Assembly: GCA_017473225.1 (NCBI GenBank)
Contig: JAFUMG010000047.1
Span: 1-47,126 of the forward strand
Reading direction: 5' to 3'
DNA length: 47,126 bases
Origin: Oscillospiraceae bacterium
GTDB taxonomy: Bacteria; Bacillota; Clostridia; Oscillospirales; Oscillospiraceae
In this document: positions 1 through 47,126 of the stretch, in pieces
Layout of the letters: every line of letters begins with the position of its first letter
Numbering within the stretch: the stretch's first letter is position 1
Position numbers and translations under genes: made by a program
The notes under the pieces: model-generated
The model's input: the letters and a program-made list of their open reading frames with translations, nothing else
The model's database searches: none
Told to the model about the DNA's origin: nothing

Positions 1-51
1 CGATAGCCGAGACTGGGGGATTGTGCAGCAGAAGTCTGGAATAACCACCAA

Positions 52-174
52 CATTTCGGCGAATTCGTACTGCAGTGCAACAATCCCTCAGTCAAAAATC
101 GGAGATTTTTGACAGCTCCCTTTACACAAGGGAGCCTTGGGGCGCTCCCGCACCAGTGCGATAAACTACAATTT
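52..174. repeat. Palindromic intergenic repeat (element A)
   Basis: Non-coding stretch with two adjacent hairpins: a 10-bp perfect stem at 91-100/104-113 and an 8-bp perfect stem at 115-122/128-135. The second stem carries the CTCCCTT/AAGGGAG arms seen in abundant intergenic repeats of gut clostridia (recalled, not searched). It ends with AAACTACAATTT at 163-174, the same 12-mer that closes elements B and D. Its left part (TTTCGGCGAATTCGTAC) resembles the centre of elements B and C, so these repeats look modular. Bases 1-51 hold nothing I recognise. Confidence 0.6.
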
Positions 175-176
175 GC

Positions 177-199
177 CCCGCCCTGCTGTGCAGGGCGGG
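177..199. terminator. GC-rich hairpin, probable terminator
   Basis: A perfect 9-bp stem (CCCGCCCTG / CAGGGCGGG) with a 5-nt loop, followed on the plus strand by ATTTTT. It lies just past the stop of the minus-strand phosphoesterase gene, so it may end that transcript. The T-run, however, is on the plus-strand side, so it could equally end a gene entering from the left or act both ways. Confidence 0.5.
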
Positions 200-207
200 A
201 TTTTTCG

Positions 208-2625
208 TCAATAACGGATGGTCCGGTCGTCACCCGCGCCGATCTTGGTGGCGTGGATGGTCCGGGCGGCCCGGTCTACGGTGATGATGTCGAAGGACTG
301 CTCCGTCACCGTTCCCGCGGCGCGCTCTTTGTACTGCGTGGAGGTCTCGTCATTTTCTTCGTGGCCGTCGCACCGGGTGGTCACCACGGTGATGCCGCCG
401 TAAACACCGCTGGTGTCCGCGTGGCAGTGGCCCGCGAAATGGGCGATGTACTGGCCCCGGGCGCTGGCGAAATTGGCGGAAACGCTGACCGCGTCGGCGC
501 CGTAGGTCCCGGCGAAGCTGCCGGTAAAGCTCTGCTTGTTTTTATATGCCGCCAGGAGCCCGCGCATCAGCACATGATCCCCGGCGTTGCCGCCGAAGGC
601 CGACGCGTAGTCGTCGTTCAGCGGCGCGTGGGAGGCGGTCACCACCGCCCAGTCATCCCCGGGAACGGTGGATAGGGCCTCAACCAGCAGGTCATACTGG
701 GCCTGACGGAAGCGGAACAGGCGCATGGTGTTGTATTTTGCCGTTCCGTCGGCGTTCTCCTCATAGGGGTGGCAGTGGGAGTTCAGCAGGATGTAGCGGA
801 CCTTGGACGATATATCGTCCATATAATAGCCGGTGCCGGTTTCGTCAAAATGGACCTGACCGGTAAGTCCCGCCTTCCGGTAGATCAGGCGGTGGAGCTT
901 CTGAGTGGTGAAATTGCGGCAGTAGTATTCGTTGCCCTCCACATCGCCGTCCAGGTCCAGATCCTCCGCGCCCCAGGCGCCGTCGTGGTTGCCCTGGGTC
1001 TGCAGCAGCCGGCCCCGCAGGGGGGCGAGGAGCTCCTCCGCCGCTTGGAAGCTGGCGTCCATTTCCGCCGCGGTTTCATTGGCCCCACGGGTCACCACAT
1101 CCCCCAGGCACAGGGCGTAGGGCATATCGCAGGCGTCCATAGCCGCCCGGGCCAGCAGGCCGCTGTATTTCCCCAGATTGGCGGAAATATGGATGTCCGT
1201 CAGTACCGGGAAGCTGAAGCAGTCCTTCCCGCCGCTTTCCTGCAGTGCATGGATGGCCGCGGTTTTTTTGGACAGGTGGGCCTTCCAATAGTCCGGGAGC
1301 GCCCCCGGAATGCCTTCTTCCAGCACACTGAGCCTGGCCGCGGCTTCTTCGATCTCCCCGGCGGCCTCCTCGGCATCCCGCTCCAGGGCGATGATCCGAT
1401 CCTCATAATCCGCGGCCTGATAGGCCCGGCCGGTGTTGCGCCAGGTATAGCTGTTCTGAAGGACCCGCAGCGCCTCAAAATTGATGACTTCCCCGGCGAT
1501 GTCGTCGGCTGTCAGGGCGGTGGAGGTGTTGTTCTTGAGAATGGAGAACCGCACATATTTGGCGTTGGCAACGATATTACTGTCCGGAGCGGTGGAGACG
1601 CCGTCCTTCCCGGTGTAGCCCAGATAGAGATAGCACCGGCCGTCGCTGCCCTCGAAAACATAGGACACCAGTTCCGTTTCATCGGAGGCTCTCATATAGC
1701 AGTTCTGGATCAGGGTCTTGTTGGCGTCGTAGAGAATGGCCCGCTGGTTTCCGAAGGAAGCGTTGAAATCGTAGGGCAGCAGGACCACATAGGGGTCCTG
1801 GGCCGTCAGGTCCACGGAAATGTAGTCCGTACAGTAGGAGCCGTTCGACGCTACCTCCGCGCCGGCGGTGTTCAGCCGCGTGTTCAGTGACGCGGTGCTG
1901 GGGGTGAAGACATTGGGATTGACCTCCGTGGAGACCCGCATATACATATAAATATAGCCGCTGGGCAGGACATAGAGCTTGGAGGTGTCGGTGCATTCGG
2001 AAATGCTGTTGACAAACTCCGGCGTCGACTGGGCGGCTTTCGCGATGGCGTCGGTCACCGCCCGCTGGCTCATGACGGCGGTGGCGCTGTCGCCGGTCTC
2101 CTGGGCGATGCTGTAGGGCTTCGTCTCCACCGCCGTGGGCTTTCCCTTGGCGTCCACGGTTTTGACCACGATGGCTTCACCCGCCTCCGCGGAAGCGGGC
2201 ATCGGCAGGAACGCGCCAACCTTCCGGTAGAGCTGGGAATCCGTGACGCTCGCGCAGACCGTTCCGCGGACCCGGATATAGACGGAGCAGGTGCTCAGCA
2301 CCGCTTCGCTCCGCAGCAGCACGGCGTCCAGCTTCACGGACCCGGCCACGGTCAGCACCTGGGGCGCCAGCAGCACGGTCAGCCGGTTGCCGTCGATGGA
2401 CCAGGCCGTGGTCCCGTCGGGCAGGGTATCGTATTCGCCGCCCTTTCCGTCCTCCTTGCTGTAGCGGATCACCACCGCCGCGTCCTCCGGGATCTCCCAT
2501 GGGTCGCCGCCGGCCAGCAGTGTAAATTCGATCGCCCGGGTATAGCAGTCATCCTGGGACGCCTGCAGCCTGTGGGGCGGGCATTCCTTCCACAGGTCCA
2601 TGGTAACTTTTTGCGTTGTTAACAT
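208..2625 (-). CDS. Phage baseplate (BppU)-like N-terminus fused to metallophosphoesterase
   Basis: About 805 residues. The start at 2625 is chosen because GGAGGGG lies just upstream; an upstream in-frame start at 2727 has no such site. Residues 1 to about 135 resemble the N-terminal domain of phage baseplate upper proteins (MDLWKEC..., a beta-rich fold). A central region of unknown function follows, then an Ala/Glu-rich probable coiled coil near 415-440. From about 470 there is a calcineurin-like metallophosphoesterase: D-x-H at D477 (LTDIHI), GD (CLGDV), GNHD, a single His (ASHAP) and GHCH near 730 are all present, so the dimetal site looks intact. No signal peptide is visible. There are no other phage genes around it, so it looks like a domesticated phage receptor-binding or tail module, possibly acting on surface polymers. 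Substrate unknown. Confidence 0.75.
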   Translation of the reverse strand: MLTTQKVTMDLWKECPPHRLQASQDDCYTRAIEFTLLAGGDPWEIPEDAAVVIRYSKEDGKGGEYDTLPDGTTAWSIDGNRLTVLLAPQVLTVAGSVKLDAVLLRSEAVLSTCSVYIRVRGTVCASVTDSQLYRKVGAFLPMPASAEAGEAIVVKTVDAKGKPTAVETKPYSIAQETGDSATAVMSQRAVTDAIAKAAQSTPEFVNSISECTDTSKLYVLPSGYIYMYMRVSTEVNPNVFTPSTASLNTRLNTAGAEVASNGSYCTDYISVDLTAQDPYVVLLPYDFNASFGNQRAILYDANKTLIQNCYMRASDETELVSYVFEGSDGRCYLYLGYTGKDGVSTAPDSNIVANAKYVRFSILKNNTSTALTADDIAGEVINFEALRVLQNSYTWRNTGRAYQAADYEDRIIALERDAEEAAGEIEEAAARLSVLEEGIPGALPDYWKAHLSKKTAAIHALQESGGKDCFSFPVLTDIHISANLGKYSGLLARAAMDACDMPYALCLGDVVTRGANETAAEMDASFQAAEELLAPLRGRLLQTQGNHDGAWGAEDLDLDGDVEGNEYYCRNFTTQKLHRLIYRKAGLTGQVHFDETGTGYYMDDISSKVRYILLNSHCHPYEENADGTAKYNTMRLFRFRQAQYDLLVEALSTVPGDDWAVVTASHAPLNDDYASAFGGNAGDHVLMRGLLAAYKNKQSFTGSFAGTYGADAVSVSANFASARGQYIAHFAGHCHADTSGVYGGITVVTTRCDGHEENDETSTQYKERAAGTVTEQSFDIITVDRAARTIHATKIGAGDDRTIRY

Positions 2626-2717
2626 AACATCCCCTCCGCCCTTGAAGGTAAATGGGGCCCAGGTTGTCCCCGGCTGGGCAACCGGGTACGAATAGTGAAC
2701 TATCGCCTGTCTGCCAG

Positions 2718-2746
2718 GAAATACCATGTATAATCGTTTTTGTCAA
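2718..2746 (-). promoter_or_regulatory. Candidate sigma-A promoter for the phosphoesterase gene
   Basis: On the minus strand TTGACA (2746-2741), a 17-nt spacer and TATTTC (2723-2718) lie about 90 nt upstream of the start at 2625. The -35 box is perfect, the -10 box weaker. Confidence 0.5.
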
Positions 2747-2810
2747 AACGACGGGAAAAATGGGTAATTTATCGATAAACAAACGCTATGAAACTGTACA
2801 GGGAGCTGCC

Positions 2811-3617
2811 ATGACGGAACTTCAGGAAACGGAATTTGAGATCCTGGTGGAATTCGACCGGGTCTGCCGAAGGCTGGAGCTTCCCTATTTTCTCGTCTGC
2901 GGCAGCGCCTTGGGGGCGGTGAAATACGGCGGCTTCATCCCCTGGGACGATGATATCGACGTGGCGTTGTACCGGGAGGATTATGAGGAATTCCTGCGGA
3001 AGGCCCCAAGGCTGCTGCCGGAGCATCTGTTTTTGCAGAACTGGCGCACGGACCCGGCCTATCCCCAGATCGGCAGCAAGCTGCGAAACAGCCGCACCAC
3101 CTACCTGGAGACCTCCGCGGCGCCGCTGCCCATCAACCATGGCGTCTTTATCGATATTTTCCCTATGGACGGCTATCCCCGGGCAAAGCCGGCGGGGCAG
3201 ATCTTCGAGCTGCGCAAGCGGCTCTATGCCGCCATGCTCCAGTCCGGCTGTGAATATCCCCGAACCGGGCTGGGCCGCCTGTTCCGGCAGACCTGCCGGG
3301 TGTTGGGCATCACGAAACATACGGACCGGGTGGCGGCCCGTTATGAGCGGATGATCACCCGCTATCCGGTGCGCCGGGAGGGACTGGTCTGCAACCATGC
3401 CAACTGGCAGGGCAAGCTGGACTATTCGCCCTATAACCATTTCGGTCCGGGGGCGCCTGCCCGGTTCGAGGGGCTGGCGGTCCGGGTCCCGGCCCAATAC
3501 CGGGCATACCTGACCCAGAAGTACGGAGATTATACTTTGGACCCGCCGGAGGAGCAGCGGGTGGGGCACCATTACTGCACGGCCTGCGACTGCCGCAGGC
3601 CATATACGGAGCAATGA
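2811..3617 (+). CDS. LicD family phosphotransferase-type protein
   Basis: 268 residues. The start at 2811 is preceded by GGGAG. The N-terminal half carries the LicD signature: CGSALGAVKYGGFIPWDDD-type sequence with the acidic DDDID motif that in this family binds metal and nucleotide (nucleotidyltransferase fold). LicD proteins transfer phosphocholine or similar phospho-groups onto teichoic acids or surface glycans. No membrane segment is seen, so it is probably cytoplasmic. It is divergent from the phosphoesterase gene and about 200 bp upstream of the SLH operon. It fits the polysaccharide theme of the window, but no choline uptake or activation gene is nearby, so the donor is unknown. Confidence 0.82.
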   Translation: MTELQETEFEILVEFDRVCRRLELPYFLVCGSALGAVKYGGFIPWDDDIDVALYREDYEEFLRKAPRLLPEHLFLQNWRTDPAYPQIGSKLRNSRTTYLETSAAPLPINHGVFIDIFPMDGYPRAKPAGQIFELRKRLYAAMLQSGCEYPRTGLGRLFRQTCRVLGITKHTDRVAARYERMITRYPVRREGLVCNHANWQGKLDYSPYNHFGPGAPARFEGLAVRVPAQYRAYLTQKYGDYTLDPPEEQRVGHHYCTACDCRRPYTEQ

Positions 3618-3755
3618 GGAACGCATAGCTTTCCAACCACCCCCGGCATCCATGCAATATTGTTTTTAGAGGTTGCCTTCCTTGCGCGTTTTTCTCCTGG
3701 CTTACGAAAACCGGTGACCACATGTTGTTTTTGCCTGAAAAAGCGGTCCCGACGC

Positions 3756-3784
3756 TTGAACAAATTGTGAACAGATGCTATAGT
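3756..3784 (+). promoter_or_regulatory. Sigma-A-like promoter for the SLH protein pair
   Basis: TTGAAC (3756-3761), a 17-nt spacer and TATAGT (3779-3784), 35 nt upstream of the GTG start at 3820. Confidence 0.6.
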
Positions 3785-3819
3785 AAAGGTGAAATCCAAA
3801 AAGGAAAGAGGGAATCACC

Positions 3820-5628
3820 GTGAAACAGATGAAACGTTGGCTCAGTATACTTCTGCTGCTGGGGATGCTCCTGGCGCTGCTGCCGGTCACCGCCTTCGCG
3901 GCGGACAGCGGCAGCCTGACTGCCGGGAAGCCCACCCAGCAGGAGATCGTGGAAAAAAGTGAAGAGATCACCGATGCCACGACGCTTTTTGTCACCCAGC
4001 CCTCCGTTTCCAGCCCTTACGCCACCGGCAAGCTCACCGACGAGCTGCTGGAAAGCGGCGTGAGCTACCTGAACTTCTACCGCTATGTGGCGGGTCTGCC
4101 CCAGGTGCAGCTGTCCGCCGGGCTGAATGAGAACGCCCAGTACGGCGCCGTGCTGCTGGCGGCGGTCAACCAGCTGAGCCATTATCCCGCCCAGCCGGCG
4201 GATATGGCTGACGATTTCTATTCCCAGGGCCTCTCGGCCACTTCCACCAGCAATATCTATTGCAGCTACGGCTATTCCGTGAACCGCATCCTGCAGTACG
4301 CGGTGGACGCGTTCATGTCTGACGAGGATACCTACAATATGGACCGGGTGGGCCACCGGCGGTGGATCCTGAATCCCCGGCTTCTGAATGTGGGCTTCGG
4401 CTATGCCAAGGCTTCCAGCGGCACCCCCTGGAATTATGTGACGCTGAAGGTCTTCGACCAGAGCGGCGCAAAGGTGGACTATGATTTCGTCTCCTGGCCC
4501 GCCTCCGGCCATTTCCCCCAGCAGCTGTTTGGCAGCGATGTTCCCTGGTCCATCACCCTGAACCCGGAGAAATACCAGAATCCCAATCAAAGCCAGGTGA
4601 AGGTGGTGCTGACCCGGGAGTCCGACGGCAGGAAATGGGTCTTTGACGGCACCACCGGCGAGCCGGTCAGTGAATCCCAGGCCTATCTGACGGTGAACAA
4701 CGTGGGCTACGGCGTCAGCAACTGCATCATTTTCCGCCCGGTCTGCAGCGAGATCGGCGCCTATGAGGGGACCTATACCATCGATGTCAGCGGCATTTAT
4801 ACCCGCTCCGGCGCGGCGGCTGCGCTGCACTATGAGATCGACTTCTTTGACCTGTACAACCCCACCGGCTGCAGCGGCACGGACATCGTCACCCAGCCCA
4901 CCTGCACCCAGCCGGGCCAGGCGTCCCACAGCTGCCGGTTCTGCGGCAGCGGCTACTCCGAGACGCTGGACGCCCTGGGCCACAGCTGGAACGGCGGCGA
5001 CCTGACGGTGGAGCCCACCCCGGAGCGGGATGGTGTGGTCACCTTCCAGTGCACCCGCTGCGGCGAGACCAAAACCCAGACAGTCACCTTTGAGAATCCC
5101 TTCGTGGATGTGGCGGAGGGTCTGTATTACACGGAAGCCGTGAAATGGGCCCTGAGAGAGGAGATCACCAACGGCGTCAGTGACTTCCAGTTCGCGCCGG
5201 AGGATCCCTGCACCCGTGCCCAGATCGTCACCTTCCTGTGGCGGGCCGCCGGAAGTCCCGCTCCCGCCTCCGGGGAGAATCCCTTCACGGATGTCCCCGG
5301 CGGTACCTGGTATTCTGACGCGGTGCTTTGGGCCGTGGAGGAAGGCATCACCAAGGGCTACGGCAGTGAGACCACCTTCTGCCCGGACCAGGAGTGCACC
5401 CGGGCGGAGATCGTCACCTTCCTGCACCGCTATGCCCAGCTGCCCGCCCCCAGCTCTTCCGCCAATCCCTTCGTGGATGTGCCCGCCGGCCAGTGGTACA
5501 CGGATGCCGTCCTCTGGGCGGTGGAAACGGGCATCACCAACGGCCACGGCAGCGCAACCACCTTCTGCCCGGAGCTGGCCTGCACCCGTGGCCAGATCGT
5601 CACCTTCCTGTACCGGGCGATGAACTAA
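3820..5628 (+). CDS. Exported CAP-domain protein with three SLH domains
   Basis: 602 residues from a GTG start with GGAAAGAGGGA upstream. Residues 1-27 are a clear signal peptide ending TAFA. Residues of about 75-200 resemble a CAP/SCP domain (SYLNFYRYVAGLP, later GHRRWILNP), a secreted fold of variable function. A region with paired Cys-x-x-Cys knuckles follows (near 360-415, SCRFCGS and CTRCGE), which may bind zinc. Residues of about 426-602 form three SLH repeats, each ending in an xTRxxIVTFL-type segment, which would anchor the protein to secondary wall polymer. The next gene begins 18 nt later, so the two are probably co-transcribed. Its SLH region is nearly identical in DNA to that of the neighbour. 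A structural or host-interaction role is an inference. Confidence 0.85.
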   Translation: MKQMKRWLSILLLLGMLLALLPVTAFAADSGSLTAGKPTQQEIVEKSEEITDATTLFVTQPSVSSPYATGKLTDELLESGVSYLNFYRYVAGLPQVQLSAGLNENAQYGAVLLAAVNQLSHYPAQPADMADDFYSQGLSATSTSNIYCSYGYSVNRILQYAVDAFMSDEDTYNMDRVGHRRWILNPRLLNVGFGYAKASSGTPWNYVTLKVFDQSGAKVDYDFVSWPASGHFPQQLFGSDVPWSITLNPEKYQNPNQSQVKVVLTRESDGRKWVFDGTTGEPVSESQAYLTVNNVGYGVSNCIIFRPVCSEIGAYEGTYTIDVSGIYTRSGAAAALHYEIDFFDLYNPTGCSGTDIVTQPTCTQPGQASHSCRFCGSGYSETLDALGHSWNGGDLTVEPTPERDGVVTFQCTRCGETKTQTVTFENPFVDVAEGLYYTEAVKWALREEITNGVSDFQFAPEDPCTRAQIVTFLWRAAGSPAPASGENPFTDVPGGTWYSDAVLWAVEEGITKGYGSETTFCPDQECTRAEIVTFLHRYAQLPAPSSSANPFVDVPAGQWYTDAVLWAVETGITNGHGSATTFCPELACTRGQIVTFLYRAMN

Positions 5629-5646
5629 GAAAAGAGGAGAATTTGT

Positions 5647-7029
5647 ATGAAACGATTTACCCTGTTCCTGCTGGCGGCTGTGCTGGTATTGAGCATGGTC
5701 CCTGCCGTTTCCGCGGCGGAGTATACGCCGATCGATCTGGGGGATTACACCGCCTCCTGCTCCGGCAACGGCTGGAGCTATGACGCGGATACGGCTACCC
5801 TGACGCTGGATGGCTACAAGCTGTCCAACGGGGAAGGCTACTGGTACTGGGCCGCCTTTGACGAAGCGCCGGAGAATTTCACGATCTATCTGGCCTCCGG
5901 CTCTGTGAATGTGTTTCCGCTGGTTTCCGGTGTTGGCGTCATTCGGGGCGATGGCAGTCTGGCAATGGATATGTGCTACTCGTCGCTGGATCTGGACATC
6001 ACGGAATTCTCCTGCAACTACTATTACGGCGATGAGCTCGTTGTCCGCGGCGGAAACGTATCCGTTGGACATACCAAAGCCACTGAACATATTACCGTCT
6101 ATGACGGTAACGTCACCATCGAAGATATGGATGTGTACGCGTTTCAGATCCTTGGCGGCAATGTTACCGCCGGAGAGATCCATAACTGCAACGGTACCAC
6201 GATTGAGAGTGCCCGCTGCGAAGTGACTGGCGGCAGACTGACCGTAAACGGCAGCACGGAGTATTATCCGATGTCCCTGGTCTTTTATACCAATGAGGAA
6301 CCTGGTTTCGTAGAGAAATTGGCGCCGCATCTGGATAAGATCGGCACCATCACCGACGCGGAAGGAAATCCTTTGGAATTTCGGTATCTGGGCGGCGATG
6401 GCAATGAGTTTGTGGATGGAGATTTCTACTGCCAGGCCGTCCTGGTTGATGCCGACGGCAATCCGCCTTCTCAGGTGATCATCGTCCCCAAGGGTTCCTT
6501 CATCGATGTGGAGGAAGATGAATACTATTACGATTCCGTGCTGTGGGCGAAGGCCCAGGGCATCACCGCGGGCTATGGCAGAGAAGCGACCTTCTGCCCG
6601 GATCTCGCCTGCACCCGGGCCCAGGTGGTGACCTTCCTGTGGCGGGCCGCCGGAAGTCCCGCCCCCGCCTCTGGGGAGAATCCCTTCACGGATGTCCCCG
6701 GTGATACCTGGTATTCCGACGCGGTGCTCTGGGCCGTGGAGGAGGGCATCACCAACGGCTATGGCAGCGAGACCACCTTCTGCCCGGATGAGACCTGTAC
6801 CCGGGCCCAGGTCGTCACCTTCCTGCACCGCTATGAGGGAACGGAAGCGCCCCAGTCCGCGGAGAACCCCTTCGTAGACGTGCCCGCCGGCGAATGGTAC
6901 CACGACGCGGTCCTCTGGGCGGCGGAACAGCAGATCACGGCCGGCTATGGCGACAGCACCACTTTCTGCCCCGACCTGGTCTGCACCCGTGGCCAGATCG
7001 TCACCTTCCTGTACCGGGCCATGCAGTAA
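5647..7029 (+). CDS. Exported protein with three SLH domains
   Basis: 460 residues. The start at 5647 has GAGGAG seven bases upstream. Signal peptide 1-23 (PAVSAA). Residues of about 25-280 form a Gly/Thr/Val-rich region with short regular strands (GNVTIED, GNVTAGE, GGRLTVNG) that suggests a beta-helix or beta-sandwich; I recognise no enzyme family in it. Residues of about 284-460 are three SLH domains. It forms a two-gene operon with the CAP-SLH gene and is followed by a strong hairpin at 7040. Probably a wall-bound surface protein of unknown ligand. Confidence 0.8.
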   Translation: MKRFTLFLLAAVLVLSMVPAVSAAEYTPIDLGDYTASCSGNGWSYDADTATLTLDGYKLSNGEGYWYWAAFDEAPENFTIYLASGSVNVFPLVSGVGVIRGDGSLAMDMCYSSLDLDITEFSCNYYYGDELVVRGGNVSVGHTKATEHITVYDGNVTIEDMDVYAFQILGGNVTAGEIHNCNGTTIESARCEVTGGRLTVNGSTEYYPMSLVFYTNEEPGFVEKLAPHLDKIGTITDAEGNPLEFRYLGGDGNEFVDGDFYCQAVLVDADGNPPSQVIIVPKGSFIDVEEDEYYYDSVLWAKAQGITAGYGREATFCPDLACTRAQVVTFLWRAAGSPAPASGENPFTDVPGDTWYSDAVLWAVEEGITNGYGSETTFCPDETCTRAQVVTFLHRYEGTEAPQSAENPFVDVPAGEWYHDAVLWAAEQQITAGYGDSTTFCPDLVCTRGQIVTFLYRAMQ

Positions 7030-7039
7030 CATATCATTG

Positions 7040-7069
7040 GAACACCCATCGGAGAACCGATGGGTGTTC
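7040..7069 (+). terminator. Intrinsic terminator after the SLH operon
   Basis: A perfect 13-bp stem (7040-7052/7057-7069) with an AGAA loop, 10 bases after the stop codon. The trailing T-run is weak (TGCTGTGTG). Confidence 0.7.
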
Positions 7070-7090
7070 TGCTGTGTGTCAGAAAATAGA

Positions 7091-7258
7091 TGTCATTGCG
7101 AGGGCCGCAGGCACGTGGCAATCTCCCCGGTCTTCCGTGACCTTTCGACGATAGAATTGGTAGGATATGCCCGGAAATGCTAAGTTTATTGTCATCAAAC
7201 TGTGGTGCGCCGCCGTAGGGGATTGCCCCGCCAGCGTGCGCGCTGGCTCGCAATGACA
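7091..7258. repeat. Inverted-repeat intergenic element (element E)
   Basis: About 168 bp bounded by perfect 12-bp inverted ends TGTCATTGCGAG (7091-7102) and CTCGCAATGACA (7247-7258). Further inside are imperfect arms (GGCAATCTCCCC / GGGGATTGCC). No reading frame of note. This is the TGTCATTGCGAG type of dispersed repeat common in clostridial genomes (recalled), MITE-like in form. The 528-bp gap 7030-7557 otherwise holds the terminator at 7040 and the promoter at 7429. Confidence 0.7.
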
Positions 7259-7428
7259 GTGGGAGTTGGTACATGGGTGCACCGTTTTAAACAGAGCGAA
7301 AACCGCGATTTGCTTTCAGTACAGCGGTTTTGACAGCCCCAAAACCGCCGGATTTCCGGCGCCATTTTGCTGTCTCTGGAATGGCAAAAAATTCGTAATT
7401 TTTTGTAACTTTTTATACCGTGTATTCA

Positions 7429-7457
7429 TTGACTTTTGGGCCCCGGCATGGTAAACT
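7429..7457 (+). promoter_or_regulatory. Promoter of peptide-modification operon 1
   Basis: TTGACT (7429-7434), a 17-nt spacer and TAAACT (7452-7457), about 100 nt upstream of the first gene. No terminator is seen between here and 10885, so all five genes can be one transcript. Confidence 0.55.
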
Positions 7458-7557
7458 TGGGTAAGGTTAAATTAAGATATCAGGGGGAGTGTTTGTCTTC
7501 GGCGGTTTGGGTGACAAAAATGCCGGATGATCCCCGCTGATCTGCGAAGGAGCCCCC

Positions 7558-7827
7558 ATGAGAGTTAAGGATAATTTTATTTTCCGCAGGATCGCCGATG
7601 AGCATCTGCTGATCCCCACGGGCGAAGCCGCAATGCATGTGAAGGGCCTCATCGCCCTGTCCGAAAGCGGCAGCCTGCTTTATCAAAAACTCCGGAATGA
7701 ATGTTCCAGAGCGGACCTGGTCGCCGCGCTGATGGCTGAGTACGATGTGACGGAAGCCGTGGCGGGGGAGGACGTGGATGCCTTCCTGGACCAGATGCGC
7801 CAGCTGGATATGCTGGTGGAGGAATAA
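7558..7827 (+). CDS. PqqD-like peptide-recognition protein (module 1)
   Basis: 89 residues, GAAGGAG five bases before the ATG. The sequence has the PqqD-family pattern: an N-terminal beta-hairpin (FIFRRIADEHLLIP.G), the segment ALSESGSLLYQKL, then YDVTEA and a helical end DVDAFLDQMRQLDML. PqqD proteins and related RRE domains hold the leader peptide of a ribosomally made peptide and present it to the modifying enzyme. It is the first gene of the operon and has a clear paralog at 31265-31552. The expected partner is the peptide encoded at 8627. Confidence 0.85.
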   Translation: MRVKDNFIFRRIADEHLLIPTGEAAMHVKGLIALSESGSLLYQKLRNECSRADLVAALMAEYDVTEAVAGEDVDAFLDQMRQLDMLVEE

Positions 7828-7829
7828 GT

Positions 7830-8609
7830 ATGGCAAAGTATCTGAAAAAGGAAGAGAAAAAGCCCCTCTGGCCGAAGGTCATCCTCCTGGTGATCCTGGC
7901 GGCGGTGCTGATTGCCCTTGTGGTATTCGTCCTGTCCGGGAGGGAAGAGCCTTCCCCGGAGAAGGACGTGAGCACCGAACCGGCGCCGGCGGAGACCGCC
8001 GCCGTGACGGAGGGGGCCGATGTCCCGGAGCCCACGGAAATGGCCGCGGTGTCCGTGGAATATCCCCTGGCGCTGGAAGGCGGAAGCCTGCAGATCGCCA
8101 GCCTGTTCCAGTATGACGGCATCAACCCCGACTGCGGCAACCAGGAGGGGGAGGATATCGCCTCCATCATGCTGACGAACACCTCCGGCGCCTACCTGTC
8201 GGAAGCGCTCATCACTCTGGAGCTGTCCGATGGAACTTCGGCAGTTTTTGCCGTTACCGATCTTCCCGCCGGGAAAACCGCCATGGTCTTCTCCCGGGAT
8301 AATGTGTCCATTGCTTCGGATACCGTCTGCGTCAGCGCCGCCTGCGAAGCGGTGTGGGATGACGCGTCCCCGATGCCGGACCAGATCGCCGTCTCCGCGG
8401 AGGGGATGCTGGTCACGCTGACCAACAATTCCGGCGAGGACATTTCCGAACTTGTTGTTTATTGCCGCAGTCCTTTTGGTGAGGAATATTTCGGCGGCAT
8501 TACATATCAATACACTGTTAACGATTTTTCCGCGAACGGAACCGCGACGGTGGAGGCCTGGGACTGCGTCATGGGCATCGCCGAAGTGGTCCGGATCGTG
8601 ATCAACTAA
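7830..8609 (+). CDS. Membrane-anchored accessory protein of peptide module 1
   Basis: 259 residues, starting 2 nt after the PqqD stop. A lysine-rich cytoplasmic start is followed by one membrane helix (about 15-36), an acidic Pro/Ala/Thr/Glu linker (about 37-80) and an extracytoplasmic beta-rich domain. That domain is homologous to the protein at 31806: both contain LPAGK-x-A, NNSGE, a V-Y pair and the block YFGGITY. The family is unknown to me. The pairing of this domain with both peptide modules suggests a role in export, surface display, processing or immunity of the mature peptide. No catalytic motif is seen. Confidence 0.7.
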   Translation: MAKYLKKEEKKPLWPKVILLVILAAVLIALVVFVLSGREEPSPEKDVSTEPAPAETAAVTEGADVPEPTEMAAVSVEYPLALEGGSLQIASLFQYDGINPDCGNQEGEDIASIMLTNTSGAYLSEALITLELSDGTSAVFAVTDLPAGKTAMVFSRDNVSIASDTVCVSAACEAVWDDASPMPDQIAVSAEGMLVTLTNNSGEDISELVVYCRSPFGEEYFGGITYQYTVNDFSANGTATVEAWDCVMGIAEVVRIVIN

Positions 8610-8626
8610 GAATGAGAGGTATCTGT

Positions 8627-8878
8627 ATGAAGAAATATGTGAAGCCCGAGCTCTTCTACGAGCGCTTTGAGTTATCGCAGCATATTGCCGACTGCGCATG
8701 GGAATTACAGCTGGCCAGTAAGGAAGCCTGCATTGCGCAGGGCGATCCCGAAATGGGTATGGGCAGTCTGGGTACCCTGTTTACCACGCTTCAGAGCTGC
8801 TATAATAAGACGGATGAGGGCTATCAGGCCTACTGCTACACCAACGGTACTGCCGGTGTCAATGTCTTCCGGTCCTGA
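8627..8878 (+). CDS. Putative RiPP precursor peptide, four cysteines, C-terminal Ser (module 1)
   Basis: 83 residues. The start at 8627 is preferred over 8612 because MKKYVKPE matches the paralog's MKKQYEKP. The leader-like half (about 1-22, KKYVKPELFYERFELSQ) is followed by a core with Cys at 23, 35, 58 and 70, a Gly/Met-rich centre and the tail CYTNGT...VFRS. The paralog at 30977 has Cys at 24, 35, 61 and 75 and a tail CYHTN...AFHS. It lacks a signal peptide. Its stop overlaps the kinase start by 17 nt, so translation is probably coupled. The neighbouring PqqD, radical SAM enzyme and HprK-like kinase argue that it is their substrate. The final Ser is a candidate phosphorylation site. Confidence 0.75.
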   Translation: MKKYVKPELFYERFELSQHIADCAWELQLASKEACIAQGDPEMGMGSLGTLFTTLQSCYNKTDEGYQAYCYTNGTAGVNVFRS

Positions 8879-9752
8879 TTCCCAACCACAGCCCTGTTTC
8901 ATCTGCGTCGCGGGATTGACCCTGCGGATCGAGACCGATCGGGTCCTGGAAGAGGAGGCGCGTTTCCGCCCCTTCCTGACTGGGGAACAAACGCCTGACT
9001 TTCGGATCACCTTCCGCCAGGTGGACGAGCTTCCGCCGATCCCGGCGGAGGTGCTGTACGAGTCCGACTGCTACCGGGTCCACCCGGACGGACGGGGCGG
9101 TTATCTGCGGAGCTTCTTCGACGCCCCCAGAGACCTGACTCCCTACGCGGTGGCGGTTTATGATTATCCCGCCGGACAGATTCGGATCGATTATCTGGAA
9201 AAAGGCGCCAAGTGCGTATCGGAAATGCACAACAGCTTCTTCCACCTGGGCTTTGAAGCACTGCTGATCCACCGCCGTCGGCTGTGTCTCCACGCTGCCT
9301 GCGTCGAAACCCCGCTGGGCGGCATCCTGTTTTCCGGCCAGTCCGGCATCGGAAAGTCCACCCAGGCGGAGCTCTGGTGCCGATACCGGGGCGCGAAGCA
9401 GATCAACGGCGACCGGCCCATCCTTTCCCAAGGGGAAGACGGCTGGCTGGCCTGGGGATCCCCCTACGCGGGCTCTTCCCGGTGCCATCTCAATGAAAGC
9501 TGCCCGGTGACGGCCATCGTCATGCTGCGCCAGGCGAAGGAATGCAGCCTGCGGCGGCTGAGTCCGCCGGAAGCTTTCCGGGCGGTCTGGTCCGGCATCA
9601 CCATGCACAGCTGGGACGAAGCCTTTGTGGAAAAAGCCTGTGACCTGGCGCTGGAGCTGACCGGCGCGGTGCCGGTTTTTGAATTCAGCTGCACGCCGGA
9701 CGAGGCGGCGGTAAATTATCTGGAAAAGGGGCTGCGGGAATGGAAGCTGTGA
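8862..9752 (+). CDS. HPr kinase-like peptide kinase (module 1)
   Basis: 296 residues if started at the ATG at 8862, inside the end of the precursor gene. The N-terminal ~140 residues are poorly conserved. The C-terminal half is an HprK/PEPCK-type kinase: LHAACV at about 143, Walker A GQSGIGKST at 159-167, then INGDRP and WGSPY. There is no CBS or DRTGG-type N-terminus as in true HprK, and the protein lies next to a precursor peptide, not ptsH. Close relatives in some lasso-peptide clusters phosphorylate the C-terminal Ser of the precursor (paeninodin type), and the precursor here ends in Ser. Function by analogy; no test is possible from sequence. Confidence 0.78.
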   Translation: MSSGPDSQPQPCFICVAGLTLRIETDRVLEEEARFRPFLTGEQTPDFRITFRQVDELPPIPAEVLYESDCYRVHPDGRGGYLRSFFDAPRDLTPYAVAVYDYPAGQIRIDYLEKGAKCVSEMHNSFFHLGFEALLIHRRRLCLHAACVETPLGGILFSGQSGIGKSTQAELWCRYRGAKQINGDRPILSQGEDGWLAWGSPYAGSSRCHLNESCPVTAIVMLRQAKECSLRRLSPPEAFRAVWSGITMHSWDEAFVEKACDLALELTGAVPVFEFSCTPDEAAVNYLEKGLREWKL

Positions 9753-10885
9753 ATATGCGTGAAATGCCCCCCAGCCGGGCCCTGACGGACTTCCTCTATC
9801 GGAAGGCCAGCCACCTGCGGATCCCCCTGAGCGGGACCTTCGAGCTTTCCCCGGTCTGCAATTTCTCCTGCCGGATGTGCTACGTCCGCAAGACCCGGGA
9901 GGAGGTGCGAAACAGCCCCCGGAAGATCATGACGCTGGAGGACTGGCTGCGGATCGCCCGGGAAGCCCGGGAGGAAGGCATGCTCTACCTGCTGCTGACC
10001 GGCGGCGAGCCGCTGCTGTGGCCGGATTTCTGGACGCTGTATGACGCGCTGATCGACATGGGCTTCCTGATCTCCATCAACACCAACGGTTCCCTGATCG
10101 ACGAGGCGGCCATCGCCCATTTCCGGAAAAAGCCGCCCCAGCGCATCAATATCACATTGTACGGCGCCGGAGACGGGACTTACCAAAACCTGTGCGGCAT
10201 CCGGGGGGTGTTCACGAAGGTGGACGCCGCCATCCGGGGCCTGAAGGAAGCGGGCGTCACCGTCAAGCTCAATTGCTCCCTGACGCCGGAAAACGCGGCG
10301 GACCTGGACTGGATCATCGATTATGCCCAGGCCCGGGACGTGGTGGTGTCAGTTGCCACCTACATGTTCCCGCCGGTGCGGCGGGACCCAGAGCGGTTCG
10401 GCGTCAACGAACGCTTCACGCCGGAGGAATCGGCCGCGTACTTGATGCGCTATCTCCGGCGGGACCGGGGAGAGGAGGCCTATCAGCATTATCTGAAGGG
10501 CATTCTGGATGGCTTTGTGGAGCCGCCGGGGCTGGATGAGAGCTGTGTGGACCCGGTAGACGGACAGATCCGCTGCCGGGCGGGCAAGGCGTCCTTCTGG
10601 ATCACCTGGGACGGATGGCTGACGCCCTGCGGCATGATGCCTGAGCCGAAGGTGGACCTGAAGACGGAGCCCTTCGCCGGCGCCTGGAAGGCGCTGACGG
10701 AGCTGGCGGCCGGTCTGCGGCTGTCGGGCGTCTGCGACAAATGCGCCAATAAGGACATCTGCCACCCCTGCGCGGCGATCGCCTACGCGGAGACGGGGTC
10801 CAGCTCCGGGATCCCCACCTACATGTGCCGGGCGACCCGGGAGATGTGCCGGGTAGCGCGGGAGACGCTGGGAAGCGAAATGTAA
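9740..10885 (+). CDS. Radical SAM/SPASM peptide maturase (module 1)
   Basis: 381 residues, start overlapping the kinase stop by 13 nt; an alternative ATG is at 9755. The radical SAM cluster motif C40-x3-C44-x2-C47 (CNFSCRMC) and TGGEP at 87-91 are intact. The C-terminal third carries SPASM-type cysteines (C279, C297, C332, C335, C341, C344, C363) for auxiliary Fe-S clusters. Such enzymes crosslink Cys sulfur to alpha, beta or gamma carbons, join side chains by C-C bonds, or epimerise residues in ribosomal peptides. The four conserved Cys of the precursor make thioether formation the first guess. About 60 nt separate it from the sialidase gene, with no clear terminator between. Confidence 0.88.
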   Translation: MEAVNMREMPPSRALTDFLYRKASHLRIPLSGTFELSPVCNFSCRMCYVRKTREEVRNSPRKIMTLEDWLRIAREAREEGMLYLLLTGGEPLLWPDFWTLYDALIDMGFLISINTNGSLIDEAAIAHFRKKPPQRINITLYGAGDGTYQNLCGIRGVFTKVDAAIRGLKEAGVTVKLNCSLTPENAADLDWIIDYAQARDVVVSVATYMFPPVRRDPERFGVNERFTPEESAAYLMRYLRRDRGEEAYQHYLKGILDGFVEPPGLDESCVDPVDGQIRCRAGKASFWITWDGWLTPCGMMPEPKVDLKTEPFAGAWKALTELAAGLRLSGVCDKCANKDICHPCAAIAYAETGSSSGIPTYMCRATREMCRVARETLGSEM

Positions 10886-10946
10886 AACCTGCCTTTAGGG
10901 CATGAAAATATGGAATTTGTAAAAAATTACCGAGGAGGTAAAGAAT

Positions 10947-13900
10947 ATGAACAAGCTCAAGCGATTTTTGGCGTTGTTTCTGGTACTGTGCATGACGCTC
11001 AGTGTTGTGCCTTTCAGCGCCTTCGCTTCCGAGAGCACCGATCCGGCCGGCGATACCGCGCCTGTGGCCGATGCTCCTGAAGGCGAGAATGAGATTTCCG
11101 AGGAAGAGGCTTCCGTGGAAGAAGCCGCTGCGGAAGCAGCCGCCGCGGCGGTGCCCGTGGTGGCCAGCGAGGACGATGGCATTATGACTGTCGCTTCTGT
11201 TTCCAGCAAGCCTGCTGACGGAACCACCACCGGCCAGCCCTTCTCCAGCGACACCGGCGGCAGTAATTATTTCCGTATTCCTGCCATCGTTACCCTGAGC
11301 GACGGCACTCTGGTCGCCGCGGCGGACGCACGCTGGAACCATACTCAGGATGCTGCAAACATTGATACTCTGGTGTCCTATTCCAAGGACAATGGTGCGA
11401 CTTGGAATTATACTTTCGCCAACTACATCGATGATACCAGCGGTGGCACCAACAGCACCGACTACGAGGCTGCCACTTTCATTGACCCCGCTCTGGCAGT
11501 GAAGACTGTGGACGGCGTGGACACCATCTATATGCTGGTGGATCTGTTCCCCGGCCAGACCTCTTATTCCAACTGCATTGCTGTTGCCAATGCAGGCACC
11601 GGCTATGATGATAACGGTTATCTGAAGCTGAGAGACAGCGCTTCTTCCAGCTCCTATAATTATTATCTGAAGGACGGCAAGATCTACGACAACTCTACCA
11701 ACACCGATCAGGGTTACACTGTTGACGCTTATTTCAACGTTTCCAAGGACGGAACTGCACTGGGTAACCTCTTCAACTATGATCAGACTGGCTTCTATGT
11801 CCTGCAGACCAGCTATCTGTACCTGACCAAGTCCACCGACGGCGGTGCTACCTGGTCCGAGCCCCAGATGCTGAACAGCCAGGTGAAGGACTCTTCTGAG
11901 AAGTTCTACGGCGTCGGCCCCGGCGCGGGTCTGGTGACTTCTGATGGCACCATCATGTTCACCTGCTATACCTATAATGGCGGCGACGGCTTTACCAGCA
12001 CCATCTACTCCACGGACAACGGTGCTACCTGGGAGCGCGGCGCGAATCTGAGCTCTCAGTCCTCCGAGGCTGCTCTGGCGGAGGCAAATGGCCAGGTCTA
12101 TCTGTTCAACCGCTATGGTCAGTGCTGCTATACTTCCGATTATGGCGAGAGCTGGACTTATCTGAGTGAGAATGCCGGTTATGCTACCGGCTGCCAGCTG
12201 TCCGCGATCACTTATTCCAAGCTGATCGACGGCAAGACTGCGATCCTCCTGTCTGCCCCCAGCAGCGGCCGTTCTAACGGCAAGATTTTTGTCGGTCTGG
12301 TGAATGAGGATAAGTCCATCTCCTGGAACTATACTTATTCCGTCAACAGTGGTACTTACCAGTATTCCAGCCTGACGGAGCTGTCTGACGGCTCCATCGG
12401 TCTGCTGTATGAAAGCGGCAGCGCGGCTATCACCTATACCAATCTGGCGATCGCCGATATCGCCAGCGGCGCGGAGATCAGCGAATCTGTGGATTCCAGT
12501 GAGGACGAGAGCACCGATGACTCTGAGTCTGAGGCTCCCAAGGGTTCCACTGTTGAGGTTACCCTGAAGGTGGGCGAGTCTTCCGAGACCTATCAGGATG
12601 TCACCGGCAACTATGCTTCCACCGCGACCATCGCTGACGCTACCATTGCTGCCATGACCGTGAGCGGTGACCATGTTGCGGCTTCCAGCGGATATGAGCA
12701 GGCAACGTCCATCACCAGCGGCAATAGCTATATTCTGGGCAATGGCACGCAGTATCTGGTGCTCAATGGCACTTCTCTGACCTATACCACTGATCCCGCT
12801 CAGGCTACCCAGTGGACCATTACCTCCTCTGGCAATGGTTATACCATCAAGTCTGGCAGCTACTATCTGTATGCTCAATATAGTTATCACCAGGGGTATA
12901 CAGTCAGCGCCAACAACTCTTCTTATACTTGGTTCTGGAGCAGCTCTAATGGCTTCTATATTTCCAGATTTAGTACTTACTATCTGACTTATTCCAACAA
13001 TGCGTGGACTATGAGCAGCCGTTCTTCTTCCACCAAGACTCATGCGTATTCCGGCTCTACCGCAACCGATGCGTATGATTACACGGATGTGTACTTTACC
13101 GGCGTGAATGTCGGCACCACCACCGCAACCGTTGGCAGTGTGACCTATAAGATCACCGTCACTCCTGCTGAGAAGACGCTCAGCATCCAGCCTGGCAAGA
13201 GCATTACCTGCCCTGCGACGGGTTCTGTAACTCTGGCAGGTAGCTATGCAGGTGTTACCGTCAGCCATAACAGCACCGACGGCACGCTGACCTTCACTGC
13301 CGGTGAGACGGAAGACACCTACGGCCCCTATCTGATCGGCAACACCCAGTATACCATCGTTGTGGCGGATGTTCCTGACTGTGTTGATCTGGGATCCTCT
13401 CCCTTTACCAGCGGTACGGGTAATTACAGCGGCAGTACCGTCACTAAGGTCACGATTTCCCCCGAACTGAGCTATGATCTGAATCTGAACATTTCCGGGA
13501 CGAACATCACCTGGACCTCTCTGGACGAAAGCATCGCAACCGTTGATCAGAACGGTAAGATTACCGGCGTTGCAGTGGGCAACACCTATGTTACCTGCAC
13601 GGTCGATGGCGTCACTTACGCAATCCCTGTCGTGGTTCTGGACACTGTGGATGAAACCAAGACTGCCGCAGCTAAGGGTAATACCGATCTGTATATTGCT
13701 GAGATCACCAATACCCATGTGGTATACAGCATTGATATGTCCACTGAATTCCTGGAAGCCCAGGAAGGCGAAATTATTTATGTTGAGTACAGATATGGCG
13801 CAAGCAAATCCTATGGCTTTGCGATCAACTTCTTTGGCGCGGAAGACGAAGGACATGCTCTGACCTATATGGCTGCCACAAATTCTAACGGTTACTATTA

Positions 13901-16382
13901 TTCGCTGTATTCTACTAATGATGTTACAGCCCTGAGCGCGTATACAGCCGGCGCTATAAATAATGCCAAAAATTACTGGACAGACGCCGAACCGCAGGAA
14001 CTGCTGGAATACGCAATTGAAAATGGTTATGACGGAACCATGGGCTGGACAAGAGGCAGTTCGAATACTGGTACCACACTCTATTCCTCTCTGACTTTCC
14101 GCTCTCAGAAGCTGCCCACCGTCACTAAGGAGATCGTCTCTGTTGGCGGCCAGGACTATGTTGAGGGTATGACCGCAAAGGAGGGTGATGTGATCAAGTT
14201 TAAGGTCACCGTGACGCAGTACGCGACTACCGAAGCGATCACCTATGATAATGATACCCTGACCGAAACGCTGGTTCCCCTCTCCGGAAGCAGCTACAGT
14301 GTTACCGATTTCCTGGCTGATACCACGCTCTCCACGAATAAGACCTACGAATATGAGGTGTCCTATACCATTACTGAGAGTGATCTGGACAAGCTGATCA
14401 CCAATACTGTAAGCCTGTCTTACACCTATGACGCGCCTTACAGTGACGGTAATTTCTCCGCAAGCGCGGATGCTTCCGCCAAGATCACCGCGACCACCTA
14501 TACCGCAACCGATTATGTGATCGATTTCGGCCTGCCTGTGACCTTTAATATCGCTGGTTGGGGCACCACTGACGTGACTGGCATCTCCGCCCTGTATGCG
14601 GATGTGTCCATTTCCGGCAACCATAATGATGGTTATACCATTACCTACACCCCCAATACGATCCTGAAGGGCGTGGATACGGTTACCATGACCAATGACG
14701 CGGGCGCTGAGTTTACCTTCAAGGTCTACCCCGCGACCACCGTCTACTACGAGGAAGGCTTCCTGACCGGCTTTACCGGCACCTGGACCAGCCAGGGCAG
14801 CAAGGGCAGCGGCACCCAGAAGACCCAGATCCTGGGCGGCAGCAACACCGATAACTACGGTTATGACGTAGCCTATCGTTCCGATGCGCCCGACGGCAGC
14901 AATTCTCAGGCCTCCACCTCCACCAACGGCTCCACCGCTTCCTTCACCTTCACCGGCACCGGCTTCGACCTCTACGCCAACTGCGCCACCGATACCGGCT
15001 ATGTCGCCGTCCAGGTCAAGGACGCTTCCGGCAACGCTGTGAAGCTGTACATGGTCGATACCCTTGCCAAGAGCGGTGATACCACGGCTACTGACAAGCA
15101 GGGCTACCCGCTGTACAGCCTGCCCATCGTCTCCGAGCAGGGCCTGGCCTACGGCACCTACACCGTCACCCTCACCAAGGTCATCGACGGCAAGGCCGTG
15201 AACATCGACGGCGTCCGCATCTTCGGCACCGTCCAGGAGGCCGCCGGCAGCGCCAGCGTCTACTACGCTGACAAGGAAGACCATCCCGACTACTATCAGC
15301 TCCGCGACTATGTGCTGAAAGCACTCAATGTGGATGCCGGCACCAGTGAGGACTACAGCACTCTGTACGACCAGATCTATGCCGAGGTCGGCACCGAGAC
15401 GGTTGCCGCAGTGCTGAAAAACAGCGCATACAATGGCGCGGGTGCTCAGGACCTGCTGGACAACGGCCCCAAGAATGAGCTGTTCCTGTGGCCCGGCGAG
15501 GCCCTGGTCTTCACCGTCTCCACTGACCGTGTCGTGCAGATCGGCCTGAAGGCGCCCAATGGTACTCCTGGTTTTTCTATCACTGTGGGCAGCAATGTCA
15601 TGCTCAGCGATACCCTGAATACCAGCACCGATATGTTCTATGATGTGGTTGGCCAGGCAAATGCTGTGACTGATTACACCATTATCATCAACAACACCGG
15701 CTCCACCGGCATCCTCTCCGTTACCGATCTGAAGATCTGCGACGATCCCAACGCTACCTTCCTGCCCCTGACCCAGGAGGACATCGAGACCGCTCTGGGC
15801 GCCATGGGCTTCGGCAGACCCGAGGAACCCAACAAGCCCGGCAAGAACCCCTTCGTGGACGTTCCCGAGGGCAAGTGGTACCATGACCCCATCAAGTGGG
15901 CCGTGGAGCACGGCATCACCAACGGCTATGAGGGCACCGACCGCTTCGGTGTCGGCGACGGCTGCACCAGAGAGCAGTTCGTGACCCTGCTGTGGCGTGC
16001 CGAGGGCTCCCCCGAACCCACCACCACCGAGAATCCCTTCTCCGATGTGGTCGAGGGCAAGTGGTACTACGAGGCCATCCTGTGGGCCGTGGAAGAGGGC
16101 ATCACCAATGGCTATGCCGATTCCGACCGCTTCGGCGTCGGTGACCTGTGCACCCGCGGCCAGGTCGTGACCTTCCTGCACCGCTATGCCGGCGAGCCCG
16201 CGCCTGCCACCGAGGAGAACCCCTTCACCGATGTGGCCGAGGGCAAGTTCTACTACACCGCCGTCCTGTGGGCCGCGGAGAACGGCATCACCAACGGCTA
16301 TGAGGGCACTACTGAGTTTGGCCCCATGGACATCTGCGCCCGTGAGCAGATCGTCACCATCCTGTACCGTTACTTCAACTAA
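10947..16382 (+). CDS. Giant SLH-anchored exo-alpha-sialidase
   Basis: 1811 residues, GAGGAGGT before the ATG. Signal peptide 1-27, acidic Ala/Glu linker to about 80. The sialidase propeller spans about 100-510: FRIP at 109-112 with its catalytic-site Arg, DARW at about 127 and Asp boxes at 146 (SKDNGATW), 296 (STDGGATW), 355 (STDNGATW) and 397 (SDYGESW). Then come an Ig-like region with a ricin/CBM-like insertion (about 545-720), further Ig-like modules, a long region shared with the protein at 32852 (residues of about 1190-1600) and three SLH repeats (about 1634-1811). It should release sialic acid from mucin or milk glycans at the cell wall. No sialic acid uptake or catabolism gene is in the window, so products may be used elsewhere or shared. 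Confidence 0.88.
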   Translation: MNKLKRFLALFLVLCMTLSVVPFSAFASESTDPAGDTAPVADAPEGENEISEEEASVEEAAAEAAAAAVPVVASEDDGIMTVASVSSKPADGTTTGQPFSSDTGGSNYFRIPAIVTLSDGTLVAAADARWNHTQDAANIDTLVSYSKDNGATWNYTFANYIDDTSGGTNSTDYEAATFIDPALAVKTVDGVDTIYMLVDLFPGQTSYSNCIAVANAGTGYDDNGYLKLRDSASSSSYNYYLKDGKIYDNSTNTDQGYTVDAYFNVSKDGTALGNLFNYDQTGFYVLQTSYLYLTKSTDGGATWSEPQMLNSQVKDSSEKFYGVGPGAGLVTSDGTIMFTCYTYNGGDGFTSTIYSTDNGATWERGANLSSQSSEAALAEANGQVYLFNRYGQCCYTSDYGESWTYLSENAGYATGCQLSAITYSKLIDGKTAILLSAPSSGRSNGKIFVGLVNEDKSISWNYTYSVNSGTYQYSSLTELSDGSIGLLYESGSAAITYTNLAIADIASGAEISESVDSSEDESTDDSESEAPKGSTVEVTLKVGESSETYQDVTGNYASTATIADATIAAMTVSGDHVAASSGYEQATSITSGNSYILGNGTQYLVLNGTSLTYTTDPAQATQWTITSSGNGYTIKSGSYYLYAQYSYHQGYTVSANNSSYTWFWSSSNGFYISRFSTYYLTYSNNAWTMSSRSSSTKTHAYSGSTATDAYDYTDVYFTGVNVGTTTATVGSVTYKITVTPAEKTLSIQPGKSITCPATGSVTLAGSYAGVTVSHNSTDGTLTFTAGETEDTYGPYLIGNTQYTIVVADVPDCVDLGSSPFTSGTGNYSGSTVTKVTISPELSYDLNLNISGTNITWTSLDESIATVDQNGKITGVAVGNTYVTCTVDGVTYAIPVVVLDTVDETKTAAAKGNTDLYIAEITNTHVVYSIDMSTEFLEAQEGEIIYVEYRYGASKSYGFAINFFGAEDEGHALTYMAATNSNGYYYSLYSTNDVTALSAYTAGAINNAKNYWTDAEPQELLEYAIENGYDGTMGWTRGSSNTGTTLYSSLTFRSQKLPTVTKEIVSVGGQDYVEGMTAKEGDVIKFKVTVTQYATTEAITYDNDTLTETLVPLSGSSYSVTDFLADTTLSTNKTYEYEVSYTITESDLDKLITNTVSLSYTYDAPYSDGNFSASADASAKITATTYTATDYVIDFGLPVTFNIAGWGTTDVTGISALYADVSISGNHNDGYTITYTPNTILKGVDTVTMTNDAGAEFTFKVYPATTVYYEEGFLTGFTGTWTSQGSKGSGTQKTQILGGSNTDNYGYDVAYRSDAPDGSNSQASTSTNGSTASFTFTGTGFDLYANCATDTGYVAVQVKDASGNAVKLYMVDTLAKSGDTTATDKQGYPLYSLPIVSEQGLAYGTYTVTLTKVIDGKAVNIDGVRIFGTVQEAAGSASVYYADKEDHPDYYQLRDYVLKALNVDAGTSEDYSTLYDQIYAEVGTETVAAVLKNSAYNGAGAQDLLDNGPKNELFLWPGEALVFTVSTDRVVQIGLKAPNGTPGFSITVGSNVMLSDTLNTSTDMFYDVVGQANAVTDYTIIINNTGSTGILSVTDLKICDDPNATFLPLTQEDIETALGAMGFGRPEEPNKPGKNPFVDVPEGKWYHDPIKWAVEHGITNGYEGTDRFGVGDGCTREQFVTLLWRAEGSPEPTTTENPFSDVVEGKWYYEAILWAVEEGITNGYADSDRFGVGDLCTRGQVVTFLHRYAGEPAPATEENPFTDVAEGKFYYTAVLWAAENGITNGYEGTTEFGPMDICAREQIVTILYRYFN

Positions 16383-16411
16383 GCGGCGGCAGGTACAAAT
16401 TCCACCCAGCA

Positions 16412-16447
16412 AAAGCCCGGTTCGGTCCCCAGACCGAACCGGGCTTT
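16412..16447. terminator. Strong intrinsic terminator after the sialidase gene
   Basis: A perfect 16-bp stem (16412-16427/16432-16447) with a 4-nt loop, AAA on the left arm and TTT on the right, 29 nt past the stop codon. Confidence 0.85.
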
Positions 16448-16478
16448 GAATTTCCCCTGTTGCGGGTGTTCTGTTTTG

Positions 16479-16656
16479 AATTGTAGTTTGTGGCTCTATT
16501 TACACACCATCGTAGGGACCGGCGTCCTCGACGGTCCGGCGGCAATACGCCACATTTTCGCACCGTTTTCGGCAAATTCGTAGTTTGTACGTTGCGGACC
16601 GTCCGGGAGGCCGGCCCCTACGGTGTGTTACGCATCGGAACGCCAAACTACAATTT
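16479..16656. repeat. Palindromic intergenic element (element B)
   Basis: About 178 bp bounded by AATTGTAGTTT (16479-16489) and AAACTACAATTT (16645-16656). Inside, the left arm (ACACACC..GTAGGG.CCGGC, then CGACGGTCCG) pairs with the right arm (CGGACCGTCC, GCCGG.CCCTACGGTGTGT), forming one long imperfect hairpin. A second copy is at 19845. No open frame of interest. The 403-bp gap between the sialidase and CapD genes consists of the terminator at 16412, this element and the promoter at 16694. Confidence 0.75.
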
Positions 16657-16693
16657 ACTCTCCCCCAACACATCACCTCAGAGGAACCGAATC

Positions 16694-16721
16694 TTGACAA
16701 TTTGTTAATATATTATATAAT
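16694..16721 (+). promoter_or_regulatory. Consensus sigma-A promoter for the polysaccharide genes
   Basis: Perfect TTGACA (16694-16699), a 16-nt spacer and perfect TATAAT (16716-16721), about 65 nt upstream of the start at 16786. Confidence 0.8.
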
Positions 16722-16785
16722 AAGTATAAAATGCGAAAGAATGGGTTTGTTGCGAAATTTGAGGGGAATTTGGGGAGATAGACAG

Positions 16786-18693
16786 ATGAGAATCATAGAA
16801 GAAATCAGGGGAAACCACAGGAAGTATATCCTGATGCTGCTGGATATGCTGTTCTTTGTCGTCATCGACTGCGTGTTTTATGTCCTTTCTACCGTCGGCT
16901 CGCTCAGCAACAGCGCGGCTGTGGGAAGTTTGGGGATTTTTGTCAGAAATTCCGTCATCATTCTGGCTTCCGTCATGCTGGTCCGGGTGGTGCTTGGCAT
17001 CTATCGGACGGTCTGGCGGTATACCAGCACCCGGTCCTATTTTAATCTGATCCTGTCGGATCTGGCCGGCGGCATCCTGGCGCTGCTGGTGATGCAGTTC
17101 TCCGGGTCCTACAAGGGTATCTGGCACTGTGTCGCGGTGGTTTCCCTGACGGCCCATGCCTCGCTGCTGGCGCGGCTGAGCTACCGCCTGTGGTACAAAA
17201 AGAAAAATGATATCAAAAGCGACGCTACCCGGAAGAATACCGCCATCGTCGGTGCCGGGCAGCTGGGCACCTATCTGGCCAACGACCTGCGGACCAATGC
17301 CAACTCCCGCTTCAATCCCATCTTCTTCATCGACCTGGACCGTGATAAGATCGGCAACACCGTGGCAGGCCTAAAGGTCTACGACGAGGAGCAGGCGAAG
17401 GATTATATTGAGAAGTATTCCATCACCGATGTCATCATCGCCATTTCTGATACCAACAGTGAGCGTATCTCCCGCCTTTACCATTTCTACCGGGACATGG
17501 GCTGCAGCGTCAAGATCTTTGACTCCCTGGTCCATGAGGGCGCGGAGGGAAGGCACGGCGGAGTCCGTGAATTCCAGATCGAGGATCTGCTGTTCCGCAA
17601 GCCTCTGAAGATCAACGACCAGAAGGTGCTGGATTACTACGCGGGCCGGACCGTCATGGTCACCGGCGGCGGCGGTTCCATTGGCAGCGAGCTCTGCCGC
17701 CAGATCGCCCACTGCGGTCCGAAGAAACTGATCGTGGTGGATAATTATGAAAACAATGCCTACGACATCCAGCAGGAGCTGATCCGGATCTATGGCGACA
17801 AGCTGGATCTGGATGTGGAGATCGCCTCTGTACAGGATCTGCGGCATCTGGAGCATGTGTTCAGCAAGTACCGGCCGGAGATCGTGTTCCACGCCGCGGC
17901 CCACAAGCATGTCCCCTTGATGGAGCAGAGCGGCTACGAGGCGGTGAAGAACAACGTCCTCGGTACATACAACACCGCCAACATGGCCGAAAAATACGGC
18001 GCGGAGAAGTTCATCCTGATCTCTACGGACAAGGCCGTCAATCCCACCAATGTGATGGGCGCCACCAAGCGGGTGTGCGAAATGATCATCCAGTGCCGCC
18101 GTGACAGCGCCACCAGCTTTGCCGCGGTGCGCTTCGGTAATGTGCTGGGCTCCAACGGCTCCGTGATCCCCTTGTTCAAAAAGCAGATCGCCGCCGGAGG
18201 CCCCGTGACCATCACGGACAAGCGCATCATCCGCTATTTCATGACTATCCAGGAAGCCAGCCAGCTGGTGATCCAGGCCGGCGCCATGGCCCGGCGGGGC
18301 GAGCTCTTTGTGCTGGATATGGGCAAGCCTGTGAAGATCTATGATCTGGCGGTGAACATGATCAAGCTCTCCGGGCTGGTGCCGGAGGTGGACATTCCCA
18401 TCGTGGAGGTGGGCCTGCGGCCCGGCGAGAAGCTCTATGAGGAGCTGCTGATCCGGACCGAGGAGCTGGATAAGACGGAAAACGACATGATCTTCATTGA
18501 ACGGGACGCGGCCCTCACCCGGGAAGAGGTGGAGGCCAAAGTCAGATGTCTGCGCAAAGCCGCGGCGGACTGGGATGACGGAAACGCGCCCTGCGCCCGG
18601 AAGATCCTGCAGGCGGTGGTCCCCACCTTCTGCGATCCCGAGGAGCTGAACCGGAAGGCGGCCGACGCGGAAGAAATGCAGGTCGCATTGTAA
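16786..18693 (+). CDS. CapD/PglF-type membrane nucleotide-sugar 4,6-dehydratase
   Basis: 635 residues from the ATG at 16786, preceded by GGGGAGA; an in-frame ATG at 16741 has no ribosome site. The N-terminal ~150 residues contain about four membrane helices. A first Rossmann-type domain follows (GAGQLGTYLA), then the catalytic short-chain dehydrogenase domain with TGGGGSIGSEL for NAD(P) and STDKAVNP...MGATK. As in the FlaA1/PglF class the usual YxxxK is MxxxK. These enzymes convert UDP-GlcNAc (or a related donor) to the 4-keto-6-deoxy sugar that starts bacillosamine- or fucosamine-type glycans. The LCP gene follows after 12 nt. It most likely feeds the initiating transferase at 20102. Confidence 0.9.
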   Translation: MRIIEEIRGNHRKYILMLLDMLFFVVIDCVFYVLSTVGSLSNSAAVGSLGIFVRNSVIILASVMLVRVVLGIYRTVWRYTSTRSYFNLILSDLAGGILALLVMQFSGSYKGIWHCVAVVSLTAHASLLARLSYRLWYKKKNDIKSDATRKNTAIVGAGQLGTYLANDLRTNANSRFNPIFFIDLDRDKIGNTVAGLKVYDEEQAKDYIEKYSITDVIIAISDTNSERISRLYHFYRDMGCSVKIFDSLVHEGAEGRHGGVREFQIEDLLFRKPLKINDQKVLDYYAGRTVMVTGGGGSIGSELCRQIAHCGPKKLIVVDNYENNAYDIQQELIRIYGDKLDLDVEIASVQDLRHLEHVFSKYRPEIVFHAAAHKHVPLMEQSGYEAVKNNVLGTYNTANMAEKYGAEKFILISTDKAVNPTNVMGATKRVCEMIIQCRRDSATSFAAVRFGNVLGSNGSVIPLFKKQIAAGGPVTITDKRIIRYFMTIQEASQLVIQAGAMARRGELFVLDMGKPVKIYDLAVNMIKLSGLVPEVDIPIVEVGLRPGEKLYEELLIRTEELDKTENDMIFIERDAALTREEVEAKVRCLRKAAADWDDGNAPCARKILQAVVPTFCDPEELNRKAADAEEMQVAL

Positions 18694-18705
18694 AGAGGTA
18701 ATCGT

Positions 18706-19773
18706 ATGAAAGGAAAAACTGTTTTTAAGGTAATTCTGCTGGTCGTTCTGCTGCTTTTGCTGGCGGTGCTGTCCGTTGTGGCTTATATCACCGCCAAGCT
18801 GGACCTGATCCAGTTCGCCGATGAGGTGGATAACAGCGCTTATCAGGAGACGCTGGTCCTGGAGCAGACCGATGAAGAAGAGGAAGAGGGCCTTGCCATC
18901 GACATTGAGGGCCTGGAGCAGGTGGAAACGCTGCCGGTGATCCCGGAGGGCGAGATCTGGGAAGAGGAGGATGTGCTCAACATTCTGGTCCTCGGTACCG
19001 ACGAGCGCACCAAGGAGCTGAATGTCAATGCCCGCAGTGACGCTATGATCCTGGTGTCCATCAACAAGAAGGATAATACGGTGAAGCTGGTGAGCCTGGA
19101 GCGCGGCATGGGCGTGCCGATCCTGGATGGCCAGTACGAGGGTAATTACGACATTTTGACCCATATCTTCCGCTACGGCGGCGCCGATCTGGTGACCCGG
19201 ACCGTCCGGGAGGTGCTGAAGGTGGATGTGGACTACTATGTCCGGTTCAATTTCTACGCGGTGAAGCAGATCGTGGATATGGTGGGCGGCATCGACATGG
19301 AGCTGACCGCTGCCGAGGCATCGAGACTGAATGGCAGCGATATCTCCAAGAACGCCACGACGGACGATCAGAAAACGCTGGTGGAGGGCATGAACCATCT
19401 GGATGGCGGCGTGACGCTGGCCTTTGCCCGGCTCCGTTCCATCGACAGCGACTGGCGGCGCATCGAGCGCCAGCGGAAGGTGATCATCGCCATGGTGGAC
19501 GCGCTGAAGGACTCCACCCTGACGGAGCTGAATGACCTTGTCACGGAAGCGCTGCCCATGGTGCAGACGAATCTGACCAAGCTGGAGATCGCGGAGCTGA
19601 TGCTCTACGCGCCTAAATTCCTCAGCGCCAGCTTCGATCAGATGACCATCCCCAAGCAGGGGACCTACGGCGGCGCTACCGGTCTCCACGGCCAGGGTAT
19701 GTTCGCGCCGGACTACGAGCTGAACAGCCAGATCCTCCATGATTTCCTCTACGGGACCGAGGGAGAAGACTGA
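18706..19773 (+). CDS. LytR-CpsA-Psr (LCP) family glycopolymer ligase
   Basis: 355 residues. One N-terminal membrane helix (about 5-28), an acidic linker, and an extracytoplasmic LCP domain from about 86: ILVLGTDER, ARSDAMILVSI, the SLERG segment (the position of the usual SxPRD), VGGIDMEL and GMNHLDGG...AFARLRSIDSDWRR-IERQ. LCP enzymes move undecaprenyl-linked polymers onto peptidoglycan. Located directly after the dehydratase and ended by a hairpin at 19780, so the two form an operon. The degenerate PRD motif (ERG) keeps the Arg that contacts the lipid pyrophosphate. Confidence 0.9.
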   Translation: MKGKTVFKVILLVVLLLLLAVLSVVAYITAKLDLIQFADEVDNSAYQETLVLEQTDEEEEEGLAIDIEGLEQVETLPVIPEGEIWEEEDVLNILVLGTDERTKELNVNARSDAMILVSINKKDNTVKLVSLERGMGVPILDGQYEGNYDILTHIFRYGGADLVTRTVREVLKVDVDYYVRFNFYAVKQIVDMVGGIDMELTAAEASRLNGSDISKNATTDDQKTLVEGMNHLDGGVTLAFARLRSIDSDWRRIERQRKVIIAMVDALKDSTLTELNDLVTEALPMVQTNLTKLEIAELMLYAPKFLSASFDQMTIPKQGTYGGATGLHGQGMFAPDYELNSQILHDFLYGTEGED

Positions 19774-19779
19774 ACACCC

Positions 19780-19805
19780 ATCCCCCGCACGGCAGTGCGG
19801 GGGAT
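19780..19805 (+). terminator. Intrinsic terminator after the LCP gene
   Basis: Perfect 11-bp stem ATCCCCCGCAC/GTGCGGGGGAT with a GGCA loop, followed by CTTTG. Confidence 0.75.
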
Positions 19806-19844
19806 CTTTGCGTGTAAGGGATGGGGGATTGCGCTGATATATGC

Positions 19845-19980
19845 TACCGTAGGGACAGGCGTCCTCGACGGTCCAGCAGCAATCTGTCATGTCTTGCGCC
19901 GAGTTCGGCAAATTCGCTGTCTGCACGCTGTGGACCGTCCGGGAGGCCGGTCCCTACGGTGTATTGAGAAACTGCAATTT
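19845..19980. repeat. Palindromic intergenic element (element C)
   Basis: Second copy of element B: GTAGGGACAGGCGTCCTCGA at the left and GGACCGTCCGGGAGG... CCCTACGGTGTAT at the right, closed by AAACTGCAATTT (one change from the 12-mer of B). The left flanking 12-mer is missing. The 328-bp gap 19774-20101 holds the terminator at 19780, this element and the promoter at 20024. Confidence 0.7.
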
Positions 19981-20023
19981 GAAGGACAACGAAACACCCC
20001 GAGCTTTTCCGCAAGATTCGCTA

Positions 20024-20052
20024 TTGAATCCGTTTTTCCGGCGTGGTATAAT
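20024..20052 (+). promoter_or_regulatory. Promoter of the sugar transferase gene
   Basis: TTGAAT (20024-20029), a 17-nt spacer and perfect TATAAT (20047-20052), 49 nt upstream of the start. Confidence 0.7.
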
Positions 20053-20101
20053 AGAAAACATCATGTGGGATCCTGTCCGGATCCCAAAGAGGTGGAAGAA
20101 G

Positions 20102-20707
20102 ATGTACAGAAAATTTTTGAAGCGGCTGATCGATCTGGTGCTGTCTCTCATCGGCCTGGTGGTCCTGGCGATCCCGATGGCTGTTTTCGCGGTGATCGTC
20201 AAGCTGGATTCCAAGGGCCCGGTGCTGTTCTGGCAGAAGCGGGTGGGTATCCATAAGAAAACCTTCATGATGCCGAAGTTCCGCACCATGTATACCGAGA
20301 CCCCAGCGGAGATGCCGACCCATCTGCTGTCGGACCCCCAGCGGTGGATCACGCCGGTGGGCAAGGTGTACCGTAAAATGTCCATTGATGAACTGCCCCA
20401 GCTGTGGTGCATCTTCACGGGCAAAATGAGCATCATCGGCCCCCGTCCCGCCCTCTGGAATCAGGAGGACCTGATCGCCGAGCGGGATAAGTACGGCGCC
20501 AACGATGTGCGCCCGGGCCTGACGGGCTGGGCCCAGATCAATGGCCGGGATGAGCTGGAGATCGATGTGAAGGCCCGGCTGGATGGCGAATACGTGGAGA
20601 AAATGAGCTTCCTGTTCGACTGCCGCTGCTTCTTCGGCACGATCCTGGCGGTACTGCGGCATGACGGCGTGGTGGAAGGCGGCACGGGAGCGAAGAAAGA
20701 TGCGTAA
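20102..20707 (+). CDS. Undecaprenyl-phosphate sugar phosphotransferase (initiating transferase)
   Basis: 201 residues; AGAGGTGG precedes the ATG at 20102. One N-terminal hydrophobic segment (about 10-33), then the bacterial sugar transferase domain: GPVLFWQKRVG, KFRTM, a kinked PxGKVYRKMSIDELPQLW helix, GPRPA and RPGLTGWAQINGR. This is the small monotopic (PglC-like) form. It puts the first sugar phosphate, perhaps the 4-keto-derived sugar made by the gene at 16786, onto undecaprenyl phosphate. Its stop overlaps the ATG of a glycosyltransferase stub by 8 nt, which shows it once headed a longer operon. Confidence 0.92.
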   Translation: MYRKFLKRLIDLVLSLIGLVVLAIPMAVFAVIVKLDSKGPVLFWQKRVGIHKKTFMMPKFRTMYTETPAEMPTHLLSDPQRWITPVGKVYRKMSIDELPQLWCIFTGKMSIIGPRPALWNQEDLIAERDKYGANDVRPGLTGWAQINGRDELEIDVKARLDGEYVEKMSFLFDCRCFFGTILAVLRHDGVVEGGTGAKKDA

Positions 20708-20780
20708 GATCCTGATCCTGACCAATCACTCCTATATGCTCTATCGGTTCCGCGGGACCCTGGCGGCGATCCTTTCATAA
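20700..20780 (+). pseudogene. Truncated glycosyltransferase (26 codons)
   Basis: An ATG overlapping the upstream stop (ATGCGTAA) opens a frame beginning MRKILILTNH and containing LYRFRG, the usual start of GT4-type glycosyltransferases that follow initiating transferases in clostridial capsule operons. The frame stops at 20778-20780 after 26 residues and a terminator hairpin follows at once. The rest of the enzyme is absent. I read it as the remnant of a deletion that removed the downstream glycosyltransferase genes. Confidence 0.6.
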
Positions 20781-20786
20781 TGAAAA

Positions 20787-20813
20787 CCCCTCGTGATATT
20801 ACATCACGAGGGG
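20787..20813. terminator. Bidirectional terminator between convergent genes
   Basis: Perfect 11-bp stem CCCCTCGTGAT/ATCACGAGGGG with a 5-nt loop, TGTTTT on the plus side and TTTTCATT on the minus side. It ends both the sugar transferase transcript and the nucleotidyltransferase gene. Confidence 0.8.
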
Positions 20814-20818
20814 CTGTT

Positions 20819-22060
20819 TTATTTGATAATGCCATATTCTCTCAGCAGCTCGACGCGCTGATTGCCGATTTTCAGCGCCTCCGCGCCGCGGTTCCCGCCT
20901 TCGGACCGGGATTCCCGGTGGTACCGTACCATTCGGCTGACCCAGGCGGCGGGGAGGAGCCAGGGGCGGTCCTTCAGATAGGGATACCGGCCTTCCAGCT
21001 TTTTGGCCGGGGGGAAGAGGGAGAGCAGCACCGCGTTGCCGGTCTTCCGGCCCTGCTTTCCGGCGGCCACGGCGTCCAGAGTGATGCTGCTGCTGTGGCT
21101 GCGGCTCGTGCTGGCGGAGCCGTAAACGCCGCCGGCCAGCAGGTCTTCCAGCATGGGGCCCTCGTCTACGGAAATTTCACGCCATTGCCGGGGATAATGG
21201 GCCCGCTCCGGGTCGAAGACCAGATGGTTCCGGCCAATTTCAAAAACGGCGGCGGCGAAGCGGTCCGCCCGGATCTCCCGGCAGTGGTCCAGGACTGCCG
21301 CCCAGTCGATCCCGCTGCCATGGACGTTGGCGTACATCACGATATCGCAGACCTGGCGGATGCCGAAGCCGCTGTGGAGAAAATGCTTGAAGGCGTGGCA
21401 GACCAGATAGAACAGGTGATCCGTCGGGCACATGGTGCGAACGGGCGTGCCGTCGATGGTCTCCTCCACAGCCCGGTCGAAAACGCCTTCAAAAAAACGG
21501 TTCAGATCGCCGTAGGCTTCCGACTCCGGCGGGAAAAGATGACGGTGCAGCTCGATGTAGAGGGGGCCGTCCTTTTTGCGGTAGGGGATCTCATAGGCAT
21601 CGGCAAGGCCCTCGGGGGACTCGGTGGTGGTCATGCCGCAGTCCGTCAGCAGCTGATGACAGCGCCCGAAGGCACCGGCGGGGATCAGCAGATCCTCATC
21701 ACTGGAGGTCCGGTGATCCGGCAGGGGATAAAGATTGCGGCAGATGATGCCCTTCACCACCAGGGTGGGGATGCCCGCGGCCTGAAGCCGGCGGGACAGG
21801 TTCAGAAAATCCCAGCTTTTCTGGGCCTGGGCGATGATCTGCTGCCGGACCTGCAGGCGGACGGGCGGGAGGAACGGCGCGTTCTTCAGCTCCGGGAGAC
21901 TGTGGACCGTCTCAAAGACCAGGGGCAACAGGTGGTGCTGCCGGGCCAGCTCCATGAGCCGGGCCCATTCCTCCGGGGAAAGCTCCGGGGACCCTTCCAG
22001 CGGCTGGCCGGCCAGGGCGGACCGCAGAATATTCAAAAAAGCCTGATGCACACGTTCCAC
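20819..22060 (-). CDS. Nucleotidyltransferase family protein (NTP_transf_5-like)
   Basis: 413 residues from a GTG start at 22060 with AGGAAAGGAG upstream. The N-terminal third is helical (ELARQHHLLPLVFE). The nucleotidyltransferase core has VVKGI at 101-105 and R..SSDEDLLI with the metal-binding D121-x-D123. The family is named for its fold; it recurs beside PqqD-like proteins, HprK-like kinases and S24/S26 peptidases in Firmicutes peptide clusters. In pseudomycoidin-type lasso clusters a nucleotidyltransferase of this sort is reported to add hexoses to the phosphate made by the HprK-like kinase. Here it lies between the two peptide modules, divergent from the exporter operon. A shared decorating role for both peptides is my inference. 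Confidence 0.72.
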   Translation of the reverse strand: MERVHQAFLNILRSALAGQPLEGSPELSPEEWARLMELARQHHLLPLVFETVHSLPELKNAPFLPPVRLQVRQQIIAQAQKSWDFLNLSRRLQAAGIPTLVVKGIICRNLYPLPDHRTSSDEDLLIPAGAFGRCHQLLTDCGMTTTESPEGLADAYEIPYRKKDGPLYIELHRHLFPPESEAYGDLNRFFEGVFDRAVEETIDGTPVRTMCPTDHLFYLVCHAFKHFLHSGFGIRQVCDIVMYANVHGSGIDWAAVLDHCREIRADRFAAAVFEIGRNHLVFDPERAHYPRQWREISVDEGPMLEDLLAGGVYGSASTSRSHSSSITLDAVAAGKQGRKTGNAVLLSLFPPAKKLEGRYPYLKDRPWLLPAAWVSRMVRYHRESRSEGGNRGAEALKIGNQRVELLREYGIIK

Positions 22061-22105
22061 AGCGGCGCTCCTTTCCTGTTTCTGCTGATAACTATATCAT
22101 AAAAT

Positions 22106-22132
22106 CCCCGCCGATTCAATAAGGCGGCGGGG
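22106..22132. other. GC-rich hairpin in the divergent promoter region
   Basis: 8-bp stem CCCCGCCG/CGGCGGGG with an 11-nt loop between the nucleotidyltransferase start and the exporter promoter. No proper T-run on either side. It may insulate the divergent genes or act as an operator. Confidence 0.35.
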
Positions 22133-22153
22133 AAAAGAGTGGGCGGATGCGCA

Positions 22154-22182
22154 TTGACAATAGAGATTGGATGTGATATTCT
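22154..22182 (+). promoter_or_regulatory. Promoter of the exporter/phospho-regulator operon
   Basis: Perfect TTGACA (22154-22159), 17-nt spacer, TATTCT (22177-22182). The leader of about 70 nt contains a small hairpin TGCGCAA/TTGCGCA (22205-22221). All genes to 28937 lie in close spacing behind it. Confidence 0.7.
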
Positions 22183-22261
22183 TATAAAGGACTTTTATGG
22201 GTTCTGCGCAATTTTTGCGCAAGAATGATTCGATAATCTGGAAATTGAGAGATGCGCGTCT

Positions 22262-23980
22262 ATGGCTTTTTTCCGCTCCGCGAAGAGACAATTTGATAAG
22301 GAAAGCCCGGAGCAGATGAAGCGGGAGCTGGGGTGGCTCTGGGGCCGCATGCTGGAGTACCGGCGGATGATCCTTCTGGTGGGCATCCTGGGGCTCTGCG
22401 GCACGGTGATGAGCCTGGTGTCCAGCGTGGCTTCCAAGTACCTGATCGACGCCGTCACCGGCTATAGCACCGGGACCATCGGCCGGGCCGCGGCCATGAT
22501 GGTGACCATGATGGTGGGCAGCCTGATTTTGCAGGCGGTCTCCTCCCGGGTCAGCGCCTCCGTCCATATCCGGGTCCGCAACCGGATGCAGCATACCACC
22601 TACGGCCGGATCCTCCGGGCTGCCTGGGAGGCGCTGGAGCCTTACCGCAGCGGCGACCTGCTGAACCGCCTGAATTCGGACATCAATACCGTGGCCGATG
22701 GCATCATCAGCTTTCTGCCCAGTCTTGTGACCTCCGGGGTCAAATTCCTGGGTGCCTTCTGCATCATGATGTATTATGATCCCACCATGGCGCTGATCGC
22801 CCTGATCGGCGCGCCGGTGACGCTGCTGCTGTCCCGGTTCCTGATGGGAAAGCTCAGACGGCACAATCTGGAAATGAAGGAGTTGACCGGCGAGGTCATG
22901 TCCTTTCAGGAGGATTCCTTCCGGAATCTGACCAGCATCAAGGCCTTTGCCGTCACCGACCGGTATGAGGAGGAGATGGGCAAGCTCCAGGGGGAGTATG
23001 CCGACGCCTATCTGTCCTTCAATTCCTTCCAGATCGGCATGTCCTCCCTGCTGTCGCTGGTGGGCATGCTGGTGACCGCCGCCTGCTTCTGCTGGGGCGT
23101 CTATCAGCTGTGGGCCGGGGAGATCACCTACGGCTCCATGACCATGTTCCTCCAGCTGGCCACGACGCTGCGGAGCTCCTTCTCCGCCCTGGTGTCACTG
23201 GCCCAGCAGACCATTTCCATCACCACCTCCGCCGGCCGCATCATGGCGGTGGAGGAGCTCCCCGGGGAGAACGCGGAGGTTCCCGCGGGCTTTGGGGAGG
23301 AAGCGGAGGTGGAGGTCTCTCTGGAGCGGGTCTCCTTCCAGTACCAGAATGGGGACAGTGTGCTCCACACCTTTGATTTTACCGCCCGGCCCGGAGACCA
23401 GATCGCCATCACCGGCCCCTCCGGCGAGGGCAAGACCACGCTGCTGCGGCTGCTGCTGGGCCTGGTGGCCCCCTGTGAGGGAACCGCGGAGCTGGTGGGC
23501 GGCAGCGGGACCCGCTATCCCATCACCGCGGGCACCCGAAGCGTTTTTGCCTATGTCCCCCAGGGAAACAGCGTCTTTTCCGGCACCATCGCCCAGAATC
23601 TGCGGATCGTGGCCCCTGAGGCAACGGAAGCGGAGATGGAGCAGGCGCTGAAAACGGCCTGCGCCTGGGAATTCGTGAAGCAGTTCCCGGAGGGGGTGCA
23701 TCATCCTCTGGGCGCCGGCGGACGGGGCATCTCCGAAGGACAGGCCCAGCGCCTGGCCATTGCCCGGGCACTGCTGCGCAAAGCGCCGGTACTGCTGCTG
23801 GACGAAGCCACCTCCGGCCTGGACGTGGCCACCGAGCGGCGGCTGATGGAGAACCTGCGGGAAAGCGGCCTGGTGCGCACCTGTATCCTGGTGACCCACC
23901 GGCCCGGCAGCGCGGAGTTCTGCAACCGTACTTATGAGATCCATCACGGACATGTGACTGAGGTGGATTATGGAGCATAA
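22262..23980 (+). CDS. ABC transporter, fused permease and ATPase (peptide exporter type)
   Basis: 572 residues with one membrane domain (about 30-320, six helices expected) and one ATPase domain (about 345-570). Walker A GPSGEGKTT, Q-loop YVPQGN, signature SEGQ (normally SGGQ), Walker B VLLLDEA and switch VTHR are visible. There is no C39 peptidase domain, so leader removal must come from another enzyme; the next gene is a candidate. A half-transporter, it should act as a homodimer exporting a peptide or lipid-linked substrate. The start codon has only a weak GAGAG site. Its stop overlaps the next start by 11 nt. It is the first gene of an operon that otherwise encodes capsule regulators. 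Confidence 0.85.
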   Translation: MAFFRSAKRQFDKESPEQMKRELGWLWGRMLEYRRMILLVGILGLCGTVMSLVSSVASKYLIDAVTGYSTGTIGRAAAMMVTMMVGSLILQAVSSRVSASVHIRVRNRMQHTTYGRILRAAWEALEPYRSGDLLNRLNSDINTVADGIISFLPSLVTSGVKFLGAFCIMMYYDPTMALIALIGAPVTLLLSRFLMGKLRRHNLEMKELTGEVMSFQEDSFRNLTSIKAFAVTDRYEEEMGKLQGEYADAYLSFNSFQIGMSSLLSLVGMLVTAACFCWGVYQLWAGEITYGSMTMFLQLATTLRSSFSALVSLAQQTISITTSAGRIMAVEELPGENAEVPAGFGEEAEVEVSLERVSFQYQNGDSVLHTFDFTARPGDQIAITGPSGEGKTTLLRLLLGLVAPCEGTAELVGGSGTRYPITAGTRSVFAYVPQGNSVFSGTIAQNLRIVAPEATEAEMEQALKTACAWEFVKQFPEGVHHPLGAGGRGISEGQAQRLAIARALLRKAPVLLLDEATSGLDVATERRLMENLRESGLVRTCILVTHRPGSAEFCNRTYEIHHGHVTEVDYGA

Positions 23981-24431
23981 ACTGCGGATCCTGCCGCCGG
24001 AGGTGCTGATGGAGCAGCTGCTGGGACTGCTGGAGGAAGCGGATTCTGTGCCTCTGGTCATCAGCGGCAACAGCATGTCTCCCTTTCTGATCCATGGGCG
24101 GGACACGGTCTACCTGTCCAAAGTCACCGAGCCCCTGAAGCGGGGCGACATGATCCTCTACCAGCGCGCTTCCGGGGCCTATGTGCTCCACCGGATCTGC
24201 CGGGTGGAGGGAGAGACCTACTGCCTGGTGGGTGACGCCCAGTGCGTCATCGAGCCAGGGATCCGCCGGGACCAGGTCCGGGCCATCGTGACGGCTGTCC
24301 GCCGGAAGGAAAAGCTGCTGAAAAAGGGCAGCTTCTGGTGGGAATTCTTTGAGCATTTTTGGCTGAGGCTGATCCCGCTGCGGCAGCCGCTGGTCCGGAT
24401 TTATTCGAGATTATGGAGAGAACGGAAATGA
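23970..24431 (+). CDS. S24/S26-family peptidase with Ser-His pair
   Basis: 153 residues. SGNSMSPFL gives the nucleophile Ser35; RGDMILYQ and VLHRI follow, with His74 at the place where bacterial signal peptidase I has Lys. This Ser-His arrangement is that of SipW/ER-type signal peptidases. No N-terminal membrane anchor is seen; the C-terminus (WWEFFEHFWLRLIP) is amphipathic and may bind the membrane. Overlaps the exporter gene upstream and the phosphatase downstream (ATGA), so it is translationally coupled to both. Likely role: leader or precursor processing tied to the exporter, possibly for the peptides encoded at 8627 and 30977. The same family could also act on an unknown regulator. Confidence 0.75.
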   Translation: MEHKLRILPPEVLMEQLLGLLEEADSVPLVISGNSMSPFLIHGRDTVYLSKVTEPLKRGDMILYQRASGAYVLHRICRVEGETYCLVGDAQCVIEPGIRRDQVRAIVTAVRRKEKLLKKGSFWWEFFEHFWLRLIPLRQPLVRIYSRLWRERK

Positions 24432-25156
24432 TCGATCTGCACAGTCATATCCTGCCTGGGCTGGACGATGGCTCTCAAAACTTTGAAACTTCCCTGGAAA
24501 TGGCGCGGCTGGCAGTGGAAAGCGGCGTCATCGCCATGGTCGCTACTCCCCACTGCGTCGGCGACCGGACCCGGGCGGTCCGGACGGCGGTGCTTCTGCT
24601 GCGGGATATGCTGCAGGAGGAGGGGATCCCCCTGCGGCTGTATATGGGCATGGAGATCTTCGGGACGGCGGATACCGCCCGGCTCCTGCTGGATAAGCGG
24701 CTGTTCACCATCAATAATTCCCAATATCCCCTGATCGAGTTTTCCTTCCACACCAGCGGCGCGGAGGAAACACGGATCCTGCGGGAGGTGCTGGAGGCGG
24801 GCTACCGGCCCCTGGTTGCCCATCCGGAGCGTTACGATTATATCCAGGAGGACCCGGAGCTGGTGAATCAATGGATGGAGATGGGCTGCCTGTTCCAGGT
24901 GAACCGGGGCAGTCTCATCGGCCGCTTCGGCGACGGCGCCCGGCAGATGGGCATGGAGCTGGTGAAGCGGGGCTTTGCCACCGTGGTGGCCAGCGACGCC
25001 CATTCCCCCACAAAGCGGACACCCTGGATGGGAGATGTCCGGGAGCTTCTGACGGAGGAGGTCTCTCCCGCCGCGGCGGAATTTTTGCTGCTGCGTAATC
25101 CCAGAAGCATCATCAGAAATGAAGAATTGCCCCCGGTTGAGCCGGAGTGGTTTTAA
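24428..25156 (+). CDS. CpsB/CapC-type protein-tyrosine phosphatase (PHP fold)
   Basis: 242 residues from the ATG at 24428 (GGAGAG upstream; ATGA overlap with the peptidase gene). PHP metal ligands are visible: DLHSHILPGLDDG, VATPHC, EMGMEI-like Glu (MGMEIF), HPER and SDAH. These manganese-dependent phosphatases remove phosphate from the tyrosine tails of BY-kinases and so set capsule chain length. Two such kinases are encoded three and four genes downstream. Confidence 0.92.
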   Translation: MIDLHSHILPGLDDGSQNFETSLEMARLAVESGVIAMVATPHCVGDRTRAVRTAVLLLRDMLQEEGIPLRLYMGMEIFGTADTARLLLDKRLFTINNSQYPLIEFSFHTSGAEETRILREVLEAGYRPLVAHPERYDYIQEDPELVNQWMEMGCLFQVNRGSLIGRFGDGARQMGMELVKRGFATVVASDAHSPTKRTPWMGDVRELLTEEVSPAAAEFLLLRNPRSIIRNEELPPVEPEWF

Positions 25157-25173
25157 TAAAGAGGCGAAGAAAT

Positions 25174-26046
25174 ATGAAGAAAAGGAAATTGCTCTGCCTG
25201 GTGCTGATCGCCGGGTGTCTGGCGGTATTTTTCGGCTACCGGCTGGTGGACCGGCTGGGCACCGATACGAAAGCGCCGGAGATCACCATCAGCCCGGAAA
25301 CGCCCCAGGTCTCCGTCCGGGATTCCAGGGAGCTCCTGCTCCAGGGTGTGACGGCCGAGGATCGTACCGACGGCGATGTGACGGCCTCTTTGGTGGTGGA
25401 AAGCGTGAAGCTGACCGACAGCGATGGCACCGTCAATGTGACCTATGCCGCCTTTGACGCCGCGGGCAATGTGGCGAAAGCGGAGCGGCAGGCCCGGTAT
25501 ACCGACTATGAAAGCCCTAAGTTCTCCCTCAGTGAGCCCCTGACCTTTGCCCAGAACTCCGGCTTCAATGTCTTTGACATTGTAACGGCGGAGGATATGC
25601 TCGACGGCGATATCACCCACCGGATCCGTGTCACATCGCTGGATGAAAGCTCCATCACGGCCCTGGGCACCCATCAGATCGAGTTCCGGGTGAGCAACTC
25701 CATGGGTGAGACGGTGAAGCTGGTGCTTCCTCTGGAGGTGTATCTGGCCGGAAGCTATCAGGCGACGGTGGAGCTGACGGATTACCTGGTGTATCTGCCT
25801 GTGGGTTCCGCCTTCAATGCGTCCAGCTATCTGGAATCCTATACCAGAGCCGGCGATGTGGTGTCCCTGAGCGCCGGGATGCCCAGCGGCTATACCCTGC
25901 GGACCGATGGCACGGTGGATACCGGCACCCCCGGTGTTTACAGCGTGGACTACCGTGTGACCTATACCAAGGAGTATGCGGCTGATCCCAGCCTGAACCA
26001 ATCCTATACCGGCTATACCAGACTGATCGTTGTGGTGGAAGGATAA
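25174..26046 (+). CDS. Membrane-anchored Ig-like (DUF5011-type) protein of the capsule operon
   Basis: 290 residues; GAGG before the ATG. One N-terminal membrane helix (about 5-24), then about three Ig-like modules with the repeated pattern D-x-DGD-V/I-T...V..Y.A.DAAGN, typical of bacterial extracytoplasmic Ig (DUF5011/HYR) folds. No enzyme motif. Placed between the phosphatase and the kinases with very short gaps (17 and 5 nt). It may contact the polymer or the periplasmic part of the Wzz-kinases. Confidence 0.72.
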   Translation: MKKRKLLCLVLIAGCLAVFFGYRLVDRLGTDTKAPEITISPETPQVSVRDSRELLLQGVTAEDRTDGDVTASLVVESVKLTDSDGTVNVTYAAFDAAGNVAKAERQARYTDYESPKFSLSEPLTFAQNSGFNVFDIVTAEDMLDGDITHRIRVTSLDESSITALGTHQIEFRVSNSMGETVKLVLPLEVYLAGSYQATVELTDYLVYLPVGSAFNASSYLESYTRAGDVVSLSAGMPSGYTLRTDGTVDTGTPGVYSVDYRVTYTKEYAADPSLNQSYTGYTRLIVVVEG

Positions 26047-26051
26047 AGCTT

Positions 26052-27509
26052 ATGGAACATACAACTGAAAAAAATACAGCCGAGGCGGGCTTCCTGAACT
26101 TTGATCCCATCGTGCTGCTTCAGGATGTGGTGAAGCGCTGGCTGCTGATCCTGCTGGCGGCGCTGGTGGTGGGCGTGGGCTCCTATATCGTGACGGACAT
26201 GTCCTACCAGCCGGTTTACCAGAGCACTATCACCTATGTGGTCTATACCCGCAGCAGCACCTCCACGGTGTACAGCAACCTGTCCTCCACCACCAGCCTG
26301 GCGTCGGTGTTTACGGAGCTGTTCAACAGCTCTATCCTGCGCAAGACGGTGCTGCAGGAGATCGGCATGACCTCCTTTGACGGCTCCATCAACGCGGCGG
26401 TGATCCCCGAAACCAACCTGCTGACGGTGAAGGTGACGGCATCGGATCCGAGAACAGCCTTCCGGGTGGCCCAGGGCATCCTCGATCACCATGAGACGGT
26501 GACCTATCAGGTGGTGGACGGCATTTCTCTGGAAGTGCTGCAAACCCCCGATGTTCCCACGGCTCCCAACAACTATGCCGACGCCATGGGACGGATGAAG
26601 AAAATGATGGTCCTGGCGGCTGCCGCTGCCGCGGTGGCGCTGGTGTTCCTGTCCTACAGCCGGGATACGGTCCGCAGCGGCAAGGAGGCCAAGTCCAAGC
26701 TGGACTGCAAGTACCTGGGTGAGATCCCCCATGAGGAGAAGTACAAGACCCTGGCTTCCCGCATCCGGCACAACAAGACCAGTATCCTGATCACCAATCC
26801 TGTCACCAGCTTCCGCTTTTTGGAGACCATCCGCAAGCTGCGCAGCCGTGTGGAGCAGCATATGCACGGCGGCAAGGTGCTGATGGTCACGAGCCTCCTG
26901 GAAAATGAGGGCAAATCTACGGTGGCGGCGAATCTGGCGCTGGCCATGGCTCAGAAGCATGGCAAGGTGCTGCTGATCGACTGCGACCTGCGCAAGCCTG
27001 CCTGCCACGCGCTGCTGGAGCAGCGGAATGTGAAATGCGGCCTGCGGGATGTGCTGACCGGAAAGGCGAGCCTTTCAGACGCTTTGATCCGGTATCGGAA
27101 GAGCAATTTGTATCTGCTGCTGGAGACCCGGGGTATGAAAAATTCCGGAGATCTGCTGGCCTCCGAACGGATGCGTGCCCTGCTGGACTGGGCCCGGCGG
27201 GAATTTGACTTCGTGGTGCTGGACCTGCCTCCCATGGCGGAGGTCTCCGACGCGGAGAGCCTCATGGAGCTGGCCGACGCCAGCCTGTTGGTGGTCCGGC
27301 AGAATGTGGCGGCGGCGCCTGCCGTCAATAAGGCCATCGCCTCTCTGGAGAGCGGCAAGGCCAAGCTGCTGGGCTGCGTGCTCAACAATGTTTATTCCAC
27401 CGCCCTGTCCTCCGGCCAGGGCTATGGCTACGGTGGCTACGGAAAATATGGCAAGTACGGTCATTACGGTCATTATGGCCATTACGGCCACTATGGCACC
27501 GGGAAATAA
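26052..27509 (+). CDS. Wzz chain-length protein fused to BY-kinase, His/Tyr tail (copy 1)
   Basis: 485 residues. Membrane helices at about 29-47 and 185-201 flank a short Wzz loop. The cytoplasmic BY-kinase has Walker A SLLENEGKST (281-290), Walker A' LLIDCD (307-312) and Walker B VVLDLPP (388-394). The C-terminus (458-482) has nine tyrosines spaced by Gly, Lys and His, including four HYG units. It should autophosphorylate these tyrosines and control polymer length and export, with the phosphatase at 24428 as its opponent. In most Firmicutes the Wzz and kinase parts are separate proteins; here they are fused. Confidence 0.9.
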   Translation: MEHTTEKNTAEAGFLNFDPIVLLQDVVKRWLLILLAALVVGVGSYIVTDMSYQPVYQSTITYVVYTRSSTSTVYSNLSSTTSLASVFTELFNSSILRKTVLQEIGMTSFDGSINAAVIPETNLLTVKVTASDPRTAFRVAQGILDHHETVTYQVVDGISLEVLQTPDVPTAPNNYADAMGRMKKMMVLAAAAAAVALVFLSYSRDTVRSGKEAKSKLDCKYLGEIPHEEKYKTLASRIRHNKTSILITNPVTSFRFLETIRKLRSRVEQHMHGGKVLMVTSLLENEGKSTVAANLALAMAQKHGKVLLIDCDLRKPACHALLEQRNVKCGLRDVLTGKASLSDALIRYRKSNLYLLLETRGMKNSGDLLASERMRALLDWARREFDFVVLDLPPMAEVSDAESLMELADASLLVVRQNVAAAPAVNKAIASLESGKAKLLGCVLNNVYSTALSSGQGYGYGGYGKYGKYGHYGHYGHYGHYGTGK

Positions 27510-27524
27510 GGAAAGGCTGCTGTT

Positions 27525-28937
27525 ATGGAATTAGAAGAAAAAGAAGAACAGAAACTGGACCTGTTCGTATTGCTGGATGATTTCCTGAAGATCGCCCGGC
27601 GGCGGCTGAGTCTGGCGCTGGTGCTGATCCTGGTGTGCGGCGTGGGCCTGGCCGGCTACAAGTTTGTCAGTTATTCCCCGGTCTATACCGCCAGCGCGTC
27701 CTTCACCGTCAAGGTGGCGAATCCCCTGTACGCCAGTGTTTCCACCTATAATACGGCCACGGCGGAGCAGATGGCCAAGACCTTCCCCTATATCCTGACC
27801 AGCGGCGTGCTGCAGGAGCGGGTGAAGGAGCATCTGGGGATCTCCTATATGCCCAGCGTCTCCGTTTCCGCCAGTACCAATGCCAGCATCATCACCATGC
27901 GGGTGACGGATTCGGACCCCCAGCGGGCCTATGATGTGCTGAACGCGGTCATCGAGTATTACCCGGAGATCGCGGAGTTCGTGGTGGGCTCCACGGTGCT
28001 GGTGCTGCTGGACGAGACCGGCGTGCCTTCCCAGCCGGCGAACAGCCGGAATGTGACGGGCACGGCAGTCAAGGGCGTGATGCTGGGCGCGGCGCTGTGG
28101 GCGGTGCTGGTGCTGGTGGAGGCCTTCTCCAAGAGCACCATCCATAATGAGACGGAGCTGAAGCGGATGCTGAACATCCCCTGCATCGGCCAGGTCCCCG
28201 CGGTGCGCTCCAGCGGAAAGGCGGTCTGCCCCCTGGTGCATAAGAGCAAGAAGTATCCCGGCTTCGCGGAAGCGATGCGGCTGCTGCGGCTCCATGTGGA
28301 AAAGACCCTGGACGGGCAGGAGAAGAAGATCCTGCTGGTTTCTAGCGCCATCCCCGGCGAGGGCAAGACGACGATCTCCGTCAATCTGGCCATCTCCATG
28401 GCCCGGAAGGGCAAGCGGGTGCTGGTCATCGACTGCGACCTGCGAAATCCCTCTGTGGCGAAGGCGCTGCAGGTATCTGCCCAGAACTCTCTGCGGGATT
28501 ACCTCCAGGGCAAGGTCACCGTCCGGGATATCCTGACGCCCACCGAGGTGGAGAATCTGTACATCATCTCCGGCGGCGTGGGCAGCAAGGGCTACACGGA
28601 GCAGCTTTCTCAGGAGCGGACGGCCCGGCTGATCCAGGCGGCCCGGAACCTCTTCGACTATGTGATCCTGGATACGCCTCCCTGCTCTCTGCTGGCGGAC
28701 GCCTCTGAGGTGGCGGAAATGGCGGACTGCGGCCTGATGGTCATTCGCCAGGACTTTGCCTCCCGGGACCAGATCATGGACGGCATCCAGCGCCTGGGCG
28801 ACGCCGACCTGCCCCTCATCGGCTGCGCCTTCAATGCTACCCGCAAGAGTATTGCCAGCGGCTATGGCTATGGCTACGGGTATGGTTATGGTTACGGCTA
28901 TGGCTACGGTTATGGCTATGGAAGCAAGTCAAAATAA
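27525..28937 (+). CDS. Wzz chain-length protein fused to BY-kinase, poly-Gly-Tyr tail (copy 2)
   Basis: 470 residues, 15 nt after copy 1. Same architecture: helices near 28-47 and 182-200, Walker A SSAIPGEGKTT (273-283), Walker A' VIDCDLRNP, Walker B VILDTPP. Residues of about 446-466 are a pure Gly-Tyr repeat with ten tyrosines. Divergent from copy 1 in the body, so not a recent duplicate. The two kinases may phosphorylate one another or serve two polymers. The DNA for the tail is a slippage-prone run of hexamers (28858-28921). Confidence 0.9.
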   Translation: MELEEKEEQKLDLFVLLDDFLKIARRRLSLALVLILVCGVGLAGYKFVSYSPVYTASASFTVKVANPLYASVSTYNTATAEQMAKTFPYILTSGVLQERVKEHLGISYMPSVSVSASTNASIITMRVTDSDPQRAYDVLNAVIEYYPEIAEFVVGSTVLVLLDETGVPSQPANSRNVTGTAVKGVMLGAALWAVLVLVEAFSKSTIHNETELKRMLNIPCIGQVPAVRSSGKAVCPLVHKSKKYPGFAEAMRLLRLHVEKTLDGQEKKILLVSSAIPGEGKTTISVNLAISMARKGKRVLVIDCDLRNPSVAKALQVSAQNSLRDYLQGKVTVRDILTPTEVENLYIISGGVGSKGYTEQLSQERTARLIQAARNLFDYVILDTPPCSLLADASEVAEMADCGLMVIRQDFASRDQIMDGIQRLGDADLPLIGCAFNATRKSIASGYGYGYGYGYGYGYGYGYGYGSKSK

Positions 28938-28942
28938 AACGA

Positions 28943-28968
28943 AACGCTCCCTCGAAAGAGGGAGCGTT
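28943..28968. terminator. Bidirectional terminator between kinase and radical SAM genes
   Basis: Perfect 11-bp stem AACGCTCCCTC/GAGGGAGCGTT with a GAAA loop, T-rich on both sides. Its core is identical to the terminator at 40547. Confidence 0.85.
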
Positions 28969-28983
28969 ATTTGCATATTACTG

Positions 28984-30102
28984 TTATTCCTGACGGAGGG
29001 TTTTGGCGAGGGTCGTGATCTTTTCACGGTAAGCCTTATTGAGCCGGCACATATACTCGGGCTTTCCGTCGAAGCGGCCGGTCTCTGCGTAGGTGACTGC
29101 GGCACAGTTCAGGCAGGTGTTCCGCTCGGGGCAGACCAGACAGTCCGGGCAGAGCCGGATGAGACCGCTTTCCCGGCGAAGGGTATCCCAGGAGGAAAGG
29201 AAACCGGTATCGAAGGGCCGGACAGTCGGACTGCCGAGCATACCGCAGGGAGTCATGCGGCCGTCCCAGGTGATCCAGAACTGGGATCTTCCGGCCATGC
29301 ACCGCATCGGCTCGCCTGTCTCCAGGGCGCAGTCATCCTGAACGGGAGCTTCGGGGTTGTCGGCGCGCCGCAGGATCGCCTGGGCCCCCTCCCGGTAATA
29401 CAGATCCTGGATCGAGAGTTCGGCGGCGGCTTCCGGGGACAGGCGGGAATACTCGGCGCAGGAAGCGCAGCCCTCTTCCCGCCGGACAGGGGGGAAGCAA
29501 TAGGTGGTCATCCGCAGCTCCAGGCCCCGGTCACGGGCGAATTTCTCGATTTCCATCCATTTTTTCTGATTGGAGGGAACGATGGTGGTGTTCAGGTGGA
29601 CCAGAATGCCTTCATCCCGGAGCCAATCCAGGGCATCCGTGACCGCGTCAAAGGCCCCCGGATTGCCGCAGAGGTCTTCGTAATCCGCCGCGCAGACACC
29701 GTACAGCGTGATATTCACCTGGGCGGGAGGGAGACGGTGCCAGAGTTCCCGCAGCGCGGGGGTCAGGAGGGTGCCGTTGGTGTTGACGCTGATGGAGAGA
29801 CCCATTTGGACGAGCCCCTCGTAGATCTGGGGAAAATCCTCCCGGAGTGTGGGCTCGCCGCCGGTGATCAGCAGAAACAGCATCCCCGCGTCGCAGGCCT
29901 CACGGCCCAGCCGGAGCCACTCCGCGGCGGTGCGTTCCCGCCCGATGGGGGCCATCTGCTCCGGGGACAGGCGGACGTAGCACATTTTGCACCGGAGGTT
30001 GCATCTGGGGGTCAGTTCGAAGTTGCCGCTGACGGGAATGCCCAGATTCGCGCAGCGGCGGGTCAGAAGCTTGCGGATGTTGGCGGATTCTTTCTGTTCC
30101 AT
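28984..30102 (-). CDS. Radical SAM/SPASM peptide maturase (module 2)
   Basis: 372 residues from the ATG at 30102 with AAAGGAG upstream. Radical SAM motif C34-x3-C38-x2-C41 (CNLRCKMC) and TGGEP at 80-84. The SPASM tail keeps the cysteines of its paralog at 9740 (WITWDGRMTPCGM, CPDCLVCPERNTCLNC, then MC). It has the same start motif GIPVSGNFELTPRCN. Last gene of the minus-strand module, 13 nt after the kinase. Predicted to install crosslinks or epimerise residues in the peptide encoded at 30977. Extra Cys in CASC near the middle are absent from the paralog and may bind a further cluster or reflect a different substrate. Confidence 0.87.
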   Translation of the reverse strand: MEQKESANIRKLLTRRCANLGIPVSGNFELTPRCNLRCKMCYVRLSPEQMAPIGRERTAAEWLRLGREACDAGMLFLLITGGEPTLREDFPQIYEGLVQMGLSISVNTNGTLLTPALRELWHRLPPAQVNITLYGVCAADYEDLCGNPGAFDAVTDALDWLRDEGILVHLNTTIVPSNQKKWMEIEKFARDRGLELRMTTYCFPPVRREEGCASCAEYSRLSPEAAAELSIQDLYYREGAQAILRRADNPEAPVQDDCALETGEPMRCMAGRSQFWITWDGRMTPCGMLGSPTVRPFDTGFLSSWDTLRRESGLIRLCPDCLVCPERNTCLNCAAVTYAETGRFDGKPEYMCRLNKAYREKITTLAKTLRQE

Positions 30103-30115
30103 ATCCGGGCTCCTT

Positions 30116-30973
30116 TCAAAAGAGAGTTTGGCAGGCCAGACGGACGGCCTCTTCGTCGGGCCGGCAGCGCAGGCGGTATACCGGGACCCGGGCCAGAAGC
30201 TCGGTGATCAGCCGGGTGGCTTTATCCATAAATGGGGTATCCCAGGAGTTGACGGTGGTTTGGGTGAACAGCGGCGCGAAGGCGGCACGGCCCAGGGGCG
30301 TCAGCGAATTTTCCGGGCTCTGCTCGATCAGGAAGATCCCCGCGATGGGCGCCTGGTCGGGATGGTAGATCCCGGAGGTGCCGCTCCAGGGGGAGCCGCC
30401 GCCGTAAAAACAGCCCTCCTTCTCCATGACCACGCACCGGTCGCCGTTGATGACCCTGGCGCCGAGATGGGTCTCCCAGAGCCTTGCCTGGGTGGACTTC
30501 CCGATGCCGGAGGGGCCGGAGAAAAGAACAGCCTTTCCCTTGTACATCACCACGGAGCTGTGCAGGAGAAAGGCGTTATGGCGCAAAAGCAGCGCTTCGC
30601 CGCCGATCAGGTGCATGCAGCGCAGCTCCCGGGCATAGCGGTCCCATTGGGAAGCGGGGTAATACAGCGTGTTTTTGCCGTTTGGACGCAAAAGACAGGC
30701 CACCTGGCATCCATCTTCCGCGATCAGCGGAGTATAGATGCGCAGCCAGCCTTCTGTGGTGCGGTATAATTCGGTGCCTGCCTCTGTGTGAAACAGGGGC
30801 GCCTGGGGATCTAAAGGTTCTGTCAGCAGCCGGACCTCGAATTCCTCGTCGGCGGGGCCGTGAGCGGCGGAGGCAAGCTTCGTGAATTCCCGCGGCAGCG
30901 TAACAGGGGATGGGAAGGTGAAGAGAAATGTCAGCCCGGAAAAACCGATGCGGACAGAGAAAGGGGAGGGCAT
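30116..30973 (-). CDS. HPr kinase-like peptide kinase (module 2)
   Basis: 285 residues, 3 nt after the precursor stop. The C-terminal half has LLHSSVV, Walker A GPSGIGKST (153-161), VINGDR and a GSPWSGTS segment, parallel to LHAACV, GQSGIGKST, INGDR and WGSPYAGSS in the module 1 kinase. The N-terminal half is weakly alike. Not a classical HprK: no DRTGG-type domain and no PTS genes nearby. By analogy with lasso-cluster kinases it would phosphorylate the terminal Ser of the adjacent precursor (tail AFHS). Confidence 0.77.
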   Translation of the reverse strand: MPSPFSVRIGFSGLTFLFTFPSPVTLPREFTKLASAAHGPADEEFEVRLLTEPLDPQAPLFHTEAGTELYRTTEGWLRIYTPLIAEDGCQVACLLRPNGKNTLYYPASQWDRYARELRCMHLIGGEALLLRHNAFLLHSSVVMYKGKAVLFSGPSGIGKSTQARLWETHLGARVINGDRCVVMEKEGCFYGGGSPWSGTSGIYHPDQAPIAGIFLIEQSPENSLTPLGRAAFAPLFTQTTVNSWDTPFMDKATRLITELLARVPVYRLRCRPDEEAVRLACQTLF

Positions 30974-30976
30974 CGC

Positions 30977-31237
30977 TCAGGAATGGAACGCGGCGTTGGC
31001 GTTGGTGTGGTAGCAGATGGAGTCGAAACCGTCCATGCCTTCCGCATATTCGTCGCAAGCACCGGCTGCGGTAAACCAATTGGCCCAAGCCAGCTCTTTC
31101 ATCTGATCGGTAGCGTGGATGTCGTTTTTCACGCAGGCGCTGTCCAGAAAACCGATCTTGGTATCGCAGGATGCGATGGACTGAGTCAGCTGATAGTATT
31201 CAATAGCCGCCATGGGCTTTTCATACTGCTTCTTCAT
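30977..31237 (-). CDS. Putative RiPP precursor peptide, four cysteines, C-terminal Ser (module 2)
   Basis: 86 residues; a GGAAGG site lies about 11 nt upstream. Leader-like part MKKQYEKPMAAIEYYQLTQS, then Cys 24, 35, 61 and 75, and tail CYHTNANAAFHS. Compared with the peptide at 8627, shared points are KK-x(1-2)-KP near the start, LxQxIAxC at 16-24, an Ala-Cys at 34-35, CY-x-TN in the tail and the final F-x-S. The middle is not conserved, suggesting different mature products from a common scaffold. No signal peptide. It sits between the PqqD-like and kinase genes. Confidence 0.75.
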   Translation of the reverse strand: MKKQYEKPMAAIEYYQLTQSIASCDTKIGFLDSACVKNDIHATDQMKELAWANWFTAAGACDEYAEGMDGFDSICYHTNANAAFHS

Positions 31238-31264
31238 TCTATATAAACCTTCCTTCCGTAAAAC

Positions 31265-31552
31265 TCACAACAGGTCCTGCCGCGGGGGCTCGACCAACAT
31301 CCCGTGCTTGCGCAGCAGGGCGAGGAACTCGGCGACGTCCGTCCTGGCGACGGCTTCGTCCACATCGTAGGCATCCGTGAGTGCCTGGATCAAAGCTTCC
31401 TCAGACTGATCGGCTTGCAGCAGATCGAAAAGAAATTTTCCGCTGTCATTCAGGGCAATCAGGCCAGACAGCTGCTGGGCAGCCTGGCCGGTGGGGATCG
31501 CGACGGTCTCGCCGGCAATTTCACGAATCAGAAATCCGGGTACAATATGCAT
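31265..31552 (-). CDS. PqqD-like peptide-recognition protein (module 2)
   Basis: 95 residues from the ATG at 31552, AGGAGG upstream. PqqD pattern: FLIREIAGETVAIPTG, LIALNDSGKFLFDLL, YDVDEA, DVAEFLALLRKHGMLV. Clearly paralogous to the protein at 7558. First gene of the minus-strand module; should bind the leader of the peptide at 30977. Confidence 0.85.
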   Translation of the reverse strand: MHIVPGFLIREIAGETVAIPTGQAAQQLSGLIALNDSGKFLFDLLQADQSEEALIQALTDAYDVDEAVARTDVAEFLALLRKHGMLVEPPRQDLL

Positions 31553-31610
31553 CGTAGCCTCCTGCTGCCGTCGGATGGACCAAGGCGGGAATTAAAACAT
31601 TTAAACTTGT

Positions 31611-31639
31611 ATTATAATAGTTCGTCCCCGGATTTGCAA
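31611..31639 (-). promoter_or_regulatory. Promoter of peptide module 2 (minus strand)
   Basis: TTGCAA (31639-31634), 17-nt spacer, TATAAT (31616-31611), about 60 nt upstream of the PqqD-like gene. Lies back to back with the plus-strand promoter at 31691, so the module and its membrane protein may be co-regulated. Confidence 0.65.
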
Positions 31640-31690
31640 CCCCCAAGAAAGAAAAAATTAACATTTTTTTCAAAAAAGCCGCAAATTGAA

Positions 31691-31719
31691 TTGACGGAGG
31701 GAAAGTGGAGTGCTATAAT
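31691..31719 (+). promoter_or_regulatory. Promoter of the module 2 membrane protein and surface-protein genes
   Basis: TTGACG (31691-31696), 17-nt spacer, TATAAT (31714-31719), about 85 nt before the start at 31806. Confidence 0.7.
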
Positions 31720-31805
31720 TCTAATGTATAGCTATTATTATGCCATGATTGTACCATGGCCCATCATGTGGCTGAGACCCGGTGAGAAGCGAGAGGGGAT
31801 GATAA

Positions 31806-32780
31806 GTGTTGAAGCCACAAAAGCGAAAATTGACGCGGAAACAGCTGATCGTGCTGGATTGCGTTCTGCTGGTGGTTCTGGCGGCGCTGGTGGTCTTCGC
31901 GGTGTGCCTGTCGAAGGCGCGGCCCGGCGATGAGCCGGCCCCCACGGAGACGGAAACGACCCTTCAGACCGTTCCTGACCAGACGGCATCTGACACAGCC
32001 CCCCCGGAGACGGCGGAGCCCTCGGCAGGGCCGACGCAGCCCTCTGAGGCTGTGACGGAGCCCCCGGCGGCGACGGAGCCCGGGAAGCCCTCTTCCGGCG
32101 GCTCGTCAGGCGGCGCTTCTTCCGGCGCTTCTTCTGGTGGTTCCTCCGGCGGTTCGTCGGGCGGAAGCTCCGGGTCCGGGAAGCCTGCGTCCTCCGGGTC
32201 CACCGCGGTGGAGGAGAAGGAGCGGGCCGAGACGGCATCTGGCGAACTGACCTGCAGCAATTACAGCCTGTTCTCAGGCCAGTTTGTGGAGGACGGCCGT
32301 GATGAGCTGGTGGAGAATGTGGCGGCGGTGCTGGTGACCAACAACACAGGAAAATTCCTGGACCTGGCGACCCTGCACTTCACCATCGACGGCCAGGACG
32401 CGGTCTTCATAGCCACGGGCCTGCCGGCGGGGAAATCCGCCTGGGTCATGGAGGCCACCCGGATGACGGCGAAGAACAGCTCGGAGTTCACCTATGTGGA
32501 CTGCATGAGCTCCTTCCGGGATGACGTGGTGACGTCCACGGACAAGCTGACCATCACAGCCAACGGCAATATGCTGACGGCGACGAACAACTCCGGCGAG
32601 ACGCTGGAAAATGTATGCGTATATTATAAGACGCGCCATACGGATGGCAATTACTTCGGCGGGATCACCTATCTGGTGGATTTCGGAACGCTGGAGCCCG
32701 GCGCGTCGGCGGAGAGCCTGGCGGGGCATTACGACGCGGAGAATACGGATTTGATCCGCGTCAGCTTCCAGACGGGCTGA
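31806..32780 (+). CDS. Membrane-anchored accessory protein of peptide module 2
   Basis: 324 residues from a GTG at 31806 (TTG at 31809 fits the GAGGGG site better). Basic start, one membrane helix (about 14-35), a long Thr/Pro/Glu linker then a Gly-Ser run (about 93-130), and a C-terminal extracytoplasmic domain homologous to that at 7830: FIATGLPAGKSAWV, NNSGETLENVCVYY, YFGGITY. Unknown family. In module 1 the same gene is inside the operon; here it is divergent from the peptide genes and 68-71 nt upstream of the fibro-slime gene, linking the peptide module to a large exported protein. Confidence 0.7.
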   Translation: MLKPQKRKLTRKQLIVLDCVLLVVLAALVVFAVCLSKARPGDEPAPTETETTLQTVPDQTASDTAPPETAEPSAGPTQPSEAVTEPPAATEPGKPSSGGSSGGASSGASSGGSSGGSSGGSSGSGKPASSGSTAVEEKERAETASGELTCSNYSLFSGQFVEDGRDELVENVAAVLVTNNTGKFLDLATLHFTIDGQDAVFIATGLPAGKSAWVMEATRMTAKNSSEFTYVDCMSSFRDDVVTSTDKLTITANGNMLTATNNSGETLENVCVYYKTRHTDGNYFGGITYLVDFGTLEPGASAESLAGHYDAENTDLIRVSFQTG

Positions 32781-32851
32781 GCCACTGTGAAAGAGTAAAT
32801 GATTGCGCGAGCCACGGGAAATGGTGAAAGCGCAAAAGGAGGAAATAAGTG

Positions 32852-35800
32852 ATGAAAAAACACGGCATTGGCAGTAGAATGATCTCACTGTTGCTGGTGT
32901 TGTCCATGGTCCTGGCCTGGGTCCCCATGACCGCCTTCGCGGCGGTGGGCGATCTGACCGCGGGCGATACCGGCTTGACTGGTGATATTGACACCAGCGA
33001 TGTCATCAGCCTGCCTATCAAGATTTATGACTACAACGCGGACGGCATGCTCTTCGAGTACGCGGAAACGCAGGCCAGTACTTCGGAAGATGCCTGGCTG
33101 CGTGAGGAGAATGTGTCCAAGCCCACTGCCACTGTGAAGACGGACTTTACCCTGGACAATACCAGCTATGCCGCGGTTGCGTATTCTGCTGCTACCTATA
33201 CTAGCGGCGCGGCAGTAAAAGGTAATACAGATACTATGAAGTGGCTGAAATGGGCAAAGGATAAGACCAGTGCCTGTCTCTCTGTCTTTGACCGTACAGA
33301 GGAAGGTTATGGTTCCACTTCTTACAAAGTCTCTGCAATTCGCTATCTGGCATTGGTTTACCGTTCTACTGGCGGAACGGCTTCCGATACTGCCCAGTTT
33401 GATATGTGGAACAGCACTACAAACGCTCGTACCAGTAAGGTGACGGTCACTTATGATAACCGCGGCACGACCTGGCGTTATATGATTGTAGACTTGACCA
33501 AGACCGGTGCAGCTACATCCGACGAGGTTACGGCTATTTATGGCTATCTGCCTGCCGGTACTGGTGTCGCGTTTGCGGGTTACTTCTCCACCGAAGCCGC
33601 GGCGAAGGCCTACGGCGAAAGCGCTCTGGAATACACCGGCCAGACTTACCACTATGCCGGTGATAACCGTGCGTTCGGCCTGCTCCGTTATTCCCGTACT
33701 ACAGCATATGATACCGAAACTATCAGCGATTGTTATGATTCTGCTGGCATCTATATGGCCAACACCTTTGGTGATGCTACGGAATTGAATGTTTCTATCC
33801 TGAATCTGGGATACGACTATCAGCTGAAAGGTATCATTGGCGATGACGGTATTGCAACCCTGGGTTTGCTGCAGCCCGAACTGGTCAACGGCCTGCCGGT
33901 ATATAAACAGGAAACGGTTGCTTATGTCGCACGACTGTTGAAGGATGCACTGGAAATTCCTGAAGTAGACTCTTCCACCGGCTACAGGAACTATCAGTAT
34001 GTTCAGGGCATTGCGGAAGCACGCTACGGCAATATCGACCTGGCCCAGTGGCTGCGTAATCATTGTACTAGTATGGGCACTTATGCGGCCTCCAGTCAGA
34101 AGAACCTGGTGGGCAAATGGGAAGACGTCAGCGGCAATATCACCACCTGGTATGACGCCGCGTACTTCATGCTTAACAGCATTTTTGTCAGCGGTTCTTA
34201 CAATACTGCGATGGACGATTATGATTACCTGGTCCTGAGCGCGGCTACCAACACGGATGGCAAGAAGATCTATGTCTTCGACGGCGGCTTCGCCACCAGC
34301 GCGACTCCTGCGAGTGCGACATCCGCGGTCAAGTACGACGAAACCAACAATACCATTCAGAATTCCTCCGGCCTGGGCAAGACCAGATTCTACTACGATG
34401 AGAACTTTACTCAAGCAACGACGACTTACTATCCCCTCCTGCCCATCGTGGATGAGAATGGCAAAAACACCAATGGCGTAACGGAATCTGTTTACTTCCT
34501 GGACCCCGGCGTTGCCAGCACCACCACCGGCGGCAATACCTATGTGAACCGTAACTACAACTACGTGATGGCTTCCAACGGCGAGTTCACCTATTATGCC
34601 GATGAAGACCTGTACTTCAACTTTGAAGGCGACGATGACGTTTACCTGTTCATCGACGGCAAACTGGTTCTGGACCTTGGCGGCGCGCACTCCATCACCA
34701 GCTATAAGCTGAACCTGAATGACTACGCCGACACCCTGGGTCTGGTGGATGGCGATACCTATGCCTTCGACTTCTACTACATGGAGCGTCATGGTGTCGG
34801 CGCCAACATGAGAGTTGAGACCAATATCCGTGTTACCAACCCCAGCATGGTCACTGAGAAGTCCGCCTATGTTGACGGCACTCAGATCGAGTATGGCGGC
34901 CTTGTCAACGCAAGCGGTATCGTGGAATATGGCTTCTCCATCACCAATAACGGCGAAGAGAACCTGTACAACATCGGCTTCACCGATGATGATATCGGCG
35001 TCAAGCTGGATCCCGAGAATGGTCTGACTGTTACCGGCGAGCGTGTTTACGACGTCAACGGCGGAACATTGGAGGCATCTGACCTGACCGCTGTGCTGTC
35101 CGGCGAGAATAAGAAGACCGGCCAGGTCTATGACCCCATCACCGTGACCTTCGCGGATAATAACGCACTGATTTGCTTTTTGCAAAACATCACCAGCGAG
35201 GCGGCCCTTAAGTCCGGCGACGGTCTGTGGGTAGGCTCCACCGTGGCCTTCCGGGGCATCGGCTATAAGCTGAGCGATGAACAGGTAAAAAGCGGCTGGT
35301 TCGACAATACTGTTCACTCTACGGCCACCAACCTTACCAAGTCCAAGACCCTGAGAGGCGAGGATGACATGCGTGTTTGCGTGCCTTCCGACCCCATGTA
35401 CTATCAGTGGGCAGACCACAAGCTGCAGATTTCCCTGACCAAGCTGATCGATGATATCCTTGCCGCAGCCAAGCAGGAGGGCAATACCCTGAAGGGTGAG
35501 GTCCCTGATCTGACTGCTGCAAGAGTGACCAATGTCGTGGAAGTCACCAAGGGCGGCTACGCGGCGGACTACGCGGCGGTCACCGTCAACAGTGATTTTA
35601 GCCTTACGGTCAACTATGCCGATGTCGGCTCCCATGTGTTCTACCTGAAGATCTACTACAAGGTTTCGGATACGAACTGGCCCAACGTCATCGTCCCCGT
35701 CGTTGTCAACGTCACCGATGTTGAGGACAGCGTCTATGTTCTGGACTACGGCCTGAGCGTGGACCTGACCGCGGGCACCGAGCTGACCAAGAACGACGTG

Positions 35801-37717
35801 GTGACTGTCCCCGGTCGTGAGACGGAATTCAGTGTCCTGGCAGTCGGTTCCAACGGCGCCTACAGCCTCAATGAGATCACCTTTACCACCGCCCAAAATA
35901 ATACCCTGAAAGCAACCTACGGCGACTTCGATTACGTCGATGGCACTGTCAAGTATACTCCCTTCGCCTTTATGGAGGGAATTGATACGGTTCAGATCGC
36001 CATGAATGTCTATGAGAAGGGCACTACCCCCTCCAAAATTACCGACACCCTGGACATCAACAACGAGGTCGAGATGTACAAGTCCATCTCCGTCCTCCCC
36101 GCTACCGTGGTCTACTACGAGGACTGCTTCCCTGCGATCACCTATACGGACACTTCTGTGAATGAAGCGAATGTCAATACCTTCGCGTCTCTGGGCAGCC
36201 AGTCCAACGACCAGTCTCAGGAATACGGCCAGGATGAATACTATCAGGATGATATGGCTGAGAGCGCCGGCTCCCTGACCACCATCACCATTAGCACTGT
36301 GTCTAAGGTCGCGTCCTTTGAATTCAATGGCACCGGCTTCGAGCTGATCGGCCGTACCAATGCCTATGATTCCGCGACTCTGACGGTCAAGGTCTACAAG
36401 TCTTCTGATGTGACGGACGGCGTGCCCAATGCAGGTGCAACCGCGGTCAAGTCTATCCCCGTCATCACCGAGTACGACAACGGCGCCGACGGCGGCAAGG
36501 AAGAGATCTACCAGGTCCCCGTCATCCGCGTGAAGGATCTGGATCTGGACACCTACACTGTCCAGATCACCGGCATCCCCGCCCGTGATTCCAATGGCAA
36601 TATTACTCCCACCAAGCTGTACGTCGACGGCCTGCGGATCTACCAGCCCCTGGGCGCTACCAACAATAACTACACCGCCGAAGAAAACGGCGCCCAGTTC
36701 ATCGAGATCCGTAATGAGATCATGACCGGTACCATCGCCGCTGCGGAGTTCGACGGAGAGACTTTGAAGGTCTCCACTTCCACTACCACCTGGACTGAGA
36801 AGTATCAGGAAGAAAACTATAGCGGAATTATCTATGAAGGTAATGAAGTCGACAGCATCGAGGAGTACCTGCTCCAGGGCCCCAACAATGAGGTCTATAT
36901 GACTGGCGACAGCACAACCGCTGCACTGGTATTCTATGTGGCTGAGGATGCCGATGCGACTGTGCACAATCTCCAGATCGCGGTTCACGCGGTCGACACC
37001 GGCTTGTTCTATGGCACAAATACCACCGGCATGAACGCGGATATTCAGTATGGTGTTCGGATGGCCGACGGCACTTATGCCTGGGTTTCTTTGGACACTG
37101 TGCAGAGCGGTACCGAACAGTACTACACCATCGATTACACCAAAGCCCCCTATACTGAGGGCAAGGGTTACCAGATCGCGGTCCGTGTTGAGCAGGTCAA
37201 TGACAATATTCCTGCCATGGCCTCCTTCACCAGCCTGAAGCTGAATGGTCTGACCCTGTCCAGCATCGGCGGCGAAGCTACCAATCTCACTTATGTGAAC
37301 GGTATTCTGTCTATCTACTATGATAAGATTACCAGCACGGACGAAAATAGCCCCTCCACCGCCAGCGTCATGGACGAGGAGATCCCCGCCAATGACGGCA
37401 TCGCCGTTGCCAGCGAGGTGACCACCGAATCCTCCGATAAGATGGATACCATCACCGGCAAGGTCGACGCCGCGATCAACGGCACCGCCGACACCAATGC
37501 TGTGGACGCCTCCGCCTATGTGGACTTCCAGTCCGTCAGCAAGCAGATGCGCTCCAATGTGATCGTCACCGCCGATGAGCTCGACGAGCCCGCCGCGGAT
37601 ACCCCCGTGGTCGATGAGCCGGAGACTCAGAGACCCGCTGCTTCCGACAACACCGGCCGCCAGCAGGTGATCAGCATGATCATCGCCCTGCTGAAGCTGG
37701 TCTGGGGCAGAAAGTAA
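32852..37717 (+). CDS. Giant exported protein with fibro-slime (PA14-like) domain
   Basis: 1621 residues from the ATG at 32852 (GTG at 32849 also possible; AGGAGG at 32837-32842). Signal peptide to about residue 31 (MTAFAA). Residues of about 545-665 match a fibro-slime domain: YFNFEGDDDVYLFIDGKL, LDLGGAH, FDFYYMERH, a carbohydrate-binding PA14-like fold. Beta-rich Ig-like modules follow, and residues of about 955-1470 share the VYYE...F...GTGF.L...TYTV...VDGLRI pattern with the sialidase at 10947. Unlike the sialidase it ends without SLH repeats, in a short hydrophobic helix and WGRK, so anchoring must differ. Probable adhesin or surface scaffold; no catalytic motif seen. Confidence 0.75.
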   Translation: MKKHGIGSRMISLLLVLSMVLAWVPMTAFAAVGDLTAGDTGLTGDIDTSDVISLPIKIYDYNADGMLFEYAETQASTSEDAWLREENVSKPTATVKTDFTLDNTSYAAVAYSAATYTSGAAVKGNTDTMKWLKWAKDKTSACLSVFDRTEEGYGSTSYKVSAIRYLALVYRSTGGTASDTAQFDMWNSTTNARTSKVTVTYDNRGTTWRYMIVDLTKTGAATSDEVTAIYGYLPAGTGVAFAGYFSTEAAAKAYGESALEYTGQTYHYAGDNRAFGLLRYSRTTAYDTETISDCYDSAGIYMANTFGDATELNVSILNLGYDYQLKGIIGDDGIATLGLLQPELVNGLPVYKQETVAYVARLLKDALEIPEVDSSTGYRNYQYVQGIAEARYGNIDLAQWLRNHCTSMGTYAASSQKNLVGKWEDVSGNITTWYDAAYFMLNSIFVSGSYNTAMDDYDYLVLSAATNTDGKKIYVFDGGFATSATPASATSAVKYDETNNTIQNSSGLGKTRFYYDENFTQATTTYYPLLPIVDENGKNTNGVTESVYFLDPGVASTTTGGNTYVNRNYNYVMASNGEFTYYADEDLYFNFEGDDDVYLFIDGKLVLDLGGAHSITSYKLNLNDYADTLGLVDGDTYAFDFYYMERHGVGANMRVETNIRVTNPSMVTEKSAYVDGTQIEYGGLVNASGIVEYGFSITNNGEENLYNIGFTDDDIGVKLDPENGLTVTGERVYDVNGGTLEASDLTAVLSGENKKTGQVYDPITVTFADNNALICFLQNITSEAALKSGDGLWVGSTVAFRGIGYKLSDEQVKSGWFDNTVHSTATNLTKSKTLRGEDDMRVCVPSDPMYYQWADHKLQISLTKLIDDILAAAKQEGNTLKGEVPDLTAARVTNVVEVTKGGYAADYAAVTVNSDFSLTVNYADVGSHVFYLKIYYKVSDTNWPNVIVPVVVNVTDVEDSVYVLDYGLSVDLTAGTELTKNDVVTVPGRETEFSVLAVGSNGAYSLNEITFTTAQNNTLKATYGDFDYVDGTVKYTPFAFMEGIDTVQIAMNVYEKGTTPSKITDTLDINNEVEMYKSISVLPATVVYYEDCFPAITYTDTSVNEANVNTFASLGSQSNDQSQEYGQDEYYQDDMAESAGSLTTITISTVSKVASFEFNGTGFELIGRTNAYDSATLTVKVYKSSDVTDGVPNAGATAVKSIPVITEYDNGADGGKEEIYQVPVIRVKDLDLDTYTVQITGIPARDSNGNITPTKLYVDGLRIYQPLGATNNNYTAEENGAQFIEIRNEIMTGTIAAAEFDGETLKVSTSTTTWTEKYQEENYSGIIYEGNEVDSIEEYLLQGPNNEVYMTGDSTTAALVFYVAEDADATVHNLQIAVHAVDTGLFYGTNTTGMNADIQYGVRMADGTYAWVSLDTVQSGTEQYYTIDYTKAPYTEGKGYQIAVRVEQVNDNIPAMASFTSLKLNGLTLSSIGGEATNLTYVNGILSIYYDKITSTDENSPSTASVMDEEIPANDGIAVASEVTTESSDKMDTITGKVDAAINGTADTNAVDASAYVDFQSVSKQMRSNVIVTADELDEPAADTPVVDEPETQRPAASDNTGRQQVISMIIALLKLVWGRK

Positions 37718-37734
37718 TCATTTATCGCACGGCA

Positions 37735-37756
37735 GGATGCGGCCCGCACCGCATCC
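37735..37756 (+). terminator. Hairpin after the fibro-slime gene
   Basis: 8-bp stem GGATGCGG/CCGCATCC with a 6-nt loop and no T-run; a weak terminator or attenuator at best. Confidence 0.35.
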
Positions 37757-37778
37757 CGCCTGTGCGTATCATGGGTTA

Positions 37779-37807
37779 TTGATTTCCCACAGCAAACGCT
37801 CCATAAT
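37779..37807 (+). promoter_or_regulatory. Candidate promoter of the GH20 gene
   Basis: TTGATT (37779-37784), 17-nt spacer, CATAAT (37802-37807), 35 nt upstream of the start. Confidence 0.5.
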
Positions 37808-37842
37808 AAAACACCTCCGGGTGTATAGAAAAGAAGTGTGTT

Positions 37843-40530
37843 ATGAGAAATAATTTTAAACGCCTGCTTGCCGCTGTCCTGACGATCGCCATGTTCGCAG
37901 GCTTCGCGATCCCCGCCAGCGCGGCCACCACGGTTTCTAACGTCGGAAGCCTGTGGGACGGCTTTACTTCCGGCTCCGGCACTTTTACTGTTACAGAAAC
38001 CAGCCGTGTGTTTGTGGTTGGTGATTCTGAGCCCACAGGTACAAAGCTGCAGACTGTTCAGCTGATCCAGCGCGAACTGAAGGCTCAGTTTGGATATGCG
38101 ATGGATCTGGTTTGGGGCCCCGCCAGCTATGCCAAGACCGGCGATATCGTTCTGAATCTGGATGCTTCCAGCGGTACTGGTACCGAAGGTTATAAGCTGG
38201 ATGTCAATGCCACCACCGCAACTGTTACTGCTGCGGATGTGGATGGCCTGATCTATGGCGCTAATAACCTGATCAAGTGTTTCCGTGCCGTGGGTGGCAA
38301 TTCCATTTCTGGTTTCAGCGGCGCAGACGCCCCCGATACCGTGGAGCGGACCGTTTCCCTGGACTGCGGCCGTAAATATCTGTCCGCGGAATGGATCAAG
38401 AACTTCATCCGCCAGATGTCCTGGATGGGTTATAATACTATTGAACTGCACTTCTCTGACGATGGCGGCTATCGTCTGGATATCTGGGATTCTGCATACT
38501 ATACCGATGGATTCAGGCCTACAAATGACTTCTCCTGGCTTTGCGGCAGCCATGTTCAGTCCTGGGTCAAAAATGGTAATGCGAACAATGACAATTATGA
38601 CTATCAGACTGATCCCGATGCAGGAAAGTATCTGAAAACCAGCGAAATCGTTGATATCCTGAAGGTTGCTAAGGAATACCACATTGATGTGATTCCTGCT
38701 TTTGACAGCCCTGCTCACATGGATTACATTACTTGGAAGTTCGAGCAGAACTATAAGAGTAATACATCCTACAGCTTTACATACGGCGGGAAAACCTGGT
38801 GCGCTTCCTCCACGAGTGGCTGCATCAATTACACTGGCAGAACAGGTGGTGCTACACCTCTGTGGCCCTACTACACGACTGTGGATATAACTTCTGGCAC
38901 CATGGGCGAGGCTTTTGTGCTGGCAATGTATGAGGATATTGCGGACTTCTTCAAGGTGTATGCTGGCTCTACTGACTTCTCCATTGGTGCGGATGAAGTT
39001 CAGTTGAATACAAGCAATCTCGCTTCTGGCTACAGCTATAAGTGGGACTATTCTAAGTTCGTTTCCTATATTAAAAAACTGAATGGGATTCTGAACGGTA
39101 AGAGATATACCATGCGTATGTTTAACGATTTCCTTGGTTCCACCAGCTATAATTACAGCTCCACGACCAGTACCAGTAATATTCATGATTTTGATACCAA
39201 TATTGAGATCATGTACTGGGATTCGCCCTTCGACCAGAATAGTGGCAATAATGGTACTGCCACTGTCAAGGCCAGCGTCCTGGCTAATGAAGGCTTCAAT
39301 CTGTATAACTGCATTCAGAGTAACTGCTACTATGTCCTGCGTGTTGCCAATTCTTCCACCGTTAGCAAGACCTATAAGTACATGGATGCCCGTAACCCTG
39401 ACAATCTGAACTGGAGCTTCAATTACAGTACCGAAGAGAAGATCTACACTACCTGGACTCCCAACGATATGGGCGAGAAGGGTAAGTACAGCACTACGGA
39501 TACAGTTTCCTCTATTGCGGGCGCATACTTCCTGATTTGGAACGACTATGCTTCCGTCAGCACCGAGTCTGAACTCTGGAACGGAGCGCCGGATAACACT
39601 GGCACCAATAATGGTGTTACCTACTATCTGCTGGACCGCATGGCCTCCAACATCATCAAGATGTGGAACTGGGATGTGGATGATTCTGTTTCCTACTCCA
39701 ATTTCAAGTCTGTCCGTGAGACCTTTGGCAATTTCCCCGGCTATACCTCCTGCTCCGCGGCAGCCAGCCTGCCCGCTGCGAGCTCCGCGACTCAGGCCTA
39801 CCTGGCTGACCACAGCGCGCTGGAAGCCGCTCTGGAAACCAAGGTCTCCAACACGGATGGCACTTACACCGCCGAGAGCTATGCCGCCTATGAGACTGCC
39901 TATGCTGCCGCTGAGACGGTCAACGCCAATTACGGCGCAACCGCTGATGAGATCCAGACCGCGATCACCAATTTGGAGAACGCCAAGGATGCTCTGACAG
40001 AAGTCAGCACTGATAACGGTGGCGACGAAGACACCGGCGATGACGTCGTGGTAGAGCTCGACCCTGCTTACGCCCAGGCCCGGCTGAATTATCTGACTGC
40101 TAATGCGTATACCCGGTTGGATGTCTATACGGAAGATTCCTGGAATGCATATCAGGCTGCGATTGAATCCGCCAAAGACACGAGTGGAAATGCAGATATC
40201 TCCGCACAGATCAAAGCAGTGGAATCCGCGATGAGCGGACTGGTGGCAACTAGTGATAACACTGAGATCATCCAGATCGTCAAGCTGACCAAGACGGTCC
40301 GCCAGGGCAAGCAGGTCGGTCTGAAGGTCATCACCACCCCTGATGTCGCGGAACTGACTATTGACGATGTTTCGAATCTGACCGTGTGCACCGGCAAGGT
40401 CCAGACCCTGAATACCGGCGATACCGTCAAGATCTGGCTGGTCTATTTCCCGGCTTCTACTGCTGGTGAGATTGAGTATACGATCCACGCCGGCACCGAA
40501 ATTCAGACAGTTTCTGTGACCATCAAGTAA
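37843..40530 (+). CDS. Exported GH20 beta-N-acetylhexosaminidase / lacto-N-biosidase type
   Basis: 895 residues. Signal peptide 1-27 (IPASAA). Residues of about 30-155 form the GH20 accessory domain; the catalytic barrel from about 165 has LDCGRKYLS, MSWMGYNTIELHFSDDGGYRLD, VIPAFDSPAHM and IGADEV with the catalytic pair Asp384-Glu385. The NTIELHFSDD and DCGRKY segments resemble bifidobacterial lacto-N-biosidases, so milk or mucin type-1 chains are likely targets, though plain GlcNAc or GalNAc release is possible. The C-terminus has two FIVAR-like helical modules (about 652-720 and 740-805) and an Ig-like end. No SLH or LPXTG anchor is seen. Works naturally with the sialidase at 10947. Confidence 0.87.
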   Translation: MRNNFKRLLAAVLTIAMFAGFAIPASAATTVSNVGSLWDGFTSGSGTFTVTETSRVFVVGDSEPTGTKLQTVQLIQRELKAQFGYAMDLVWGPASYAKTGDIVLNLDASSGTGTEGYKLDVNATTATVTAADVDGLIYGANNLIKCFRAVGGNSISGFSGADAPDTVERTVSLDCGRKYLSAEWIKNFIRQMSWMGYNTIELHFSDDGGYRLDIWDSAYYTDGFRPTNDFSWLCGSHVQSWVKNGNANNDNYDYQTDPDAGKYLKTSEIVDILKVAKEYHIDVIPAFDSPAHMDYITWKFEQNYKSNTSYSFTYGGKTWCASSTSGCINYTGRTGGATPLWPYYTTVDITSGTMGEAFVLAMYEDIADFFKVYAGSTDFSIGADEVQLNTSNLASGYSYKWDYSKFVSYIKKLNGILNGKRYTMRMFNDFLGSTSYNYSSTTSTSNIHDFDTNIEIMYWDSPFDQNSGNNGTATVKASVLANEGFNLYNCIQSNCYYVLRVANSSTVSKTYKYMDARNPDNLNWSFNYSTEEKIYTTWTPNDMGEKGKYSTTDTVSSIAGAYFLIWNDYASVSTESELWNGAPDNTGTNNGVTYYLLDRMASNIIKMWNWDVDDSVSYSNFKSVRETFGNFPGYTSCSAAASLPAASSATQAYLADHSALEAALETKVSNTDGTYTAESYAAYETAYAAAETVNANYGATADEIQTAITNLENAKDALTEVSTDNGGDEDTGDDVVVELDPAYAQARLNYLTANAYTRLDVYTEDSWNAYQAAIESAKDTSGNADISAQIKAVESAMSGLVATSDNTEIIQIVKLTKTVRQGKQVGLKVITTPDVAELTIDDVSNLTVCTGKVQTLNTGDTVKIWLVYFPASTAGEIEYTIHAGTEIQTVSVTIK

Positions 40531-40546
40531 ATCCGATTGCTCCATA

Positions 40547-40574
40547 AAAAGCTCCCTCGAAAGAGGGAGCTTTT
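40547..40574. terminator. Intrinsic terminator after the GH20 gene
   Basis: 12-bp stem AAAAGCTCCCTC/GAGGGAGCTTTT with a GAAA loop; bidirectional by sequence. Confidence 0.88.
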
Positions 40575-40591
40575 GCATATCCGGGAAGTTT

Positions 40592-40779
40592 AAATTGTAG
40601 TTTAGCGTTCCCTTACGCAACGCAGCTGTCATCCCGAGCGGAATGAAATGGAGTCGAGGGATCTACGCATTTCGTTGAGATTTGCGGTATAATCAGTGCC
40701 AAGATCCCTCGACTCGCTGACGCTCGCTCGGGATGACAGCGTTGTTGGTAATTTGCAGACCGTACGATGAACTACAATT
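40592..40779. repeat. Palindromic intergenic element (element D)
   Basis: Bounded by AAATTGTAGTTT (40592-40603) and GAACTACAATT (40769-40779). Inside are perfect inverted arms GCTGTCATCCCGAGCG (40625-40640) and CGCTCGGGATGACAGC (40725-40740), and a second perfect pair GAGTCGAGGGATCT (40651-40664) / AGATCCCTCGACTC (40702-40715). Different core from elements A-C and E but the same outer 12-mer. The 364-bp gap 40531-40894 holds the terminator, this element and the promoter at 40831. Confidence 0.78.
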
Positions 40780-40830
40780 CAAAATCCCCACCATCCCTTG
40801 TCGATCTGAACCTCCAGCGGGGGCTTGTGA

Positions 40831-40859
40831 TTTACTTTTTCCGGCGATGGTGCTATAAT
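40831..40859 (+). promoter_or_regulatory. Candidate promoter of the VanZ-like gene
   Basis: TTTACT (40831-40836), 17-nt spacer, TATAAT (40854-40859), 35 nt before the start. Confidence 0.55.
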
Positions 40860-40894
40860 AGGCAAAACAACAGCTTCGGATATGTGGGATTGCG

Positions 40895-41428
40895 ATGATG
40901 AATACATTTTTGATTTGGTTTTACTGTCTGGATATGCCTGAGGCGCTGGCGCTGATCCTCTGCGCGACGGGGGTATTTCTGTGGCTTCGGGCCCGGTTCG
41001 GCGGGAGGAGCGTCTGGAAACCCACGGTTTTCTGTCTGCTGGTACTGTGGCTTGTGCTGGTTTTGAGCATGACGATCGTCAGGCGGGAAAGCGCCCTGCG
41101 GCAGGAGAATTCCTTGATCCCCTTTTATTCCTACTATTCGGTCCTGCGGGGCGCCAATAAGGAATTGATCCGCAGCAATCTGATGAATGTGCTCCTGTTC
41201 TACCCGGCGGGGCTCCTGCTGGGGGCCCTGCTGCCGGAGGGATGGAAGCCCTGGAAACGGGTACTGCTGGCCGCCGCCGCTGCCCTGACCCTGAGCTTTC
41301 TCATCGAGATGGCCCAGTATTGCTTCCGGCTCGGCATCGCGGAGACGGATGATGTGATCCACAATACCCTGGGCGCTTTTCTTGGGGCCCTGGCCCTGGG
41401 GCTGCCGCTGGAATTGAAGAGGGAATGA
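40895..41428 (+). CDS. VanZ-like membrane protein
   Basis: 177 residues; two adjacent ATGs (40895, 40898) with only a weak ribosome site. About four to five hydrophobic helices, and the VanZ pattern: SLIPFYSYYSVLRG, NLMNVLLFYPAGLLLG, SFLIEMAQYCFRLGIAETDDVIHNTLGAFLGA. VanZ proteins modestly raise teicoplanin tolerance in Tn1546; most chromosomal homologs are of unknown function. No van genes are near, so no resistance is implied. Ended by a hairpin at 41437. Confidence 0.85.
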   Translation: MMNTFLIWFYCLDMPEALALILCATGVFLWLRARFGGRSVWKPTVFCLLVLWLVLVLSMTIVRRESALRQENSLIPFYSYYSVLRGANKELIRSNLMNVLLFYPAGLLLGALLPEGWKPWKRVLLAAAAALTLSFLIEMAQYCFRLGIAETDDVIHNTLGAFLGALALGLPLELKRE

Positions 41429-41436
41429 CGGTAAAT

Positions 41437-41469
41437 GCCGCCCTGTCCACATTGGTGGAGCGGGGCGGC
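41437..41469 (+). terminator. Intrinsic terminator after the VanZ-like gene
   Basis: GCCGCCC (41437-41443) pairs with GGGCGGC (41463-41469), with an inner TCCAC/GTGGA pair, followed by TTTGCTTTT. Confidence 0.75.
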
Positions 41470-41548
41470 TTTGCTTTTGGGGCGGCCTGCGAAAGGGCAG
41501 GCAAATGGACGGGCCCTGGCGAATAGACTGCCATCGGAGGTGATGCGT

Positions 41549-42187
41549 ATGCTGGCCGCCGCATGGCTGATGCTGAGCACGCTGCTGTATTCCCTGCAGC
41601 TGAGCACCGGCTCCTTCCCAAAGCCCCTGACGCCGGAGGAGGAGCGGCATTATCTGGAATTATCAGCCCAGGGTGATCTGGAAGCGCGGAACATACTGAT
41701 CGAACGCAACCTGCGCCTGGTGGCGCACATTATGAAAAAATACTACGCCCAGACATCGGACCAGGAGGATCTGATCTCCATCGGGACCATCGGTCTGATC
41801 AAGGGGATCACCACCTTCGACGCGTCCAAGGGTGCGAGACTGGCGACCTACGCGGCCCGGTGTGTGGAGAACGAGATCCTGATGCACTTCCGCTCCCAGC
41901 GGAAAAGCGCCCAGGATGTCTCGCTGTCGGATTACATTGAGACAGGAACAGACGGCGCGGCGCTGTCGCTGATGGATGTGGTCAGCGACGAAGGGGACCT
42001 GCTGGAGCAGGTCAGTCTGCGGGAATCGGTGCAGCATCTGCGGCGGGCCGTGGATACCTGCCTGACGGAGCAGGAGCGGCAGGTGGTGGTTCTGCGCTAT
42101 GGTCTGAACGGCAGCGCGCCGCTGCGCCAGCGGGAAGTGGCGAAGCACACCGGCATCAGCAGGAGCTATGTATCCCGCCGCGCTTAA
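41549..42187 (+). CDS. sigK: Sporulation sigma factor K, 3' end replaced by an inserted element
   Basis: 212 residues as it stands. The ATG at 41549 has GGAGG eight bases upstream. The hydrophobic start (MLAAAWLMLSTLLYSLQ) followed by TGSFPKPLTPEEE is the pro-sequence of sigma-K. Region 2 (ARNILIERNLRLVAHI, DLISIGTIGLIKGI, ATYAARCVENEIL) and region 4 (LTEQERQVVVLRYGL, QREVAKHTGISRSYVSR) are present. In intact SigK the motif SYVSR continues with IEKRAL-type sequence for about 25 more residues; here it runs RA and stops, exactly where a 17-bp direct repeat begins and the base composition changes. So the final helix region is missing and mother-cell transcription is probably lost unless the element excises, as skin does in other sporeformers. 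Confidence 0.82.
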   Translation: MLAAAWLMLSTLLYSLQLSTGSFPKPLTPEEERHYLELSAQGDLEARNILIERNLRLVAHIMKKYYAQTSDQEDLISIGTIGLIKGITTFDASKGARLATYAARCVENEILMHFRSQRKSAQDVSLSDYIETGTDGAALSLMDVVSDEGDLLEQVSLRESVQHLRRAVDTCLTEQERQVVVLRYGLNGSAPLRQREVAKHTGISRSYVSRRA

Positions 42188-42270
42188 TGTAAACGATGCG
42201 AAAAGTGGTTGCACCCCAACAGTTTTAAGAACCATGTCGATTTGGAGTAGCATCGCGCTTAATGTAAACG
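42179..42270 (+). repeat. 17-bp direct repeat at the sigK/element junction
   Basis: CGCGCTTAATGTAAACG occurs at 42179-42195, overlapping the sigK stop, and again at 42254-42270, with 58 bases between the copies. Candidates: a core attachment site with a remnant between two insertions, or arm-type integrase binding sites at the element end. Confidence 0.65.
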
Positions 42271-42372
42271 GTGGGATATAAACTACATAAGCGACCATTC
42301 ATCACCCCATCACTCATTCCATCGCTCATTCTGTGAGTGCGAATGAGCGATGCCTTATGCTCAAAGAGATTG

Positions 42373-42425
42373 AGCTATCGGAATAATAGTTCTTGCGTGT
42401 ACCATGAAGTATTATTCCGATAGCT
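42373..42425. repeat. 15-bp perfect inverted repeat near the element end
   Basis: AGCTATCGGAATAAT (42373-42387) and ATTATTCCGATAGCT (42411-42425) with a 23-nt loop. Could be a terminator-like stem, a recombinase or regulator site, or a small structured RNA. Confidence 0.6.
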
Positions 42426-42438
42426 TGATAGAAGAAAG

Positions 42439-42463
42439 AATGCGTCCCAACTCGGGACGCATT
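42439..42463. terminator. Hairpin of the AATGCGTCCC family (copy 1)
   Basis: 10-bp stem AATGCGTCCC/GGGACGCATT with loop AACTC, then TTCGTGTTT. One of three related hairpins in the element. Confidence 0.55.
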
Positions 42464-42530
42464 TCGTGTTTATGGTGGTGTTCTTTTTTCAAAACTGCGA
42501 ACAACAAACTGAAGAAGTGTTCCTCAAAAT

Positions 42531-42558
42531 AAAATGCGTTCCAACTGGAACGCATTTT
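42531..42558. terminator. Hairpin of the AATGCGTCCC family (copy 2)
   Basis: 12-bp stem AAAATGCGTTCC/GGAACGCATTTT with loop AACT. Differs from copies 1 and 3 by a C-to-T change matched by G-to-A on the other arm, so pairing is kept. A-rich and T-rich flanks would let it terminate in both directions. Confidence 0.6.
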
Positions 42559-42653
42559 ACATACATGCAAAGACAGGAACGACATATTATGACATACTTT
42601 GCACACTAGATTATGTATAACTATGGTAGTTTATTGTGAGGAGGTAAGTATTC

Positions 42654-42908
42654 ATGAGTCATTTTGATGAATACATAAATAATCTTACAGATTCAATCAC
42701 TGCTGAAGATTTCCCATCAACCTACGATGCATTATTAACAGAAGCAAAAATAACTACGCAAAAGATTCAAGAGCACACAAAACAAATACTAACTAATTTT
42801 GGAGATAAAAAGCATACCCTCCGTGTAGGAAAACTTGTACTTATGTGTGCCAAACTTGAAACTGTTAATGCAAATCTCATTGAAATTAGGCATGAATACA
42901 ACCTGTAG
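42654..42908 (+). CDS. Small hypothetical protein of the mobile element
   Basis: 84 residues, GAGGAGG well placed upstream. Mostly helical, acidic N-terminus (MSHFDEYINN), no membrane segment, no family I recognise. AT-rich codon use unlike the chromosome left of 42188. Its last 23 bases overlap the convergent gene 42886-43335. Confidence 0.6.
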   Translation: MSHFDEYINNLTDSITAEDFPSTYDALLTEAKITTQKIQEHTKQILTNFGDKKHTLRVGKLVLMCAKLETVNANLIEIRHEYNL

Positions 42909-43335
42909 AGTAAAGTAGCTCTTTACATTCTTCCTCAGAATCCTCGTGGTTGGTAATCTCAACAAAACTGTGCAACTTTAAGAACGTCGCTTGCGAGTCA
43001 ATTACTCCTCGCCAGACACTGTTGCCTCCAAACGAAGATGTAAAATCAAGCCTAATCTCCCTAGAATATTTGCTTTGAGATATAGCAAACAATCTATCTT
43101 CGAACAAAGTAAAGTAGGTATCTGAAAGTATTGGAAAATGACGTACTGCTTGGATATGCTTTAAGTAACTATGGAACCATTTGATATCATCAAATGCAAT
43201 TCCTTGCAACTCCAAGTAATCAATAAAACTCTCGCAAGAAACCCAATCAATTTTCCTGGTTCTTGTTTTTTCAGTTAGCTCTTTGCAGATGCTTGAGGAA
43301 CCAGAATGCATCTTAAATGTAAAAGTATTTCTCAT
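42886..43335 (-). CDS. Hypothetical protein of the mobile element
   Basis: 149 residues, start at 43335 with GAGAAGAAAG upstream. Soluble, mixed charge; contains WVSCESFIDYLELQGI and TNHEDSEEECKELL. AT-rich codon use. No recognised family. Being opposite to its neighbours it could be cargo. Confidence 0.55.
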   Translation of the reverse strand: MRNTFTFKMHSGSSSICKELTEKTRTRKIDWVSCESFIDYLELQGIAFDDIKWFHSYLKHIQAVRHFPILSDTYFTLFEDRLFAISQSKYSREIRLDFTSSFGGNSVWRGVIDSQATFLKLHSFVEITNHEDSEEECKELLYSTGCIHA

Positions 43336-43434
43336 ATAACTTTCTTCTCTTTCTTTAGCTCAGTAAAAAACGCCTTTTTATTGATTCTTGTTAATGGGTA
43401 TAAATGGTAGTTTTATCTATAAGTATAAATTTAG

Positions 43435-43460
43435 ACGAGATGTTCATTTGAGCATCTCGT
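43435..43460 (+). terminator. Terminator or attenuator before the replication genes
   Basis: Stem ACGAGATG/CATCTCGT with a 10-nt loop and a run of seven T, 34 nt upstream of the small gene at 43494. It may attenuate a transcript that leads into repA. Confidence 0.7.
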
Positions 43461-43493
43461 TTTTTTATACCTAATTTTAAGGAGTGTATCAAA

Positions 43494-43646
43494 ATGAGCA
43501 AACAGAAGAAACCCTATGTAAAACCCGAAATGACGATCATCCCGGCCGGCTCTCCCAGGTACAACGAAATCATGGCTCTGTTGAAAGCAGAAGATGCCAA
43601 GGCAAAGCAGCAGGAGAACATTCCGCCTCCTGCGAAGCCTAAGTAA
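43494..43646 (+). CDS. Small element-encoded protein (50 residues)
   Basis: AAGGAG eight bases upstream of the ATG. Sequence begins MSKQKKPYVKPEMT, has SPRYNEIMALLKAED in the middle and ends in a Lys/Pro-rich tail. No cysteine, no membrane segment. The frame runs into the repA region with a 24-nt gap, suggesting one operon. Function unknown; of note is the YVKPE motif also found in the precursor peptide at 8627. Confidence 0.6.
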   Translation: MSKQKKPYVKPEMTIIPAGSPRYNEIMALLKAEDAKAKQQENIPPPAKPK

Positions 43647-43670
43647 TTTTCTAATGTGGAGGTGAGCAAT

Positions 43671-44651
43671 TTGCATCCTGCGGTCAGCTTCGATTATTTT
43701 TACGGTAGCGAATCCGAACAGTTCAGCTATTATCGCATCCCCCGACTGCTTGTGACCGGCTATCAGTTCAAAAACTTATCCACAGATGCAAAGCTGCTAT
43801 ATGGCCTTATGCTTGACCGAATGGGCTTGTCTGCCAGAAACGGCTGGTACGATGAAAGAGGCCGGGTATATATTTACTATTCGCTGGAGGAGGTTATGGC
43901 GGATCTGAATTGCGGCCATGACAAAGCCGTAAAAATGCTTGCGGATCTGGATACCGTAAAGGGAATTGGCCTTATTGAACGTGTGAAACAGGGACAGGGA
44001 AAACCGACGATCATCTATGTCAAACAGTTCACCACAAAAACCGTCCCACTTCCTCCGCAGCTCCCGGCAACTGATGAATCACAATCTGCTGAGAGCCGAA
44101 GTCTTGACTTCGGTTTTTCAGAAGTCAAGACTTCGGATAATCAGAACTCTGGACTTCGGGAAATCAGAAGTGCAGACTTCGGAAAATCAGAAGTCCCTAT
44201 ATATAATAATTATCCTTACAGTAATTATCTTGATAAAAGCTATCTTTACCTATCTATCAATCAATCGAATCAACCGATGGATGCGATTGATCGAGAGAAA
44301 GCAACCGCCTGCGTTAAGGAGAATATCGGATACATCGCCTTCCCACAGCAGCAGCGCTCACAGGTAGACGAACTGGTGGAACTAATCGTCGATACTCTTT
44401 GCAGTCCGCAGGCTACCTTCCGGATCGGAGGTGTTCAGTTCAAGCAGTCAATCGTTAAGAAGAGGCTGATTGAACTTGAGCAGGCTCACATCGAGTATGT
44501 GCTGGATGCCATGAGCAAGAACACCACCAAGATCCGAAATATTCGAGGTTATCTGCTGACTACCCTGTACAATGCCCCAACGACCATAGAGCATTACTAC
44601 CAGGCGGCGGTTCAGCATGACCTATACGGACAGCAATCAGGGCGGAAATGA
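43671..44651 (+). CDS. RepA_N-type replication initiator
   Basis: 326 residues from a TTG at 43671, six bases after GGAGGTG; an upstream in-frame GTG at 43656 would overlap that site. The N-terminal ~110 residues show the RepA_N winged-helix pattern: YRIPRLLVTGYQFKNLS, AKLLYGLMLDRMGLS, DERGRVYIYYSLEEVM, KAVKMLADLD. The middle (ESRSLDFGFSEVKTS, repeated as SADFGKSEV) is a low-complexity linker, and the C-terminal ~100 residues resemble the DUF6017-type end of such proteins. It would start replication of the excised element. Confidence 0.85.
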   Translation: MHPAVSFDYFYGSESEQFSYYRIPRLLVTGYQFKNLSTDAKLLYGLMLDRMGLSARNGWYDERGRVYIYYSLEEVMADLNCGHDKAVKMLADLDTVKGIGLIERVKQGQGKPTIIYVKQFTTKTVPLPPQLPATDESQSAESRSLDFGFSEVKTSDNQNSGLREIRSADFGKSEVPIYNNYPYSNYLDKSYLYLSINQSNQPMDAIDREKATACVKENIGYIAFPQQQRSQVDELVELIVDTLCSPQATFRIGGVQFKQSIVKKRLIELEQAHIEYVLDAMSKNTTKIRNIRGYLLTTLYNAPTTIEHYYQAAVQHDLYGQQSGRK

Positions 44652-44679
44652 GGTGAAATAGCTGCCCACGCTGCCCATC

Positions 44680-44704
44680 AATGCGTCCCAACTTGGGACG
44701 CATT
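44680..44704. terminator. Hairpin of the AATGCGTCCC family (copy 3)
   Basis: 10-bp stem AATGCGTCCC/GGGACGCATT with loop AACTT, then TTCC. Lies between repA and parB, so it may act as a partial terminator there. Confidence 0.55.
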
Positions 44705-44736
44705 TTCCATTTCTGGACACTTGAAGGAGGTATTTC

Positions 44737-46698
44737 ATGCCAGAAGCAAAAACCACCCCCGGAGCAGATGCCAAGAAACCGGATGCTCCTGCAAAGACGC
44801 CCGGTACACCCCCAGCCAATGAGCAAAAGTTCCCTGCGGCGCAAGCGCCGAAAGATCCCAAAATCGCCACTCCTGCGGAGAAGAAACCGAATGATCCACC
44901 GAAAGAGCCGCCCAAGGCGCCCCCGGCACCGCCTACCACGCCACCCGCTCCTCCCCCTAAAGAACCGCCCAAGGAGCCGGTGATGAAACCCAATCAGGCC
45001 GAGAATAAGGGCAAGCCTGCTGCTGAGCCGAAGCAAGCAGAAAATCCCAAATCTCCCACCGATGCTAATAAGCCAACGGTAGAGAAGAAGCCCGAAGCAA
45101 AGAATGCGGCACCTGCACCCAAGGCAGCAGTTCCCACCGAGGCGAAAAAGCCGGATGAGAAAAAGTCTGCCGAAAAGAAACCGGATGTAAAAGCACCGGC
45201 AACCGCCCTAAAACCCAAAGCTACCGCAGAGCAAGAGAAACCCGACGAAAAAGCAGATTCCAGCGATATCGCCAAAGGCGCACCCACTGCTGATTCCAAG
45301 AAAAGCGAACCTACTCCCCCTGCCACCGATTCCAAGAAGCCGGAGGATAAGGCCCCGGCTGCTGATCCCAAGGACAAACCTGCAGAAATTCCCACAAAGG
45401 GAGATGGCAAATCCCCTATCACGGTAAGCGGTAAGGATAAGGCAGAAATCCCCGTCGAGCCTAAAGATAAGGCTGCATCCAGCAAGGATGCTCTTGCTGC
45501 CGATCCCAAGAAAAGGGACACGGCGGTGGAGCCGCCCAAGGGCGTGAAAATCACACAGATTTTCGCTGACCGTCTGGAGAAACCCACGCAGGAGGACTTA
45601 AAGAGCCTGCCCATCCCAAAGGAGGGCGAAGGCTTTTCCATGCGCCTGCACCCGGCTTACTTCTTTGAATTTCTGGATCATCCTTTCTCCGTCAACCGGG
45701 AAACCGACGATTACCGGGAACTGTTCGATTCCGTCAAGGAGAACGGCATCAACGAGCCTATCAAGGCCCGTCCCCGTGAGGGCGGCGGTCTGGAGCTGAT
45801 TTCCGGCCATCGCCGTCACGACGTTGCCATGCAGCTTAATTATCCCGTTCCTGTTGTCATTGTGCAGGCAGACGATGACAGCGCCAGAATTGAGGTTGTT
45901 GATGGTAACCTGCATCGAAAGGACATTCCCACTTCCGAGCTGGCCCGGGCCGCAAAAATGAAAATCGAAGCAATGAGCCGCAAGGTAGGCCGCCGCTCCA
46001 AGATGGAGCAGTTGACAAGCCCCCAAAAGCGTACCGATCAGATCGTTGCCGAAGAAATGGGATACAGCCGTACCCAGTTGACCCGCCTTGTCCGCATTGA
46101 TTCTCTTGTCCCGGAAATGAAGCAGATGGTGGATGATAAAAAACTACCGTTCAATGTTGCGGTGGAGCTGTCCTACATGAACGAACAGGAGCAGAAAGAC
46201 CTCGTCGGTGTTATGAAAAAGGAGCAGACCGTTCCCTCTCTGGCACAGGCCCAGCAGATGAAAGAAGCCAGTCAAAAAGCGGCAAAGGCGGCAAAAGAAG
46301 CTGTAAAGGCTCCCAAGCCACCCCTGCAAGTGGTATCCTCACAGACAAAGTCTGAACAAACTCCCACCTCTGTTCCCGGTGCCGCCGATGCAAAAGCTGC
46401 ACCGACTTCTCCTGCTCCTGCCGTACCGATACAGCCTATTTCTGCGGCACCTGCACCGGCTCCGGCTCCCAAGCCACCTGCCCCGGTGGATGCAAAGAAA
46501 TTTGCATCCATTATGAAAAACAAGCCCGAACCGGAATTGAAAGTCACTTTCACCGGAGCCGAGCTGAAGGACTTTTTCCCCGGCAAGACCCCCACCGTCC
46601 CGGAGGTTAAAAGTGCCGTCTTTGAGGCTCTGGGTCTGCGTAAAAAGCTGCATGAAAAACAGGCAAAGAAGCAAGACATTACTTCTCCCGCCCGGTAA
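44737..46698 (+). CDS. ParB/RepB/Spo0J partition protein with long Pro/Ala/Lys-rich N-terminus
   Basis: 653 residues, GGAGGT before the ATG. Residues 1 to about 270 are low-complexity, rich in Pro, Ala, Lys and Asp (PKEPPK, KKPEAK, DSKK units). The ParB core starts near 300: DYRELFDSVKENGINEPIKARP, ISGHRRHD (the GHRR CTPase-type motif), NLHRKDIPTSELA, then a helix-turn-helix TDQIVAEEMGYSRTQLTRLVRI. A second Pro/Ala-rich tract precedes a C-terminal helical end. It should bind parS-like sites on the element and aid its stability. No ParA is in view. The N-terminal extension is far longer than in chromosomal Spo0J. Confidence 0.87.
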   Translation: MPEAKTTPGADAKKPDAPAKTPGTPPANEQKFPAAQAPKDPKIATPAEKKPNDPPKEPPKAPPAPPTTPPAPPPKEPPKEPVMKPNQAENKGKPAAEPKQAENPKSPTDANKPTVEKKPEAKNAAPAPKAAVPTEAKKPDEKKSAEKKPDVKAPATALKPKATAEQEKPDEKADSSDIAKGAPTADSKKSEPTPPATDSKKPEDKAPAADPKDKPAEIPTKGDGKSPITVSGKDKAEIPVEPKDKAASSKDALAADPKKRDTAVEPPKGVKITQIFADRLEKPTQEDLKSLPIPKEGEGFSMRLHPAYFFEFLDHPFSVNRETDDYRELFDSVKENGINEPIKARPREGGGLELISGHRRHDVAMQLNYPVPVVIVQADDDSARIEVVDGNLHRKDIPTSELARAAKMKIEAMSRKVGRRSKMEQLTSPQKRTDQIVAEEMGYSRTQLTRLVRIDSLVPEMKQMVDDKKLPFNVAVELSYMNEQEQKDLVGVMKKEQTVPSLAQAQQMKEASQKAAKAAKEAVKAPKPPLQVVSSQTKSEQTPTSVPGAADAKAAPTSPAPAVPIQPISAAPAPAPAPKPPAPVDAKKFASIMKNKPEPELKVTFTGAELKDFFPGKTPTVPEVKSAVFEALGLRKKLHEKQAKKQDITSPAR

Positions 46699-46709
46699 AG
46701 GTGCTGCCT

Positions 46710-47117
46710 ATGAATGTATTAGTTGTCGAGCCGGGGTACGCCCCCTATGAAAAGGAGATCAATGGACTGGATGAAATGCAGGCAACGGTTGGCGGCCTAA
46801 TCACCGCCAGCTATCCCTACAAAGAGCAAGTTGCAATCGTAAGCAATGACGAAAGTATCTTACTTGGTATGGATTACAACCGAAGTATTCCGGGCGGTTA
46901 CGGTGGTATCTTCGGGCCATTTTTTATCTGTGGTTTAACAGAGGATTCTTTTTGCTCATTGACACCGGAGCAGATGGCCAAATTCAAGAAGGAATACCAT
47001 CATGCTGAAATACTGCTGGGATTCCGGGGCGAAGGGCCTGTTACGCTGAAAGTCCAACCAAAACAGCGTACCGCTACTGACCCACCCCAGAAGAAGCCAA
47101 AAGAACCGGAGTGGTAA
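46710..47117 (+). CDS. DUF3846-type protein of the mobile element
   Basis: 135 residues from the ATG at 46710 (AAAGGTG upstream; in-frame GTG at 46701 less likely), 11 nt after the parB stop. Sequence MNVLVVEPGYAPYEKEI, the central GMDYNRSIPG and FGPFFICG fit DUF3846, common in clostridial conjugative elements. Function unknown. The tail is Lys/Pro-rich. Another gene appears to begin at the very end of the window. Confidence 0.75.
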   Translation: MNVLVVEPGYAPYEKEINGLDEMQATVGGLITASYPYKEQVAIVSNDESILLGMDYNRSIPGGYGGIFGPFFICGLTEDSFCSLTPEQMAKFKKEYHHAEILLGFRGEGPVTLKVQPKQRTATDPPQKKPKEPEW

Positions 47118-47126
47118 TGACTATGC

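Follow-up and report, generated by a model that had tools for sequence, protein, structure and literature searches.

Which kind of product is made by an operon that couples a small four-cysteine peptide to both a kinase and a radical SAM enzyme? Such a gene set lies at positions 7558–10885 of the window, i.e. the whole 47,126 bp stretch analysed here from an Oscillospiraceae bacterium. The five genes that a preliminary description had placed there are all present. They encode, on the plus strand, a PqqD-family leader-binding protein (RRE) of 89 aa (7558..7827; Pfam PqqD, 5.5e-14), a membrane-anchored protein of 259 aa (7830..8609), a precursor peptide of 83 aa (8627..8878), an HprK-like kinase (8862..9752) and a radical SAM/SPASM peptide maturase (9740..10885; Pfam Radical_SAM, 1.8e-23). 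The peptide gene shares 17 bases with the kinase gene, which in turn shares 13 bases with the radical SAM gene, in agreement with the overlapping organization first described. An alternative ATG for the precursor is found at 8612, yet AGAGG precedes 8627. The membrane protein has a hydrophobic stretch at its N-terminus and no Pfam match above cut-off; its segments EDGxDE and YFGGITY are kept in an alignment with 28 relatives, and a homologue is encoded in 21 of 37 core loci. No Rfam match was obtained in the window at gathering scores, a scan for promoters and terminators gave about chance level, and the only repeats between 6900 and 11000 are short degenerate pairs.

A diverged second copy of four of these genes, absent from the preliminary description, occupies 28984–31552 on the minus strand. 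It encodes a PqqD-family protein (31265..31552; Pfam, 1.6e-15; 46% identity to the first), a four-cysteine precursor of 86 aa with the C-terminus AAFHS (30977..31237; 27% identity), an HprK-like kinase (30116..30973; 33% identity, same active-site residues) and a radical SAM/SPASM enzyme (28984..30102; Pfam, 3.8e-22; 40% identity), so that protein identities between the two operons are about 27–46%. Sequence comparison identifies a homologue of the membrane protein (31806..32780, plus strand) that is transcribed divergently from this operon, a layout also found at four other loci (L069, L070, L071 and L074). Since a second copy is present in the window and the set also recurs in other genomes, the association of these genes is more than chance.

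Relatives of the gene set, for which the preliminary description proposed a genome search, were indeed found in Clostridia. Within the same 400 genomes of the family, the precursor was detected in 33, the kinase in 32 and the radical SAM enzyme in 34 (raw counts that ignore kinship). The radical SAM enzyme is encoded by all 32 kinase genomes and both enzymes by 30 of the 33 precursor genomes. Concerning the three remaining ones, the contig of G434 ends within a kinase-like frame, the 3.7 kb contig of G468 (a genome 87% complete, in which neither enzyme was found) stops after the membrane-protein gene, and the match in G361 is weak and belongs to a sister system that has a radical SAM enzyme and a diverged kinase. 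One genome (G409) carries both enzymes with no precursor in the 5 kb up to the contig end. For 34 of 38 radical SAM genes (37 loci), the kinase gene ends at most 500 bases from the radical SAM start. Co-occurrence and adjacency thus support the proposed coupling: precursor, kinase and radical SAM enzyme behave as one unit.

Up to four different precursors are encoded by a single genome (G287), and 15 of 50 precursor loci, several of them on short contigs, have neither enzyme in reach. Homologues of the peptide gene without the enzymes, named at the outset as evidence against coupling, therefore do exist locally; but these 15 loci belong to 10 genomes, nine of which carry both enzymes elsewhere, the tenth being G468. 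In five genomes, kinase–radical SAM–membrane protein operons have no believable adjacent precursor and ten precursors lie elsewhere. Because these five genomes keep the enzymes apart from the ten precursors, the kinase and the radical SAM enzyme probably act in trans on scattered precursors.

By sequence, the peptide resembles the precursor of a RiPP, with a YxxP leader, a Cys-rich core and a terminal serine. The first precursor carries the leader YVKPEL, the cysteines C23, C35, C58 and C70, and Ser83 as its last residue; it has no Pfam or NCBIfam match at E ≤ 1, and nothing in these libraries matched either window precursor. In an alignment of 44 rows, Y4, P7, C23 and C58 are invariant and C70, Y71 and S83 reach at least 90%, whereas the cores are variable (mean column identity of 23%). 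The leader YxxPx followed by L, I, V, M, A, F, Y or C is found in 87 of 89 distinct precursors. Sixteen of the 89 have three cysteines, so four are not essential. According to the available part of one study, W/Y/LxxP motifs are bound by groups of RREs (PMC12710340), and PqqD, the predicted binding partner, is encoded in both operons. As expected of a RiPP system, a small precursor whose leader is conserved and whose core varies is encoded alongside an RRE and modifying enzymes; each of the two operons is almost certainly a RiPP pathway.

The best clue to the role of the kinase is the nearly invariant C-terminal serine. The peptide ends in serine, as do the substrates of the lasso C-terminal-Ser kinases, in 85 of the 89 distinct precursors. 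This count, like that of the leader motif, may be biased, as the profile used to find precursors was built from peptides with YxxP leaders and a terminal serine. Serine makes up 7.3% of the other positions of these peptides, and it is the last residue of 12% of 2371 ORFs of 60–120 aa and of 18 of 369 neighbouring gene products. Among the four exceptions, those of L180 (..FGSY) and L193 (..LSY) belong to loci that carry the kinase; a diverged precursor that adjoins both enzymes (L211) ends in alanine. Loci with a single enzyme would provide a natural test but are too few. The one usable locus with only the radical SAM enzyme (L171, with PqqD and no kinase in the 10 kb examined) has a precursor ending in phenylalanine (n = 1), and, where the kinase has no radical SAM enzyme in reach, two precursors end in serine (L147 and L153), one ends in tyrosine (L180) and one is cut (L159). 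Eight precursor-like peptides close to HprK-like kinases that lack a radical SAM partner (chosen by eye among 22 scanned loci, two of which do have a radical SAM enzyme) all end in residues other than serine, so a kinase alone does not imply a terminal serine.

The first kinase has the Walker A motif SGQSGIGKST (GKST at 164–167), and its library matches are weak (HprK_rel_B 6.1e-5, 22 bits versus a cut-off of 200). The kinase profile matches the active-site stretch of the HPr kinase chains 1jb1/2qmh (E = 0.004). H144, G164, K165, T167 and D184 are invariant in 40 kinase rows, and position 166 is Ser or Thr. These invariant residues correspond to residues studied in BsfK, a kinase that, in the accessible part of that work, phosphorylates Ser3 (PMC10368454). 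Of the two Asp residues paired in HprK and BsfK, the second is invariant and the first is substituted by Gly (INGDR); many relatives carry Ala where BsfK has Gly163. In lasso clusters, it is the C-terminal serine that HprK-like kinases phosphorylate, the remainder of the peptide mattering little, as reported in the accessible part of PMC8498205. Taken as a whole, these data suggest that the kinase very probably acts on the precursor, and that it probably phosphorylates the terminal serine (Ser83 and Ser86 of the two window precursors).

The radical SAM enzyme carries the CxxxCxxC motif CNFSCRMC, further cysteines at 279, 297, 332, 335, 341, 344 and 363, and C152. The CxxxCxxC and SPASM cysteines are complete and invariant in the 38 rows, and the Pfam SPASM model matches the two window enzymes below cut-off (E of 0.07 and 0.0078). 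Relatives in the PDB include SkfB, PqqE and a sulfatase maturase, and 5v1q (CteB) is also among the nearest solved structures. NCBIfam gives low-level resemblance to PqqE and the mycofactocin maturase. That this enzyme forms Cys crosslinks is rated slightly below the serine phosphorylation, yet still favoured. Sactipeptide and ranthipeptide systems (AlbA, SkfB and CteB) also combine a SPASM radical SAM enzyme with a Cys-rich core; unlike them, the operons described here include a discrete PqqD, an HprK-like kinase and a terminal serine.

The action of a kinase and a radical SAM enzyme on one peptide was initially regarded as uncommon. A precedent exists, although uncharacterized: the SynChlorMet cassette (NCBIfam ScmC, ScmE and ScmF) associates an HprK-related protein with radical SAM/SPASM proteins. 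The cassette further includes a short peptide and a protein resembling PqqD, and was reportedly described in a 2011 radical-SAM family survey. Membership in SynChlorMet was rejected, as the window kinases reach 14 and 22 bits versus the ScmC cut-off of 125 and the radical SAM enzymes, one per operon, 53–71 bits versus 400. Likewise, HPr-rel-A and HprK-rel-B (TIGR04352, TIGR04353 and TIGR04355) share an HprK-related kinase, with a PqqD-family chaperone in HPr-rel-A, but the window kinases score 12–22 bits versus cut-offs of 200 and the second PqqD 22 bits versus 35. The combination is therefore not without precedent, while this family falls far under the cut-offs of those systems. Among the openly licensed papers listed, partly judged by titles, none was found on an HprK-like kinase combined with a radical SAM enzyme and a precursor peptide.

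The closest parallel is provided by the lasso systems with a kinase (paeninodin, ThcoK, SyanK, pseudomycoidin and BsfK), which share a discrete PqqD-type RRE, a YxxP leader, an HprK-like kinase acting in most known cases on a C-terminal serine and, sometimes, a nucleotidyltransferase such as the one in the window (PMC8498205, in its accessible part). The best NCBIfam models for the first PqqD are also lasso PqqD chaperones, below cut-off. Nevertheless, a lasso cluster whose B2 and C genes were lost or are distant is hardly credible, and was rejected: as noted from the start, neither the transglutaminase-like B2 nor the asparagine-synthetase-like cyclase is encoded here, PF13471 having no match in the whole genome (79% complete) and PF00733 matching only on two other contigs (C43 and C89). 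Instead, a radical SAM/SPASM enzyme accompanies the kinase in all kinase genomes of the family sample, and the core of about 60 residues is Cys-rich. The PqqD–radical SAM pairing and the likeness to PqqE and the mycofactocin maturase would also fit a peptide that is not secreted but serves as precursor of a redox or metal cofactor; this is very improbable given the several precursors per genome, their variable cores, and neighbourhoods in which the only further gene families at 5 or more of 37 loci are surface proteins and a signal-peptidase-like protein.

Two further alternatives concern the kinase. It may modify the peptide elsewhere, as BsfK does at Ser3, the terminal serine being kept for another reason, such as recognition by the radical SAM enzyme, by a glycosyl- or nucleotidyltransferase, or by an export or anchoring factor. 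The eight peptides of kinases without radical SAM enzyme agree with this possibility, which is unlikely in view of the terminal serine kept in otherwise variable cores, of the lasso kinases already known to use that position and of the phenylalanine at the single kinase-less locus. Less probable still is a kinase that spares the peptide, being a regulator, a scaffold or active on another protein, while the radical SAM enzyme alone matures the precursor: the very low similarity to characterized kinases and the Gly at the first Asp position point that way, but the invariance of the key residues and the adjacency and co-occurrence of the three genes argue against it.

The best reading is therefore a family of RiPPs whose front end resembles that of lasso systems (RRE, YxxP leader and terminal-Ser kinase) and which has a radical SAM/SPASM enzyme in place of the cyclase; with Cys crosslinks and a kinase directed at the C-terminal serine, it is held with somewhat better than even confidence. 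The following model can be drawn. PqqD would bind the YxxP leader and present the precursor to both enzymes. The radical SAM/SPASM enzyme would introduce oxidative crosslinks, most likely Cys thioethers, in the Cys-rich core, and the kinase would transfer a phosphate onto Ser83 or Ser86. Scattered precursors would be served in trans by the same two enzymes. The membrane-anchored protein may have an extracellular role, on or with the product, and leader removal and export would depend on proteins not tied to the operon. It is a long shot that the phosphoserine serves as a handle in a distinct RiPP class, either as leaving group for ring closure by the radical SAM enzyme onto the C-terminus or as leading to a C-terminal amide, or as a sugar-phosphate joining point to the cell surface near secreted sialidases.

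Candidates for later steps lie in the window, their membership being uncertain: an NTP_transf_5 nucleotidyltransferase-like protein (20819..22060, minus strand; PF14907, 4.6e-52), an ABC exporter (22262..23980, plus strand; Pfam ABC_membrane, 2.2e-37) and a signal-peptidase-like protein that might remove the leader (23970..24431, plus strand; NCBIfam sigpep_I_arch, 2.3e-6, below cut-off). Their homologues are found near 6, 4 and 11 of 67 core loci, respectively (sets of 37 and 30, a few loci being counted in both). Across the 37 core neighbourhoods no exporter or peptidase is consistent (signal-peptidase-like protein at 5, ABC at 2 and NTP_transf_5 at 2), and no further gene family except this protein and the surface proteins is found at 5 or more. 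A capsule link as a general feature was rejected: homologues of six capsule proteins of the window occur at 0–4 of 37 enzyme-first core loci versus 0–4 of 32 outgroup loci, and, being no commoner at core loci, indicate that the capsule setting is probably local. Directly downstream of the first radical SAM gene lies a secreted sialidase-like surface protein (10947..16382, plus strand; BNR, Big_2 and SLH by domain search), whose link to the operon is putative. In 10 of the 28 relatives for which 4 kb or more of downstream sequence is available, an open frame of 4 kb or more starts within 60 bases of the radical SAM gene. The operons of one subgroup run into secreted sialidase, hexosaminidase or galactosidase genes, which suggests a connection to glycan utilization at the cell surface.

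Should this reading hold, one ribosomal peptide would be modified jointly by a radical SAM enzyme and a kinase, the latter having a built-in, testable rule, the C-terminal serine. As precursors lie far from the enzymes in several genomes, mining restricted to clusters would miss substrates of this family.

The first operon consists of five close-packed genes on the plus strand, as the preliminary description had stated, encoding a PqqD-type leader-binding protein (7558-7827), a membrane protein (7830-8609), a small Cys-rich precursor peptide (8627-8878), an HprK-like kinase (8862-9752) and a radical SAM/SPASM enzyme (9740-10885). A second operon on the minus strand encodes PqqD (31552-31265), a precursor (31237-30977), a kinase (30973-30116) and a radical SAM enzyme (30102-28984), with a membrane-protein homologue (31806-32780) divergent from it. 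Pairwise comparison gives 46% identity between the operons for PqqD, 33% for the kinase, 40% for the radical SAM enzyme, 31% for the membrane protein and 27–29% for the precursor. Given these low identities (27–46%), the two operons do not result from a recent duplication.

A search of contigs, one genome per species, with both radical SAM enzymes confirmed at least 398 relatives. The best 80 among them became loci L031-L110, in which profiles built from the window proteins marked the genes for kinase, PqqD, membrane protein and other products. The gene set, for which a genome search had been proposed, recurs across core loci (relatives of the operons) that belong, by record title, to Clostridia or unplaced Bacillota, plus one Erysipelotrichaceae (L062); gut or rumen is named as the source of many. 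In a quick radical SAM tree (92 rows), 39 of the 40 core rows group with 13 others (SH-aLRT 94), several of the latter being cut by contig ends, and the core label needs 13 changes versus 30 in shuffles.

Searching loci L001-L110 with the precursor profile gave 46 precursors at E<=1e-5, including the window's own two and an identical pair (L010/L056), and all 46 end in Ser. In the 44-row alignment (L010 and L003, whose start is not clear, were omitted), Tyr4, Pro7, Cys23 and Cys58 are invariant, and Cys70, Tyr71 and the terminal Ser reach at least 90%. To avoid enzyme-based choice, this alignment was searched against 400 genomes of the window's family, giving 52 places in 33 genomes. All 50 outside the window were fetched, one being cut by a contig end; the 49 uncut peptides, which do not include the kinase-picked L196, end in Ser (45), Tyr (2), Phe (1) or Ala (1). 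Pooling with the enzyme-first set and collapsing on the last 30 residues left 89 precursors, 85 of which end in Ser (7.3% at all other positions), 87 carry a leader YxxPx followed by L/I/V/M/A/F/Y/C, 77 a CY pair within the last 35 residues and 56 a Phe at -3, while Cys number four (60 precursors), three (16) or five or six (13), counts that may be slightly biased by a profile built on like peptides (YxxP, Ser-ending). As controls, 18 of 369 products of six neighbouring gene families and 12% of 2371 ORFs of 60–120 aa within the loci end in Ser. Two precursors of one genome, G287, end in FGSF (L171, 5041-5322) or FGSY (L180, 5053-5298), not FxS; within reach, the former has radical SAM and PqqD genes and no kinase was found, and the latter has a kinase and no radical SAM gene was found.

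Co-occurrence cut-offs (kinase E<=1e-55, radical SAM E<=1e-90) were set after scores had been seen in 15-genome searches; both enzymes are present in 14 of the 15 genomes searched for them. Among the same 400 genomes, 32 carry the kinase and 34 the radical SAM enzyme; the latter is present in 32/32 kinase genomes and both in 30/33 precursor genomes, counts that ignore kinship. The exceptions are G434, whose contig ends within a kinase-like frame, G361, where a weak precursor match belongs to a sister system with a radical SAM enzyme and a diverged kinase, and G468 (87% complete), whose 3.7 kb precursor contig stops after the membrane-protein gene and where neither enzyme was matched elsewhere. 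Two genomes with both enzymes gave no match in the precursor search: G411 has a diverged Ser-ending peptide upstream (E=1.2e-4), and no precursor was found in the 5 kb fetched up to the contig end of G409. Peptide homologues without enzymes, a possibility raised by the preliminary description, do occur locally (neither enzyme in reach at 15 of the 50 fetched loci, several on short contigs), but nine of the ten genomes concerned encode both enzymes somewhere, G468 having none. In five genomes of genus code g214, no believable precursor was found in about 10 kb around the kinase-radical SAM-membrane protein operon, and ten precursors, nine of them Ser-ending, lie elsewhere (L164, L169, L172, L174, L176, L182, L183, L186, L187, L191). 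As the enzymes lie apart from these precursors, the most economical interpretation is a single enzyme set acting in trans on several unlinked peptides.

Invariant kinase positions (40 rows) include His144, Gly164, Lys165, Thr167 and Asp184, and position 166 is Ser or Thr. The spacing from His to the P-loop Lys/Ser is the same as for the residues of the lasso-cluster kinase BsfK studied in PMC10368454, which places the BsfK site at Ser3. Relative to the Asp pair of BsfK/HprK, the first Asp is Gly (INGDR) and the retained Asp is shifted one residue on; the BsfK Gly163 position is Ala in many relatives. The closest solved structures by sequence are HPr kinases (E=0.004, active-site stretch only). 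According to a review (PMC8498205), lasso kinases phosphorylate the precursor's C-terminal Ser, the rest of the peptide mattering little, and a nucleotidyltransferase can put a hexose on that phosphate.

As a counter-control, 22 kinase loci were scanned, 20 of them without a radical SAM gene in the stretch. None of the eight precursor-like peptides, chosen by eye, ends in Ser (D, D, I, A, K, N, W, P); therefore, the terminal Ser tracks the radical SAM-linked family and not every HprK-like kinase. This agrees with kinase subfamilies differing in site, as exemplified by BsfK, and also leaves room for the terminal Ser having some role other than kinase site. C-termini are mixed at sister radical SAM loci of order PqqD-radical SAM-peptide-kinase. 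A separate system (L195, the third kinase locus of the window's genome, and L011, L014, L015, L021, L023, L027, L029) combines an HprK-like kinase with very short YxxP peptides of about 32–47 aa, several of which contain an ED..TTS segment; PqqD and a signal-peptidase-like protein are often present, and NTP_transf_5 sometimes. In the short stretches examined, no radical SAM gene was found there.

In the radical SAM enzyme, CxxxCxxC and seven more SPASM-type Cys are invariant (38 rows). Its closest solved structures are SkfB (1.3e-26), cytosylglucuronate decarboxylase, 5v1q (1.4e-16), which we take to be CteB, PqqE, MoaA and a sulfatase maturase. These features fit peptide crosslinking, the bond type being left unspecified. 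In a sister family (part of L089-L099), short peptides with F(D/N)Y..xVxAS-type leaders, several per locus in some, are found, and a number of loci encode, kilobases away, a kinase, a signal-peptidase-like protein or NTP_transf_5.

The membrane protein, found in 21 of 37 core loci and also adjoining unlinked kinase-radical SAM pairs, has a hydrophobic N-terminal stretch followed by conserved segments EDGxDE...NxS and YFGGITY (28 rows); the second copy matches the NCBIfam FxLYD domain below cut-off. It is inferred to act at the surface, in maturation, immunity or anchoring. Of the 28 core radical SAM genes followed by 4 kb or more of sequence, 10 have an open reading frame of 4 kb or longer starting within 60 bases downstream; the products of the seven scanned are sialidase-like BNR (2), GH20 (2), GH2 (2) or of no family (1), and in the window this frame encodes a BNR/SLH protein. 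Later steps could be supplied by three proteins encoded between the window operons (NTP_transf_5, ABC exporter and signal-peptidase-like), but most core loci lack such genes nearby. Also between the operons is a capsule or exopolysaccharide locus (16585-28937), with nucleotide-sugar dehydratase, LCP ligase, CpsB and Wzc-type kinase by database match and, judged by eye, a sugar transferase and another Wzc-like protein; the tails of both kinases are GY-rich. L195 is likewise surrounded by capsule-type genes. Large secreted surface proteins are encoded at 3820-7029 and 10947-16382 (CAP/SLH, SLH and BNR sialidase/SLH types by Pfam) and at 32849-37717 and 37843-40530, the last being GH20-type by eye with homologues in L036 and L066. 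A LicD-family gene (2652-3617, Pfam 3.1e-35) adjoins surface-protein genes.

Searches for the lasso-defining genes rejected a lasso cluster: the B2 family (PF13471) has no match in the 79% complete genome and the cyclase family (PF00733) matches only on two other contigs, which bears out the claimed absence of lasso cyclase and transglutaminase-like protease from this stretch. Membership of SynChlorMet or HPr-rel was also rejected, NCBIfam cut-offs not being reached. The kinase-radical SAM pairing had been called uncommon: no published description of this kinase-PqqD-radical SAM-precursor system was found in the openly licensed literature, but kinase-like, PqqD and radical SAM proteins of such kind were already named in these two NCBIfam systems. 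Taken together, the evidence best supports a RiPP family whose front end is lasso-like and in which the radical SAM/SPASM enzyme would take the place of the lasso cyclase and the kinase would act on the precursor's C-terminal Ser. Should the phosphoserine prove to serve the radical enzyme, or attachment at the surface, as a chemical handle, this system would be more than a variant of known ones.
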